From positions 273,957,014-274,021,013 of the forward strand of contig CM038215.1 of assembly GCA_021442155.1 (NCBI GenBank): a stretch of 64,000 nt of DNA, in the 5' to 3' direction. Source of the stretch: Cymbidium sinense. Lineage: Eukaryota > Streptophyta > Magnoliopsida > Asparagales > Orchidaceae. Position numbers and translations under genes: made by a program. Of this stretch, positions 1 through 64,000 are shown one piece after another; positions within the stretch are counted from its first letter, which is position 1, and the number at the start of each line of letters is the position of its first letter. The notes below the pieces were generated by a model. It was not told the origin of the DNA, searched no databases, and saw only the letters and a program-made list of their open reading frames with translations.

Positions 1-619
1 AAAAATAAACCTAAACCTAACCTAAAAATAAACCAAAAAATAAACCTTAAATAAAAACCTAAAACCTAAACCTAAAAAATAAAATAAAAATCAAGACCTA
101 AACCTAAAAATAAAAAATAAAATCGAAACATAAAAATTAAAAAATTAAAAAAACTAAACTAAAAAAATAAACATAAACCTAAACCTAAACCTACAAAATA
201 AACTAAAATAAATAACCTAAACTAAAATAAATAAACTTAAAATAAACAAACCAAACTAAATAAAAATAAAAAATAAACCTAAATAAAAATAAATAATAAA
301 TAATAAATAAACTAAATAATTTTAAACCTACACATTTACTTAATTGTTTTTTTTTATAAAAGACCCTAAACCCTAAACGTACAACACTTAATCTACAACA
401 TTAAACCATTAACCATTAAAAACCCTAAACCCTAAACCCTAAACCCTATACCCTAAACCCTAACCCTAAACCCTATACCCTAAAAGCCTAAACCTTAAAA
501 CCCTAAACCCTAAACCTTAAACCCTAAACCCTATACCCTAAACCCTAAACCCTAAACCCCAAACCCTAAACATAAACCTAAAGTAACTAAATATATTTAG
601 AAATAAACCTAAACCCTCA
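1..619 (+). repeat. Telomere-like array, CCCTAAA orientation, left outer block
   Basis: The first 330 bases are A-rich variants of the telomeric heptamer (AAATAAACCTAAA and similar). After a short divider (ACTTAATTG plus a T run, about 338-356) the sequence becomes nearly regular CCCTAAA from about 361 to 580, with variants such as CCCTATA and CCTTAAA. No coding potential is visible. Runs are broken and mixed with non-telomeric words, so this is interstitial or subtelomeric telomere-like DNA, not a fresh telomere. It ends exactly where a GR-RBP gene fragment begins. Confidence 0.9.
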
Positions 620-1066
620 AAATGGGTAGAACCTTGACGGTAGGAAAATCACCGTCAATTAGGCTCAATCTAGATCTGGCGGTGGAGGCGAAGGCGAAGG
701 TGGCAGTTATTGCAGTGGTGGTGGGGGATCTGGAGTTGCTGGTGGATATGGAAGTGGTGGTCAAAGTAGTGGTGGTTATGGAGGTGGGAGGGGCAACAGA
801 AGTTATAGCCGTGGTGTTGGCATAGGGAGCGATCTGCGATATGATGGTGGATCCCGCTACTAGAGTGGTCAGGTTGGTTCTGATGGGAACTGGAAAAACT
901 AAAGAACGGCGGATCATATATACATTTCTTCATTTTTATTTGCTCTATGTGTGCTCATTTTTTATCTATGTCGTCACTTGTATTATAGAAAGCTTGGTGT
1001 GTTACTTGGTTGATGAAATCAAAAGGAAGAAATGTTGAATCTGAATTTGTTCTCTGTTAAAAAAAA
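620..1066 (+). pseudogene. GR-RBP 3' fragment, copy A1
   Basis: This is a 5'-truncated fragment of a plant glycine-rich RNA-binding protein gene (GRP7/MA16 type). In the coding frame it opens inside the last strand of the RRM, reading NG-stop-NLDGRKITVN-stop-AQSRSGGGGEG. A glycine-rich tail (GGYGSGGQSSGGYGGG) follows, and it ends with SDGNWKN and a stop, the usual C-terminus of this family. About 140 bases of 3' UTR then end in an A-run before CCCTAAA repeats resume. CAG and GAG codons of the ancestor are now TAG, so no functional protein is made. Open frames of 65-102 codons here are out-of-frame shadows of the GGT/GGN repeat. The same fragment recurs seven more times in the window. Confidence 0.85.
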
Positions 1067-1345
1067 ACTAAAAACCCTAAACCCTAAACTAAAACTTCAA
1101 CCTTAGACCTAAAATCTAAACCCACAACCCTAAACCCTCAACCCTAAAAACCTTAAACCTTAAATCCTAAACCCTAAACCCTAAACCCTAAACCTTAAAC
1201 CATAAACCATAAACACTAAAACCTAATCTCTAAACCCTAAACCCTAAACCCTAAACCCCAAACCATAAACCCTAAACCAAGAACCCTCAACTAACCCTAA
1301 ACCCTAAACCCTAAACCCTAAAGCCTAAACCATAAAAAGCTAAAA
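1067..1345 (+). repeat. Telomere-like block, CCCTAAA orientation
   Basis: Short run of CCCTAAA heptamers with single-base variants (CCATAAA, CCTTAAA, CCCCAAA) directly after the A-run that ends GR-RBP copy A1. It grades into the A-rich form near 1345. Confidence 0.9.
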
Positions 1346-4300
1346 CCTAAATCGAAACCATAAAATAAAATAAATAAAAAAACCAAAACCAAAATAAAAT
1401 AATAAAATAAAAACCTAAATTAAAACTTGAAATGAAACCTAAACCTAAAAGAAATCAAAATAAAAAATAAAACTAAACTAAAAAGTAAAAAAAACCTACA
1501 AAAAATAAAAACTAAAGTTAAAATAAAAATAAAATAAACTTAAAATAAAAATAAATAAAAACTAAATATAAATCTAAACCTAAAAAATAAACCTAAAACT
1601 AACTCCTAAACATAAATAAACAATAAAACCTAAACCCTAAACTAAAAAAGAAAATGGAAACCTAAAGTAAAAATAAAATTAATCTAAACCTAAGCAAAAA
1701 TAATATAAACAAAAATAGATAAAACCTAAACCAAAATCTAAACCCTAAATAAAATGTAATAAACTAAAAATAAACCTAAACCTAAACTAAAAAAATATAA
1801 CCTAAAATAAACTTAAAACCTAAACCTAAAAAAAATAAAATAAAAACCTAAACATAATGCTAAAAATAATAAAAAAATAAAAAAGTAAAACCTAATCCTA
1901 AAATATAAAATAAAAATAAAACTAAATAAAAAATTAATCTAAACTTAAACCTAAACCTAAAAAATAAACTAAAATAAACAAACGTAAAATAAATAAACCT
2001 AATAAAATTAAAAATAAACTTAATAAGAATTAAAAATAAAATAAACTAAACTAAATAAAATAAGCTAAATAAACCTAAAACTAGTTAACTTAATTTTAAA
2101 AAAATAAATTAATTAAATTAAATTAAAATTAAAAAAACCTAACCCTAAACCCTAAAAAAAATAACCTTAAAATAAACGTGAATGCTAAACCTAAACCTAA
2201 AAAGAAAATAAAATAAAATAAAATAAAAAACAAAAATTGAATTAAAATAAAATAATAAAAACCTAAACTAAACTAAAAAAAATAGAAAACCTAAATAAAA
2301 TAAAAACTAAACCAATAATAAAAATAAAATAAACCTAAAATAAAATAAAATAATAACTAAATAAAATCCTAAACCTAAAAAATATACCTAAAAATAAATC
2401 ATAAAAATAAATAAACTAAAAACCTAAACCCTAAACTAAAAAAAAACTTAAACCTAAAATAAAAATAAAACAAACCTAAACCTTAACTAAAATAGACAGA
2501 ACTAAAATAAATAAAACATAATACTAAATCTATAATAAATTAAACCTAAATCTAAACCTAAACCATAAATAAAATAAACCTAAACTTAAACTAAAAAATA
2601 AAACCTAAAAATAAACCTAAAATAAAACCTAAAAAACCTAAATAAGAAATAAAATAAAACCTAAACCTAAACGTAAAATAAAAATAAAACCTAATCATAA
2701 AAAAATAAAATAAAAAAATGAAACTAAACCAAAATAAATAAACATAAACATAAACCTAAAAAAAAATAACAAAATAAAAACTTAAACTAAAATAAATAAA
2801 CATAAAATAATTAAATTAAACTAAATAAAAATAAAAACAAAACTAAATATAAAAATAAATTAAAATAAAGAAAAGTAAACTAAATAAACTTAAACCTATG
2901 GGTTTACTTAATTTAAAAAAATTTTAAAAAATAAAATAAAAAAACCCTAACCCAAACTCCCAGTAAAAACTAAATAAACCTAAACCTAAATATAATAAGA
3001 CAACCTTGAAACCCTAAATCCTAAAACCTAAACCCTAAAGCCTAAACGCTATAACCTACAACCCTAAACCCTAAACCCTAAACACCAAGCCCTAAAAAGT
3101 AAACCCTAAACCCTAAAAACATACAAACTATACATAAACTAAATAAAACATAAAAATAAAATAAATTATAAAACCTAAACTTAAAAAAATAAATAAATAA
3201 AATAAAATAAACCTAAACTTAAACATAAGCTTAAATGTAAAAATATAATAAAATAATAAAATAAAGTTACACTAAAATAAAATAAATAAAAACCTAAACT
3301 AAACTATAAAATAAAATAAACCAAAAAATAAAAAACCTAAATAATATAAAAACTAAATGTAAAATAATATAAAATAAAAACTAAACCTAAACCTAAAATA
3401 AATAAATAAAACCTAAACTTAAATCTAAAATAAACTACACCTAAATCCTAAACTAAATAAAATAAAATAAACTAAAAATAAACCTAAACCAAAATTAATA
3501 AATAAAACCTAAAAATAAACCTAAAATAAAAACCTAAACCTAAACCTAAAAATTAAAAATAAAACTTAAACATAAAAATCAAAATTAAAATAAAATTAAA
3601 TTAAAAAATAAACTTAAACCTAAACCTAAAAAATAAACTAAAATAAAAAACCTAAGCTAAAATAAATAAATTTCAAAAAAATAAACCCAAAATAAATGCT
3701 TAAATAAAAGATTAAACCTAAATAAAAAAAAAAAAATAAAAAATTAAATAAAATAAACTAAATAAACCTATTGTGGGTTACTTAATTAAATAAATTCCTA
3801 AACCTAAACCTACCCTAAATCCACTAAATACTAAACCCTAAACCATAACCCACCAGAACCCTACCCACCCTAAACCCTCTAAATCTACCCAAACCAAAAC
3901 CCTAAACTGACCTGACCCTAAACTCTAAACCCTAAACCCTAACCACTACTTCACTTAAACCCTCTGACCTGACCCACTACATTCCCTAAAGCCAACTGAG
4001 CCTCTCTAAATCTTCCCTAAACCCTAACCTCTGACTAAACTTCCTAGATCCTAAACAAACTGGGCCACTCTAACCCAAACTTACACTAAACTGACTAAAA
4101 TAAACCTAAAAATAAAATAAATAAATAAAATTAAACCAAAAGGGTTAAAACCTAAACTAAAACTTAAACCTAAACCTCAAAATAATTAAATAAAATAAAT
4201 AAATAAAATAAATAATTAACCTAAACTAAACTAAATAAAATAAAATAAACCTACGAATTAAAAACCTAAAGAAAATAAAAGTTAAAAATAAAGTAAACCT

Positions 4301-4860
4301 AAAATAAAATAAATTAAAACTAAATAAAAAAGCAAAACCTAAAAATAAACCTAAAAATAAATATCTAAAAATAAATAAAAATAAAACCTAAACCCTAAAC
4401 TAAAAAAAAAACCTAAAATAAAAATAAAATAAATAAAATAAAATAAACCTTGACCTAAACTAAAATAAACTAAACCTTAACCTAAACTAAAATAAACTAA
4501 ACTAAAATAAATAAAACCTAACCTTAAACTTAAACCTAAACCTAAACAAATTAAAATAAAATAATCTAAAAATATACCTAAACCTAAACTAAGAAAATAA
4601 AACCTAAAAATATACCTAAAATAAAAGGCTAAAACCTAAACCTAAAAATATAAAATAAAAACCTAAACCTAAACCTAAAATAAATAAAACCTAAACCTAA
4701 AATAAAATAAAATAAAACTCATAAAAAAAAATAAAATAATAAACACCTAAACTAAAATAAATAAATAAAAATAAACTAAATTAAATAAAATAAAAATAAA
4801 CCTAAATAAAATAAAAGAAAAGAAACTGATTAAAATAAACTAAATAAATCTAAACTCTTT
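1346..4860 (+). repeat. Degenerate A-rich telomere-derived array
   Basis: About 3.5 kb of AAATAAACCTAAA-type sequence. The CCTAAA word persists but most units have expanded into AAATAAA. More regular CCCTAAA islands occur at about 2941-3120 and, strongly diverged, at 3800-4090. The islands are set off by a recurring divider containing TTACTTAATT (about 2086-2100 variant, 2905-2915, 3777-3787). I see no gene here. The C-strand keeps one orientation throughout, pointing to a single ancestral array altered by slippage and mutation. Confidence 0.85.
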
Positions 4861-5107
4861 CTTTTTTTTTTTAAAATAAAATAAACCCACCTTAAACCCT
4901 AATCACAAATAACCCAACCCTAAACTAAACCTAAACTAAACACCTAAACCCTAAACCCTAAAACTCCAAAACTCTAAAGCGTAAACTGTAAATCTTAACC
5001 CCTAAACGATAAACCCTAAAACCCTAAACTTAAACCATAAACCTTAAACCCTAAAACCTATAACCCTAAACCCCAAACCCTAAACCCTAAACTAACCTTA
5101 TTTCCTA
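4861..5107 (+). repeat. Telomere-like block, CCCTAAA orientation
   Basis: After a T-run divider, CCCTAAA heptamers with variants run up to the start of GR-RBP copy A2. The join (CCTAAGAATGG) matches that of the minus-strand copies, where the fragment also begins immediately after a heptamer-like word. Confidence 0.85.
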
Positions 5108-5583
5108 AGAATGGACAGAACCTTGACAACCGCACCATCTCCTTCAACTAGGCTCAGTTTAGATCTAGCGATGGAGGCGAAGGTAGAGTCGAAGGTTATC
5201 ACAGTGGAGGTGGGCAATCTAGAGGTGTTGGTGGATATAGAGGTGGTGATCGGAGCAGTGGTTATTTTCAATTCTAGAGGAACGATCGAGGTTACAGTCG
5301 TGGTGGTGGCAAAGGGATAAATCGATGATATGATCGTGGATCCCGCTACTCAAGAGGCGGTGGTGGTTCTGATGGGAACTGGAGAAATTGAAGAATGGTC
5401 GATCTGATCTACTACTTATGGAACTGTCTTTACAGTAGAGATGGTTCTACTTATCTATGATTTTTGATTTGCTCAATGGGTGTTCATTTTTGATCTATGT
5501 CATTGCTTGTCTCTTAGTAAACTTGGGGCTACTTGGTTGATGAAATCAAAAGAAGAAATGTTGAATAATTTATTCTATTAAAA
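5108..5583 (+). pseudogene. GR-RBP 3' fragment, copy A2 (best-preserved C-terminus)
   Basis: Same fragment as A1. The true frame begins NGQNLDNRTISFN, then a stop at the codon that is Glu in the family (VNEAQSR), then AQFRSS. The glycine-rich tail contains two more stops and ends GSRYSRGGGGSDGNWRN before a normal stop. The C-terminal SDGNWRN is the family signature and makes identification secure. A 3' UTR of about 185 bases follows to an A4 run. It is a pseudogene: the RNP1 and RNP2 motifs of the RRM are absent and the frame is interrupted. The 69-codon open frame in this interval is a different frame. Confidence 0.9.
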
Positions 5584-5880
5584 CCTTAAACCCTAAACTA
5601 AAACTTAAACCCTAAACCTAAAATGTAAAACCTTACCCTAAACTAAACCTAACCCTAAACCCAAAACACTAAAAAATTAAACCCTAAAACCCACAAACCC
5701 TAAACCCTAAACCTAAACCCCAAACCTAAACCCTAAAACCCTAAACCACAACCCTAACCCAACCCTAAAATAAAACCCTAAATCCCTAAACCCTAAACCC
5801 TAAACACTAAACCCTAAACCCTAATCCATAAACAAACCCTAAACCCTAAACTTATCCTAAATCATGATCCCTAAACCTTG
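5584..5880 (+). repeat. Telomere-like block, inner edge of left array
   Basis: CCCTAAA heptamers and variants end near 5880. A short detached relic (CCCTAAACCCTAACCC) lies near 5993-6008 inside the next segment. The mirror image of this edge, including the detached relic, is found at 54645-54790. Confidence 0.9.
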
Positions 5881-7320
5881 AATAAAGATGTCATTAGGAG
5901 TAGATCTAAAGAATGACCTATTCCTAACATAGTTATGGTAGCTAAACAAAATGTAATCAAGAGAATTTTCTTTAACTATTAGAGATTTTAATACCCTAAA
6001 CCCTAACCCTTAATCATATTATAATACCATATATTATCGTATAATGTAGCATCATATATTTGATCATGTAGTGATGTGTTTCTGGATGTTATAAGATGTT
6101 TTGAAATGTTTTAGTATATTATGGCATTATGCCCTATAGTCTACATTAATATAAATCATAAAAATATTTAATAAATTAGATGAAGAAATTTGTTAAATTT
6201 GAAGTGGGAATTAGTTTGTAGTACCAAAGGTGTGCTACGCCACTTGTAGTCTAAAAAGTAAGATTTTATGTTCAAAATAAATATTATATGTTGTAACATA
6301 GTATAACATCATATATCATAATATATTGTTCTAAGATTTTAAATTATTTTAGTATTTTACAATCATGCAGACAATCCTACACTAGCATTATTTATAAAAA
6401 TATTGATTTAGACTTTAAAATATTGTAATTTGGCTAAATTCATAATAGGTAGAGCATGGCATCATAATATATTATTTTAATTTAAAATATTTAAGTGATA
6501 TGGTGAAAATATATAGTTTATTATTGCTTAGACTAATTTTATGATTTTTTATCTTAAGAAATCCCTTGTGATGTGATATGCAATATAATATAATATAAAA
6601 TGTTATAGTGTATTATAATATAGGATGCCATAACAAAATGTAGCATCATGCATTATAGCATTCTATTAGTATTATTACTTATTGTTTAGCATATTTTAGT
6701 TTGTTATAGTATGATATAGTAGAGTTTGTACTGGTATAATTCATAAAAATACTAATTTATAGGCTGAGATGATAGGATTTGGCCAAATTTAAGGTATGCC
6801 TTAAGGAACATCATTGGGGATGTGCTATGGTGTGTCATTTAATCAAAAGAATAAAATTTTGCATCTAAAATAAATGTTCATTTTCCAACCAAATTTTATA
6901 AATTTCTTGCTTAAAGTGATTTATTTTAAGGTGTAATATAAGATAATATATTATATGAAAGCATATTAAAATATAGTGTACATAATAATATAACATATGG
7001 AAGAATTTGGCCAAATTCATGGCACACACCAAGATTATGCTATTTTGTACCATTTCTAATAGAAAATAAACAATTTTACATCCAAAATGAATATTATTAA
7101 TATATTGAGAAAATTTTGTTATTTGTTAATTTTAAGTGATTCTATTGAGGTGCAATGTTAGACAATATATTATATTATAACAAATTATAATATAATATAG
7201 TGTGTTAATTCACACTATAATATGTTTAGCATGATATTATATAGTTAGTTTGAGCTTGCACCATCACAAACCATAAAATGTTGATTACAATGTTAAGATG
7301 ATGTAATTTGGACGAATACA
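5881..7320. repeat. AT-rich degenerate tandem repeat (left copy)
   Basis: No gene is seen. The segment is made of about five diverged units of roughly 230-350 bases. Each has a motif like ATAAAAATATTGATTT, then an AATTTGGCCAAATT-type palindrome (near 6424, 6772, 7005, 7303), then words such as ATTTTGCATCCAAAAT and strings of TATTATAATATA. The palindrome and the ATTTTACATCCAAAAT word are the easiest anchors. The unit edge overlaps the last part of element Y. An inverted copy lies at 53180-54645. Identity appears high (near 85-90% by eye) over the segment next to Y. Confidence 0.7.
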
Positions 7321-10040
7321 TTATTAGGCTTTTGGTTGAACTCTTAAAGGTGTGCATAAGAGCAGAAATAAGATTTGATGAGAATTCCATGTCAAGGACA
7401 TGGAGCGATACGCTAAGGAATCACACATGCGTTGGACATGACATGTGAGGGCGAGGACAATGAATAAAAAAATCTGCTGGGGATAAGGTTTGAATTTGAT
7501 TTGATTATATGGTTTATAGAAAGAAGATACATTGGGGATAAGAATCTATAATCTACTATGGATTAAGATTGAACCGACTTTAATTTATTCTATTTTAATT
7601 GATGTGGAGGCACATCTACTTGAGATATGGGCTCGAGTCTGCTAGGGATCGGGTATATGAACCTTCCACTAGGGAAGTAGGTTTGGGCTATCTGCTAGTG
7701 ATTTGGATTTGAGTTTGATTTCTTAGATTTGTTTGGGGATGTATCCATTGGGGATAAGAGTTTAGTTGGATTTCTTTGATTTAGACTCTACTAGGGGAGT
7801 TAGTTTAATTTGGCTCCATTGGGGAGCTTGGTTTTGAATTTGATTTGTTGGCTTGACTTGTTTATATATGATTTGGGGATCCACTAGGGAGAAGGGTGTA
7901 ATTTAAATCCACTGGAAAAAAATTAGATTGAGTTTAATTTTGTCTGAGTTAATGTATGGACCCATGTGTGCGATGGATAAGAAGGGAAATGCCTTGACCT
8001 ACCTTAGGTTTATAAATCTAAATGGATAGTCTACCAATTATGGTGTAGAGCTAGCCAACCTAAGGGGTTGCCTTTTGGTGAGCAATGGTTATGCTAGTAA
8101 GAAGGCATAGCAGACTTACATCATCCAAAGTGAGGAACAACTATTGGGGTGACCTATTAGATGCACAACAAATCAAACATGACCTAGGGCGACTACTGAG
8201 TGAATGCCGCTGGGGATTTATGTCAACTCAAAAATAGTCAGGATTAATTTTATCTTAATTTCATGTGATTTGATAATGTTTGTTTAGTTTAGTTTAATTT
8301 TGTATTGAGGGAATATCCATTGCGGATGTGAGCTCAATCAAACTTGATAGATTTAATTTATGGACCATGTCGGTGTGCGATGGACCCACTAAGAAAGGGC
8401 TATATCGGACGTGTCCTATCTCAGATTTACAAATCCAAAAGGATAGCCTACTAGTCGTGTGGCAAAGTTAGCCAACCTAAGGGGTTGCCTTTCGGTCTAC
8501 AACGGTTGTGCTAAGAAGAAGGCGTAGCAGACTTACATCTTCTAAAGTAGGGAATAACTATTGTGGTGACCTATTGGTAGCATAATAAATAAAACCCTAC
8601 TTAGGCGATACTATAGAGTGAATTTCACTAGGGACTTATATCAACTCAAGAGTAATTAGATGATTCCTATAGGGAGTTTTGCTGACACTACCCTAAAGAT
8701 AGGATGCCTGCTTGGGAAAAGGTACTGCTACGGGTTTCCTCTTAATCCACAACTGAATATATATTTTGTTTATATGTTTGCATAGACACTATAGGTGTGT
8801 GAGGGACCACACTAAAAAGGGGTATGTCAACCTTGACCTATCTCAGATTTACTGGACCAAGGGAGAATCTGCCCATCCATAGGATGAATTCTCCAACCAT
8901 AGGGGTGATTACAAGGAAAGGGCAATTGTATAATCTGATAGTAACCCGGGTAGTGTCTAAATGGGTTCACAAATGATGTGATCCGAATATACTGCCCACA
9001 AAAGAGGTGCTACTAGGGGCATTATCCTAAGCCCAGGAAAAGAAACCTATAGGTGTACGGTGGCCAACTCAAGGAGAAAGCATAGCAGATTTACATCTGC
9101 CATGAGTGTTGTATCCTATGGTGCGAGAACCGGCCAACATAAGGTGTATCCGTCAGCATGAGTGGTGTATTCATTAGCATAGTGAGAACCAACCAACCTA
9201 AGGTGCCTATCAGTGTGCAATCATCAATCTGGAAAGAAAGTGTGTAGGCTTACAACTTTCCAAGTGGAACTGAACATCGGGATAGTCTGTCATCGGCGGG
9301 AAAGATGCTATCTGACCTAGAATGATTACTAAGAGAGGAGCTCTGAGGAAGGACTGGAACCAGACTTGAAGTAGTCAAGAGGGAAGGAATCAATAGGTGA
9401 CTTATCCTAACCCTTAAATATACTTTACCCAGTCAGTGCATGAAGGCTAATCCAAGTAGAATGTGTAGCAGACTCACATCCTCTTAAATGAACCCGACAT
9501 GAGGTAATTTACCAGCCACGAAGAAAGGCATACCAAACTAATAAGACACTAATCAATGTGCAGTGTCCAAGTAAGGAAGGAAAGCATAAAATATTTACAT
9601 CCTCCAAAGCAAGAAGAACACACACTAGCAGGGTAGCACGTCAGGCCAACTTACAGCAGCTACTCAGTGAGTGTCATTGGGGGTGTTGTCTCTACTTAAA
9701 GTAGCTCGAGATAAAAGATATGTGTTTATTTTATATGTTTGTGTGTAGTTTATGTTTGTGTTGTGTTGATGAAGGATGGGATGCCACTCGAGTTCATTAC
9801 ACCGACCATAAACTCATTGTGGCGGATTCACAAAAAAAAATACTTTCAACATGGAAGAGATTGAATTTGAAATGGAATTTCCATTGATGATAATTATTTT
9901 CAAATATAATTTATAATATTTCTTTAAGTATAGCCTGTTGATTGGAAGCATTGGGTGCTCTCCCTTATGATTAATAAGCTGATAAGAACCTCCTTGGTAG
10001 GCCTTCTCTATGAAAAAAGGATCTTCCTAAGGGGGGGTTC
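7320..10040 (-). repeat. Y (left) 3' noncoding region with ~416-bp tandem units and PBS-like words
   Basis: There is no coding potential. Two nearly parallel units begin near 8050 and 8466, both containing TAGCCAACCTAAGGGGTTGC, with more diverged units following. From 7470 to about 8670 the + strand carries roughly 15 scattered copies of a short word of the form YCCRYTRGGGA, for example CCGCTGGGGAT at 8207-8217 and CTGCTGGGGAT at 7474-7484. In the sense strand of Y these read ATCCCCAGCGG. A small inverted repeat, CCATGTC/GACATGG, lies at about 7388-7404. Tandemly repeated, fast-changing 3' regions are known for Tat-type elements; the short word is discussed in the findings. Confidence 0.7.
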
Positions 10041-11310
10041 AAACTTGCCTCCCATCTTACGACGGGCAGTAATCAATCTTCGTAGAACTAAAATAAGCTT
10101 TCCTTATTGAAAAGCTTTAGGATGGACCAACTTGTTGTGAGCTTGAATCAATTTAGCTTCGTACAACTCGAGGTTTTGGCATGCCTACAGGTGTCTTTCC
10201 TACAATCCTTCGATCTCTTCTAACTGCACCTTGGCATTCTTCTCTATTATGATCTTGCTACCCACAGCTATCCTTAGTGATGGGAGTTCAACTTCAAATG
10301 GTAGAATGGATTCAGACCCATACACTAAGAAAAGTAGGAGTTGGAGTTCTATATGTGGTCCGGTAGGCTCATAAGGCTTCAACTAAATGTTCATACCATT
10401 ATGGCTTGTACTTGTTGAGTTTCTTCTTCCACATTTGGATGAGAGTTTTATTGAAGGCTTACTAAGCTATTTTTCTCGGGTAGTTGATGGTAGAATATCT
10501 CCAATCTATGTTGTGACTCGGGCAAAGTTGTTGATCTCATGCTCTTGAATGCGACCATTATCAAATATAATTTATCGAGGCACTCTATACCTTTATATAT
10601 GGTTCCTAAAAGTTATAGCACATCTTTGAGCTATGACCTCTTTGAGTAGAATCACCTTCACCCATTTAGAAAAATAATTAATAGAAGCTAAGATGAATCA
10701 ATGACCCTTGGAAGAAGGAGGATCAATCGGACCCATGTGGTACCTCAACACTCGAATGGTCATAAGGCCAATGTAGGATGTAGAATGTTGGGTGGTTGGT
10801 GTAGTACCACAATGTGTCTTTAACATTGGTGGCATCGCCTAGCCATATCCATGCAATCTTTGATCATCGACGGCCAGTAGTATCCTAGTCTTTTGATCTT
10901 GGCTTTCATCTTTAGAATATATTGGCTAGCTCCGCATAATCTTGAGTGTACCTCGGTCATAATCTTATGGACTTCATTCTTGTATAAATAACATAACCAC
11001 ATATGATCGAAAGACCACCAGTAAAAGAAACCATCCACAAGAGCGTAGGAAAGTGCTCTCTACTTCATTTGATGAGCTTGGGACTTCTCTTGAGGTAGTT
11101 TTCCTTTATTTAAGTAATCCATGAATGGTTGCCTCCAATCTAACTCCTCGTCCTTCTTGGCAATGGAAACCTCCCCTTCAAGAGAGTGCTTTTTGATGAG
11201 TTCAATATCAATAATTGATAAGACTTGTTTATTTTGGATCTTTATTGATATGGACTCATCCTTCGGACATGCCAACTCCTTGACAAGCTTGGCTAAAGCA
11301 TACGCTATGT
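10041..11310 (-). pseudogene. Y (left) integrase, decayed
   Basis: Integrase joins element DNA to the target. The N-terminal zinc-binding region is readable at 10820-11038 (TEVHSRLCGASQ then LGYYWPSMIKDC and ARRCHQC). The second His of the HHCC set, seen as GAHQ in relatives, is Ser here. The catalytic core follows at about 10400-10800 with the words GPIDPPSSKGHWFILA and FDNG, broken by several stops. The C-terminal part (YGSESILPFEVELPSLRIAVGS at about 10250-10330, then KMGGKFEP near 10040-10060) is also present. At least six stops or shifts exclude activity. The right-arm copy has the same His-to-Ser change. Confidence 0.85.
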
Positions 11311-11320
11311 CATTCTGTCC

Positions 11321-11851
11321 TCAAGAAACTTTATAAATGGTAACCTCTAAGATTTGGGCCAACAAATCCATGGTGTACTTGTGATAGTGATGGAGCTTCG
11401 GCTTTATAACCTTATAGGACCCAACAATTTGGTTGATAATGAGCTGAGAATCCCCGAAGATGTTGATGTTCTGGATGCTTAAAGTAATGGCTAACTCCAG
11501 ATTGACAATCAATGCTTCATATTTGGCTTTGTTGTTGGTGCCAGGATTGGACATATGATATGAGAATCTCATCACATCACGGTCCAAAGTTATGAGAACT
11601 ATTCCTACCCATCCCTTTCTTGGAATAGTAGATTGTGGTTGTTCTCCTCTTTGAGAGAATGTTACACCATCAAAGTATATCTCATAGTAGTGAATTCTAG
11701 TATCCCCTAAGTTCATGATTTGTCCATCAGGGAGATCATCACTAAGTAGAGAGTCAACAGGAAGTAGGTGTGCTGATAAGAAATCTACTAGGACTTGTCC
11801 TCTCACCGCACGGAGGGATATAAAGAAAATGTCATATTGCAAGAGGATCAT
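11321..11851 (-). pseudogene. Y (left) tether plus plant archaeal-type RNase H (aRH)
   Basis: This is the longest open frame of the window (176 codons). Residues about 14-50 are the tether between the two RNase H domains (GQVLVDFLSAHLLPVDS, then DDLPDG). Residues about 55-170 are the aRH domain: YYEIYFDGVTF with the first catalytic Asp, GIVLITLDRD, PGTNNKAKYEALI, and IFGDSQLIINQIVGSYK with the third catalytic Asp. The central catalytic Glu of the family (NNxAEYEAL) is Lys here, so the domain should be inactive even though the frame is open. aRH is diagnostic of Tat/Ogre elements. It belongs to a polyprotein; the ATG at the frame start is not a real start. Confidence 0.85.
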
Positions 11852-11869
11852 GGATCATCATGCTAACCA

Positions 11870-12400
11870 TTCAGATAGCGTCGGTCATTCCATGAGATAC
11901 TATAGTGGATTGATCCTAGAGATTAAGTTCACCTTATGAGGAAGCATGTTGTGTTGAAGCTTTGGGATGCAAAGAATAAAGCTAGGCAATGCTCTTCAAT
12001 GGGTGGATAATTAGCCAAAGCAAGGATTAGAAGATGGATAAGGTAGTAGAGTGTGTTTTCCATCTCTTCATCGTTGGTTTGGGTCGACAATGCACCGAGG
12101 GAGTCATTTAATGCAGAAGTGTAAAGTATGAGTAGCTTGCCTAGGATAGCGGCTACTAGAACTGGTAGTGTCCTCAATTAATGCTTGATGTCTTTGAAGG
12201 CATGCACACACTTGTCATCCCACTTGAACTTGGCATCCTTTTTGACAAGTGATGAGAATAACTGACATATTTTTGATAGATTGGATATAAAGTGTCTTAT
12301 GATTAACTGGGTGGCAATTGATTCCCTGATATGATGCTGAGGTTCATTTGAGGCTTTTGAATCATGGTTCTTTCTCTACTTTTGATGATCGACATGATGA
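11870..12400 (-). pseudogene. Y (left) RT end and RNase H, decayed with internal deletion
   Basis: The minus strand reads LSKICQLFSSLVKKDAKFKWDDKC, then HAFKDIKH, then an open stretch at 11929-12177 (LPVLVAAILGKLLILYTSALNDSLGAL, NTLYYL, NYPPIEEHCLALFFAS). This matches the RT thumb and retroviral-type RNase H (LYTS-LNDSLGAL is the first Asp region). The RT palm from YxDD to the thumb, present in the right copy at 47990-48240, is deleted here: RT breaks off after CAMTRIFN near 12413 and resumes about 300 bases later in the protein. I infer a private deletion in the left arm. Confidence 0.75.
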
Positions 12401-12412
12401 TGAATGAATGAG

Positions 12413-12985
12413 TTAGTTGAAGATTCGAGTCATAGCACAATGGTATGTAGCACCAGCATTTTTAAGGATGAAAAGCATGAACTTATAATAATAGATTTTG
12501 ATCAGGGTTCTAAAAGTAGTGTTTCTTTCATCTTCAAGAACCATCTTTATTTGGTTATATCTATATGAGCCATCCATGAAAGAGAATATTGCATGAGATG
12601 AGGTAATATCCACCATCAAGTCCGAGATTGGTAGTAGAAATTCATCTTTTGGGCATGCCTTATTTAAATCCCTAAAATTGATGCATATGTGAATGTGGCC
12701 ATTCTTTTTCTTAATTGGGATGATGTTGGCTAACCAGGTGAGGTATTTTTCTTTTTGGATGAAGCCAACATTGATTAGTTTCTTGACTTCAGAAATGACC
12801 TGTTGTTCTATGTCTAATTGCATGCGTCTAGGAGCTTGCATGATATGGTTACCACTAGGCTCTAGTGCTAGTTTATGGACCACTACATCAAGAGTCAATC
12901 CAGTCATCTCTTCATAACTCCATTCAAAGTGGTCCTTAAACTCAGTCAATAGCCTAACTGAGTCATTGGTTTCAATTTCATTCAA
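12413..12985 (-). pseudogene. Y (left) reverse transcriptase, N-terminal half
   Basis: Open for 190 codons. It contains the pol linker (NSVRLLTEFKDHFEWSYEEM, LDVVVHKLAL) and RT motifs: QAPRRMQLDIEQQVISEVKK, GFIQKEKYLTWLANI, IPIKKKNGHIHICINFRDLN, KACPKDEFLLP, and FSFMDGSYRYNQIKM with the first catalytic Asp region of gypsy RTs. It then becomes ragged (YYYKFMLFILKNAGATY, CAMTRIFN). The YxDD box is missing because of a deletion just downstream. The open length reflects modest decay, not function. Confidence 0.9.
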
Positions 12986-13912
12986 TAAAGAATTGATGTA
13001 TGTCGGGCATGGATCTTCTTCAATTCTAAGTTGATTTCTTTGAGCTCATCGATGGTTGACTTAATCTCTTCTTCAAACTCTAGCTGTGCATCTTTGACTT
13101 CAAAGTCATCTGGATCATCTGAAGTTTCTAAGCATAACTCCTCATACTAGTTAATGTGATTTGAAAAGAACTTATCAATTCCAAATGATTGGTGATGACT
13201 AAGTAGTAATTATCATCCCACTACACTGAATCTTAGTCTCAGTCTTGATTGAGAGCTTTTGCATTTATTATTACAAATTCTTTTGAAGTAGTCTGACTTG
13301 TGCTTTGACCAAGTAAGTTGGATTAACCCTTTCTATGCTAAATTATGAACACAAGGCAATTACTAATAAAAAGGTAATTCTATTAAATTTTTATAGGAAT
13401 CATCCTCAAGTTCTACATCAACTTCTTGACTTGAGGATGATGCTTACAGAAAGAACCTCTGAGTCTTTACACCTTTGGATGACTTCTGGGCTTCCTTAAC
13501 TACCAAACCCTCAGCTTTTTGAGAGGAAAGTGGGGTTAGAGCTAAGGTTCCCAACTAATGCCTAACTTATTCACATATAGACTTAGATACACTTATGCTT
13601 TGCTTTGGAGCTCGGTCTTCATCGCTATCTAGCTCAAGTGTCACCTCCAAGAGAATCTACTACTAAGAAGAGCTGACTGGTGTGCTAAACATATAAGACT
13701 CATCCTATGAACTAGATTCTAAGTCTATATGGATAGCGTGTACTCTGTAGGTGGGACATATCTTCTATTGGGTGGCCAATAAGGAGATTTTCACCCCTAG
13801 GGACCTGAACTAGCCTCTTCCTCTACAGTGGAGGTCGGTCATCATACATATGTTGAAGGAGTAATGAACTATGGGTGGAATCTAATGGTAGGCTCCACTT
13901 CCTCCTCCAAGT
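12986..13912 (-). pseudogene. Y (left) protease-RT linker, decayed
   Basis: Short readable pieces on the minus strand resemble the same region of X and of the right copy: KSSIDELKEI-like acidic helices near 13020-13130, and the SSSQEVDVELE motif near 13400-13440. Stops and shifts interrupt it. No known enzymatic domain lies here. In Ogre elements an intron has been described between pro and RT (established knowledge); I cannot define splice sites in this copy. Confidence 0.6.
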
Positions 13913-14303
13913 TTATTTCCACTCCATTTTATTTTCTTTTTCATTTTCTCTTTTCTTTTCTTTTTTTTCTCTTCCTTTTTCCTTTTCTTTTTCTTTTATT
14001 TCTAAACTTTTTCCAAGCTTATGAGAATAGAATTGTTGATTTTGAGGGAGGTAGTAAGCCGTATCATCATATATGCCAACCTCATGAACTATAAATGGCT
14101 TGAGATCTCCTTTGACACAATAGATGATCCCACCTCTCAAAAACTTTATACATTGATGTAGAGAGGATGGAACTATGATGTTCTCATGTATCCATGTTCT
14201 CCCAAATAAAGTGTTGAAAGATGTATCCGAGTCTATAATTTGAAACTTGGTTACGGTCTTCCAATCATCTATCTCCAAGGGCAACACTATGGAGCCTAAG
14301 GCC
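13913..14303 (-). pseudogene. Y (left) retropepsin C-terminal half, cut by the X LTR
   Basis: The minus strand reads ALGSIVLPLEID, then FQIIDSDTSFNTLFGRTWIH, VPSSLHQCIKFLRGG, GDLKPFIVHEVGIYDD and TAYYLPQN, followed by a Lys/Glu-rich tract encoded by a purine run (CTTTTC pyrimidines on the + strand, 13917-14000). This is the flap and C-terminal half of a Tat-type aspartic protease (compare LGRPWIH in X). The active-site half is missing because the X LTR begins at 14304, in the middle of the ALGSIV codons. Confidence 0.9.
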
Positions 14304-15119
14304 TGTTGACCTCACTTTTGGAGTGTGGATTCAATCTTCCCATCTTAGACTTAGAAGTCTTCTAGACACTAAGACTTCCCTAGTCATAAGATATTTTTAA
14401 CAATTAGGTAAACACTTAACCTAAGCCTAAAGACATAGAAGGGTTAACCAGAGAATTAGGTTATTTCTTAAGGATTAGGATAATCCACCTACCCTACAAC
14501 CCAAATCCAATCCATGTTCACCTTCTCAAACCAAACCTCAAGTTCAATTCAAACATCAGATTCAAATCCAAATCCAAACCCAAATTCCAAAACCAAATGG
14601 TTGAAGCCATGATCAAATTCAAATTTAAAACCCTTCTTACATATGACCTATCCATGGACTTAGCCAAATCCTAATCCAAATCAATCCAAAATTAATAGAT
14701 CTTCTCATAATCAATTTATATCTTCAATCATCTTCCTAAATATAAATCAAATCTACATTCAAATGATCAAAACTAAATCAACTAAATCAAATTAAATCAA
14801 AACCCTTCCTAAGCCATATGACCTATCCATGGACTTAGCCAAATCTTAATCCAAATCAAGTTAAACTCAATTGATTTTCTCACAAATAAATCATATTTTC
14901 AATCATCTTCACAAATTTAAATGAAATATACATTTAAATGATCAAAACTAAATCAAACTAAATCAAAATCCAAACTTAAGCCATGACCAAACTCCATGGA
15001 CTTAGCCAAATTCCTTCATTCCAAAACCCAAATTCAATTTATTTTCTCATGAATCAATCATACCTTTAATCATATTCAAAAGTATAAAAAAATCTATAAT
15101 CATCAAGCCAAACCAAAAT

Positions 15120-16210
15120 CAACCCAAGTCAAACCCAACTTAACCCTTTTGACTTGAAATGTTCAAATGAACAAAACCCATTTGAACCCAGTTAATTTGA
15201 ATTTATATATCAGTCCCAAATCCATATATAAACTCAACTAAATCAAACTCAACCCAAAATCAAACCCAACTTAATTGGTCCACTTGACCCAAAGTGGGCA
15301 ATTTGATCTATTTGAGCCAAGTTCTAATCTTACCCAAATTAGATTGAACCAAGAAAACCTACCATCATGATTGTTGATTACCCTAGGTTGATCAATTTTC
15401 ACAAATTAGGTCAAACCAAGTCAACTTGATCATTTTACCAAGTCAACCACTTAACCCATATGAAACTAAACTAGCCAAATTGCAACCTAAGCCAAATCCC
15501 TTGAAACAAATGATTCATACCAAATCAAAATCAATATTTGAATATAACTTGACCTTCAATGGAGTCAAACCAAACCCAATTGGACCTCTTGACCCATGTT
15601 GACCCAAATTGACCTAAAAGACTAAATTGGGTCAAATCAAAATATAAACCAAATTGATTGCAGTCAATGGCTCAAGTTCATTCCAAATTGATTATTGAAC
15701 TTGACCAAATCCATGATTGCACCTAATTGAACCAAATTGACCTACTTAGCCCAATTTGACCTAAAGGTTCAAGTTGACATAAATAAAAAATAAATCCAAA
15801 TTAATTGAAACCAAAACCTACAATCTTCTTTGATTGGACAACTAAACCCAAACCAACACCCAATCCAAGCCAATTTGGCCAATTTAATCAAATTGGTCAA
15901 CTTAATCCATTTGACCCAAATGAATTCAAATGAGCCAAAATCAAATCTAAGCCAAACTAATCCAAACCAATGGAACCAAAACATCCCAAATGATCATATG
16001 AACTTGACCTAACCCTTAGTTTGACCCAATTTGACCAATTGGTTAACTTGACCTAATCAATTTGACCTAAATGAGTCAAATTGAGCCAAACCTAACCAAA
16101 TCAACTCTAACTGACTTGAAATTTGGGCTAACCCACTTTTGGCTCATTTCAAATATGCCCAAATCAAATCCAATGCAAAATGATCATTCTACCCTTGGGT
16201 CAAGGGAATC
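15120..16210. promoter_or_regulatory. Dense W-box-type TTGAC(C/T) cluster in LTR U3 part
   Basis: By eye I count about 25 TTGACC/TTGACT cores on either strand in 1.1 kb; chance would give about one. They are spread through AAATTGACCtAAA-like words. TTGAC(C/T) is the core bound by WRKY transcription factors, and stress-responsive LTR promoters are known in plants. Whether this cluster works as an enhancer or is just a tandem-expanded word is open. The 3' LTR has the matching cluster at about 34720-35620 and the inverted LTR piece at 45869-46150 has part of it. Confidence 0.5.
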
Positions 16211-17790
16211 ACATGAGATAAATCACCCATGTATGTGGTAATTTTCATTCCTTTGCCACATGGTAATCTCCCAATGGTCCAGCTAGGCACCCTCACCCTC
16301 CTCATTGGAGCATTTGAAATAGATAGCCATAAGCCAAACCTGATCCCACCATCCAATCAAAATGAAGGGGGGTATACACCCCCTCATTTTGACTCAAACA
16401 CACATAAAAGTCATTCCTCAGAGCCCTAGCTACCCAAGAAGATCCACTAGAGCCATTCTCTAAGTTCCCAAGCTCATTCCTCGATCATAAAAATGCCATT
16501 CCTATCCATCCCAAAAAAGGACACTCCCATTTTTGACCTAACTTCCCCATTTCTCCATCAAACTCAAATTAACTATGCACGCACCTTTCCTAGGCCTCAT
16601 TGAGTAAGAACAAATCATCTCCCAAGCTTCCCGAGCACTAGAGGTGGGACTTCAATCAAAGTTGAGCTTGAAATCATTGGTTAGTGGCCTTCCGAGTGAA
16701 CGTTAAGGAATTGATCTAATTGCTGCTCAATAGATCTTCATCTCCGCTAGATGAAGCTTCTTCAATCATTTGAGCCCCCAGTCTTGAGCTCTGGTGAGGT
16801 ATGCTTCCAAAATAGATCCTTAGCCAAAAATGTTGGAGATTTTTGAAGAAAATTTGTATCTCATGTGATCTTGACTGTTGGATCCCCTCTGATTGATGTC
16901 ATGAAGGTGTGGGATCCTTTTGGAGTTGATCCGAGCTCGGTTAAGCTCGAATCACATGAGAAATGGTAGACGGACTCCATTCTCCCTCACTCGCATGACG
17001 TTAGATCAGACACCGTCTATTCTGCATGATTGGAACAGATAATTATGATTAGATCTACTAGATCGATTTGATTTAATCTTATTAAACTTTAGGATTAATC
17101 GTAGATGTCCGATCTTAGATCGGATGGCATATGAGAAAGTGCATCCATCACTGCCACATAGGCACTGAGTCAGATAAGTTTTATGTAGCCAATCTTGAAG
17201 CGCCATGTGGAAAGCCACATGGCATAAGATTGGCTTAATTAATCATTTTAATGGCTAAAACTTCTAAAATCATAAAAAATCATAGAAATAAAAAATCCAA
17301 ATAAATACTCATTTTAAAGGTATTTCAGAGGAGAATTAATTAAAAAGATCTTAACTAATTTTGAACAGTAATTAAAGTTTAATTAGAAAATTAATTAGCT
17401 TAATTACTTTATAATTACTTGAGCAATTAATCCTAAATTTTGTGGGTTAATTTAATGGGATGACCTCTACCTCCCATGATTTGCTTGGGATTTATTGCTC
17501 ACTTAATTAAGAAAATTGACTAATTAAACCTTACTCTTTTAAGTTAATTAATGATTAATTAATCGATGAAGAGTAATAAATTGGTTAATTAAGTTTATTA
17601 ATCATTGTTTGACGTAAGTGAACTAAAGAATAGGGTTGGGACCCCTTTCTCGAAGTTCATTTCACCCTTTTTAAAAACTGAAATTAATTAATATTTAACT
17701 AATTAATTAAATCACTTAATCAAATTGAAATCATAATCACATCTGACCTTAATAAATTAAATCATGTTGTAGATCTTTAGGTGTTTATAA

Positions 17791-17809
17791 GGGTAGAGCT
17801 CGGCTACCC
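17791..17809 (+). other. Conserved LTR hairpin GGGTAG/CTACCC
   Basis: A perfect 6-bp stem with a 7-base loop (AGCTCGG). The same stem is kept in the other LTRs at 39763-39781 (loop AGTTTAG) and 44365-44383 (loop AGCTCGG), although surrounding bases differ. It marks the start of the best-conserved 3' third of the LTR, possibly near the start or end of the R region (inference). Confidence 0.6.
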
Positions 17810-19331
17810 AATTTATTTTTTGGGTTTGTATGGTGGTAATCCAATGGCCTCTTATTCTTTTGATTAGCTTTATAAATTGATTGATGATTTATTTAGCTTT
17901 TGCATTAAGTGGCATGTTTTTTTTAGTTTCTTCTTCTTTGCTTTATGTATGGCGGGATGTGGATTAGGCTTTTAGGGAAAAATATATCTTTTACCAAATC
18001 TAACAACTCAAAATTAAAAATAAAGAACTCATAACCTCACCTAAAGCTTAGGTTTAAAATCAAGATAAAAGAATTTTCAACCTCTTAGCTGGATGAATAT
18101 TTTTTTTTGCAATATCATGCACAAATGCATCTTATTTCACTCTTGATTGGAGGGCTTCCACCTTTGCTAGAGAAACTTGGCTTGACCTTTGAGAGCCATG
18201 GTGGAAACACACCTCCTCCATTCTCATTGATTTTGGCCAATAACTTTATTTCTCATGCATTAGGCATATGAATCCTATTAGCAGTCAAAATAATTGTCCA
18301 AAATAAAAATAAGATGAAAATATGAATTGCATTAGATTTAGGTCATTTGAAGCATGTGCTTACATGATCTAGTCTCTTTAGGGAGTGAGTTTAAGGATTT
18401 AGTCTCTTTCTAAATAAATAATAGCCTAACTTATCTTGTATAAGCATAAGACTTGACTACATATATTTAAAATCATAGGAGGAGTTAGTTGGCAATCACC
18501 CTTAAGTGGTTGCAAGTCCAAGCAGTTGAGTGGTTTGTCCTCTCTTGTGGAGGCAAACCAAATACCTATTTTTGCATTAGATTTAGGTTGTGCTTTCGGC
18601 CCTCGACAAAGCTCCCTAGATTTAGGTTTTGAGATTGCTTCTCCCCTTTGTGGACCATAAGCATAATTCCTCACCTCTTAGGAATTTCCATTAATCTTGT
18701 GTTATGGAATCATAAGTCCTAAATTTCTAATGAAAAATGCAACTCAAATATATTAAATCAATTTCAAAATATAAAGCCCAACTATAGGATAGTTTGAGAT
18801 TTACTAGTTTCCTAGCATCAGGCATCTTCTACTCATCTTCCTTTTTGGCTTTGATAATAACTCCCTCTCTTTGATCAATCTCATTTGATCTTCAAAAATG
18901 AACTAATCAATTGATAGTCCTTTCCTTTTGAAATCTTTGAAGACAATGATCATTTACCTTAATCGAGAGTTTTCATATGGAATCCCATTCCTTAGGATGT
19001 AATTAACTATGGGGGCTTGCCCTTGTAGGGAACTTAACAAACCCGATTTAAAAAAAAATATTTCTTTACTTTTCCATGTAAAGTAGGGGAAGAATCTCTA
19101 CATATCTATCATCCTTAGGAGTTCTTATTGAGGTGATTAGGTCAATTAAAGGGTAGTGACTTCTATCTCCTAAGATGGTAGATTATTCCTTGATGACGTA
19201 CTCAATCGCCTGAATAAGCACATTTGCGGATCTTTGTGGCATCCCAAAAAGATGAATTTTCATATTCTTTCCTTTTTCATGCATAGATTTGAAGGCGACC
19301 ATATAGAAATTTTTCTACCAACAAATTTTTC

Positions 19332-19349
19332 AAGCAACTCCGCTGGGGA
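19332..19349 (+). other. Primer binding site, tRNA-Arg type
   Basis: Starting nine bases after the LTR end is AAGCAACTCCGCTGGGGA, matching 15 of 18 positions of the complement of a plant tRNA-Arg 3' end as I recall it (TGGCGACTCCGCTGGGGA). Two of the three mismatches are G-to-A, as expected from cytosine deamination on the other strand. A tRNA-Arg PBS is typical of Ogre elements. Confidence 0.7.
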
Positions 19350-19589
19350 TGGTTCCTCTCTCCATCTTTGGTAAATGATTGTTGTCTTTGAGTATCGATA
19401 GTGGGTTTGTACTTTGGTATGAATCCAAGACTATCTTTCTTTTTGTTGGCACTTAGCTTATTTCATTCTTAAGTTGAGTTAGCCAACATCTTTAGGTTTT
19501 AGGACCTCACTCTATGTTGGTCTTAAAACCCCCGTTGGGTTCTCTAATGGATAAAAAAAAAAGATCTAAATAAAAAAAGAAACATTTAA
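19350..19589 (+). other. X leader between PBS and hairpin array
   Basis: Noncoding leader of about 240 bases, T-rich, with no recognised motif except GACCTCACTCTATGTTGG near 19504, which echoes the LTR start word TGACCTCA. It ends in an A-run (19553-19561) shortly before the first strong hairpin. Confidence 0.5.
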
Positions 19590-21920
19590 GGACCTCCTCC
19601 TTATCATTTTTATGATAAGGAAAGGTTCATTCTAAAATAATAAAGACAAAATTAACTTTCCATAAAAACATTACTATTCGAAAAGCGCTCCTTTCAAAAA
19701 TGCACTTCATAAAACATTTTCCACAAAAATTTTATCACCCTCATTTAACAATTTTCATAATTGTTACATATAGGGATTTTCAAAAATAAAATTAACTAAA
19801 ATTTTCCAAAAGCACAAATGAACATCTTCTTTCAATTCACTTTGATGAAGATTTCATTTTTCAAAATAAAATGAACAATCATCTTTCCAAAAAGTCAAAA
19901 TCAAAATAAAAAAATAAAGTTTTCAAAAGCACACATGAACCTTTTCATTCAGTATACTTACACTTACTGAATGAAAGTTTCATTCTCAAATAAAATTAAA
20001 TTTTTCAAAAGCACCTATGAACATCTTCATTTAATATACTCGAATTTATTAAATAAATATTTTATTTCAAACTAAAAATAATATCATTTGGAAATCCTAC
20101 TTAAACATATTCTACGTATGATTAAGTTGGAATTCCCTCTATCCAAAATCAATAACCATGCACAAAATAAAAAATTTCACATTTCAAGAATAAGATTGAT
20201 CTCCATTCTACATACCCAAATTTATTGAATGGAAGTCCTCTTTTTCAAAAATTAGAACTTAAAAATCATACTTTCAAAATTCTAAACACATTTGGAACCT
20301 TCATTTAACATACTCAAATTTATTAAGTGAAGTATCAAAATCCAAAATTCAAAATTCTAAACACATTTTGGAACTTCATTTAGCACATTCAAATTTGCTA
20401 AGTGAAGTTTCCAAATTCCCAAATCAAAATTTTCAAAACACATTTTTGGAATTTCATTTAGCATAGTAAAATTTGCTAAGTGAAGTCTCCATATTCATAA
20501 CTCAAAATTTTCAAACACATTTTGGAACCTCATTTAGCATACCAAAATTTTCTAAGTGAAGTCTCCAAATCCAAAACCAAAATTTTCAGACACTTTTTGG
20601 AACTTCATTTAGCATACTCAAATTTATTAAGTGAAGTCTCAAAATTCAAAATTCAAAATTTTCAAAACACATTTGGAATTTCATTTAGCATACTCAAATT
20701 TGGTAAGTAAAGTCTCCAAATCCAAAATAAAAATACTTTAAACATATTTGGGACTTCATTTAGCATAACTGAATTTGCTAAGAGAATCTCCAAATTCAAA
20801 AAATCAAAAAATCAACAATCATATTTTAATTTTTTGTCAAACACATTTTGGAACCTCATTTAGCATACTCAAATTTGCTAAGTGAAGTCTCAAACCCAAA
20901 ATCCAAAATTTTCAAAACACATTTTGGAATTTCATTTAGCATACTCAAATTTGCTAAGTGAAGTTTCCAAATCCAAAATCCAAAAAATTTCAAAACATAT
21001 TTGGAACTTCATTTAGCATACTCAAATTTGCTAAGTGAAGTCTCCAAAGTCAAAACCAAAATTCTCAAACACCTTTGGAACTTCTTTCCTTAGCATACCA
21101 AATTTGCTAAGGAGAAGTTTCCATTTTCAAAACCAAACTAAATCAAAACTTTTGAACACATCTTGTGGAAATTCATTTAGCATACTCAAATTTTCTAAGT
21201 GAAATTTCCATTTCACAAAATCAAGTGGGACCTCATACTTAGCATCCCATATTTGCTAAAGTAAAGTATCCACTTTCAAAAAAATCAAAATAAAAATGAA
21301 ACACTTAGGATTTCCTTAGCATACCTAAATTTGCTAAGGATCCTACCTTTTCAAAAATCAAAACATTCAAAAGCAAATGAAATACTTAGAATTTTCTTAG
21401 CAAACGTAAATTTATTAAGAATCCTATTTTCAAAAAATCAAACAAAACACGCTTGAGTTCTTCACCTAGCATACCTAAATTTTGCTAAGTATGAATTCCA
21501 ACTTTCCAAAATCAAACAACAAATCACTAAAAAAAACAATCATTCTCAAAGACTTCACTTACACCTAAATTTGCTAAGTAAAATTCTAAAATCATCAAAC
21601 AAAAACAAAATCAATTTGACCCTTACTTTAACATACCCAAATTTATTAAAGGAAAGGGTCCTCAAATCAAAAATTCAAATTCAAACAAACATGAACCTAT
21701 GGAAGCATCCTTCTCAAAATATTTGAATCCATCTTTCAACATACCTAAATTTGTTGAAGTTGGATTCATATTCAAAATTCATCTTTCAATCAAATCTTCT
21801 CAAATCTATTTGAACCCCACTTAACACTTCCAAGTTGTTGGATGTGGGTTCAAATTTTCAATTCAAATTCAAAATCTACAAAGATAGAAATCGATACAAG
21901 CTCATTTCTATTGTAGATTT
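19590..21920 (+). repeat. Array of ~28 covarying hairpins in the X leader
   Basis: Tandem units of about 65-100 bases, each holding an inverted repeat around a short loop, usually TACTCAAATT or TACCTAAATT, separated by A/T-rich CAAAATCCAAAATTTTC spacers. Examples: TCATTCAGTA 19945-19954 with TACTGAATGA 19966-19975; the stem at 20367-20385 with 20396-20415; CCTTAGCA 21088-21095 with TGCTAAGG 21105-21112; GACCCTTACTTTAA 21618-21631 with 21646-21660; AAATCTACAA and ATAGAAAT (21872-21891) with ATTTCTAT and TGTAGATTT (21904-21920). Both stem arms change together between units, so pairing is kept while sequence is not. Stems reach 16-19 bp. The array lies between the PBS and gag, so it would be in the genomic RNA leader. 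There is no credible coding in it (the frame at 20522-20710 is a repeat shadow). Confidence 0.85.
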
Positions 21921-23900
21921 TCACGCGATTATAGAGACTTAGTTTTTTTTCTAGATAATCTAAAATGGCCAGTTCACAAAAGTTCATTTTCACCTTCCCT
22001 CATGGTATGGATTTGGCTTTGGGCCAAGCCAACTTTTCTCGACTAGATCATACACATCTTATCCACTTTGATAGGGGATTCGAGGGTGCGAGAATTACAT
22101 GCGAGGGCACTCCCCTCACGACAGTCAGTAGGACCACGGTGACCGGGCAAAAGCCAGTCATCCGGATTGATCTTCTGACATCTCCTCATTGAAGAGGAAA
22201 GCAGTGGTAGTCCCACAAGCTTTAGTTGTGATAGTACCAGTAGTACTAGCAATGCTAGCCTCAATTTTAGTGTGCCTCATGGTTTCTCATGCTGCCCTAG
22301 TGAGGACTTGCACTCTCTCATCTGTACCCTCCTAGGGTAAATCTCCCCTAGTCTCAGGGCTTTCCTCTCCTACTTTTGAGTATGGGTCTAGCTCTCACTC
22401 CTCCCATCCTACTAGGACACAATGTAGAAATAAGAACTGCATGATCAAGAGATATCACACCAGGATCACTAGAGAGATAAGGCAGCAACCCGTTCAGTTG
22501 TTGAGCAGTTCTCTGTTATCACTTCACCACTAGTTATAGTAAACCAATTCCATCCTCTATCTAGGTCAGACAGAGAATATGTTAGGAGGATTCACTCATC
22601 ACCTCCACTAGTGCATCATCGGTTACCGGGAGTAGAAGTCATTACTCCTCATCTATGTTATGCCAAGTAGGGAGCTTATGGCTCGAGTTGAGCTGGTTTG
22701 ATCTCAGATCCATCATCCCCCATAGTGTGGAGAAGTATATCCACTAGGAGAGGGCTCAAGAGGCCCATATAGCTCACATTACCAGTAGGGAGAGATGGAG
22801 GTTCAGTTGCCAGTTGGAAGCTTTCATGCTTATTAATTTTCTAGCTCGGTGCGCACCTACCATACTGACATCATCCTACTTACTGGGACTAGTCATCATA
22901 GGAGGACAGCTCCTATGCATAGAGAGTCAGTGGTGTCTCCACCCACACCCTCATCTCCATCGCGGTCAGTCAGCATCTCGGTTCCATCAAAGGCCATAAA
23001 GGCCATATCCGGGGACAAGCGTACCCGTTGGTGATCTTCCTATGGCCGAGGGATCCCACCCCATCTACACCACCTATTGTGGTGAGGCCAAGCTCTCACC
23101 TCGCCTTACGCCCGGTGGTATGCGGAAGGAGTGGCACCTTGAAGCATCGTGGTCATCCCTTCACCAACTCACTAGTTGATTGGACATGGAGATGGTGAGA
23201 TTTCAAAGATTGCAAATGATAGTCCAACTGCACCAGTGACAGTGGAACATCCTTGGATTATTACCCCTCTCATAGCTAATAGTAGTCAGGAGTGTCACTC
23301 ATCTAGTGAGTACAATCCACATAGGATTGACTCTCCAATGGTAGGCGAGGTCCGATGCCTCTTAGTGCACGATAGTGATAACACCGGTCATCCTAGATGA
23401 TTTGTACCTACTCAGATCGATCATTCTTTAGATGAGATAGTGGCACATTATTTCATGGAAAAGAATGAGATTTTGGGGTATGATTGGTCAGATGAAGAGA
23501 AAGTCAGCTTCAATCCCAATGAAGATGACTTGTTGGGAGACTCAGTTGGAGTCTGCATGGTAGACACTAGAGGATCTCTTCTCATGGAACAACAAGCAAT
23601 GGAAGGTGATGAGGTTGATCAAGAAGACACCACAGCATCAGCCTAACACCTCTGACATCAGTTGAGGCAGAAAAATGAGTAGATCGATAGGATGGCATAA
23701 TAGTTAGAGGACTTATTAGCAGCAGTTTCAGTGCTTCAGAAACAAGCCCCATTAGTTCATCCTACTATAGTCAACATTTGTCAGCCTTAGTCAGTGCATG
23801 TCTTAGACCCAGTCAAGACTTTACCTTACCTCCCATTGAGCAAGGTAGCACTAGCCTGTATAGGAAGGTAGTAGAAAGTACCTCCATACAAGAAAAAATA
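21921..23900 (+). pseudogene. X upstream coding region (gag N-terminal part or extra ORF), decayed
   Basis: GC content rises after the hairpin array and short open pieces appear. One at 21965-22192 starts MASSQKFIFTFPHGMD; others lie at 22814-23034, 23176-23400 and 23440-23646, the last acidic (WSDEEKVSFNPNEDD). Near 23660-23730 a coiled-coil-like stretch reads LRQKNE-stop-IDRMA-stop-stop-LEDLLAAV, where the stops TAG/TAA stand in for Gln codons. Ogre elements carry an extra ORF before gag, and this may be its relic or the gag N-terminus. I recognise no domain, so the call rests on position and coding-like texture. Confidence 0.5.
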
Positions 23901-24730
23901 TAAAATCCATGGTTAAGAAGCAAGTGAAGGAAGCATTGGCTCAAGCCCGGGGAGGATCATCGGTTCCAAAGAGTAGACCCTACCTAGACAAATTTGATGC
24001 TATTCAATATCCCAAGGGCTTTGTGCCACTTTCCTTCAAAAGCTTTGATGGCAGTGGAAACCCAAGGCAGCACATAGCACACTTCAGGGCCAGTTATTGC
24101 AACATAGGTGGCAGTGACGCTTTGATTTTCTACCTCTTCGTTAGTAGCCTAGCAGGTATTGCTTTCGATTGGTATCTTTGCCCAATAATTTTAGTAAAGA
24201 CATTTTTGAGTTAGAGCAACTCTTCATTAAGAGGTTTCTTGGAGCTCAACAAAGGGTTACCTAGGTGATCTCATTGTAGCACAATAATACACCACAGTGA
24301 GTCCCTTGTTGATTATATTCTCGATGGTCTAACTTAGTATGAAGTGAATGTATCGAATAGCATGCCATTGAGATTCTTTTAAAGAATATCCATGGCCTAG
24401 GCGCCTTCATGCTTAAGGGCTTCACTATCAAGACATTTGAGAAGCTAATCAATAAGGTGGCTAGTCTACAAGGAGAGGCCAAACAATTTCCTTTTCAAGA
24501 TCAGTTGCCTAAGCAGAAGCCATAAAAGGTCTACGAGAAGAAACCAAGAGTACTAGTAGCAGTTGATAAGGAGAAGTAGCTAGTTAGAGATCAGTCTGAG
24601 AGACCACAGCCTCAGCAGCCTCCACCTCCTTTGCCACCAACGAGGTAGCCCTACCGGCCTCCACCACAGCCTCCACAGCCAGCACTGCCACCGCCTCAGC
24701 CATACCACTAGCGTAGTAGCACTCATACCG
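23901..24730 (+). pseudogene. X gag (retrotransposon gag domain), decayed
   Basis: Gag forms the particle. Readable parts include KKQVKEALAQARGGSS, KFDAIQYPKGFVPLSFK and FDGSGNPRQHIAHFRASY, the conserved start of the plant retrotransposon gag domain. Then come IGGSDALIFYLFVSSLAG, IAFDWY, FELEQLFIKRFLGAQQRVT, EILLKNIHGLGAFMLKGFTI and KLINKVASLQGEAKQFP across frames. A Pro/Gln-rich stretch (PQPQQPPPPLPPT) follows at about 24605-24720. The 101-codon open frame (23909-24214) is the best segment. Stops and shifts interrupt the rest; several are TAG in place of CAG. Confidence 0.85.
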
Positions 24731-26113
24731 CTAGGTAGCTATTGTCCACCTACTCTTTTAGATAAGTTAAAAAAACATTATTCTTTTATGAGGGAGGTAA
24801 TGAGGATGATCTTTAAGAATCTCTTAAAGAAGCGATTTTAGCTACGTACCTAGGAGACCACAGAAAGTAGGCCAAAGTCATTTTCCAAACATTTTCCCAT
24901 ACCACCATATGCTAGGCCACATTTTGGAGGATTGCTTCACATTCAAGGACTAGCTTGAACACATTTTCAAGACTGGTGTTGTAGTTATCCCAAAGGAATA
25001 CCTTATGGAACAACCTTCCAGTTCCATTAGGGTAATCTTTGGGGATACATGTGATCCTACCAAAACCAAAGAAGGTTATGATATTTCTCTATCTAAAACC
25101 TCTAAGATGATCATCCAGAAGATCAAGAAGCTTTCTTGTAGGTGCATGAGTCAGCTCAAACCTCTAACATTAAGGAAGGTTTGCAAGTTGCAGTGCCAAT
25201 TCGAGGAAAGGGGGAGCTCAGCAGCAGCAGCATGTGTCAGCTCGGGATAACCCATTAGCGCTGCCACCGACCATGTCCTCCGCCTACGACTACATTGCAC
25301 TTCCACTGATGACTTCTTCCATTTTAGATAGCTCTACTACTTTTACTAGAACTCTTGTATCGTCAGATAAGGGCATCAAATCTCTTACCCCACTCACTTT
25401 ACTTAATTTCTACTTTGTACCTCCAAACAATTCCAAGAAATTGAAGAATAAAGCTAGTTTGAATTACATCTATGCCACTTATGATGGGTTGTCTTCTTCT
25501 ATTCCTAATGATAACTCTTCAAGTTAAAATAACTATAATAATTTTGATCTTCCTCTTTCTGATTCAGAGTTGGACTTTCCAACTCTGAATACTATGGGTT
25601 CACCTCTTGAGATAGACTTGGAATCATCCAATTATGAGGGTCCCATAGTAGAAGCTATAGTTGAGCCTGATGTATAGGTAGAACCATCCATTACCCTACC
25701 ACAAGAGATCATCGAAGTCAACCTCCATAGTGGCAAGGTTCTACCTTATAGGGTAGTACCTCAAGATAGAGAGAAACAAGTCATTGATACTGATGATCGA
25801 GAAGCCCTTCCACAGGATGCTCCACCCTTGGATATGCTTGTGGAGGACTAGCCGAAGGTGGACTACAATGTCCTTCCTCATCTAAGAAAGTTGCCATCTA
25901 AGCTAAGCATATATGATGCCCTTGGCTTATCCAAAGAGATGAGGGAATCACTAATCAAGGCTGTTCTTGATCTTGAAATATGCTTAGCTCAACTGACTGC
26001 TATAGGTGAGGAAGCACATTATACAAAAGAAGCTCAGGGGATCACCTTAACAAATGAAGACCTTCTTTTGGGGGACTTGGGAGCACAGCCGTCCCCTCTA
26101 CATCATAGTTGAC
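24731..26113 (+). pseudogene. X gag-protease linker, decayed
   Basis: Mostly readable in pieces: 25005-25250, 25234-25527, an acidic stretch near 25550-25850 (PQEIIEVNLHSGKVLP), and 25858-26112 (YNVLPHLRKLPSKLSIYDAL, GLSKEMRESLIKAV, ITLTNEDLLLGD). The last piece resembles the segment just before the protease in Tat polyproteins, which typically ends in a T-(D/N)-(E/D)-D-L word followed by the HNRPLY region; here that end is damaged. No catalytic domain is expected. Confidence 0.6.
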
Positions 26114-26691
26114 ATGGATAGGTTCAGACTTGCCAAAATTCTCATGGATTCAAGTGCATCGGTGAACATGATGAGTCTAAAGACCCTTTGTTGAGGATCG
26201 ACATCATCTACACTCGAGGAGATCGAATGATGTTGAGAGGATTCAATGATCAAGGTGAGCGGGCTTTAGGTTCTATAGTGTTACCTTTGAAGATAAGCTG
26301 AAGCCAAGTTTACATCATTGATTTGAATACTTCATTCACTGCTTTGCTTGGTAGGCCTTGGATACATCAAAACAAGATCATTCCATTCTCCCACCAACAA
26401 CGCATCAAGTTCAGAAAAGATGGAATTGAATACCATTTCAACGAAGATGAAAAGCCATTTTCAGTTAGAGAGGTTGAGATTTATGAGGATGTGACCTACT
26501 ATCTTCCTCAAAACACTTTTATTGAACTTGGACAAAATTCAAATGTGAACACAAAAGAAAAGAAAATGAAGAAAAAAGAAAAGATAAAAAAAAAAAAAAA
26601 GAAAATTCCAAGTGAACAAGAAAGGGAAATGAAAGAAGAAATAGACCATATCACATTCCACCTTCATTCCATTATATGGACATGTGGGTAG
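26114..26691 (+). pseudogene. X aspartic protease (retropepsin), decayed
   Basis: The active-site half reads FRLAKILMDSSASVNMMS at 26120-26175. The catalytic triplet, usually D(S/T/G)G, is DSS here (Asp codon 26147-26149). A frameshift follows. The second half is open from 26323: NTSFTALLGRPWIHQNKI, QQRIKFRKDG, PFSVREVEIYEDV, TYYLPQNTF. It ends in a Lys-rich stretch coded by an A/G run at 26548-26605. Between them GSIVLPLKIS (about 26270-26300) marks the position at which Y is cut by an X-family LTR. The family match is good, activity is excluded. Confidence 0.85.
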
Positions 26692-27540
26692 GATCAACCT
26701 CCACCGGTAGAGGCGAGGCAAATAGAGGTAGTTCAGGGTGAGAGACCCCTAGTTGGCCATCTAGGTCATGTTCCAGTTCATAGAGTACCCTACTATTCAC
26801 ATAGACTTAGAATCCAGCTCGGAGGATGAGTCTAATGTGATTAGTATACCATCCAACCCCTCTCAGCGGGTTCCATTGGAGGTGACTTTCAATCCAGACA
26901 AAGATGAAGACCAGGCCTCTAAATAAAGCAAAATATTTGAATCTAATTTATGTGAAATTATTAGGCAGCAGTTGGGAACCTTATCTCTTATCTCACTTAC
27001 ATCTCAGAAAGTTGAAGGCTTAATAGTTAAGGAAGTCCCTAAGTCTTCCAGTGACATTAAGCAGAAGAAGCACTTTTTGGGATCATCATCCTCAAGCCCT
27101 GAAGTTGATGTAGAGCTTGAGGAAAATACTTTTAAAGAATTAATGGAATTGCCTTTTGACTTTTACTCGCCTTGTGTTCATAATCTTACAGAAAGGTTTA
27201 GTTCCTCATACATGGTGGTCGCATAGGTTAGAGTACTTGAAGCTATGGAATAATCAGGAAGCACAATCAAGAGCAGGACTAGGATTCAGTACAGTGGGTT
27301 TGATCGATGATGAAGATTACTGCTTAGTTGTTACCAACCATTTGGAGTCTAATAGGTTCTTCTCACACACCCCCAACTCTTATGAGAATGTGTGTTTAGA
27401 AACCTCAAATGATCCAAATGATCTCCAAATCAGAGATGCACTACTAGAATTTGAAGAGGAGATTCATTCAATAATAGATAATCTTAAGAAATCAACCTCG
27501 GGATAGAAGAAAATCCATGACATACATCGGTTAGTTCTTT
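26692..27540 (+). pseudogene. X protease-RT linker, decayed
   Basis: Open pieces at 26972-27226 (SSSSPEVDVELEENTFKEL) and 27156-27506 (WSHRLEYLKLW, GFSTVGLIDDEDYC, ENVCLETSNDPNDLQI, EFEEEIHSIIDNLKK). The same acidic linker is seen in the right Y copy (47080-47510), so it is a genuine polyprotein segment of the family. There is no catalytic motif. An intron in this interval is possible by analogy with Ogre, but no splice pair can be singled out by eye. Confidence 0.65.
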
Positions 27541-28535
27541 GAATGAAAAGAAACTAATAATTTAGTTAGGCTATTGACTGAGTTTAAAGACTGCTTTGCA
27601 TGGAGTTATGAAGAGATGCCTGGATTATTTCATGACATAGTAGTCACAAGCTAGGAATAGACCCTAACGCTACCCCTATTAAGCAAGCTCCTATACACAT
27701 GAGATTAGAAATTGAACAACATGTCATTTCTAAAGTCAAGAAACTGATTGATGCTGGTTTCATCAGGGAAGAAAAATATCCTACCTAGTTAGTTAGTGTT
27801 GTCCCAGTTAAGAAGAAGAATGACCAAATTCGCATTTGCGTCAATTTTAGGGACTTAAATAAGGAAGGTCCTAAGGATGAGTTTCCTCTTCCTATACCAA
27901 AATTAATGGTAGGCATTGCCTTATCTCATGGAGTTTTTACTTTCATGGATGGGTCATCTTGCTATAACCAAATCAAGAGGTCTCTAAAGAAGAAAGAAAC
28001 ACCTTTTCAAACCACGAATCTTCTATTATAGGGATCATGCCTTTGGCCCTTTGCTACATACCAATGGGCCATGACTCAGATCTTCAACGAACTCATCCAT
28101 CATCAGGTTGAGTCCTACATTGATGATCTTGTAGTCCAAAGCAGAGAAAAGGAAGGCCAACTCTTTAACTTGAGAGTAGTTTTTGAATGGTTAAGATAAT
28201 ATAACCTCAAAATGAATCCCTTGAAGTGTGCATTTGGAGTAGCTTTAGGGAAATTTCATGGGTTTGTTGTTCGACACTAGGGAATAGAAATAGATCCAGA
28301 AAAGATTAAAGCTATCTTAGAAATGCCGCCTCTTAAAAGTCTAACTCAACTCAGATCCTTTCAAGGATGGCTGGCGTATCTAAGATGCTTTATCTCCAAC
28401 CTATTGGGGAGATGCAAACCATTCTCAACACTTGTCCAAAAGGATGCCAAGTTCAAGTGGGATGACAAGTGCCAGCATGCCTTCAAAGACATCAAGTATT
28501 ATTTGGTGAAGCCAGTTCTAGCGACCCCAATCTGA
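27541..28535 (+). pseudogene. X reverse transcriptase, decayed
   Basis: RT motifs in order: VHKLGIDP-like start near 27650 with QAPIHMRLEIEQHVISKVKK, GFIREEKYPT, VPVKKKNDQIRICVNFRDLN, PKDEFPLPIP, FTFMDGSSCYNQIK (first Asp region), WAMTQIFNELIHHQVESYIDDLVVQS with the catalytic YIDD at 28116-28127, then LRVVFEWLR, NLKMNPLKCAFGV, and the thumb/connection QLRSFQGWLAYLRCFISN at 28323-28420. Several stops and frameshifts (for example after KLG, and LLL-stop-GSC near 28030). It is closer to complete than the Y copies because both the palm and the YxDD box survive. Confidence 0.9.
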
Positions 28536-28910
28536 GCCACTCATTCTCTACACTACATTAGATGACTCTTTACACTCAGTTGGCCCAATGATGAAGGGAA
28601 GAGAGTGCTCTCTACTCGTCATCTGGTTCTTCTTGAGTGAACTATCCACCTATTGAGAAACATTGCATAGCTTTGATCTTTGCTTCCCAAAAGCACACAT
28701 GCTTTTCATAAGGTGAATTTGATCTCTAACAAATCCACTTCTGTACCTCATGACATATCAACACTATCGACATTTGGCACATTGGTCCATGATACTCAGT
28801 TTGATATCATATTGTACCCTTTGTGCGGTAAAGGATGAGCCTTAGATTTCTTAGCGACACCCACTTCTGATTCTTTGTTTAGTGATGATCTCCCGATGAA
28901 CAAATCATGA
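28536..28910 (+). pseudogene. X RNase H and tether, strongly decayed
   Basis: Following the RT connection, words matching the retroviral-type RNase H of the right Y copy are scattered in several frames: LYTTLDDSLH-like near 28540-28575, YPPIEKHCIALIFASQK-like near 28640-28690 and the tether DDLPMNKS-like near 28885. Frame changes occur every few dozen bases, so this is the most damaged pol part of X. Confidence 0.6.
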
Positions 28911-29350
28911 ACTTAGGGATGGAAATCATGATGGGAGATGTATTTTGATGGTGTTGCTTCTTTTCTCAAAGGGGAAGCACCATGATCTATTCTTCCAAAA
29001 AAGGGAAGGGTAGGAATAGTTCTTCTAACTCCAAACTACGATGTGATGAGATTATCATACTATCTTTCCAACCCCTGCACCAATAACAAAGCCGAGTATG
29101 AGGCTTTTATTGCTGGTCTGGAGTTAGCCATCATTATCAATGTCAAGAGCATCAACATCATTGGGGATTCTCAGTTGGTCATCAAGTTATTGTGGGTCCT
29201 ACCGGTACTCAAACCTAAGCTTACTACGGTATACCATGAAATTGGCCCATTCTTGAAGTCACCATCTATAAGATTCCCGTAGAGAATACGAGTAGATGCT
29301 TTGGCCAAACTTACCAAACAATTGGCATGTTTGAGTCCATTTAAATAAGG
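28911..29350 (+). pseudogene. X plant archaeal-type RNase H (aRH), decayed
   Basis: Reads WEMYFDGVASF (first catalytic Asp), GRVGIVLLTPNYDVMRLSYY, NPCTNNKAEYEAFIAGLELA with the second catalytic residue Glu retained, and INIIGDSQLVIK with the third Asp. It then degrades (VDALAKLTKQLACL). Best open part 29043-29282. The presence of aRH between RNase H and integrase places X in the Tat/Ogre group. Unlike both Y copies it keeps the AEY glutamate, useful for telling the families apart. Confidence 0.85.
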
Positions 29351-29469
29351 GTCCAAAAAACAAGTTTGGTTGAGTTGAACTCATCGAGACTTTCATAGAT
29401 TACTTGAACAGGCAACTATCTCATGAAAGTCACAAGCCCATCGGTGAAATAGAGAGCTCTCTCTACGCT

Positions 29470-30510
29470 CTTATTGATGGCACCCTATCGATCCTTTGAC
29501 CAAATGTGGTTATGCTATTTAGACAAACATGAAGCCCATGGCATTGTTACTGAGGTACATTCAGGTCTATGCAGAGCACATCAATCCGGTCCAAAGATGA
29601 AGATGAAGATCAAGCGACTTGGATACTACAGGCCTTCGATGATTGCAGATTGAATGGATGTAGCTAGGAGATGCCATCAATGTCAGGTACATGATGTGGT
29701 CCTCCACCAACCACCAAACATTCTACACCCTACTTTGGCTTCATGGCCATTTGAGTGTTGGGTTACCAACATTATAACTACCTACTTTTTTAAGTAGGTA
29801 AACCATCCCACTCAAAGAGGTCACGATCGTATGTGCATCGTTTTTAGGAACCATATCATATATAGGTTTGGGGTGCCTCGAATTATATCATAATGGTACT
29901 ACATTCAAAAGCACAAAGATCATCGACTAGAAGACACGTATAGATTGGAGATACTCCACCATCTACTACCTTAGAGAAATTGGCTTAGAGGAAGCTTTCA
30001 ACAAAACTCTCATCCATATAATGTAGAAGACTCTTGATGACAAAAAATTATACTGGAACGAGCAGTTGGTTGAAGCTTTATGGGCCTACCACACCACATA
30101 CTGAACTCCAACTCAGTCTTCCCCATTTTCCTTAGTGTATGGGTGCAGAAGTTCTACCTTTATAAGTTCAACTCCCATCACTAAGGATAGCATTGGGTAA
30201 CAAGATCACTATAGAGTAGAAGTTACGGTTAGAAGAGCTCAAGGTTTGGAGGAGAGTCTTCTGGCGTGCAGAACCTCGAGGTACAAGGCCAAAATGATTC
30301 AAGCTCAAAACAAGGTGGTCCACCTAGGTCTTTCTAGTAGAAGAACTTGTGTTAGTCTAAGAGACCAATTGTTGCCCATCGAAGATAGGTCAAGTTTGAA
30401 CCCACTTGGGAAGGCCCTATGTCATAGAGAGAAGCCTACCAAGGAGGATCTTATCATTGATTGTGAAGGGGAACACCCGATGCTTCAAATTAATGGGCTC
30501 AATCTATAAA
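29470..30510 (+). pseudogene. X integrase, decayed
   Basis: The zinc-binding region is clear: TEVHSGLCRAHQSGPKMKMK, then LGYYRPSMIAD and ARRCHQCQ, with both His and both Cys of the HHCC set retained. Next is LHQPPNILHPTLASWPFE and a damaged catalytic core with IVFRNHI and HNGTTFKSTK words, then the C-terminal region (FVYGS-like, LPSLRIALGNKI, LPIEDRSSLNPLGKAL, EGEHPMLQINGLNL at 30246-30509). Multiple stops and shifts. The polyprotein ends about here; noncoding DNA follows. Confidence 0.8.
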
Positions 30511-33500
30511 AATATTACCCATGAAATAAATCATATTTGAAAATAATCATTAACAAAAAGAACAATAAAAATCTGATTCCATTCATCAAATCTTCTCTTC
30601 TTTGCGTTTGTTTGTCTTGTCTTGAATCCACCGTGATGCATCTAGGGTAAGTGTAAGAGTCCCCTATGGCATTATCCATCCTCTTTCACAACACAAACAC
30701 AATCTCGATGCTTTTAGAATAGGTGTAAGAGAACACGAGAGGCATCTATTTCAATTTGCATAACTAAGTTAGGTGTGAGAGAACCCCATCATCCTTTCTT
30801 AGTGGAAATCCTATTTGCCATCTATGGCACCATTTCATCAAATCCCTTAGCGTGTTTTAAGGTAGGTGTAAGAGTCTCCCAGAGGCATCCTATTCCTTTT
30901 AGCACATGCACAATAACAAACACAAATATTTTATCTCGAGCTATTTTGATGTGAGAGCAAGCCCTGTGACTCACTCATTACTTTTTTGGTCGTCTACATG
31001 CTATCTCTAGTATGTCACCCGGTGGTCATTTGTTGGAGGATGTGAATCCACGAGCTTTCTTCCTAACTTGACCATTGCAAAACCAATGAGCCTTGTTAGT
31101 TTGGTAGTCTTCATTGACCGAGCTACCTCATGCTGACTTTGTTTAAGAAAATGTGAGTCCTCGTGCTTTCTTCTTGAACTAGCCATCATGCTCTAACTAG
31201 GTCGAGTTTATTTAAGGTTTAGGATAAGTCCCCCAGAATCTCCTTTCCTCTTGACTACTTTTGAGTTGATATAAGTCCCCTAGTGGCATTCACTCAGTAG
31301 TCACCCTAGGTCGGATAACACCTGTCGAGCTAAAGACATACTATCCCAACAATCAGTTCCACTATAGGAGGATGTGAGCCCCCAAGCTCGACGAGCACCT
31401 TAGGTTGGTTGATGTTTACTATGTTGACAGCGACTCACTTGGTGGTTACACCACTCTTGGTAGATAAGTCCTGAGCTTTCTCCTTGAGTTGGACATCCAA
31501 ATACTATTGGATATGACAAATGTCATCTTCTCGGTGTTGGATTAAGCCCTTAGCGGCCCCATCCCCTGTGGGCACTCTACTTGGATCAAGCTTTTTGTGA
31601 CCCCATTTAAACAATACCCATGTTACTTTTGGATTGGACAGTCCCCATTTCCTACTAACCACCCCTGTGATTGGAGAATTTGTTCAGCGGATGCATAGAT
31701 TCTCCCTTGGTTCAATAAATTTGAGATAGGTCTAGGCTGATATAAGCTCCTTCTCAGTTTGATCCCTCACAAACTAATAGGGTCCATGATAAAATGAACT
31801 AAAATAAGCAAACAAATAAAAAAAATTTTCTTGTGAATTAATTTAAGCCCCAAAGGCCCTTTTCCCAAGTAGACATCCTATCTTTAGGAAATGTCCATAA
31901 CTCCCATAGGAATTGCGACTACACGAGTTGAGATAAGTCCCAGTCACTCACTCGTAGTCCTAGGTCGGGTTCAATTTATTTTGCATGATTAGGGTCATTC
32001 GCTTTGAAAGATGTAAGACTATGACACATTCTTTCTAGCATGATTATCGCATAAACTGACGGACAACCTTAGGTCAGGTTCAATTTGTTGCCCAAAGCAA
32101 CCGATCACCCAAGTGGTCTTTTCTAGTGGAAGATGTGAGTCCCCGAGCTTTCTTCCATTCAATTGATCATTGCAAACCAAAAGGCACTCCTTTGGTTGGA
32201 TAGTTCTCCCATCGGTGGGAAGCTATTATTTGGTTCAATGCGAGATAGGTCTAGGCTGATATAATCTCATTCTCAGTTTGATCTATCACAAACCAATAAA
32301 ATCCATCAATACAAACCAAACTAAAAAAATAAAATTAATCTTGACTATCCTTAGTTGATTTAAGTTCCCAAGTGACATTCACTCAATAGTCTACTTGGGT
32401 TGATTTGTTGCCCAAAGCAATCACCCCAATGGTTCTTGTTCTAGAAGATGTGAGTCCACACTTTTTTGTTAAGATTTGACCATTGTATGCCGAAAGGCAC
32501 CCCTTTGGTTGGATAGTCCTTCCTTATGGATGGTAGACTACTCCCTTTGAATTGATAAATCTGAGTTAGGTCTAGGTCTCTATGGCCCCTACTTAGTGCA
32601 GTCCAACACAAATTTATGGGATCCATCATAATCAAAATAAATAAATCTAAAAAATGAAATTAATCTTGACTATCTTTTAGTTGACCTAAGTCCCCTAGTG
32701 GGATAAAATTAATAGTTAGCTCTAGGTTGGGTTCAATTTGTTGTCTTGCCAATAGATTACCCAGCTGGTCTACTTTGGAGGATGTAAGTCTACTTTCTTC
32801 TTCTATTCTGCAAAGGCACCCTTTGGTTGGATAGTCCTACCTTTTGGTTGGTAGACTACTCCCTTTGGATTGGTAAATTTGAGTTAGGTTTGGGCCTCCA
32901 TAGCCCCTACTCAGTGCAGTACATCACAAACTAATAGGATCCATCATAACCAAACAAATATGAAAAATGAAATTAATCTTGACTATCATTGAGTTTATCT
33001 AAGTCCCCCAGTGTCTTGTACTCAATAATCAACCCTAGGTTGGGTTTCAATCTATTGACTTGCCAATAGATTACCCTAGCAACTGGTCTCTACTTTGGGG
33101 GATGTAAGTCTACTACGCTTTCTTCTAATAGTTGCTATATATTTAAAGGCATCCCTTTGGTTGGCTAGTCCCTATGTGTTTAGTTGACTACCTCTTTGGA
33201 TTGGTAAATCTGAGTTAGGTCTTAGCCTCCATGCCTCTTACTTAGTGCAGTCCATCGCAAACCAACAGAGTTCATCTTAAAATTCAAACCTATAAAAATT
33301 AAAATAAATTCAACCCTCTTCCTCAGTGGAACTAAAAAAAATCTTTTTCTCCTCAGTGAGACTCAATTCAAATCAAACATTTCATCCCCTTGTGGATGAC
33401 TTGAACCTGCTTCCCTAATAGAAGGTTCACACTCTATCCCTTAGTGGATTCTTCCCTCTCTCTTATGTCTTAGACATAAGTAGAGCCACATTGCACTAAG

Positions 33501-33642
33501 CTCTGGATTCTTTCTACTCCTTGGGTTAGGAATAGATTGTTTCTGTTAGTGCTTGTGATTTTTTTATGTTGTTGATAGTTTTGGTCAACACCAATAAGTG
33601 CGGTGTTTCTTGTCAATCACACCACACATATTGGGCGTCCTT
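30511..33642 (+). repeat. X 3' noncoding region with ~325-bp tandem units
   Basis: No coding. Four parallel units are marked by AAAGGCACCCCTTTGGTTGGA-like words at about 32167, 32487, 32812 and 33144, each with TTTGAGTTAGGTCT, AGTGCAGTCCATCACAAAC and AATCTTGACTATC at constant offsets. Older diverged units extend back to about 30640. The last 300 bases hold repeated short words, ATCCCCTTGTGGAT (33384-33397) and ATCCCTTAGTGGAT (33436-33449), and a TTATGTC/GACATAA hairpin near 33463. No polypurine tract precedes the 3' LTR at 33643. Hypervariable tandem 3' regions are known in Tat-type elements. Confidence 0.75.
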
Positions 33643-36600
33643 TGTTGACCTCATTTTTAGAATGAGTTCTCAAGCCCTCCATCTTAAACATAGGACTTCT
33701 CTTAGACTTTAAGAGTTCCTTAGTCTTAAGACACTTAGTGATTATGGACACTCAACTATAGAGACTTAGAAGAGTTAGCCATAAGAATAGGTCATTCCTT
33801 AGGTGTGTTAGATAAATTTTTCTACCCTTAGCTTGAACCATTCCTCACTTTCCTTTCTTCAAGTCAAACTCCAAATCAATCTTATTTGATTTTCTCCAAA
33901 CTCAAATCAACTCCATGTGATGAAACCCATGATTGAAACCCATGAATGAAAATTCCTAAGTCCAAATCTTTCTAAGTCATTAATCTTCCTTAAGGACTAA
34001 ACCAAAATCATGATCTAAACCAATTAAAATCCTTGATATTTTCTCATAATTCATTTATATTGTCATTTATATTCACTATATAAATGAAATATAAATTCAA
34101 ATCAAACTAAACTCAAAATTCAAAATCAAATTCAAAAATTAAATTCAAAATTTAAAATCCTTCTTAAGTCCTTAATTTCCCTCTTGAAAGCTTAACCTAA
34201 ATCATGATCTAAACCAAGTCAAATTCATGGGATTTTCTCATAACTTATTTATATTCTTATTTATATTCACATATATAAATGATATATAAATTAAATCAAT
34301 CAACTAAACTCAAAATTCAAATTCCAAAACTCCAAAATTTTCTAAGTCCTTTAAATCACTTTTAATGGACTAAATCATGATCAAATCACTTCAAATCCTT
34401 GAAATTTTCTCATGATCCATTTATATTCTCATTTATATTCACATATAAAAATTAAATATTAATTCAAATAATTAAAACCAATTCCAAAAATCAAACTCAA
34501 ATCTATTCAAAATCTAACCTAAGCCTTTCAAGTTAAAATATGAACTTAGCCAAATCAACTTCAAATCAAGGCAAACTCTTGATTTTCCTTCATGATTCAA
34601 TCAGCCCTACAATCATGAATCCAAATGTAAATACAAACTTAAATAAAAAATCAATTCAAAAATCAAACCCCAAATCCATTCATATTCTCCCTTAGAATAT
34701 GAAATTGTCAAATGGATCAGAACCCATTTGACCTCAAACGACTTGCAAATGGATTTATATTTCAATCATAAGTCCATATACAAGTTCAATCAAACTCAAA
34801 TCAATCTTTGACCAAGCCATTTGACCCACTTAAGCTTAGTTGACCCAAACTAGAAAGTACCTTTATGAGCCAAATTCTAATCCTAACCAAATTGGATGGA
34901 ACCAAACTCACCTCTCATCATGACAATCATCATGGGATGATCAATCAATCAAATTAGGTCAAACCAAGTCAAACCAAAGGGTTGACCAAGTCAACACTTA
35001 GCCAAAATGAAACCTAACATAGCCAAAATCCATCACAGGTCAAATTGATTGAACCATTGATTTAAGTTTATTCATGACCTATGTTTGAACTTGACCAAGT
35101 CAACATTTTAGCCTAACCTAGCCCAATTGGCCACTTGACCAAAGTTGATCCAACTTGACTTAAAAATTCAAAATCTATCAAAACATGATCTAAGCTAAAT
35201 TGATTGAAAAAAATGGGTCAAGTTCATTCCAAATCACTTGTTGAACTTGACCAAAGCCCCTATTAGCCAACTAGACCTAACCTAGCCCAATTGACCTTAG
35301 ACCCAAGTTGACCTAAAGGGGTCATGTTGAGCCAAATTCAAACTTAACCTAAATTGATTAGAAACAAAGATACCAATCCATAACCAAACCAAACCTACCC
35401 TACCCTGCAAGTAGTCAAATGGGTCAAATTGGTCAACTTGACCCATTTGACCTAAATGAAGTCATATGAGCCAAATTCAAAACTAATCCAAATTGAATCA
35501 AACCAAAGCAACCAAAACATTTCAAATGGTCATATGAACTTGACCCAACCCTTGGTTTGACCCAATTTGACCAATTTGTCAACTTGATCCAGTCAAGATG
35601 AGCCAAACCTTATCAAATGAATTCCAAATCTAATGAAACTTGGCCAAACCTATTTTCTCCACATACCCAACATATTCAAATTAAAAATTAGTAAAATGAC
35701 CATTCTACCCTTAAAACATAGAACAAATCTTGGTCTAATCCATGAGTAATTGGGTCATGCCCTCTTCATATCAATTTGACACCTTCTGAATAGCTCAAGT
35801 GGACCCAATGGAGAGTGGTGAACCTAACCCAATGGGTTTGGGTTAGCACAAATGGACCCAAGGAAAAACCTGACTCCCTAGCTCAAATTGGCTAATTCAA
35901 AATCCTCCTTCCACTCAATTTGTAGAACATGGGAGGTTATCAATCAACTTAAGACCTCAAATCGACCATGTGATCTACAACTACATTATATTAGTTGGAT
36001 CAAAATGACAAGTTATGGTTCGGTCATCCGATTGCTATAGAGGGAGATATACTCCCCCTAATTCAATTTGAATTCACCATCCTCACATTCGATTGATTCC
36101 TAGAGGGAGTTAGGAGCCATCAGAGAGCATTCCTAAGTTTTCAAGAGGGATTTGAATCTTAGCTTTCTCAATTTTCTTACTTAAAATAAGGAGCTCATCT
36201 CTTCCCAAGTTCTTCCATAATCAAATCCACTCCAATTCCCTTTGCACACTCCTCGGAGGATCAAGTCAAGTTCACCTAAGCATTCTCTCAAGTTCCCAAA
36301 GCAAGGAGAAGGTGAATTCGATCAAAGCCATAAATGGGAGCAAGTGGTGTTGGTCCATAGAGATCTACTCAACACCAAGGCTTGAAACTTTTCAGGCTCT
36401 CCACTAGACGCTACCTCAGCGCCTATGATCACTTCCGGTGAGGTATGAAATTTTATGACTACTTAGCTTAGGAGGTGTTGGTCCTTTATGAAAGAAATGT
36501 TCATGGCATGTAAAATCCACCATTGGATAGGTTTGTAATTTTTCTTAAATGGTGTGGGTACAATCTCATTCCAATCCAAGCTCAATCGAGCTCGGATCTT

Positions 36601-39600
36601 CCCTTAGATCATGGACGGTCCCCATTGATCCTCAGGGAAGAACATGGAGAATCTTGGCTATCCATGCGCGGGTTTTGGATGGATGGCCTAGACTAACTAC
36701 ACATTTTAGAAATGATTTATCCCTTTAGAAACTGCGGGATGATCCATGGCTGTTCGATCCTTGATCGAGCGGCGATCTCATCACCACATACCGCCTTTGT
36801 GATGCGACACTTAAGTGGATAGCTCACAGCATGATGCATGACAAGTGCGTTGACCGTCACCGCTGCATGTCACGCTGTGAGCTAAGGGGATTAGTTAGGG
36901 ATTTAATTAATTCAAATTAATTTTCTAACCTTCCAAAAATTCATATCTCCCTCAATAAAATTCAAAAAAATATAAGGTAAATTTCAATGGAAAGATAATT
37001 CAACCTAGAATATTTTTAAAATAATTTCAATGAATTTTGAATTATACTTTTCTCTAATTTTAGGTTTTAATGGAAATTTATTTTGCTAATTACTTCTTAA
37101 TTAATCCTGATTAATCCTAAACTTCTTGGGTATGTTTTTGGGGACGACCTCTTCCTCCCCCAATTTTCTTGTGATTTATTTAAGGCTTAATTGGGGAAAT
37201 TACAGATGTGTTTCCTAATTACTCGCTTAATGTAATTAAGGATAATTAAGGTTTGGATTAGTGCTTTAATCCCCAGTTGATTAAGGGTAGATCCAATGAA
37301 TAGGAGGCTTAGGAAAATTTTGTGGAATTTCCCTAAGCTATTCCATAAATCCCTTTTCTTTCTTTAATTCTCTCCTAATTAAGGATTAATTCATTAATTA
37401 TTCTCTTAATTAATTTCTAAAAATTCTAAAAACTTCCATAACTTAATTAATCTACCTTGGGTAGATGCTTAGGTGTTTAAGGGCCTAAGTTCAATTAAGA
37501 AAATCAAAGCCCAATTCATATGTGTGAAGGGGTATTTTGAAATTACTTAAGTTAAACCCCTTATCATAATTAATCATTAATCATGAGCCAAATTGCATTA
37601 GGCCCTTTTCTTCCTAGATGCATTGCAAGTTTAAATTCCTTGTGAGTTTTATGTCATCTCATTGGCTCATAATTACTTGGTTAACTATCTAAGGTGGTGT
37701 AGGGTTAATTAACTTACTTAATTCATACCTTAACCTAATTAAAATATAAAATGAATCTAATCATCTAAAATTAAAAAAAAAAAATATCAAACATATGTGG
37801 GAATGGGTTAGGAACAACAAACTCTACTAACATTTTTAAAATTAAATCAAACTCAAGACCAAATAAAAATCACATTGAATAAACTTTGATTTATTTTAAG
37901 CTTTCTTATTTCATAAGATTGTCTTTAGGATTTAATTAAAGTGAATGTTTTTACATGATTTCATTGCTTTAGTTCTTTCCCCAACATGCTAAATGTGTAT
38001 GTCATATAGTTTCATGCATTCATATTTTTCAAAATCAAATGCAAAATGAAATTGTTTACGTTATGTCAAAATTGCATGTGTTGGCTAAAGTAATAATATG
38101 AATGGCTATTATCACTACTAAATTCAAATTATTTTTAAAATATATGAATTAATCATCAAATCTGAAAGTGTGTTACTTATATTTTAATTATAAGTATGCA
38201 GGTGAGTAAGATATAGAGATGTGCTTAGTGTAGGTCTTCCTTCTCTTTTTTTTAGTATAGTTTTGAATAGGATTTGGTAAAATGTATGGTTCATTCCTAT
38301 ACTAATACTTAATAAGGGTTACCTATCCTTGCACATATAAATTGCATAAACAAAATGAATCAACTAATACAAAATTTTGCATTCTTTCTTTTCCATTCAT
38401 TTCTTTTATACACATGTTTGTATTTAAGGAAAGTGGTATATTAGTCTAGATAACCCTGAGGTTGGGAGGCTTTAAGTAGCCTTAAGTAGGTCTTGTACCT
38501 TACACCTCTGGTTAATAATGGCACTATACTCACTTATGCCTTTGTTACTTTCATGTGTGCATGCAAAAATTGGATAAGAAACCCTTTTCTACTTAACGAA
38601 AATCATGCATCTTAAACTTCCAAATTTCCTTAAGTGAATTGCTTAGCATACATCATAAAGTGTGTTAAACATTCTCATTTGTGTGTATAGATATGCTTAG
38701 GACTCATTCATATGCATGTTATACATGTTGGGAAAGAAATGAAGTGATGTATGTTTTGTGAATTTGGTTCATTTTATTTAATCTTAAAATGCCTTTCTTT
38801 TTGAATAGGTTTGTTTAGAGTTCATCTAAACATAGGATTAATTAAAAGACTTAGTCAAAACATTCACTAAAAAAACTAAAATGTGAATGTACATTAGAAA
38901 TTACTTAGGATAGGGAAGGAAAGAGAAGTTCTCTTCTCTTTCCCTCTCTTCATAACTTAGTAATTAATTATGTGATTTATTTGAACCTAAACAAAACATG
39001 GAATAAAATCAATCCAAATATATTAAACAACTTAAATTAAACCCTCCTGTAAGTTGAACATGCTTCACACTTAAAAAATTCTAACTTAAAGCCATATCTT
39101 AGCATACCACACAAACCTTCAAAGCACACACATTAGCCTAAGTGAGCACTTCTAGCTTTAGGTTAGGGTTGTGCATGATTTGATATTTGTTTTGTTTTGT
39201 AATATATGTTTTAGAATGGATGTTAGGATGTATGCGTGTATAATGAATGGTAGGGCAATCTTAGTCTAACCACTATTTTCTGCAGGGGATTGTGCTTAAG
39301 GGGTGCTATCATAAATAAAGATATAAAAATGCTTTTGCTTGCAGGTGCTTATACCCCTAAGCATAATCCAATAGGCCAGGTGGACTTAGTCACCCAGGTG
39401 TGGGGTGATAAGTCCAATATACATGCTTGTGATTTGTGTGGTTTGTTTTAGCTATTCTCTATTTTGTAGGTGTTAGTTAGATTTCCATTTTTTTCCTTTT
39501 CATGTAAATTTGTGCAATTAGGATTTTGGAATGATTGTTATGGGGATTAGGATGAACATTGGTCATAAGATCCAATCTTATACACCATGTGAAGCTTTTG

Positions 39601-41301
39601 GAGCATCCACCTTCCAACCATTCAAAAGAAGGAACTAAAGAAGAAAGAAGAAAAGAAGAAGAAAAAAGAAAATAAGAATGAGTAATGAAGCTTAAAGACC
39701 CCCATAACAATGATTTTCTTGCTTAATTGTAATTCAATTCATTTGTAATCCTGGTTGCATAAGGGTAGAGTTTAGCTACCCAATTTGTTTTTCGAGTTTG
39801 TGCGGTGGTACCCAACCACAATGGCCTCTTATTCTTTTGCGATTAGCTTTATAAATTGATTGGTGATTTGTTTAACTTTTGCATTAAGTGCATCTTTTAC
39901 TAATTTCTTCCTTACTTTATGTATGGCCTAGATGTGGATTAGGCTCTTAGGGAAAAATAAATCTTTTACCAAATCTAACAACTCAAAATTAAAAATGAAG
40001 AACTCATAACCTCACCTAAAGCTTAGGTTTAAAATCAAGATAAAAGAATTAGCAACCCCTTAACTGGATGAGTATTTCTTTTAAAATATTATGCACAAAT
40101 GCATCTTATTTCACTCTTGATTGGAGGCTTCCACCTTTTCCAGAGAAACATGGCTTGACCTTTAAGAGCCATGGTGGAAACCTCCTCCTCTCTTATCGAT
40201 TTTGGCCAATACTTTTATTTCTCATGCATTAGGCATATGAATCCTATTAGCATGAGTCAAAATAATTGTTCAAAAATAAAAATAAAATAAAAAATATGAA
40301 TTACATTAGATTTAGGTCATTTGAAGCATGTCCTTACATGATCTAGTCTCATTAGGGATTGAATTTAAGAACTTAGTCTTTTTCTAAATAAATAACAACC
40401 TAACTTATCTTGCATATGCATAAGACTTGCCTACATGTATTTAGAATCATAGGAGTAGTTAGTTGGAGGCCACCCTAGGAAGTTGTTAGTCCAAGCAGTC
40501 AGGTGGTTTGTCCTCTCTTATGGAGGCAAACCAAATACTCAATTTCCCCTTAGATTTAGGTTGTGCTTTTGGCCCTCATGAAAGCTCCTTAGATTTAGGT
40601 TCTGAGGTTGGTTCTAGCCTTTGTGGGCCATAAAAATAATTCCTCACCTCTGAGGCATTTTCATTAATCTTGTGTTATAGAATCATAACTCTTAAATTTG
40701 TAATGACAAATGCAACTTAAATATATTAAATCAATTTCAAAAAATATAAAGCCCAAAAATATGATGGTTTGAGATTGCTCGCTGGGTTTCCTTGCATGGT
40801 GTGCATCTCCTACTTATCTTCCTTTTGGCTTGAATAATAACTCCCTCTCTTTGATCAATCCCATTTGATCTTCAAAAATGAACTAATCGATTTATAGTCC
40901 TTTACTATTGAAATCTTTGAAGACAATGATCATTTACCTTAATCGAGAGGTTTCCTAAGGAATCCCATTCCTTAGATGTAATTAACTATGGGGCTTTCAG
41001 AGGAACTTAATGAACCCGATTTAAAATAAATTGCTTTACTTTTCCATGTAAAGTAGGGGAAGAATCTCTGGTACATATGCAGACCCATCGTCCTTAGGAG
41101 TCCTTATTGAGGTGATTAGGTCCATTAAAGGGTAGTGACTTCTATCTCCCGAGATAGTACATTATTCCTTGGTGACGTACTTGATCACCTATATAAGCAC
41201 ATCTGTAGATCTGTGTGGCATCCTAAAAAGATGAATTTTTATATTCTTGCCTTTTTCATCACATATTTTAAGGCAACCATATAGAAATTTTTCTACCAAC
41301 A
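33643..41301 (+). mobile_element. X 3' LTR (7.7 kb)
   Basis: Starts TGTTGACCTCATTTTTAG and ends TTTTTCTACCAACA, like the 5' LTR but 2.6 kb longer because it keeps the segment 37484-39765 deleted from the 5' LTR. The W-box-type cluster lies at 34720-35620, AT-rich TTAATTAA stretches at 36900-37460, and the conserved 3' third from 39763. Divergence from the 5' LTR is large with many indels, implying an old insertion. Small frames such as 39477-39710 lack any recognisable product. Confidence 0.85.
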
Positions 41302-44300
41302 GCCGTATGGCCCGTAGAGAAAGTGCCTCTGCTGCCAGCTAACTCAACCGAAAGATGTGACAACTTAAATAACCAATCCCATTACACCACATGGAAATCA
41401 CACCATGTCAGCCACCATGACACTTGATGGGATTAGGAGTTTAATTAGGCTTAATCAATCCAATTTTATTGGTGAAACTTCCCAAATTCATAACTAATTG
41501 TAGAAAAATCCAAAAATATAAATAAATACACATTTTAATGGTAATTCAGGAGAATAATAAAAAAATAAAAACAATTAATTTTGAATCATGATTTTGACTA
41601 AATTTGGGTTTTATTAGAAATGTAATTAAGCTAATTACTCTCTAATTACTCTATCAATTAATTTCAAACTTTCTGAGATTGATTAGTGGGTTGACCTCTG
41701 CCTCCCATAATTTTATTAGAATTTATTGCATGATTAGTTAGGGGAATTGCTTATTTCATTCTTAATCCCTCTCTTAATTAATTAAATGATTAATTATCAT
41801 GTTAAACAATAATGAATCCATTAATTAAGTTGGTTGATCATTATAAAATAGTGAATTGACATAGGGAATGAGATTATTACCTCTTTTCTAATCTTTTCCC
41901 CTAAGTTTATTTCATTTGGAAAACACTTAATCAATTTGCAACTAATTAATGGATTAATCACTTCATTAAATAGTTTAATTAATCAAACTCAAAACCAAAT
42001 CATTCCAAAACTCAATCATTCAATTCTTAGTAGATTCTTATGTGTTCAATAACCTAAGAGAATTCCAAAGGAAATTATAATCAAACTACATGTGTAGGAG
42101 GGTTATAAAAGTACTTAATCAAACCCTTTAGCTTAATTAACCAATAATTATGAGCCAATTGCATTAGGCCCCTTCATTTCCTAGGTGCATTGCTAATTTA
42201 ATTTTCATGTGGTTGCATATCATATGTTGGCTCATAATTACTTGTATAATTATGTTAAAGTGGTATAGGTAAGGGGTAATTAATAGATTTAATTCATACC
42301 TTAACCTAATCAAAACATAAAATCAACCTAGCTATTCTAAATTAAACCAAACTAATTCATACATAGGGGAATGGGTTAGGACTATCAAACCTTTCTCATA
42401 TTTTCTAAGTCAAATCAAATTCAAAGATTAAAATCTCATTAATGAATTTTGATTCATTTTAAATGATCTTATTTTATATGATTGTCCTTAGGAATTAATT
42501 AGGACAAATGAAGTCATGTGCTTTAATTCCTTTATTTCTTTCCAATCATGCTAAATATAATTTGCCATATGAAATCATGCATTCATTTCATTTAAAAAAA
42601 TTAATTAAGTAAAATTTTTTGATTTCTTATTGTCAAATTGCATGTGTTGGCTAAAATTAAGAATATGAATGGCTATTATCACTTTTAAACCGACAATTAC
42701 TTTTTTAAAAACTTATAAATCAAAGATTATAAATGAAGTGATGCTAGTTATAAATATTTATAAGCTTTCATGTGGTGATAGCTTAAGATGTGTATTATGT
42801 AGTTCTCTTTCCTTCTCTTAACATGGATTCACATAGGATTTGCAAGTGTATAGTTCATTTGAAAAGAACACAACACTTTCCTAAATCTATTCCTATGCAT
42901 CTCTATATTAAGACTTAGGAAGGACCTTCATAGCACACATGCAAATCATACAACAAAATCAAACATAATCTGTTGCATGACTCCTTATCCATTTGGTTCT
43001 TTTTGTACATCTATATGTATCTAAGAAAAGTGGTATATTACCGGACATCCTGTATCGTGATGCTTTAAGTAGCCCTCAGTAGTTCTTGTAACTTACGCCC
43101 CTGGTGTAGAAAATAATGGTGTCATACTGACTTATAACTTTTATACATACGAATGTGCATTTAGCTAATGGATGAAAAATCCCTCTTTTCTACATAATAA
43201 AGACATGCATTAATGATCCAATTAACAAATGGAATATCTAAATTTTCAAATCACATCTCTTTGCATTCATCATCAAAGTGTGATAAGATTTACATTGCAT
43301 GTATAGGTATGCTTAGGATTATTCATATGCATGGTATACATGGTGGAAAGAAATGAATGGGTGTGTGTTATGTGATAGTAATCCACCGTAACTAATCCTA
43401 AGATTCCTTTCTTATTGAATAGGGTTATTTAGAGTGAATTTAAACTTAGGGTTAATTAAAACATATAATAAACCATTCACTAAAGGAAATTCATTAATAA
43501 ATTTAGCTTAGAAATCACTTAAGGTAGGGATAAAAGAGATACTCTCCCTCTCTTTCTTCTCTTTATAACACTTAGTTGCTATGTGTAGGTTACATGAAAT
43601 AAGAGAAAATAGTAAATAAAATTCCCCGAATCAACTAAACTACTTAAAGAGAAATAAACCCTTTTATAAATTAAACCTCTTGCACTTAGTAAATCATAAC
43701 TCTAAAACCTAGCTAAGACATACCACACAAGATCTAACACATGCACAATAGACTAAGTCACCATTTATAGCTTTAAGTTAGGGCAGTGCATGGTTTGATG
43801 AATGTTTAGTTTTATGGTGTATTATTTTAGATGTTAGGGTGTATGTGCATACTGGATGTTAGCCCAATATTAGCCTAATCATACTTACTGAGGGGTTTGT
43901 GCTTAAGGGCACCTGTAATAAAAATATAAATGCTTTTTTTGCTGTACAAGTTGCTTATACCCTAAGCATAACCCAAATTAGGATAGGCGGGCTTGGTTAC
44001 CCATGTGTTGGGTACTAAGTCCAAATTATTCCTATAACTACTTGGGTTGTATGGTGTGTTTAGCTAACATTTATTTTGTAGGTGTAGCTAGATTTACTTT
44101 CCTTCATTTTAATGTAATTTTGCATTAGGATTAGGATAAGTGTTGTGGAAACTATGGTGAACATTGGTTATAAGACCATGTCTTATATACCATGTGAGGC
44201 CTTAGAGCAAACTACATCCCAATTCAAACCAAAAGAAATAGAGAAATGGAGCAAACAAAGATGAAGGAATGAAGGACAAGGAGTGTAGAATGGAGGATGA

Positions 44301-45835
44301 AAAATGAAGACCCCCATAACACTTGTAACTTCATAATTGTAATTTATTCTTTCATTATACCTAAGGGTAGAGCTCGGCTACCCACATTTCTTTTCGGGTT
44401 GTGCGGTGGAACTCGACCACATCAGCCTCTTATTATTTTGAGCTAATTTTATAAATTGATTGATGTTATGTTTATGATTGTTTAATTAGGATGGCATGAT
44501 TTTCCTAGTTTTTTAATTTTTTGATGAGTGTTGAAAGGCCTAGATGCAATTAGGCTCTTAAAAATAAATAAATTTTCTATCCAATTAATCAATTCAAAAT
44601 TAAACTAAATAATTCATAACCTCACCTAAAGCCTAGGACATAAATCAAGATAATAAAAGATTTAACAACCCCTTTAGTCGGATGTTGTATGTCTCATATC
44701 ATGCATAAATCATATTGTCTCACTCTTGCAAATGGAGGGCTTCCACCTTTTCCAATGAAAATGGCTTGACCTTTGAGAGCCATGGTGGAAACACACCTCC
44801 TTCTTTTTTATTTTGGCCCATAACTGATCTTCTCATGCATTAGGCATATAAAATCCCATAACCCGTGTCAAATAAAAATGTCCAAAAATGAAAATAAAAC
44901 TTGACAAAATTTGCATTAGATTTAGGTCATTATTCATGCCCTTCATGATCTAGTCTCTTAGGGAGTGAGTTTAAGGACTTAGTTTCTCTTCTAAATAAAT
45001 AATAGCCTAACCATCTTGCAAAGCTTATGACTTGCCTACATGTAATTAAAATCATAGGAGGAGTTAGTTGGCATTCACCACAAGTGGTTGTAGGTCTAAC
45101 AGTCGGGCGATTTATCCTCTCTTGTGGAGGTTAACCAGACGCCCATTTTTTTGCTTAGATTTAGGTCATGCTTTTGGCTTATGCTGAAGCTCCCTATGTT
45201 TAGGATCTAGGGTTGTTGTTTCCCTTTGGAGCTACAAGCATAAATCCTCACCTCTTAAGAATTTCTATAATCATATATTATGGAATTATAAGTCTTAGAT
45301 TTCTAATAAAAATTTGACTTAAACATATAATTCACCTCAATTTAAAAAATATAAAGCCCAACCATATGATAGTTTGGGATGCTCACTAAGTTTTCTAGTA
45401 TCATGAGCATCCCCTACTCTTCTCCCTTTGGTTTTGATAATAACTCTCTCCTTTTTGATCAATCCCAATTAATTTTCTAAAACTAACCAATTGATTGATA
45501 GTCTTATCTTTGAAATCTTTGGAGACAATAATCATTTACCTTAATCGAGAGTATTCCTAAGGAACCTCATTCCTTAGGATGTAATTAACTATGGGGTCTT
45601 GCCTCGGTAGAGAACTTAATCAACCTGGTTTAAAATAAACCCTACTTTACTTTTCCATGTAAAGTAGGGGTAAGATCTATGGTATATTTAAAGACCCATT
45701 GGCCTTAGGAGTCCTTATTAGGTGATTTGCTCCATTGTAAGATGGTGACTTCTATTTCTTGAGATAGTACATCATTCCTCAATGTCATACCCGATCACTT
45801 CAATAAGTACCCCCTAAGATCTACGTGGTGTCCCT
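41302..45835 (+). mobile_element. Third X-family LTR, truncated at both ends
   Basis: Begins abruptly after the 3' LTR of X with GCCGTATGGCCCGTAGAGAA, which aligns with about 17120 of the 5' LTR, and runs in the same orientation through the TTAATTAA part (41440-42330), the GGGTAG hairpin (44365), the TTCCACC/GGTGGAA inverted repeat near 44750-44790, and CCTAAGGAA/TTCCTTAGG (45556-45578). It stops near GTGGTGTCCC at 45835, about 100 bases short of the LTR end. The back-to-back LTRs indicate recombination among family members, not a single insertion. Confidence 0.75.
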
Positions 45836-45868
45836 TATCTATGAAAAATAAACACCACAGTCTAATTA
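45836..45868. other. Filler DNA at the inversion breakpoint
   Basis: About 33 bases (TTATCTATGAAAAATAAACA and onward) that match neither the LTR on the left nor the inverted LTR piece on the right. Short filler is typical of end-joining at a breakpoint (inference). The exact limits depend on an alignment I could not run. Confidence 0.4.
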
Positions 45869-47019
45869 CCAAGTTGACTTGGTTTGACCCAATTTATGAT
45901 AATTAATCAACCTAGGGTGATCAGCAATCATGATGGGAGATTTTGATGGGCTTGGTTCAATCCAATTTGGGTAGGATTATAACTTGGCTCAAATAGGTTA
46001 AATTGGCCACTTTGGGTCAAGTGGACTAATTGGGTTTAGTTGGATTGATTTTGGGTTGAGTTTGATTTAGTTGATTTATATATGGATTTTGGATTGATAT
46101 ATATATTCAATTGCAATTGGCTTGGGTTCAAATGGGTTTTGATTCATTTGAATATTTCATGTGGGAAGGGTTAACTTGGGTTTGACTTAGGTTAATTTTG
46201 GTTTGGCTTGATGATTGTAGATTTCATTTATATTTGTGAATATGATAGAAGATATGATTGATTCCTAAGAAAATCAATTGAATTTGGGTTTTGGAATGAA
46301 GGAATTTGGCTAAGTCCATGGAGTTGGGTCATGTGGCAAATGTTTGAATTTTGATTTATTTTGATTTAGTTTTAATGATTTAAATGTAGATTTCATTTAA
46401 ATTTTTGAACATGATTGAAAATATGATTGATTTATGAGAAAATCAATTGAGTTTGACTTGATTTGGATTAAGATCTGGCTAAGTCCATGGGATAGGTCAT
46501 ATGTCTTAGGAAGGGTTTTAATTTAATTTGATTTAGTTTGATTTAGTTTTGATCATTTGAATGTAGATTTGATTTATATTTAGGAAGATGATTGAAGATA
46601 TAAATTAATTATGAGAGAATCAATTGATTTTTGATTGATTTGGATTAATATTTAGCTAAGTCCATAGGATAGGTCATATGGATTACGAAGGGTTCCAAGT
46701 TTGGATTTGATCATGGGCTTCAATCATTTGGTTTTGGAATTTGGGTTTGGATTTGGATTTAAATTTGATGTTTGAATTGAACTTGAGGTTTTGTTTTAGA
46801 TGGTGAACATGGATTGGATTTGGGTTGTAGGGTAGGTGGATTATCCTAATCCCTAAGGCATAACCTAATCCTATGGCTAACCCTTCTAAGTCTTTAGGCT
46901 TAGGTTAAGTGTTTACCTAATTGTTAAAGTGTCTTATCACTAGGGAAGTCTTAGTGTCTAGAAGACTCCTAAATATAAGATGGGAAGATTAAGTCCGCAC
47001 TCCAAAAGTGAGGTCAATA
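45869..47019 (-). mobile_element. Inverted 5' end of an X-family LTR (right arm)
   Basis: Reverse complement of the first 1.1 kb of the X LTR. Its outer end at 47019 reads, on the minus strand, TATTGACCTCACTTTTGG, and matches 14304-15440 of the left arm, with the Asn/Thr-neutral word order (AAATTGG, TTGACC, CAAATC) conserved. It cuts the Y protease at the same base as in the left arm: GGCCTTAGGCTCCATAGTGT follows directly. This shared junction is the best evidence that the two arms are duplicates. Confidence 0.85.
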
Positions 47020-47040
47020 GGCCTTAGGCTCCATAGTGTT

Positions 47041-47679
47041 GCTTAGACGTTCTTTCTAGGAGTATCATCCTCAAGTCAAGAAGTTGATGTAGAACTTGAG
47101 GATGATTCATATAAATATTTAATAGAATAACTTTCTGATTGGTACTTGCTTTGTGTTTATAATTTAGCAAAGTAAGGGTTCATCCCACATACTTGGTCAA
47201 AGCATAGATCAGATTACGTCAAAAAAGATAAACAAATGCAAAAGAACTCAATCAAGATCGGGACAAGGATTCTGTATAGTGGGTCTAGTTGATGATGACA
47301 ATTACTGCATTTGGAATCTGATAGGTTCTTTTCAAATCACATTATCTCATATGAGGAGATGTGCTTAGAAACTTCAGATGACCCAGATGATTTTGAAGTG
47401 AAAGATGTACTACTAGAGTTCAATAAAGAGATCAAGTCAACCATCGACGAGCTCAAGAAAATCAACTTAGGAACTGAAGAAGATCCACGCTCGACATACA
47501 TCAGTTCTTTATTGAATGAAATTGAAACCAATGACTTAGTTAGGCTATTGACTAAGTTTAAAGAATGCTTTGCATGGAGTTATGTAGAGATGTCTGGATT
47601 GACTCCTGACATAGGAGTCCATAAACTAGCAATACAGCCTACTGCTAACCCTATCAAGCAAGCTCCTAGATGCATATGA
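47041..47679 (+). pseudogene. Y (right) protease-RT linker and RT start
   Basis: From 47065 the words SSSQEVDVELEDDSYKYLIE appear, directly after the protease stub, so about 0.8 kb retained in the left arm is deleted. The frame 47311-47679 is open for 122 codons: ISYEEMCLETSDDPDDFEVK, LEFNKEIKSTIDELKK, LLTKFKECFAWSYVEMSGLT, VHKLAIQPTANPIKQAPR, which leads into RT. The acidic linker is shared with X and the left copy. Confidence 0.8.
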
Positions 47680-48599
47680 TTAGACATAGAACAATAGGTC
47701 ATTTATGAAGTTAAGAAATTGATCGATGATGGCTTTCCGTGAAGAATAATACCACGTTAGCCAAGATCATCCAAGTTAAGAAAAGAATGGCCAAATTCAC
47801 ATATGCATTCATTTTAGGATTTTAAGGCATGTCCAAAAGATGAATTTACATTATACCTCATGGAGTAGGATGGTGGACATAAGAAATATGTCAAGAATAT
47901 ATTGCTATAAGGTCATGCCTTTAGCCTTTAAAGATCTTGCTACTTATGCATATGACTCGAATCATCGATGAACTCATTCATCATCAAGTTGAGTGCTATG
48001 TCGATGATCTTGTTATCAAAAGTAGAAATAAGGAATACCATCTCTTTGACTTGAGAATATTTTTTGAACAGTTAAGGCAATTTAACCTCAAAATGAACCT
48101 CCTAAAGCGTGCATTCTGAGTAGCTTCAAAGAAATTCCTTAGGTTTGTTGTTTGACATTAGGGAATCGAAATCAATCTGGAGACGATCAAGGCGATATTA
48201 AAATTTCCACCCTCTAAAAGTTTAACTCAACTCAGATCATTACAAGGGCGGTTGGCATATCTAAGATGCTTTATATCCAACATATCAGAAAGATGTCAAC
48301 CATTATCAGCAGTTATCAAAAAGGATGCCAAGGTCAAGTTGGATGATAACTGTGAGAATACCTTCAAAGATATTAAGCATTACCTAATGACATCACCAGT
48401 TCTAGCAGCCCCTATCCTGAGCAAGCCGCTCATACTTTACACTATTGCGTTAGATGATTCCCTAGGTGTTTTGTTGGTCCAAGCTAATATTAAAGAGAAG
48501 AAAAACACACTCTACTACCTCAACTATTGCCTAATATTTATTGAGGCTAATTATCCATCCATTGAGAAGCATTTCCTAGCTTTAATCTTCATATCCTAA
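47680..48599 (+). pseudogene. Y (right) reverse transcriptase and RNase H, decayed
   Basis: The first RT motifs are badly broken between 47700 and 47930. The palm then reads MTRIIDELIHHQVECYVDDL with YVDD at 47997-48008, followed by LRIFFEQLRQFNLKMNLL. After two stops it continues at 48252 with the RT connection (LAYLRCFISNISERCQPLS, KKDAKVKLDDNCENTFKDIK) and RNase H (PLILYTIALDDSLGVLLVQ, KEKKNTLYYLNYCL, NYPSIEKHFLALIFIS). This copy keeps the YxDD region missing in the left arm. Confidence 0.85.
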
Positions 48600-49330
48600 A
48601 AGTTATAACACTACATGCTTTCTTATAAGGTGAACTTAATCTCTAGGATCAATCAACTATAGTATCTCATGACACGACCGACGGTATCCAGACGGTTGGC
48701 ACGATGGTCCATGATCCTCTCATAGTTTGACATTACCTTGATACCCCTCTGTGTGGTGAAAGGATAAGTGCTAACAGATTTCTTAGCAACGCACCCACTT
48801 CCTGCTGACTCTCTGCTTAGCGATGATATCCCCGATGAAGAAATCATGAACTTAGGTGATACTAGCATTCACCGCTGAGAGATGTACTTTGTTGGTGCAG
48901 CTTCTTCTTAAAGAGGAGAAGAACCATAATCTACTATTCCAGGAAAGGTAGGAATAAGAATAGTTCTCTTAACTCTAGACCATGAAGTGATGAGATTCTC
49001 ATATCATCTGCCCAATCCTTGCACCAACAATGAAGCCAAATATGAGGCTCTGATTGTCAGTCTAAAGTTAGCCATTACTTTAAGCATCTAGAACAGTAAC
49101 ATCTTCAAGGATCCTTAGCTATTTATCAATCAAATTACTAGGTCCTAAAGGTTATAAAGCCCAAGCTCAATATTTACCATAAGTACAAAATGGAGTTATT
49201 GGTCCAAATCCTAGAGGTTGCCATTTATAAGATTCCTCGAGGAGAGAACACTGTAGCATATGCTTTAGCCAAAATAGACAAGTTTTATCACTTATTGATA
49301 TTGTACTCATCAAAAACTACTCTCTTGAAG
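48600..49330 (+). pseudogene. Y (right) aRH domain, decayed
   Basis: Tether words (LVRTDFLATHPLPADSLLSDDIPDE-like, in shifted frames) cover 48690-48850, then MYFVGAASS where the catalytic Asp of YFDG is Val, IVLLTLDHEVMRFSYHL, and NPCTNNEAKYEALIVSLKLA. As in the left copy, the catalytic Glu of AEY is Lys. IFKDP replaces the GDSQ region. Several stops. Out-of-frame opens such as 48653-48868 on the minus strand are shadows. Confidence 0.8.
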
Positions 49331-50548
49331 GGGAGGTTGACATTGCCAAGAAAGATAAGGAGTTAGATTGGAGGCAATCATTCAGGGATTACTTAAATAA
49401 AGGAAAACTACCTCAAGAGAAGTCCCAAGCCCATCAGAGGAAGCAGAGAGCACTTTCTTATGCTCTCGGTGGTCTTTTGATCATATGTGGTTACATTGTT
49501 TAGACAAGAACAAAGCCCATAAAATTGTAACCGAGGTACACTCAGAATTATGTGGAGCTAGCCAATTTAGTCTGAAGATGAAAGCCAAGATCAAGATACT
49601 AGGATACTACTGGTCATCGATGATCAAAGATTGCATAGATACAACTAGGCGATGCCACCAATGTCAAATATACAGTGTGGTCCTACACCAACCACCCAAT
49701 ATTCTACATCCTACAGTGGCCTCATGGCCATTCTAATTTTGGGGTACTGACATAGTGGGTCCAATTGATCCTCATTCTTCCAAGGGTCACTGGTTCATCT
49801 TAGCTATCGCTATTTTTTCCAAATGGGCGGGATTACTGAGAAGTCACAACGATGTGCTCCAATTATTTAGGAACCATATCTTATATAGGTCCAGCATAGC
49901 TCGATGAAATATATCTGATAATGGTACTGCATTCAAAAGCACTAAGATCAACAACTTTTCCCAAAGACACAATATATATTAGAGATATTCTATCATCAAC
50001 TACGTGAGAGCAAACATCTTAGTAGAAGCCTTCAACTAAACTCTCATCCAAATATTAAAAAAGACACTCGACAATAACAAGCAACAATGACATGAGCAAT
50101 TAGTTGAAGCCTAGTGGGCATACTGCACCACATATAAAACTCCAATTCAGTGTACTCTTTTCTCCTTAGTGAATGGGTCCAAAGTTGTTCTATCATTAGA
50201 AGTACAACTCCCATCACTAAGGATAGCTGTGGGTAGCAAGATCATAATAAAGCAGAACACCAAGTTCTGGTTAGAAGAGCTCAAAGGGTTGGAAGAGAGA
50301 TGCCTATAGGCATGCATAAACTAGAAGTTATACAAAGCTAAAATGATTCAAGCTCACAATAGTTGGTTCAACTTAGAGCTTTTCAAGTAGGAGAGCTTAT
50401 TTTAGTTATAAGGACACAGATTGTTGTCCATCATAAGATGGGAGGAAAGTTTGAACCCACTTGGGAAGAACTTTTTATCATAGAGAAGGCCTACCAAGGA
50501 GGATCTTATCAGCTTATTAATCATAAAGGAGAGGCCCAATGCTTCTAA
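49331..50548 (+). pseudogene. Y (right) integrase, decayed
   Basis: The best part is 49485-49736: WLHCLDKNKAHKIVTEVHSE, LCGASQFSLKMKAKIK, LGYYWSSMIKDCID, TTRRCHQCQ, LHQPPNILHPTVASWPF. The second zinc-binding His is Ser (GASQ), the same change as in the left copy and different from X (RAHQ). The core follows with GTDIVGPIDPHSSKGHWFIL, IFSKWAG, SDNGTAFKSTK, and the C-terminal region at 50363-50548 (FQVGELILVIRTQIVVHHKM, GGKFEPTWEELFIIEKAY). Stops occur throughout the core. Confidence 0.85.
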
Positions 50549-53200
50549 TCAAAGGGCTCTACTTATAGAAATATTATAAATCATGTTTAAAAATAATTAT
50601 CATCAATAAAAATTTCATTTTGAATTCAATCTCTTCCATGTTAAAAGTATTATTGTTTGTGAATTTGCCATGATGTTTTTAAGGTAGGTGTAAGGAACCC
50701 AAGAGGCATCCTATCCTTCATCAACACAATATAAACACAAAATATACACAAACATATAAAATAAACACATATCTTTTATCTCAGGCTACTCTGAGTTGAG
50801 ATAACACCCCCAATGACACTCGCTCAATAGCTGCTCTAGGTTAAGTTGACGATACCCTGCTAGTGTGTCACCCAAGTGGTCTTTTTACTTTAGAGGATGT
50901 AAGTCTACTACGCTTTACTTCCTTACTTGGCCACTGAACACCGATGAGTGCCTTGTTAGTTTGGTAGGCCTTACTACATGGCCTGTAAGCTACCTCATGT
51001 TGGCTTCGTTTAAGAGGATATGAGTCTGCTGTGCTTTCTTCTCAGATTAGTTTTTGTTCACTGATTGGGTCGAGAATATTTGAGGTTAAGGATAAGTTCC
51101 CTAGTGACTTCTTCCCTCTTTACTGCTTCATGTTTGGATCCAGTCCTTCCTTAGGGCTCTCTGCTTAGTAGTAACTCTAAGTCAGATAACATTTGTCCTG
51201 TTGATGACAAACTATCTCGATGATCAGTTCCACTTGGAAAGTTGTAAGCCTACATGCTTTCTTTTTAGATTAATCATTGGATATCGACAGGCACCTTAGG
51301 TTGGTTGGTTTTCATGATGCTGATGGATACATCACTCATGCTGATGAATACACCTTAGGTTGGTTGTTCTCGCACCTTTGATACGCCACTCATGGTAGAT
51401 GTATGTTTGTTATGCTTTCTCATTGAGTTGGCCACCATACACCTATAGGATTTCTTTTCCATAGCTCAAGATATAACACCTAGCAGCACCTCCCCTGTGG
51501 GCACTATATTTAGATCACATCCTTTGCGACCCCATTTAAACACTACCCGAGTTACTATCAAATTGGATAGTTCCCCTTTCTTAGTAACCACCCCTATGAT
51601 TGGAGAATTTATCTTTTGGATGTGCAGATTCTCCTTTGGTCCAGTAAATTTGAGATATTTCAAGGCCGACATAGCCCCTTCCTAGTGTGGTTCCTTGCAC
51701 ACAAACAGGGTCCATGCAAACATATAAACAAAATATATATTCACTTATGGATTTGGAGGACATCCCTAGTAGTACCTTTTCCCAAGTAGACATCCTATGT
51801 TTAAGACAGTGTCAACAAAACTCCCTATAAGAATCACTTAACTACTCTTGAGTTGATATAAGTCCCAGCAACATTCAGTCAATAGTCACCCCTAATTCGG
51901 GTTCAATTTGTTGTACTACCAATAATTCACCCCAGCAGTTATTCCCTGCTTTAGAAGATGTAAGTCTACTATGCCTTTTTCCTAGCACAGTCATTGCACA
52001 CCGAAAGGCAACCCTTTAAGTTGGCTAGCTCTTCCCCACAGCTAGTAGACTATCCATTTGGATTTGTAAATTTGAGATAGGATAAGTCCAATATAGCCCC
52101 TTCTTAGTGGGTCCATCACACACCGACATGTCCATAAATTAAATCTATTAAATTTGATCGAGCTCACATCCCCAGTGGATATGCCCTCAATTCAAATTCA
52201 AACTAAACCAAACAAACCATATAAAATCACATGAAATTAAGATAAATTTAATCCTGACTACTTTTGAGTTGACATAAGTCCCCAACAACATTCACTCAGT
52301 AATCGCCTTAGGTCAGGTTTGATTTATTGCGCATCCAATAGGTTACCCCAGTGGTTGCTCCTCGCTTCAGAATATGTAAGTCTGTTATGCTTTCTTTCTA
52401 GCACATCCATTGCACACTGAATGGAAACCCCTTAGATTGGGTAGCTCTACCCCATAGTCAGTAGAGTATCCCTTTAGATTTATAAACCTGAGGTAAGTTA
52501 AGGCTGATATTGCCCCTTCTTAGTGGGTCCATCATACACCAATAGGGTCCATACATTAACTCAGATTAAATTAAACCCAATCTAATTTTTCTAGTGGAGT
52601 TAAATCACACTCTTCTACCCAGTGGAGGCCCAAATGATATATAAACAAGTTGAGCAAACAAATCAAATTCAAAATTAGCCTCCCTAGTGGAGCCAAATTA
52701 AACTAACTCTTCTAATAGAGTCTAAATCAAAGAAATCCAACCAAACTCTTATTCCCTGTGGATACATCCCCAAATAAATCTATGAAATTAAACTCAAATC
52801 CCAATCCCCAGCGGATAGCCCGAACCTGCTTCCCTAGTGAAAGGTTCATATACCCATTGCCCAATGGACTCAAGCCCATATCTCCAACAGATATGCCTCC
52901 ACATAAATTAAAATAACACAAATTAAAGTTGATTTGATCTTAATCCTCGATGGATTATAGATTCTTATCTCCAATATATCTTCTTTCCACAAATCTTATA
53001 ATCAAATCAAACTCAAACCTTATCCCTAACAGATTTTCTTCTTCTATGCCCTCAACATAGGCCCATCACATGTCAGGTACAATGCATGTGTGATCTCCTA
53101 GTGGATCTCCCTCCATGTCTTTAACATGGAATTCTCATCGAATATTTTTTCTTCTCTTATGCACACCTTTAATACTTCAACCAAAATCCTAACAATGTAT
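50549..53200 (+). repeat. Y (right) 3' noncoding region with ~417-bp tandem units
   Basis: No coding (the small frames at 51466-51793 and 52727-52921 are chance). Diverged tandem units are seen; adjacent anchors GAAAGGCAACCCTTTAAG (about 52003) and GAATGGAAACCCCTTAG (about 52420) are 417 bases apart, matching the unit of the left copy. From about 52590 to 53110 come repeated CCCYAGTGGA-type words, including ATCCCCAGCGGAT at 52804-52816, which is complementary over 12 of 13 bases to the PBS core of X. A CCATGTC/AACATGG inverted repeat lies near 53113. Confidence 0.7.
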
Positions 53201-54645
53201 TCATTCAAATTACATCATCTTAATATTATAATCAACATTTTATGATTTGTGATGGTGCAAGCTTAAACAAACTATACAATATCATGCAAAACATATTATA
53301 GTGCGAATTAACACACTATATTATATTATAATATATGATGTTATATTATAATTTTCTATAATATAATATATTGTCTAACATTACGCCTCATTAGACTCAC
53401 TTAAAAGGAACAAATAACATAATTTTTTCAAAATATGAATAATGTTCATTTTGGATGTAAAATAATTATTTTTTATTAGAAATGGTACAAAATAGCATAA
53501 TTTTTATGTTGCTTCTTTGTTGTGTGCCACGAATTTGGCCAAAGTCTTCCATCTCAGCCTTCAAATTAACATTTTTATGAGTTTTGACCCAATGTATTAT
53601 AACAAAAAGTAAAACATGCTAAAACGTACAATAACATTTAATAACACACCACCACATTCATATATATGTGAAGTTATATTGTTATGTACATTATATTTTA
53701 TTATACTTTCATATAATATATTATCTTACATTACACCTTAAAATGAATCACTTTAAGAAAAAAAAATTATAAAATTTGGTTGAAAAATGAACATTATTTT
53801 GGATGCAAAATTCCATTCTTTTGATTAAATGACACACCATAGCACACCCCCAATGATGTTCCCTAAAGCTTACCTCAAATTTGGTCATATCCCATCATTT
53901 GAGCCTATAAATCAGTATTTTTATGTTACAAACTCTACTATATCATACTATAACAAACTAAAATATGCTAAACAATAAGTAGTAATACACAATGTATGTT
54001 ATAATCCATGATGCTACACTATGTTATGACATCCTATATTATAATACACTATAACATATTATATTATATTATATTTCATATCACATCACAAGGGATTGCT
54101 TAAGATAAAAAATTATAAAATTAGTCTAAATAATAAAAAACTATATATTTTAGTCATATCACTTACATATTTTAAATTGCAATAATATATTATGATCCAT
54201 GCTCTACCTATTATGAATTTGGCCAAATTTCACCATTTTAAAGTCTAAATCAACATTTTTATAAATAATCATAGTGTATGCTTGACTGCATGATTGTAAA
54301 ATACTAAAAGAATTTTAAATGCGCAGAATAATATATTATGATATATGATGATATACTATGCTACAACATATAATATTTATATTAAACATAAAATCTTACT
54401 TTTTAGACTACTAGTGGCATAGCACAACTTTGGTACTACAACCTAATTTCCACTTCAAATTTAACAAATTTCATCATCTAATTTATTAAATTAATATTTT
54501 TATGATTTATATTAATATAGACTATAGGGTACAATACCATAATATACTAAAACATTTCAAAACATCTTATGACATCCAAAAACATATCATTACATGCTCA
54601 AATATATGATGCTACATTATACTATAATATATGATATTATAATAT
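53180..54645. repeat. AT-rich degenerate tandem repeat (right copy, inverted)
   Basis: Reverse complement of the 5881-7320 segment: ATTTGGCCAAA-type palindromes recur at about 53532, 53865, 54213 and 54468, each followed by AACATTTTTATRA words. The inner edge (CACCATCACAAATC on the complementary strand) matches the left copy closely. No gene is visible. Confidence 0.7.
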
Positions 54646-55024
54646 GATTTAGGGTTAAGGTTTAGGGTATTCAAATCTCTAATAGTCAAGGGAAAGTCTC
54701 TTGAAGACATTTTCTTTAGCTACCATAACTTTGTTAGGATTAGGTCATTCTTTAGATCTACTCCTAATGACATCTTTATTCAATATTTAGGGTTTAGGGT
54801 TGAGGGTTAGTTTAGGGATTAGGGTTTATGGTTTAGGGTTTGGGTTTAGGGTTTAGGGTTTAGAGTTGTAGGTTATAGGGTTTAGGATTTATGGTTTTAG
54901 GGTTTAGGATTTAGGGTTTAGGGTTTAGAGTTTTAGAGTTTAGGGTTTAGGGTTTAAGGTTTATGGTTTAGGTTTAGGGTTTAAGTTTTAATTTAGGGTT
55001 TAGGGTTTAGGGTTTAATGTTTAT
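54645..55024 (-). repeat. Telomere-like block, TTTAGGG orientation, inner edge of right array
   Basis: Detached GGGTTAAGGTTTAGGG relic, then a unique stretch of about 120 bases (TCTCTAATAGTCAAGGGAAA onward, ending CATCTTTATTCAA) that is the mirror of 5880-5990, then TTTAGGG heptamers with variants up to GR-RBP copy B1. Confidence 0.85.
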
Positions 55025-55502
55025 CTTTTTTAACCTACAAACTTAGATTCAACATTTCTTCCTTTCGATTTCATCAACCAAGTAGTACCCCATGTTTTTT
55101 AAGACACATGCGACAACATAGATAAAAAATGAGCACCCATAGAGAAAATCAAAATCCTTAGATAAGTAAAACCATCTCTACTATAAAGACACAGTTCCAT
55201 AAGTAGTAGATCGGATCAGCCGTTCTTTAATTTCTCTAGCTCCCATCAGAACCACACTCATGTCTCAAGTAGTAAGATCCACCATCATATCCCCAATCTC
55301 TCCCTCTGCCACCACCATGGTTGTAACCTCCATCACCTCTCCCAACTCCATAACGACCACTACTTTGACCACCACCTCTATATCCACCAACACCTTTAGA
55401 TCCCCCACCACCACTACGATAAACCATTGCCTCTGCCTTCGCCTCCACCACTAGATTTAGGCCTAGGACTGTGATGTTCGCCATCAAGGTTGCCCATTCT
55501 TA
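55025..55502 (-). pseudogene. GR-RBP 3' fragment, copy B1
   Basis: Minus-strand copy of the fragment, from CCTAAGAATGGGCA to the 3' UTR end. The glycine-rich frame is unusually long and open here (55236-55487, with GGGGSKGVGGYRGGGQSSGR and YGVGRGDGGYNHGGGRGR), ending YLRHECGSDGS instead of SDGNWRN because of late mutations. The RRM stub has lost two bases, which puts an ATG in frame with the Gly-rich part; this is chance repair of the frame, not evidence of expression. TAG at the former Glu codon is retained. Confidence 0.85.
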
Positions 55503-56730
55503 GGTTTAAGGTTTATGGTTAGTTTAGGGTTTAGGTGGGGGTGGGTTTAGGTTTAGGGTTTAAAGTTGTCAATTTTAGTTTTAGTTTGGGGTTTAGATTT
55601 TAGGGTTTAAGGTTTGGGATTGGGTGGGTTAGGTTGTTTATGGTTTAGTGTTTAGGGTTTAGGTTTTAGTGTTTAGGGTTTTAGAGTTTAGGGTTTAGGG
55701 TTGTAGGTTTAGGGTTGTAGGTTTAGGATTTAGGTTTGGTTTTTGGGTTTGGTCATGGTTTAGGATTTTTTTTGGTTTTCTTAAATTAAGTAAAACCCAG
55801 ATGTTTAGTTTTATTTATTTTATTTAGTTTATTTTATTCATTTAGTTTATTTTATATTAAATTCTTTAGGTTTATTTTTATATTTATTTAGTTTAGCTTT
55901 AATTTAGTTTTAATCATTTTAGTTTAGGTTTTTATCTTAGTTTATTTTTTAGGTTTATGTTTATTTTAGTTAACTTTTTTATTTTATTTTATTTTTTCTA
56001 GGTTTAATTTTTTATTTTAAGTTTAAGTTTAGGTTTTATTATTTTTTTTTATGTTTAGGTTTTAGGTTTTATTTTATGTTTATTTTATATTTTATTTTTT
56101 TGTTTAGGTTTAATTTTTTTTAGTATATTTTATTTTATTTTGTTTAGGTTTAGGTTTAGATTTAGTTTATTTTAGGTTTAGGTTTAGTATTTATTTATTT
56201 TTGTTTAGTTTTATTTTAGTTTGTTTATTTTATTTTTATTTTAGGTTTAAATTTTTTTTAGGTTAGGGTTTAGGTTTTATTTTTTATTTATTTTTCTATT
56301 TTATTTTTATTTTTATTTTTTTGGTTTAAATTTTTATTTAGTTGTTATTTTATTTTATTTTAGGTTTATTTTATTTTTATTTTTGGTTTAGTTTTGATTT
56401 TATTTAGGTTTTTTATTTCTTAGTTTAGTTTAAGTTTTTATTTATTTTATTTTAGTTGAGTTTTTATTTTTTATTTTATTTTCTTTTTAGGTTTAGGTTT
56501 TAGTTTATGTTTTATTTTATTTTATTTTATTATTTTATTTTGTTTAGGTTTTATTTATTTATTTATTTTTTTTAGATTTTATTTAGTTTTGATTTAGGAT
56601 TTTAGCTTTTTTGGGTTTAGGGTTAAGGGTTTAGGGTTTAGGATTTAGGGTTTAAGGTTTGGGGTTTATGGTTTAGGGTTTAGGTTTTTGGTTTAGGGTT
56701 TAAGTTTTAGTTTAGGGTGGTTTAAGGTTT
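55503..56730 (-). repeat. Telomere-like DNA between GR-RBP copies B1 and B2
   Basis: TTTAGGG heptamers at 55503-55770, a divider (TTAAATTAAGTAAAACCCAG, about 55780-55799), T-rich degenerate TTTATTTTAGG DNA at 55800-56600, then TTTAGGG again to 56730. This is the mirror organisation of the left array. Confidence 0.85.
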
Positions 56731-57216
56731 TTTTTAATAGAGAATAAATTCAGATTCAACATTTCTTCTTTTCGATTTCATGAACCAGTAGCATCCCAAG
56801 TATTCTAAGACACAAGCAATGACATAGATAAAAAATGAGCACCCATAGAGCAAATGAAAAATCCTAAATAAGTAGAACTATCTCTACTGTAAAGACATAG
56901 TTCCATAAGAAGCATATCGGATCTATTATTCTTTAGTTTCTCCAGTTTCTATAAGAACCACCCTCGCCTCTCGAGTAGCAAGATCTACCGTCATATACCT
57001 GATCTCTCCCTCCGCCAACACCACAGCTGTTACCTCCATCACTCCTCTTGCCTCCAAAACCACCGCTGCTCCGATCACCACCTCCATATCCACCAGCACC
57101 TCTAGATCCCCCACCACCACTACGATAACCGCAGCCTCCACCTTCACCTCCACCACATATCTAGATTGAGCCTAGTTGACAGTGAGTTCCTGTCGTCAAG
57201 ATTCTATCCATTCTTA
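56731..57216 (-). pseudogene. GR-RBP 3' fragment, copy B2
   Basis: The same unit: RRM end (NG, then DRILTTGTHCQ-like damaged reading), TAG at the Glu codon, AQSRYVVEVKVEAA in the shifted reading. The glycine tail in the true frame includes GGGGDLEVLVDMEVV-like frames as shadows. The 3' UTR carries CATAGTTCCATAAG and AACATTTCTTCTTTTCG words (+ strand), and an A8 run sits at its 3' junction (TTTTTTTT at 56729-56736 on the + strand). Confidence 0.8.
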
Positions 57217-57263
57217 GGGTTTAATGTTAGTTTAGGGTTTAGGATTTAGAGTTTAAGTTTATT
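57217..57263 (-). repeat. Short telomere-like spacer between B2 and B3
   Basis: About 45 bases of TTTAGGGTTTAGGATTTAGA-type sequence. A similar 31-base spacer (TTAGGGTTAGTTTAGGG) separates B3 and B4 at 57750-57780. B2, B3 and B4 therefore form a near-tandem of about 0.5 kb units. Confidence 0.8.
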
Positions 57264-57749
57264 TTTAATAGATGACAAATTCAGATTCAACATTTCTTCT
57301 TTTTGATTTCATTAACCAAGTAGCACCCCAAGTTCTCTAAGACACAATCGATGACATTAATAAAAAATGAGCACCCATAGAGCAAATCAAAAACCCTAGA
57401 TAAGTAGAGCAATTTCTACTATAAAGACATAGTTCCATAGGTAGCAGATCAGATAAGCCATTTTTCAGTTTATCTAGATCCCATCAGAACCACCCTCACC
57501 TCTCGAGTAGCAAGATCTGCCATCATATTCTTGATCTCTCCCTCCGCCACCACCATGGCTATAACCTCCATCCGTCCTCCCGCCTCCATAACAACCACTG
57601 CTCTGACCACCACCTCCATATTCGCCAGCACCTCCAAATCTCCCACCACCACTGTGATAACTACCGCCTCCGCCTTCGCCTCCACTACCAAATCTAGACT
57701 AAGCCTAATTGACAGTTATGTTCTTATCGTCAAGTTCTGTCCATTCTTA
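57264..57749 (-). pseudogene. GR-RBP 3' fragment, copy B3
   Basis: Minus-strand fragment. The RRM end is recognisable (NGQN, then a one-base deletion, KNITVN, TAG, A-stop-SRFGSGGEGGGGSYHSGG). The Gly-rich tail reads GGGRFGGAGEYGGGGQSS, close to A1. It ends GSYYSRG-like and GGSDGI. The out-of-frame frames on both strands (57470-57691, 57531-57842) are shadows of the Gly codons. Shared TAG and same endpoints as other copies. Confidence 0.85.
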
Positions 57750-57780
57750 TGGTTTAGGGTTAGTTTAGGGTTTAAATTTT

Positions 57781-58241
57781 TTTTTAATAGAGGACAAATT
57801 CAGATTCAACATTTCTTCTTTTGGATTTCATCAACCAAGTAGTACCCCAAGTTTTCTCACACACAAGTAACGACATAATAAAAATGAGCAACCATAGAGC
57901 AAATTAAAAACCCTGGATAAGTAGAACCATCTTTATTATAAAGATACAGTTCCATAAGTAGCTAATCAGATCGGTCGGTCTTCAGTATCTCTAGTTTCTA
58001 TCAAAACCACCTCGCCTCTCGGGTAGTAGGATCCCCCATCATATCCCTGATCTCTCCCTCCGCCACCACCATGGTTGTAACCTCCGTCACTCCTCCCGCC
58101 TCCATAACCACCACTACTCTGACCACCACCTCGATATCCACCAGCACCACCACTATGATAACCGCTCCGCTTCTCTCTCTTACATATCTAGACCAAACCT
58201 ACTTTCTGATGTTTCTACCATTAAGGTTCTGCCCAATCTTA
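57781..58241 (-). pseudogene. GR-RBP 3' fragment, copy B4
   Basis: Slightly shortened copy with a deletion of about 30 bases in the glycine tail. TAG at the Glu codon is retained (AGA-AAG-TAG-GTT in the minus-strand reading). The 3' UTR and A9 run (+ strand T-run at 57776-57786) are present. Non-functional. Confidence 0.8.
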
Positions 58242-59466
58242 CGGTTTAGGGTTTGGGGTTTAGGGTTTAGGATTGTAGGGTTTAGGGTTTACGGCTTAGG
58301 GTTTATGGTTTAGTGTTTAGTTATGGTTTAGTGTTTAGGGTCTAAGGTTTAGGGTTTTAGGGTTTAGGGTTTAGGGTTTAGGGTTTAGGGTTTATTATTA
58401 GGTTAGGCTTTGGGGGTTTAAGGTTTGTGGGTTTAGGGTTAAGGGTTTAGGATTTGGTTTATGAATTTTTCTTAAATAAGTAAAACCGAGGTTTAGGTTT
58501 ATTTAATTTATTTTTATTTATTTGAGTTTATTTTATTTTATTTAGTTTTATTTTTACTTTATTTAGTTTAGTTTATTTATTTTAGGTTTATTTATTTTAG
58601 TTTCTTTGGTTTAGGTTTATTTTTAGTTGAGTTTTATTTTTATTTTATTTTCATGTATGGTTTTATTCTTATTTTTTTAGGTTTAGCTTAGGTTTTATTT
58701 TATTTTTTTTGGGTTTAGGTTTTAGGTCTTTATTTTAGGTTTATTTCTAGGTTTTATTTTTAGTTTAGTTTAGGTTTATTTTAGTTTATTTTATTTTATT
58801 TAGTTTAGTTTAGTTTATTTTATTTTAGGTTTAGGTTTAGGATTTATTTATTTTAGTTTAGGTTTAGGTTTCTTCTATTTTATTTATTTTATTTTTATTT
58901 TAAGTTTAGGTTTTTTTTTAGATGAGGGTTTAGGTTTTTTTTTTAGATTAGGGTTTAAAATTTATTATTTATTTATTTTATGGTTTTATATTTAGGTTTA
59001 TTTTTTAGGTTTTGGTTTTTATTTAATTTTTATTTAGTTTATATTTTATTTTAATTTTAGGTTTAGTTTTTATTTTATTCAGGTTTTTTTATTTTTTTAG
59101 TTTAGTTTAGTTTAGGGTTTTATTTATTTTAGTTTAGTTTTTATTTTTTTATTATATTTTCTTTTTAGTTTTAGGTTTAGGTTTAGGTTTAGGTTTAAGT
59201 TTTATTTTTTCTTTTTATTTTATTTTATTATTATATTTTACTTTAGTTTATATTTTTATTTTTTATTTTTATGTTTTATTTAGTTTAGGTTGAAGTTTAT
59301 GACTTTTTAAGGTTTAGGGTTTAGGCTTTTGGGTTAGTTTAGGGTTTAGGCTTTAGGGTTTAGGGATTGGGGTTAGGGTTTAGGGTTTAAGGTTTAAGGT
59401 TTAAGGTTTATGGTTTAGGTTTAGGGTTTAAGTTTTAGTTTAAGGTTTATGATTTAAGGTTTTAAT
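58242..59466 (-). repeat. Telomere-like DNA between B4 and B5
   Basis: TTTAGGG heptamers 58242-58460, a divider (CTTAAATAAGTAAAACCGAG, 58470-58489), degenerate T-rich TTTATTTTAGG 58490-59300, then TTTAGGG to 59466. No gene. Confidence 0.85.
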
Positions 59467-59940
59467 TCTTTTTAACAGAGAGAAAATTCAGATTCAACAT
59501 TTCTTCTTATCGATTTCATGAACCAAGTAGCACCCCAAGTTTTCAAAGACACAAGAGATGACACAGATAAAAAATGAGCACCCATAGAGCAAATTAAAAT
59601 CCCTATATTAGTAGAACCATCTCTACTATAAAGACACTATTCCATAAGCTTCAAATTGAATCAATCGTTCTTTATGTTCTCCATTTCCCATCAGAACACC
59701 CCTACCTCTCGAGTACCAGGATCTACCAACATATCCCTGATCTCTAGCTCTGCCAACACCATGGTTATAACCTTCGTCGCTCCTCTCGCCTCCATAACCA
59801 CCAGTACTCTGACCACCAACTCTAGATTCCCCTCCACCACTACAATAACCACCGCCTCTACCTTCGCCTCTACTACTAGATCTAGACTGAGCCTAGTTGA
59901 CGGTGATGTTCCTGCCATCAAGGTTCTGCCCATTCTTATG
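59467..59940 (-). pseudogene. GR-RBP 3' fragment, copy B5
   Basis: The clearest RRM stub: the minus strand reads NGQNLDGRNITVN, TAG, AQSRSSSRGEGRGGGYC in one frame, showing directly that the fragment starts inside the RRM end of a GR-RBP. The glycine-rich tail is degraded and the C-terminus is damaged. The 3' UTR ends with AAAAAG at the telomere-like junction. Frames 59656-59946 (+) and 59691-59933 (-) are shadows. Confidence 0.9.
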
Positions 59941-61000
59941 GTTTAAGGTTAGTTTGGGTTTAGGGTTTAGGTTAGTTTAGGGTTTAACATTAGTTTAAGA
60001 TTTAGGGTTTAGGTTGAGGTTTAGGTAGGGTAAGTTTTAGTGTGGTTGGAGGAGTTTAGGTTTAGTTTTGGTTTAGGAGTGGTTTAGGGTTTAGGGTTTG
60101 TGGAGGGTAGGATTAGGGTAGGGTTTAGGGTAAGTTTAAGATTAGTTTAGGGTGGAGGGTTTAGGATTTAGGTTTAGGGTTTTTTTTAAAATTAAAACCC
60201 AGTTGGTTATTTAGTTTACTTATATTTTAAGTTTCTTTATTTTATTTAGGTTTTTATTTTACTTTATTTTTAGGTTTATTTATATGAGTTTAATTTTATT
60301 TTATTTTAGGTTAGGTTTATATTTATTTTAGTTTAGGTTTAGATTTTATTTTATTTCTTAGGTTTAGTTAAGTTTATATTTTAGTTTATTTTTATGTTTA
60401 TTTTTAGTTTATTTTATTTTTTAGTTTTATTTTATTTTATTTAGTTTAGCTTAGGTTTGGTTTAGGATTTATTTATTTTAGTTTATCTTAGTTTAGGTTT
60501 AGGTTTATTTTAGTTTGTTTATTTTATTTTTTTTAGGTTTAGCTATTTTTTAGTTTAAGGTTTAGGTTTTATTTTTTATTTATTTTTTGGTTTTATTTTT
60601 AGGTTTCATTTTTAGGTTAATGTTTTTATTTAGTTTTATTTTATGTTTATTTTATTTTTTTTTAGTATTAGTTTTACTTTTATTTAGGTTTTTTATTTTT
60701 TAGTTTAGTTTAAGTTTTTTTATTTTATTTTAGTTTAGTTTTTATTTATTAATTTATTTTCTTTTTAGGTTTAGGTTGATGTTTAAGTTCAGGTTGAAGT
60801 TTTAGCTTTTATTTTTATTTTATTATATTTTGGTTTAGATTTTCTTATTTATTTTATTTTATAGGTTTCATTTAGTTTAGGTTTAGGTTTTTAGCTTTTT
60901 AAGGTTAAGGGTTTAGGGTTGAGGGTTAGTTTAGGGTTTAGGGTTTGGCATTTAGGGTTTAGGGTTTAAGTTTTAGTTTAGGGTTTAGGGTTTAAGGTTT
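59941..61000 (-). repeat. Telomere-like DNA between B5 and B6
   Basis: TTTAGGG-type words 59941-60180 (more diverged, with GGAGGG and TAGGGTAGG variants), a divider (TTTTAAAATTAAAACCCAG, about 60184-60202), T-rich degenerate DNA to 60890, then TTTAGGG to 61000. No gene. Confidence 0.85.
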
Positions 61001-61185
61001 TTTTTAATAGAGAACAAATTCAGATTCAACATTTCTTCTTTCCGATTTCATGAACCAAGTAGCACCCTAAGTTTTCTAAGAAGCAAGCGATGACATAGAT
61101 AAAAAATGAGCACCCATAGAGCAAATCAAAAACCCTGGATAAGTATAATCGTCTACATTATAACGACTCGGTTCCATAAGAAGAG
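61001..61185 (-). pseudogene. GR-RBP 3' fragment, copy B6, interrupted by a LINE
   Basis: Only the 3' UTR part of the unit is present (A8 run, AACATTTCTTCTTTCCG, GAGCACCCATAGAGCAAATC, and GGTTCCATAAGAAG on the + strand). Alignment to B2 stops after CCATAAGAAG at 61185, where LINE sequence begins. The rest of this copy is expected beyond the far side of the LINE, outside the window. Confidence 0.85.
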
Positions 61186-62135
61186 ACCAACTAAAAATAA
61201 GAACCTGCAACCTACAAGAAATCTAAGCCAAAAGGAGATCAGAAAACATAAAGAGAAAAAACTCAGGCTCATATATGAGGAAAGAAGGAAAATCACATTA
61301 ATGAGGGGCATCAAATCCTAAGCCTATCCAGCTTCAAAGAAGGGTTACAAATAAGAAAAGTTACCAGCAACAAAAATATCAAGGCAAAAATCCATCATAT
61401 CATCATAGCCATCCCATCCAAACAAAAATACAAACCTATCATAATAGACACCCATCAAAATAAAAAGTGAAGCTAATGAAACAAAAAGAGAGAGAAGACC
61501 AACATATAGAAGTTAAATAAGGCAATCACAACAAAACCAAATATGAACACCTCTTATAAAAGAGGGAAAAAAGTAGCTCACAGCCCAGGAAAAAGAAAAG
61601 AGCCCTCAAAGTCAAAGCCAATAGAGCCCAAAACAACACTAATCCAAAACCACCAAGGCACCAAGCCAACAGAGCCCACAACAATACCAATCCAAAGCCA
61701 CCAAGGCAGTAATTAAAGGAAAGGAAATAGCCAACAAAGCACCAAAGAAAAATATCCCAGGAAAGAGCAAGAGCACCAAACCAACCAAAAAAAGAAGAAG
61801 AAGGTTAGAAAAAGCTAAAACAAATAGATAGAGAAATAGCCAACCAATGGACAAACCACACGCCAAGGACAAAATTCCCAACCTACAACCAATAAAGAAA
61901 ACAAAAGCACCAACAAAAGAAAGGCAAGCTAACAGGAACAAAGTAGCCAGCACAAAACCAATCAGCTAAAGGGCACAAAAAAAACACCACAAATACTAAG
62001 CTAGAAAAACCAAGCTAGAAGGAGGAAAATTAGCCAAGAAGCCAATACTCCAGCTAGCAAGAAAACACACAGCAAAAGCTCAACCAACAGAGAAAAAACT
62101 AGCCATAAGTCAAAACATCCCAAGGACAAGAGAGA
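61186..62135 (-). other. LINE region downstream of ORF1 (linker or 3' UTR)
   Basis: AC-rich on the + strand. It holds an imperfect direct repeat of about 50 bases (units starting AGAGCCCA at about 61624 and 61671, both containing CCACCAAGGCA). The 104-codon frame at 61639-61953 gives a hydrophobic Leu/Phe-rich protein, but this follows from TTG/TTT/CTT codons of the T-rich strand; I do not take it as a gene. No RT motif was found. Confidence 0.6.
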
Positions 62136-63990
62136 TTATTTCCAAGAAGCTTTGGAATGAGTAACCCTCAGCAAGTGAGGAGGGGCATAAATCTGAACAC
62201 TTTTTCCCTTTTTCTTCTTGTAAAAAGTTTTATAACCATGCCTTTTCTCCAAAAAATCTCCATCCAAAAATGAATCAAAATTTTTATAAAAGGCATGGAG
62301 ATTAGTAGAAGCTATCAATTTTAAAGAAGAGCATTTTGACTCATCCACAACATTAGACAAAGGAAAATAAAAAATAGTATGCATTTTAGAATTAGAAGAG
62401 AAGGAAGGAGCATAAGTAGCTTTATTAAAAAGACAATTATCAATATTTTCACCATCAAACAAAATCTGAAGAGTATCTTCCCTTTCTTAATTCATAAAAG
62501 AAGCAAGAGAAGTAGAATCCAGATTTTTAATATAATCATCATGTAAGGAATTAAAGTAAGATTCAAATCCCTTAGAAACACATAGCATATTACTAAATTA
62601 TGAACATAATTACTAACCATACAAAAACCATCATTTTGAACTGAAATAAAACTATACATAATGAGAGCATTGTCACAGGTATCTAAATCTTATTTTTTAA
62701 AAGAAGGATCACCAATTTTAACAAGATTGTCAGGACCAGAAGTTAATATATCAGAAATAAGAACATTCTTTTCACCACCATTCTCAATCAAAGAAGGCAA
62801 AGAAATAGTCTCTTTCCCATGATCTACAACATACACAGAAGAAAGAGAAACAACATCCAACTTATTGGAGGAAATGGTGTTAACATCAACAATATTCAAA
62901 CCATCATCATGAAAGGACCTATGCACAACATCCAAACCTTTAAAATCATTAACCATAGCCTCTAAAGTCTTCCCTTTAATAGAATCATCAAAACAAACAC
63001 TTAGAGCATGATTATTAGTTAAAATTTTTTCACAAACATCAAAATTACCTTTCGCATTAAACAAATCTTTAATAGGTAAAACTTTTTTAGAAGATTCAGA
63101 AAACTGGTATTACAAAACAACAGAATTTTGAAAAGCAAATTTTCCTTTATCCAACTTGAGAGAATCATAATTTTTTTCAACAATTGAATTCTTACTGATG
63201 ATTTTCTTCTTAGGAGAGGGATGAGGAATAAAGCATTCAAAAATTTCATGCCCATGAATCTTACAATGATTACAAAAAATGGGAAAGTTCTCAAAAACAA
63301 CTTTCTGAAAATAACTGCATTTATCTTAATTGAACCAAATTTCTTTTGGATATTTTTTACTAATATCAATCTCTACAAGAATTCTAGCAACAGATAGTCT
63401 AGAAGAAGCAGCTGTTGCTTGATCAACTTGCAAACGCCAATAAAAAATTAACCCAATAGCATAAAGAATATGATGATTAAATAGATGAATTCGTAAGTTA
63501 GGTAAGGAAATCCAAATGGGAACAATAGGAGACTCTTCATTTAGATGAAACACAACTTCAGAATACCCATTTGATAATTAAAAACATAGTATGATTGCCT
63601 AGAAAATATCATTATGTAATCAAGGTCATTAGAAAGTTTAATCAGAACATGCCTTGCATCAATCAGCCTGATAGAAAAAGAACCTAATAAATTTAAGTGA
63701 TGAAAAAATGAATGAATATCTTCCATCTTTGGTCATTTAAATGAAAACTTTCTAGTCAAAGATAAAGCAAAAGGCTCAGCTAATCTTTCAATATCCTCAT
63801 CTAAAATCATAATTGTTAGAGTACCTTTAAAAGTCATATGAAGAAAATTCAAAGGAGGCTCGGTGGAGGAATACTTACCAGCTAAAGCCTCTTTGAAAGA
63901 TTTAGTAAAGTGTAATTTAGAGGTAGGATTAAAAATATCGATGCCCTAGGATCCATCGACACATGGGATTTAACCCATGGATTTGAAGAA
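62136..63990 (-). pseudogene. LINE ORF1: DUF4283 domain and CCHC zinc knuckle, decayed
   Basis: A nucleic-acid-binding ORF1 protein of a plant L1-like LINE. In minus-strand order: SKLHFTKSFKEALAG, PPLNFLHMTFKGTLTIMILD, EDIERLAEPFALSLTRKFSF, a TGA, MEDIHSFFHHLNLLGSFSIR, LIDARHVLIKLSNDLDYI (63541-63726). A one-base shift follows, then VFHLNEESPIVPIWISLPNL, LQVDQATAASSRLSVARI, LVEIDISKKYP (63326-63553). After a TAA the same frame gives ENFPIFCNHCKIHGHEIFEC, a CX2CX4HX4C knuckle (63233-63274), and SPKKKIISK. After another TAA comes the low-complexity C-terminal region (62690-63090). A last piece at 62136-62462 ends HSKASWK. TAA stops stand at likely CAA codons. The DUF4283 order and knuckle make the family call firm. 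Confidence 0.85.
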
Positions 63991-64000
63991 GTTGATTCCA

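Follow-up and report, generated by a model that had tools for sequence, protein, structure and literature searches.

A tandem array of compensated hairpins in a Tat-type LTR element of Cymbidium sinense, probably maintained as sense-strand leader RNA structure

Analysis of the window, a 64,000-nucleotide stretch of the Cymbidium sinense genome, showed a Tat-type LTR element of 23.5 kb (element X) with a hairpin array between its PBS and its first ATG. The array is probably a sense-RNA leader structure of this element, kept by selection during the active period of the element. The firmer part of this reading, considered likely, is that selection acted on sense-RNA structure; this estimate was lowered because one half of the loop was no more conserved than the stems when C>T and G>A changes were left out. 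A role in docking or packaging is proposed tentatively. What the element needs is probably the fold of its RNA and not the DNA sequence as such.

The LTRs of element X showed 86.5% identity by blastn, with a K2P of 0.121 across 1513 aligned sites. The PBS, which we take to be that for tRNA-Arg, is decayed, and a better preserved version is present in copy L033. Two LTRs flanking an internal region and an additional RNase H (aRH) domain, the criteria for the Tat lineage, were both present. The readable pol domains of element X were the aRH and a weak RVT_1 match (E 0.13) only. A related element on the minus strand, Y, contained RH (11932-12177), aRH (11321-11854) and an integrase zinc finger (10823-11059); in the Ogre and Retand clades of Tat, sections of PMC6317226 place the aRH between RH and INT. 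Ogre elements are recognised by a plant mobile domain eORF (57% of Ogre) or by an intron between gag-prot and RT. Nine open fragments of 21959-26109 gave no Pfam family above the cut-off, and the two weak matches there (E 0.10 and 0.12) were to families other than the plant mobile domain. The layout is as follows:

17787..19323, + strand: 5' LTR of element X (aligned span, ending ..CCAACA; blastn against the 3' LTR)
19332..19350, + strand: decayed PBS
19397..19530, + strand: three PBS-proximal hairpins ahead of the array (19397-19435, 19444-19488, 19495-19530)
19590..21921, + strand: array of about 28 hairpins with linkers almost without G; spacing of about 76 nt in the central block
21965..21967, + strand: first ATG after the array
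28986..29279, + strand: RVT_3 (aRH) fragment of pol (E 4.6e-8)
39759..41301, + strand: 3' LTR of element X (blastn pair of the 5' LTR)

An anchored stem scan identified 29 hairpins in 19350-21965. Within 19590-21921, the stems scoring at least 18, 25 and 30 numbered 27, 20 and 12, compared with means of 8.6, 1.6 and 0.3 (maxima 13, 5 and 2) in 60 dinucleotide shuffles; other 2.3-kb tiles of the window, clear of the array, held at most 9 hairpins at the threshold of 25. We also analysed 40 copies of X, picked by similarity and including the window copy. The hairpins exceeded every shuffle in 40/40 copies, with a mean sense-strand MFE z of -17. The antisense strand had the lower absolute folding energy in all 40, and the gain over shuffles was larger on the sense strand (-16.7 vs -8.5 kcal/mol per 100 nt; antisense -20.1 vs -15.5). 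Chance or base composition as the source of the hairpins is excluded by the shuffles of the window and of the 40 copies. The row of about 28 units reported in the initial annotation is real and far above shuffles, every stem quoted there was found, and paired arms were present at the same place in all 40 copies. The automatic RNAalifold structure of MAFFT-aligned units contained no pairs.

A loop homologous to TACTCAAATT served as the anchor for 23 units, while the hairpins at 19590, 19738, 20797 and 21871 have loops of other kinds. The units of the central block are spaced by ~75-78 nt (tandem-repeat periods 75 and 77), and the spacing is more variable outside it. A bulge near GTCTCC recurs among units, and the apical TTAGCA/TGCTAA is palindromic. 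A sequence-only unit profile gave 35 matches (both strands, E <= 0.01), all within 19933-21857 of the window. The four Rfam matches with E <= 1 in 17780-22500 came nowhere near the gathering score, and an IMG/VR pattern search for the array returned 0 matches. The hairpins, all on the + strand, are:

19590..19628, +: hairpin 1; family W has C-G for the T-A at pair 3
19738..19775, +: hairpin 2
19816..19859, +: hairpin 3, damaged relative (unit 19812)
19935..19983, +: hairpin 4, stem TTCATTCAGTA/TACTGAATGAA
20017..20065, +: hairpin 5
20090..20136, +: hairpin 6
20192..20240, +: hairpin 7
20290..20341, +: hairpin 8
20365..20416, +: hairpin 9
20447..20491, +: hairpin 10
20521..20569, +: hairpin 11
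20595..20644, +: hairpin 12
20671..20721, +: hairpin 13
20746..20795, +: hairpin 14
20797..20836, +: A/T-rich hairpin, non-homologous loop, doubtful member
20845..20894, +: hairpin 15
20921..20972, +: hairpin 16
21000..21048, +: hairpin 17, typical of the central units; family W has T-A for the C-G at pair 9
21076..21123, +: hairpin 18, stem CCTTAGCA/TGCTAAGG
21165..21211, +: hairpin 19
21223..21275, +: hairpin 20
21297..21353, +: hairpin 21
21378..21432, +: hairpin 22, weak and decayed; self-pairing below most swaps
21451..21502, +: hairpin 23
21550..21587, +: hairpin 24, 5' arm deletion; damaged relative (unit 21546)
21618..21660, +: hairpin 25; family W has A-T for the C-G at pair 8
21721..21771, +: hairpin 26, TTCAACA/TGTTGAA; family W has A-T for the T.G at pair 8
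21808..21855, +: hairpin 27
21871..21921, +: last hairpin, stem AAATCTACA/TGTAGATTT, unrelated loop

The compensation between units was analysed in the 23 anchored units, leaving out the damaged units (19812 and 21546) together with the four hairpins whose loops are of another kind. The mean self-pairing was 30.4, compared with 21.9 for swapped arms, and was reached by 0 of 20,000 permutations. Among independent unit pairs on two unit trees, 8 of 11 were positive on each (sign-flip p 0.02 and 0.017); the remainder comprised three negative pairs on one tree, and two negative and one zero on the other. When split by distance, a division chosen post hoc, the seven more distant pairs were positive on both trees, and the four closer pairs summed to -8 and -6. 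The three top mutual-information links, computed both for the window (23 units) and for the 40 copies (837 units), were the true pairs 8-8, 5-5 and 3-3. Covariation exceeded the null set by unit phylogeny, the check that the initial annotation had attached to its claim of compensated stems. That claim holds between the older units; the recently amplified central block (20284-21158) is mostly uncompensated.

A second family, W, with an LTR 77% identical to that of X, carries similar hairpin arrays. With the comparison conditioned on the 5' arm alone, self-pairing exceeded cross-pairing in 5/5 hairpins (D 10.1, 7.6, 4.2, 4.1 and 7.9, given without a significance test). The central pair 9 is C-G in 35/39 X copies and T-A in 26/26 W units from nine copies, and pair 3 of hairpin 1 is T-A in 34/37 X and C-G in 5/5 W. 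The W hairpins found by expressions requiring both apical arms were not used, as this favours self-pairing; in the both-arm family comparison, two hairpins had one cross score above both self scores, and in a further two a cross score came up to one of the self scores. Arm swaps among copies of the same X hairpin (13/20 random pairs positive, p 0.016) were likewise set aside, because the result depends on a small number of divergent pairs, the truncated L003 among them.

These data bear on whether a chance palindrome was tandemly amplified and then decayed, without function. The central units are indeed recent, mostly uncompensated copies, and 25 hairpins of X have 53 non-WC pairs among 460 aligned ones, with a further 33 gaps, a mismatch load about equal to that predicted from the LTR K2P of 0.121. 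However, unconstrained simulation gave a self-pairing of 7.8 against the 30.4 observed, and a self-minus-cross difference of 1.2 +/- 0.7 (maximum 2.6 in 60 runs) against 8.5. Pure tandem decay is excluded by the arm swaps, the simulation and the compensation between X and W, and we give a functionless origin almost no weight.

The composition of the array is strand-specific. Sense-strand G made up 2.6% of linkers and loops vs 15.3% of the 20-nt arms, and each letter of the loop 3' AAATT was present in 20-22 of 23 units. Variants were counted as shared when present in at least 4/40 copies, and columns with letters in fewer than 25/40 copies were skipped. Shared and single variants numbered 8:69 in the 3' half of the loop vs 33:71 in the 5' half (p 6e-4), and 5:69 vs 15:62 without C>T and G>A (p 0.03). 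On the latter count the 3' half was not more conserved than the stems (50:493, p 0.66), and its difference from the linkers fades under alignment filters. Inherited G gains were depleted in unpaired columns (OR 0.61, p 5e-4) but not in paired columns (OR 1.02). G gains in linkers were 15/277 of shared vs 185/602 of single variants, a depletion that shrinks with alignment filters and that misaligned G-free linkers can mimic; the G composition itself is therefore taken as the main evidence. Palindromes acting at the DNA level, as binding sites for a dimeric protein or as an insulator, are a further explanation, of which the 5' region of Drosophila gypsy is an example. The regular spacing of the central block and the palindromic apical stem would suit such sites, but the basal stems of the older units differ and yet pair, and the lack of G is strand-asymmetric. 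This explanation is considered very improbable.

A more serious alternative is template-switch correction, in which DNA replication or reverse transcription remakes one arm by copying the other, with no selection on structure. Parts of PMC8794818 give a precedent, describing how RNA hairpins can arise and be mended through template switching; the X hairpins resemble those in their mended stems and double changes, but those parts treat RNA genes such as rRNA and describe neither a tandem array nor a one-strand lack of G. For the tree test, pairs were voted over the 40 copies rather than taken from the window copy, which avoids bias. WC-to-WC doubles vs single breaks were 21:225 on inherited and 27:729 on private branches (OR 2.5, p 0.003), which favours correction, though some doubles may be whole-unit replacement or misalignment. 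G-U and A-C intermediates were equally common, as expected of a DNA-level process: a preference for G-U was absent on inherited (71:102) vs private branches (261:318) and in shared (36:35) vs single variants (81:96). Pair-keeping changes were not enriched on inherited branches (92/326 vs 288/1058, p 0.72). Simple selection on pairing should give both a G-U preference and this enrichment; neither was found, and template-switch repair may thus help to match the arms. In the window, G-U pairs numbered 18 and A-C 12, but a single T.G, that at pair 7, is common to 11 of the 23 units. We do not claim G-U asymmetry as proof of sense-RNA pairing, since none was seen in the window, 30 copies, branches or shared variants.

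Other observations fit correction poorly. Without C>T and G>A, shared and singleton variants were 50:493 in stems vs 151:436 in linkers (OR 0.29, p 2e-13), a depletion that template switching does not predict; it persisted under two alignment filters (OR 0.39, p 1e-4; OR 0.40, p 0.003) and was not significant under the strictest (OR 0.69, p 0.4). Linkers almost free of G on one strand and a conserved loop half are likewise unpredicted. Frequent correction would erase the T.G at pair 7, common to 11/23 units, and the recurrent bulge near GTCTCC; no loop was seen in inverted form, with 224 of 863 loops classed as 'other', and close units lack compensation. Breaks and repairs were 234:53 on inherited vs 770:82 on private branches, so that repairs were relatively commoner on the former, and carriers were paired for 52% of shared and 24% of singleton variants. 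Against selection, the variant tests weaken with tighter alignment filters: the ratio of A>G to T>C gave an OR of 0.39 in unpaired columns, much as in stems (0.42), under the third filter, and was not significant in unpaired columns under the strictest. Selection on sense-strand RNA is better supported than template-switch correction because of the nearly G-free unpaired segments, the variant-poor stems and loop half, and the arrays in 40/40 X copies and in W. The initial annotation had offered both explanations; selection on RNA structure is the better supported, and correction, unlikely by itself, is possible as a helper. Such paralogous rows of hairpins are a natural experiment in RNA stem evolution and can separate selection from template-switch repair.

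Under selection on RNA structure, each unit would be a free-standing hairpin with a stem of 15-20 bp, whose letters could drift provided that pairing holds. The loop of ~10 nt would display AAAUU on its 3' side, and the A/C/U linker, kept nearly G-free, would prevent the mispairing of neighbours. A protein may recognise the loop; the likeliest candidates would be the Gag of the element itself or an RNA-binding protein of the host. With two dozen redundant sites, the full-length RNA could act as a multivalent platform, serving packaging or a switch from translation to packaging. Units would be gained and lost through tandem duplication. Little is known of how plant LTR retrotransposons are packaged and translated, although they dominate large plant genomes; a leader built from two dozen interchangeable hairpins that share one loop motif would offer a direct handle on plant Gag-RNA recognition.

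Retroviral and BARE leaders contain a few distinct hairpins and are not known to carry a tandem array. The X array resembles their packaging and dimerization signals, as treated in sections of PMC7395439 and PMC3735527, in being a leader RNA signal. The same sections describe more than two dozen NC sites in the dimeric HIV-1 leader, and PMC7395439 describes guanosines that are unpaired or only weakly paired as the binding targets of retroviral NC. Unlike the HIV sites, the X array nearly lacks unpaired G, which argues against an ordinary zinc-finger-NC site. Several stem-loops with a common loop motif, the criterion for a packaging-signal array, were found here; the likeness is to the dispersed packaging signals of RNA viruses, many variable stem-loops with one short recognition motif in the loop (parts of PMC6281560 and PMC7612645), from which the X hairpins differ in being tandem, in a leader and known from sequence. 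In the portions of PMC7004042, PMC11963269 and PMC6317226 consulted, the arrays of Tat (Ogre/Retand) elements lie 3' of gag-pol, either within the 3' UTR or between POL and the 3' LTR. The X array is like these in lineage by domain content and in being element-borne and variable in length between copies, and is unlike them in lying upstream of the first ORF, after a PBS-proximal leader. The words 'hairpin' and 'leader' have 0 occurrences in PMC6317226 and PMC11963269. No such leader hairpin array was described in the open papers searched, in agreement with the initial annotation, which knew of none in Tat/Ogre elements, and those papers describe a modular packaging-signal design for no LTR element.

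Two further explanations concern translation. In the first, the hairpins and G-free linkers would let ribosomes bypass, or be recruited over, the 2.6 kb leader, by shunting or as an unstructured enhancer. The array ends 43 nt upstream of the ATG, which is at the place aligned with 21965 in 37/40 copies; ATG is scarce in 20244-21860 (6 vs 16.2 expected; minimum 8 in 500 shuffles), with 0-8 per copy in the central block. However, the entire leader has 21 ATGs vs 28 expected, as few as in 4% of shuffles, the scarcity in repeated units may be a single event copied, and ATG-making G gains were not clearly depleted (1/15 shared vs 24/185 single). We consider this explanation unlikely.

In the second, the leader would be intron-like and spliced out for translation, the array marking only the unspliced genomic RNA; the probability assigned to this is low. 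A further reading is speculative: a tandem, self-renewing array of some two dozen interchangeable docking hairpins, present on unspliced RNA only and maintained through duplication of good units and compensated drift of stems, would select genomic RNA for packaging. The candidate splice motifs lie in stretches that are conserved anyway, and the acceptor side was counted in X only: YAG followed by ATG within 16 nt in 30/40 copies. The leader is A/T-rich and G-poor, in keeping with this explanation, and sections of PMC6317226 describe a partly spliced intron elsewhere in Ogre. The PBS-proximal segment is present in 32/40 X copies, the others being cut or broken there, and GTAAATGAT follows the PBS in 25 of these 32; GTAAAT was present in 8/9 W copies read there, with the full motif in five.

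Element X is a decayed Tat-type LTR element of 23.5 kb, with LTRs at 17787-19323 and 39759-41301 (K2P 0.121). The coding part was broken, with short frames only, and an additional RNase H (aRH; RVT_3) was retained. In the related minus-strand element Y of the window, the domain order was RH, aRH, integrase zinc finger. The Ogre and Retand clades of Tat carry the aRH between RH and INT, according to PMC6317226, and the predicted domain content of X and Y fits this side of the Tat lineage. The landmarks of the X leader are as follows.

~19332-19350: PBS of X; its form in L033, another genomic copy, is TGGCGACTCCGTTGGGGAT
19369-19378: splice-like motif, donor side, GGTAAATGAT, directly past the PBS and kept in many copies of X and of the related family W
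21941-21967: splice-like motif, acceptor side, a pyrimidine-rich YAG found in many X copies directly ahead of the ATG
21965: first ATG past the array; 37 of the 40 copies have an ATG at the aligned position

The interval 19590-21921 was filled by approximately 28 hairpins. Twenty reached a score of at least 25 in an anchored stem scan, compared with a mean of 1.6 and a maximum of 5 in 60 shuffles. A homologous loop was common to 23 units, and its end, AAATT, was near-invariant (from the last letter back, T in 22, T in 21, A in 21, A in 20 and A in 20 of the 23). The G content was 2.6% in the linkers, 2.6% in the loops and 15.3% in the 20-nt arms. Three more hairpins were identified between the PBS and the array (19397-19530); the leader stretch containing them was present at least in part in 28 of 29 other copies, with an identity of 0.86-0.98.

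A 221-base array query of the 3.5 Gb genome returned 1419 first-look candidates, the best 40 of which were scored. The resulting set of 40 X copies, including the window's own, comprised 30 loci and 10 further places of the same query, and represents copies picked by likeness to the array rather than a survey of all elements. Hairpins scoring at least 25 exceeded all 10 of the copy's own shuffles in 40/40 copies (8 to 24 vs. maxima of 2 to 5); one copy, L003, ends after the equivalent of ~21100. The pairs voted over the 40 copies were Watson-Crick in 82.9%, G-U in 6.0%, A-C in 4.1% and other in 7.1%.

The initial annotation had proposed that the stems change in a compensated way from unit to unit, and arm swapping bore this out: mean pairing fell from 30.4 with own arms to 21.9 after the 3' arms were swapped between units, with 0 of 20,000 permutations reaching the observed value. 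The self-pairing expected on the same tree without constraint was 7.8. On each of two trees, 8 of 11 independent unit pairs were positive (sign-flip p = 0.02 and 0.017). All 7 pairs beyond 0.33 (IQ-TREE) or 0.42 (FastTree) substitutions per site were positive and the 4 closer pairs summed to -6 and -8 on the two trees, the split into distant and close pairs being post hoc. After background correction, the true pairs 8-8, 5-5 and 3-3 ranked top in mutual information, both among the window units and across 837 units from the 40 copies, followed by the off-pair 9-8; pairs 1, 4 and 6, which hardly vary, gave no signal. The pairs observed were GC 431 and AT 251 at pair 3; TA 601, CG 102 and AT 34 at pair 5; and TG 339, TA 246 and CG 131 at pair 7.

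Family W is represented in the window by an LTR remnant (44362-45828), 77% identical to the X LTR. The end of this LTR as a query returned 6477 first-look candidates, of which 40 were scored. Eight of the 30 located loci were picked for a G-poor, hairpin-rich flank beyond the LTR, and these were supplemented with 9 of 10 places for which no locus was given. Alignment to the X leader at 65-77% was found for 8/8 picked loci and 3/9 additional places, that of L076 being limited to the PBS vicinity and 107 bases of the array. The 11 aligning copies had a G content of 8-12% and carried 8 to 13 hairpins of score at least 25 (shuffle maxima of 2 to 5); among the 6 non-aligning places, L083 was above its shuffles (9 vs. 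4) and L082 barely so (2 vs. 1).

With W units found through the 5' arm alone, self-pairing exceeded X/W cross-pairing in 5/5 hairpins (D of 10.1, 7.6, 4.2, 4.1 and 7.9). Double changes were present at pair 3 of hairpin 1 (X T-A in 34/37 copies, W C-G in 5/5), pair 8 of 21618-21660 (X C-G in 33/39, W A-T in 5/6), pair 8 of 21721-21771 (X T.G in 36/39, W A-T in 6/6) and pair 9 of the central unit (X C-G in 35/39, W T-A in 26/26 units from 9 copies). At several further X/W differences, the position was mismatched in one of the two families. An unconditioned scan of copies L084 and L072 found the same stems; most central loops in L084 read TACACAAATT, the X counterpart being TACTCAAATT.

Single-copy variants, which mostly arose after insertion, were alike in stems (566 in 862 columns) and linkers (464 in 809 columns). 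Variants in at least 4 copies were scarcer in stems, with shared:single counts, excluding C>T and G>A, of 50:493 in stems and 151:436 in linkers. This scarcity survived two alignment filters (OR 0.39, p = 1e-4; OR 0.40, p = 0.003) and was not significant under the strictest (OR 0.69, p = 0.4). On inherited branches of the copy tree, repairs were relatively commoner, and G gains were rarer in unpaired columns (OR 0.61, p = 5e-4), with an OR of 1.02 in paired columns. Any segmental duplicates that there may be among the closest copies would weaken, not generate, such selection signals. Selection on RNA structure is considered likely. The 3' half of the loop was also poor in shared variants (8:69, compared with 33:71 for the 5' half, p = 6e-4); once C>T and G>A were excluded, it was no better conserved than the stems (p = 0.66), and for this reason we slightly lowered our confidence both in a selected structure and in the best explanation overall. 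The latter, a selected sense-RNA leader structure possibly serving docking or packaging, is favoured by a modest degree.

Template-switch correction, published for other RNA hairpins (PMC8794818), would itself keep the arms complementary. Pair-keeping changes were not enriched on inherited branches (92:234 vs. 288:770), and G-U was not preferred over A-C (71:102 inherited vs. 261:318 private). Selection on each single pair would be weak with around two dozen redundant units. Template-switch correction as the cause of the complementarity is considered unlikely, marginally less so after the loop-half re-test, and it may supply part of the double changes.

The array is a repeated hairpin with a loop motif and near G-free linkers, situated between the PBS and the first ATG. 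If selected as a leader structure, it could act through recognition of the loop AAAUU by a protein, turning the full-length RNA into a multivalent platform. It would then resemble dispersed packaging signals (PMC6281560) and the leader of HIV-1, which has over two dozen NC sites (PMC7395439). As unpaired G is nearly absent, a plain zinc-finger NC site is disfavoured, and it is just as likely that the loop is read by another part of Gag or by a host protein. The motifs at 19369-19378 and 21941-21967 are possible splice sites flanking the array, and their sequence suggests that the array might mark unspliced RNA only. Tandem repeats are known from the 3' region of Tat elements (PMC7004042, PMC11963269). 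No hairpin array in the 5' leader was described among the matches listed, mostly papers available without subscription, which does not establish its absence from print.

The X 3' region and LTR, from 36885, were followed by a second copy at 41435-45828 (71.6% similar). Matches to the array and the W LTR were separated by 24-25 kb at three sites (C7:7.68/7.71 Mb, C3:87.29/87.32 Mb, C3:209.27/209.30 Mb) and by 13 kb on C275. The X and W arrangement itself is therefore repeated, either as a composite element or by segmental duplication. A large inverted duplication (4096-15434 and 45864-56557; ~80-89% identity) carried Tat-type pol on opposite strands. Elements Y and Z had tandem repeats of 175-177 bp upstream of their RT (14612-15088 and 46212-46694); a related stretch in X (33643-35712) was downstream of pol, as if after an inversion or move. 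Interstitial telomere-like AAACCCT/TTTAGGG arrays were identified at 420-5851 and 54786-60700, among long A/T-rich low-complexity arrays. An open frame of 139 codons (62690-63109, minus strand) had no Pfam match at E 0.01. A short GGTGGTTATGGAAG-type repeat at 718-787 would be glycine-rich as coding sequence.
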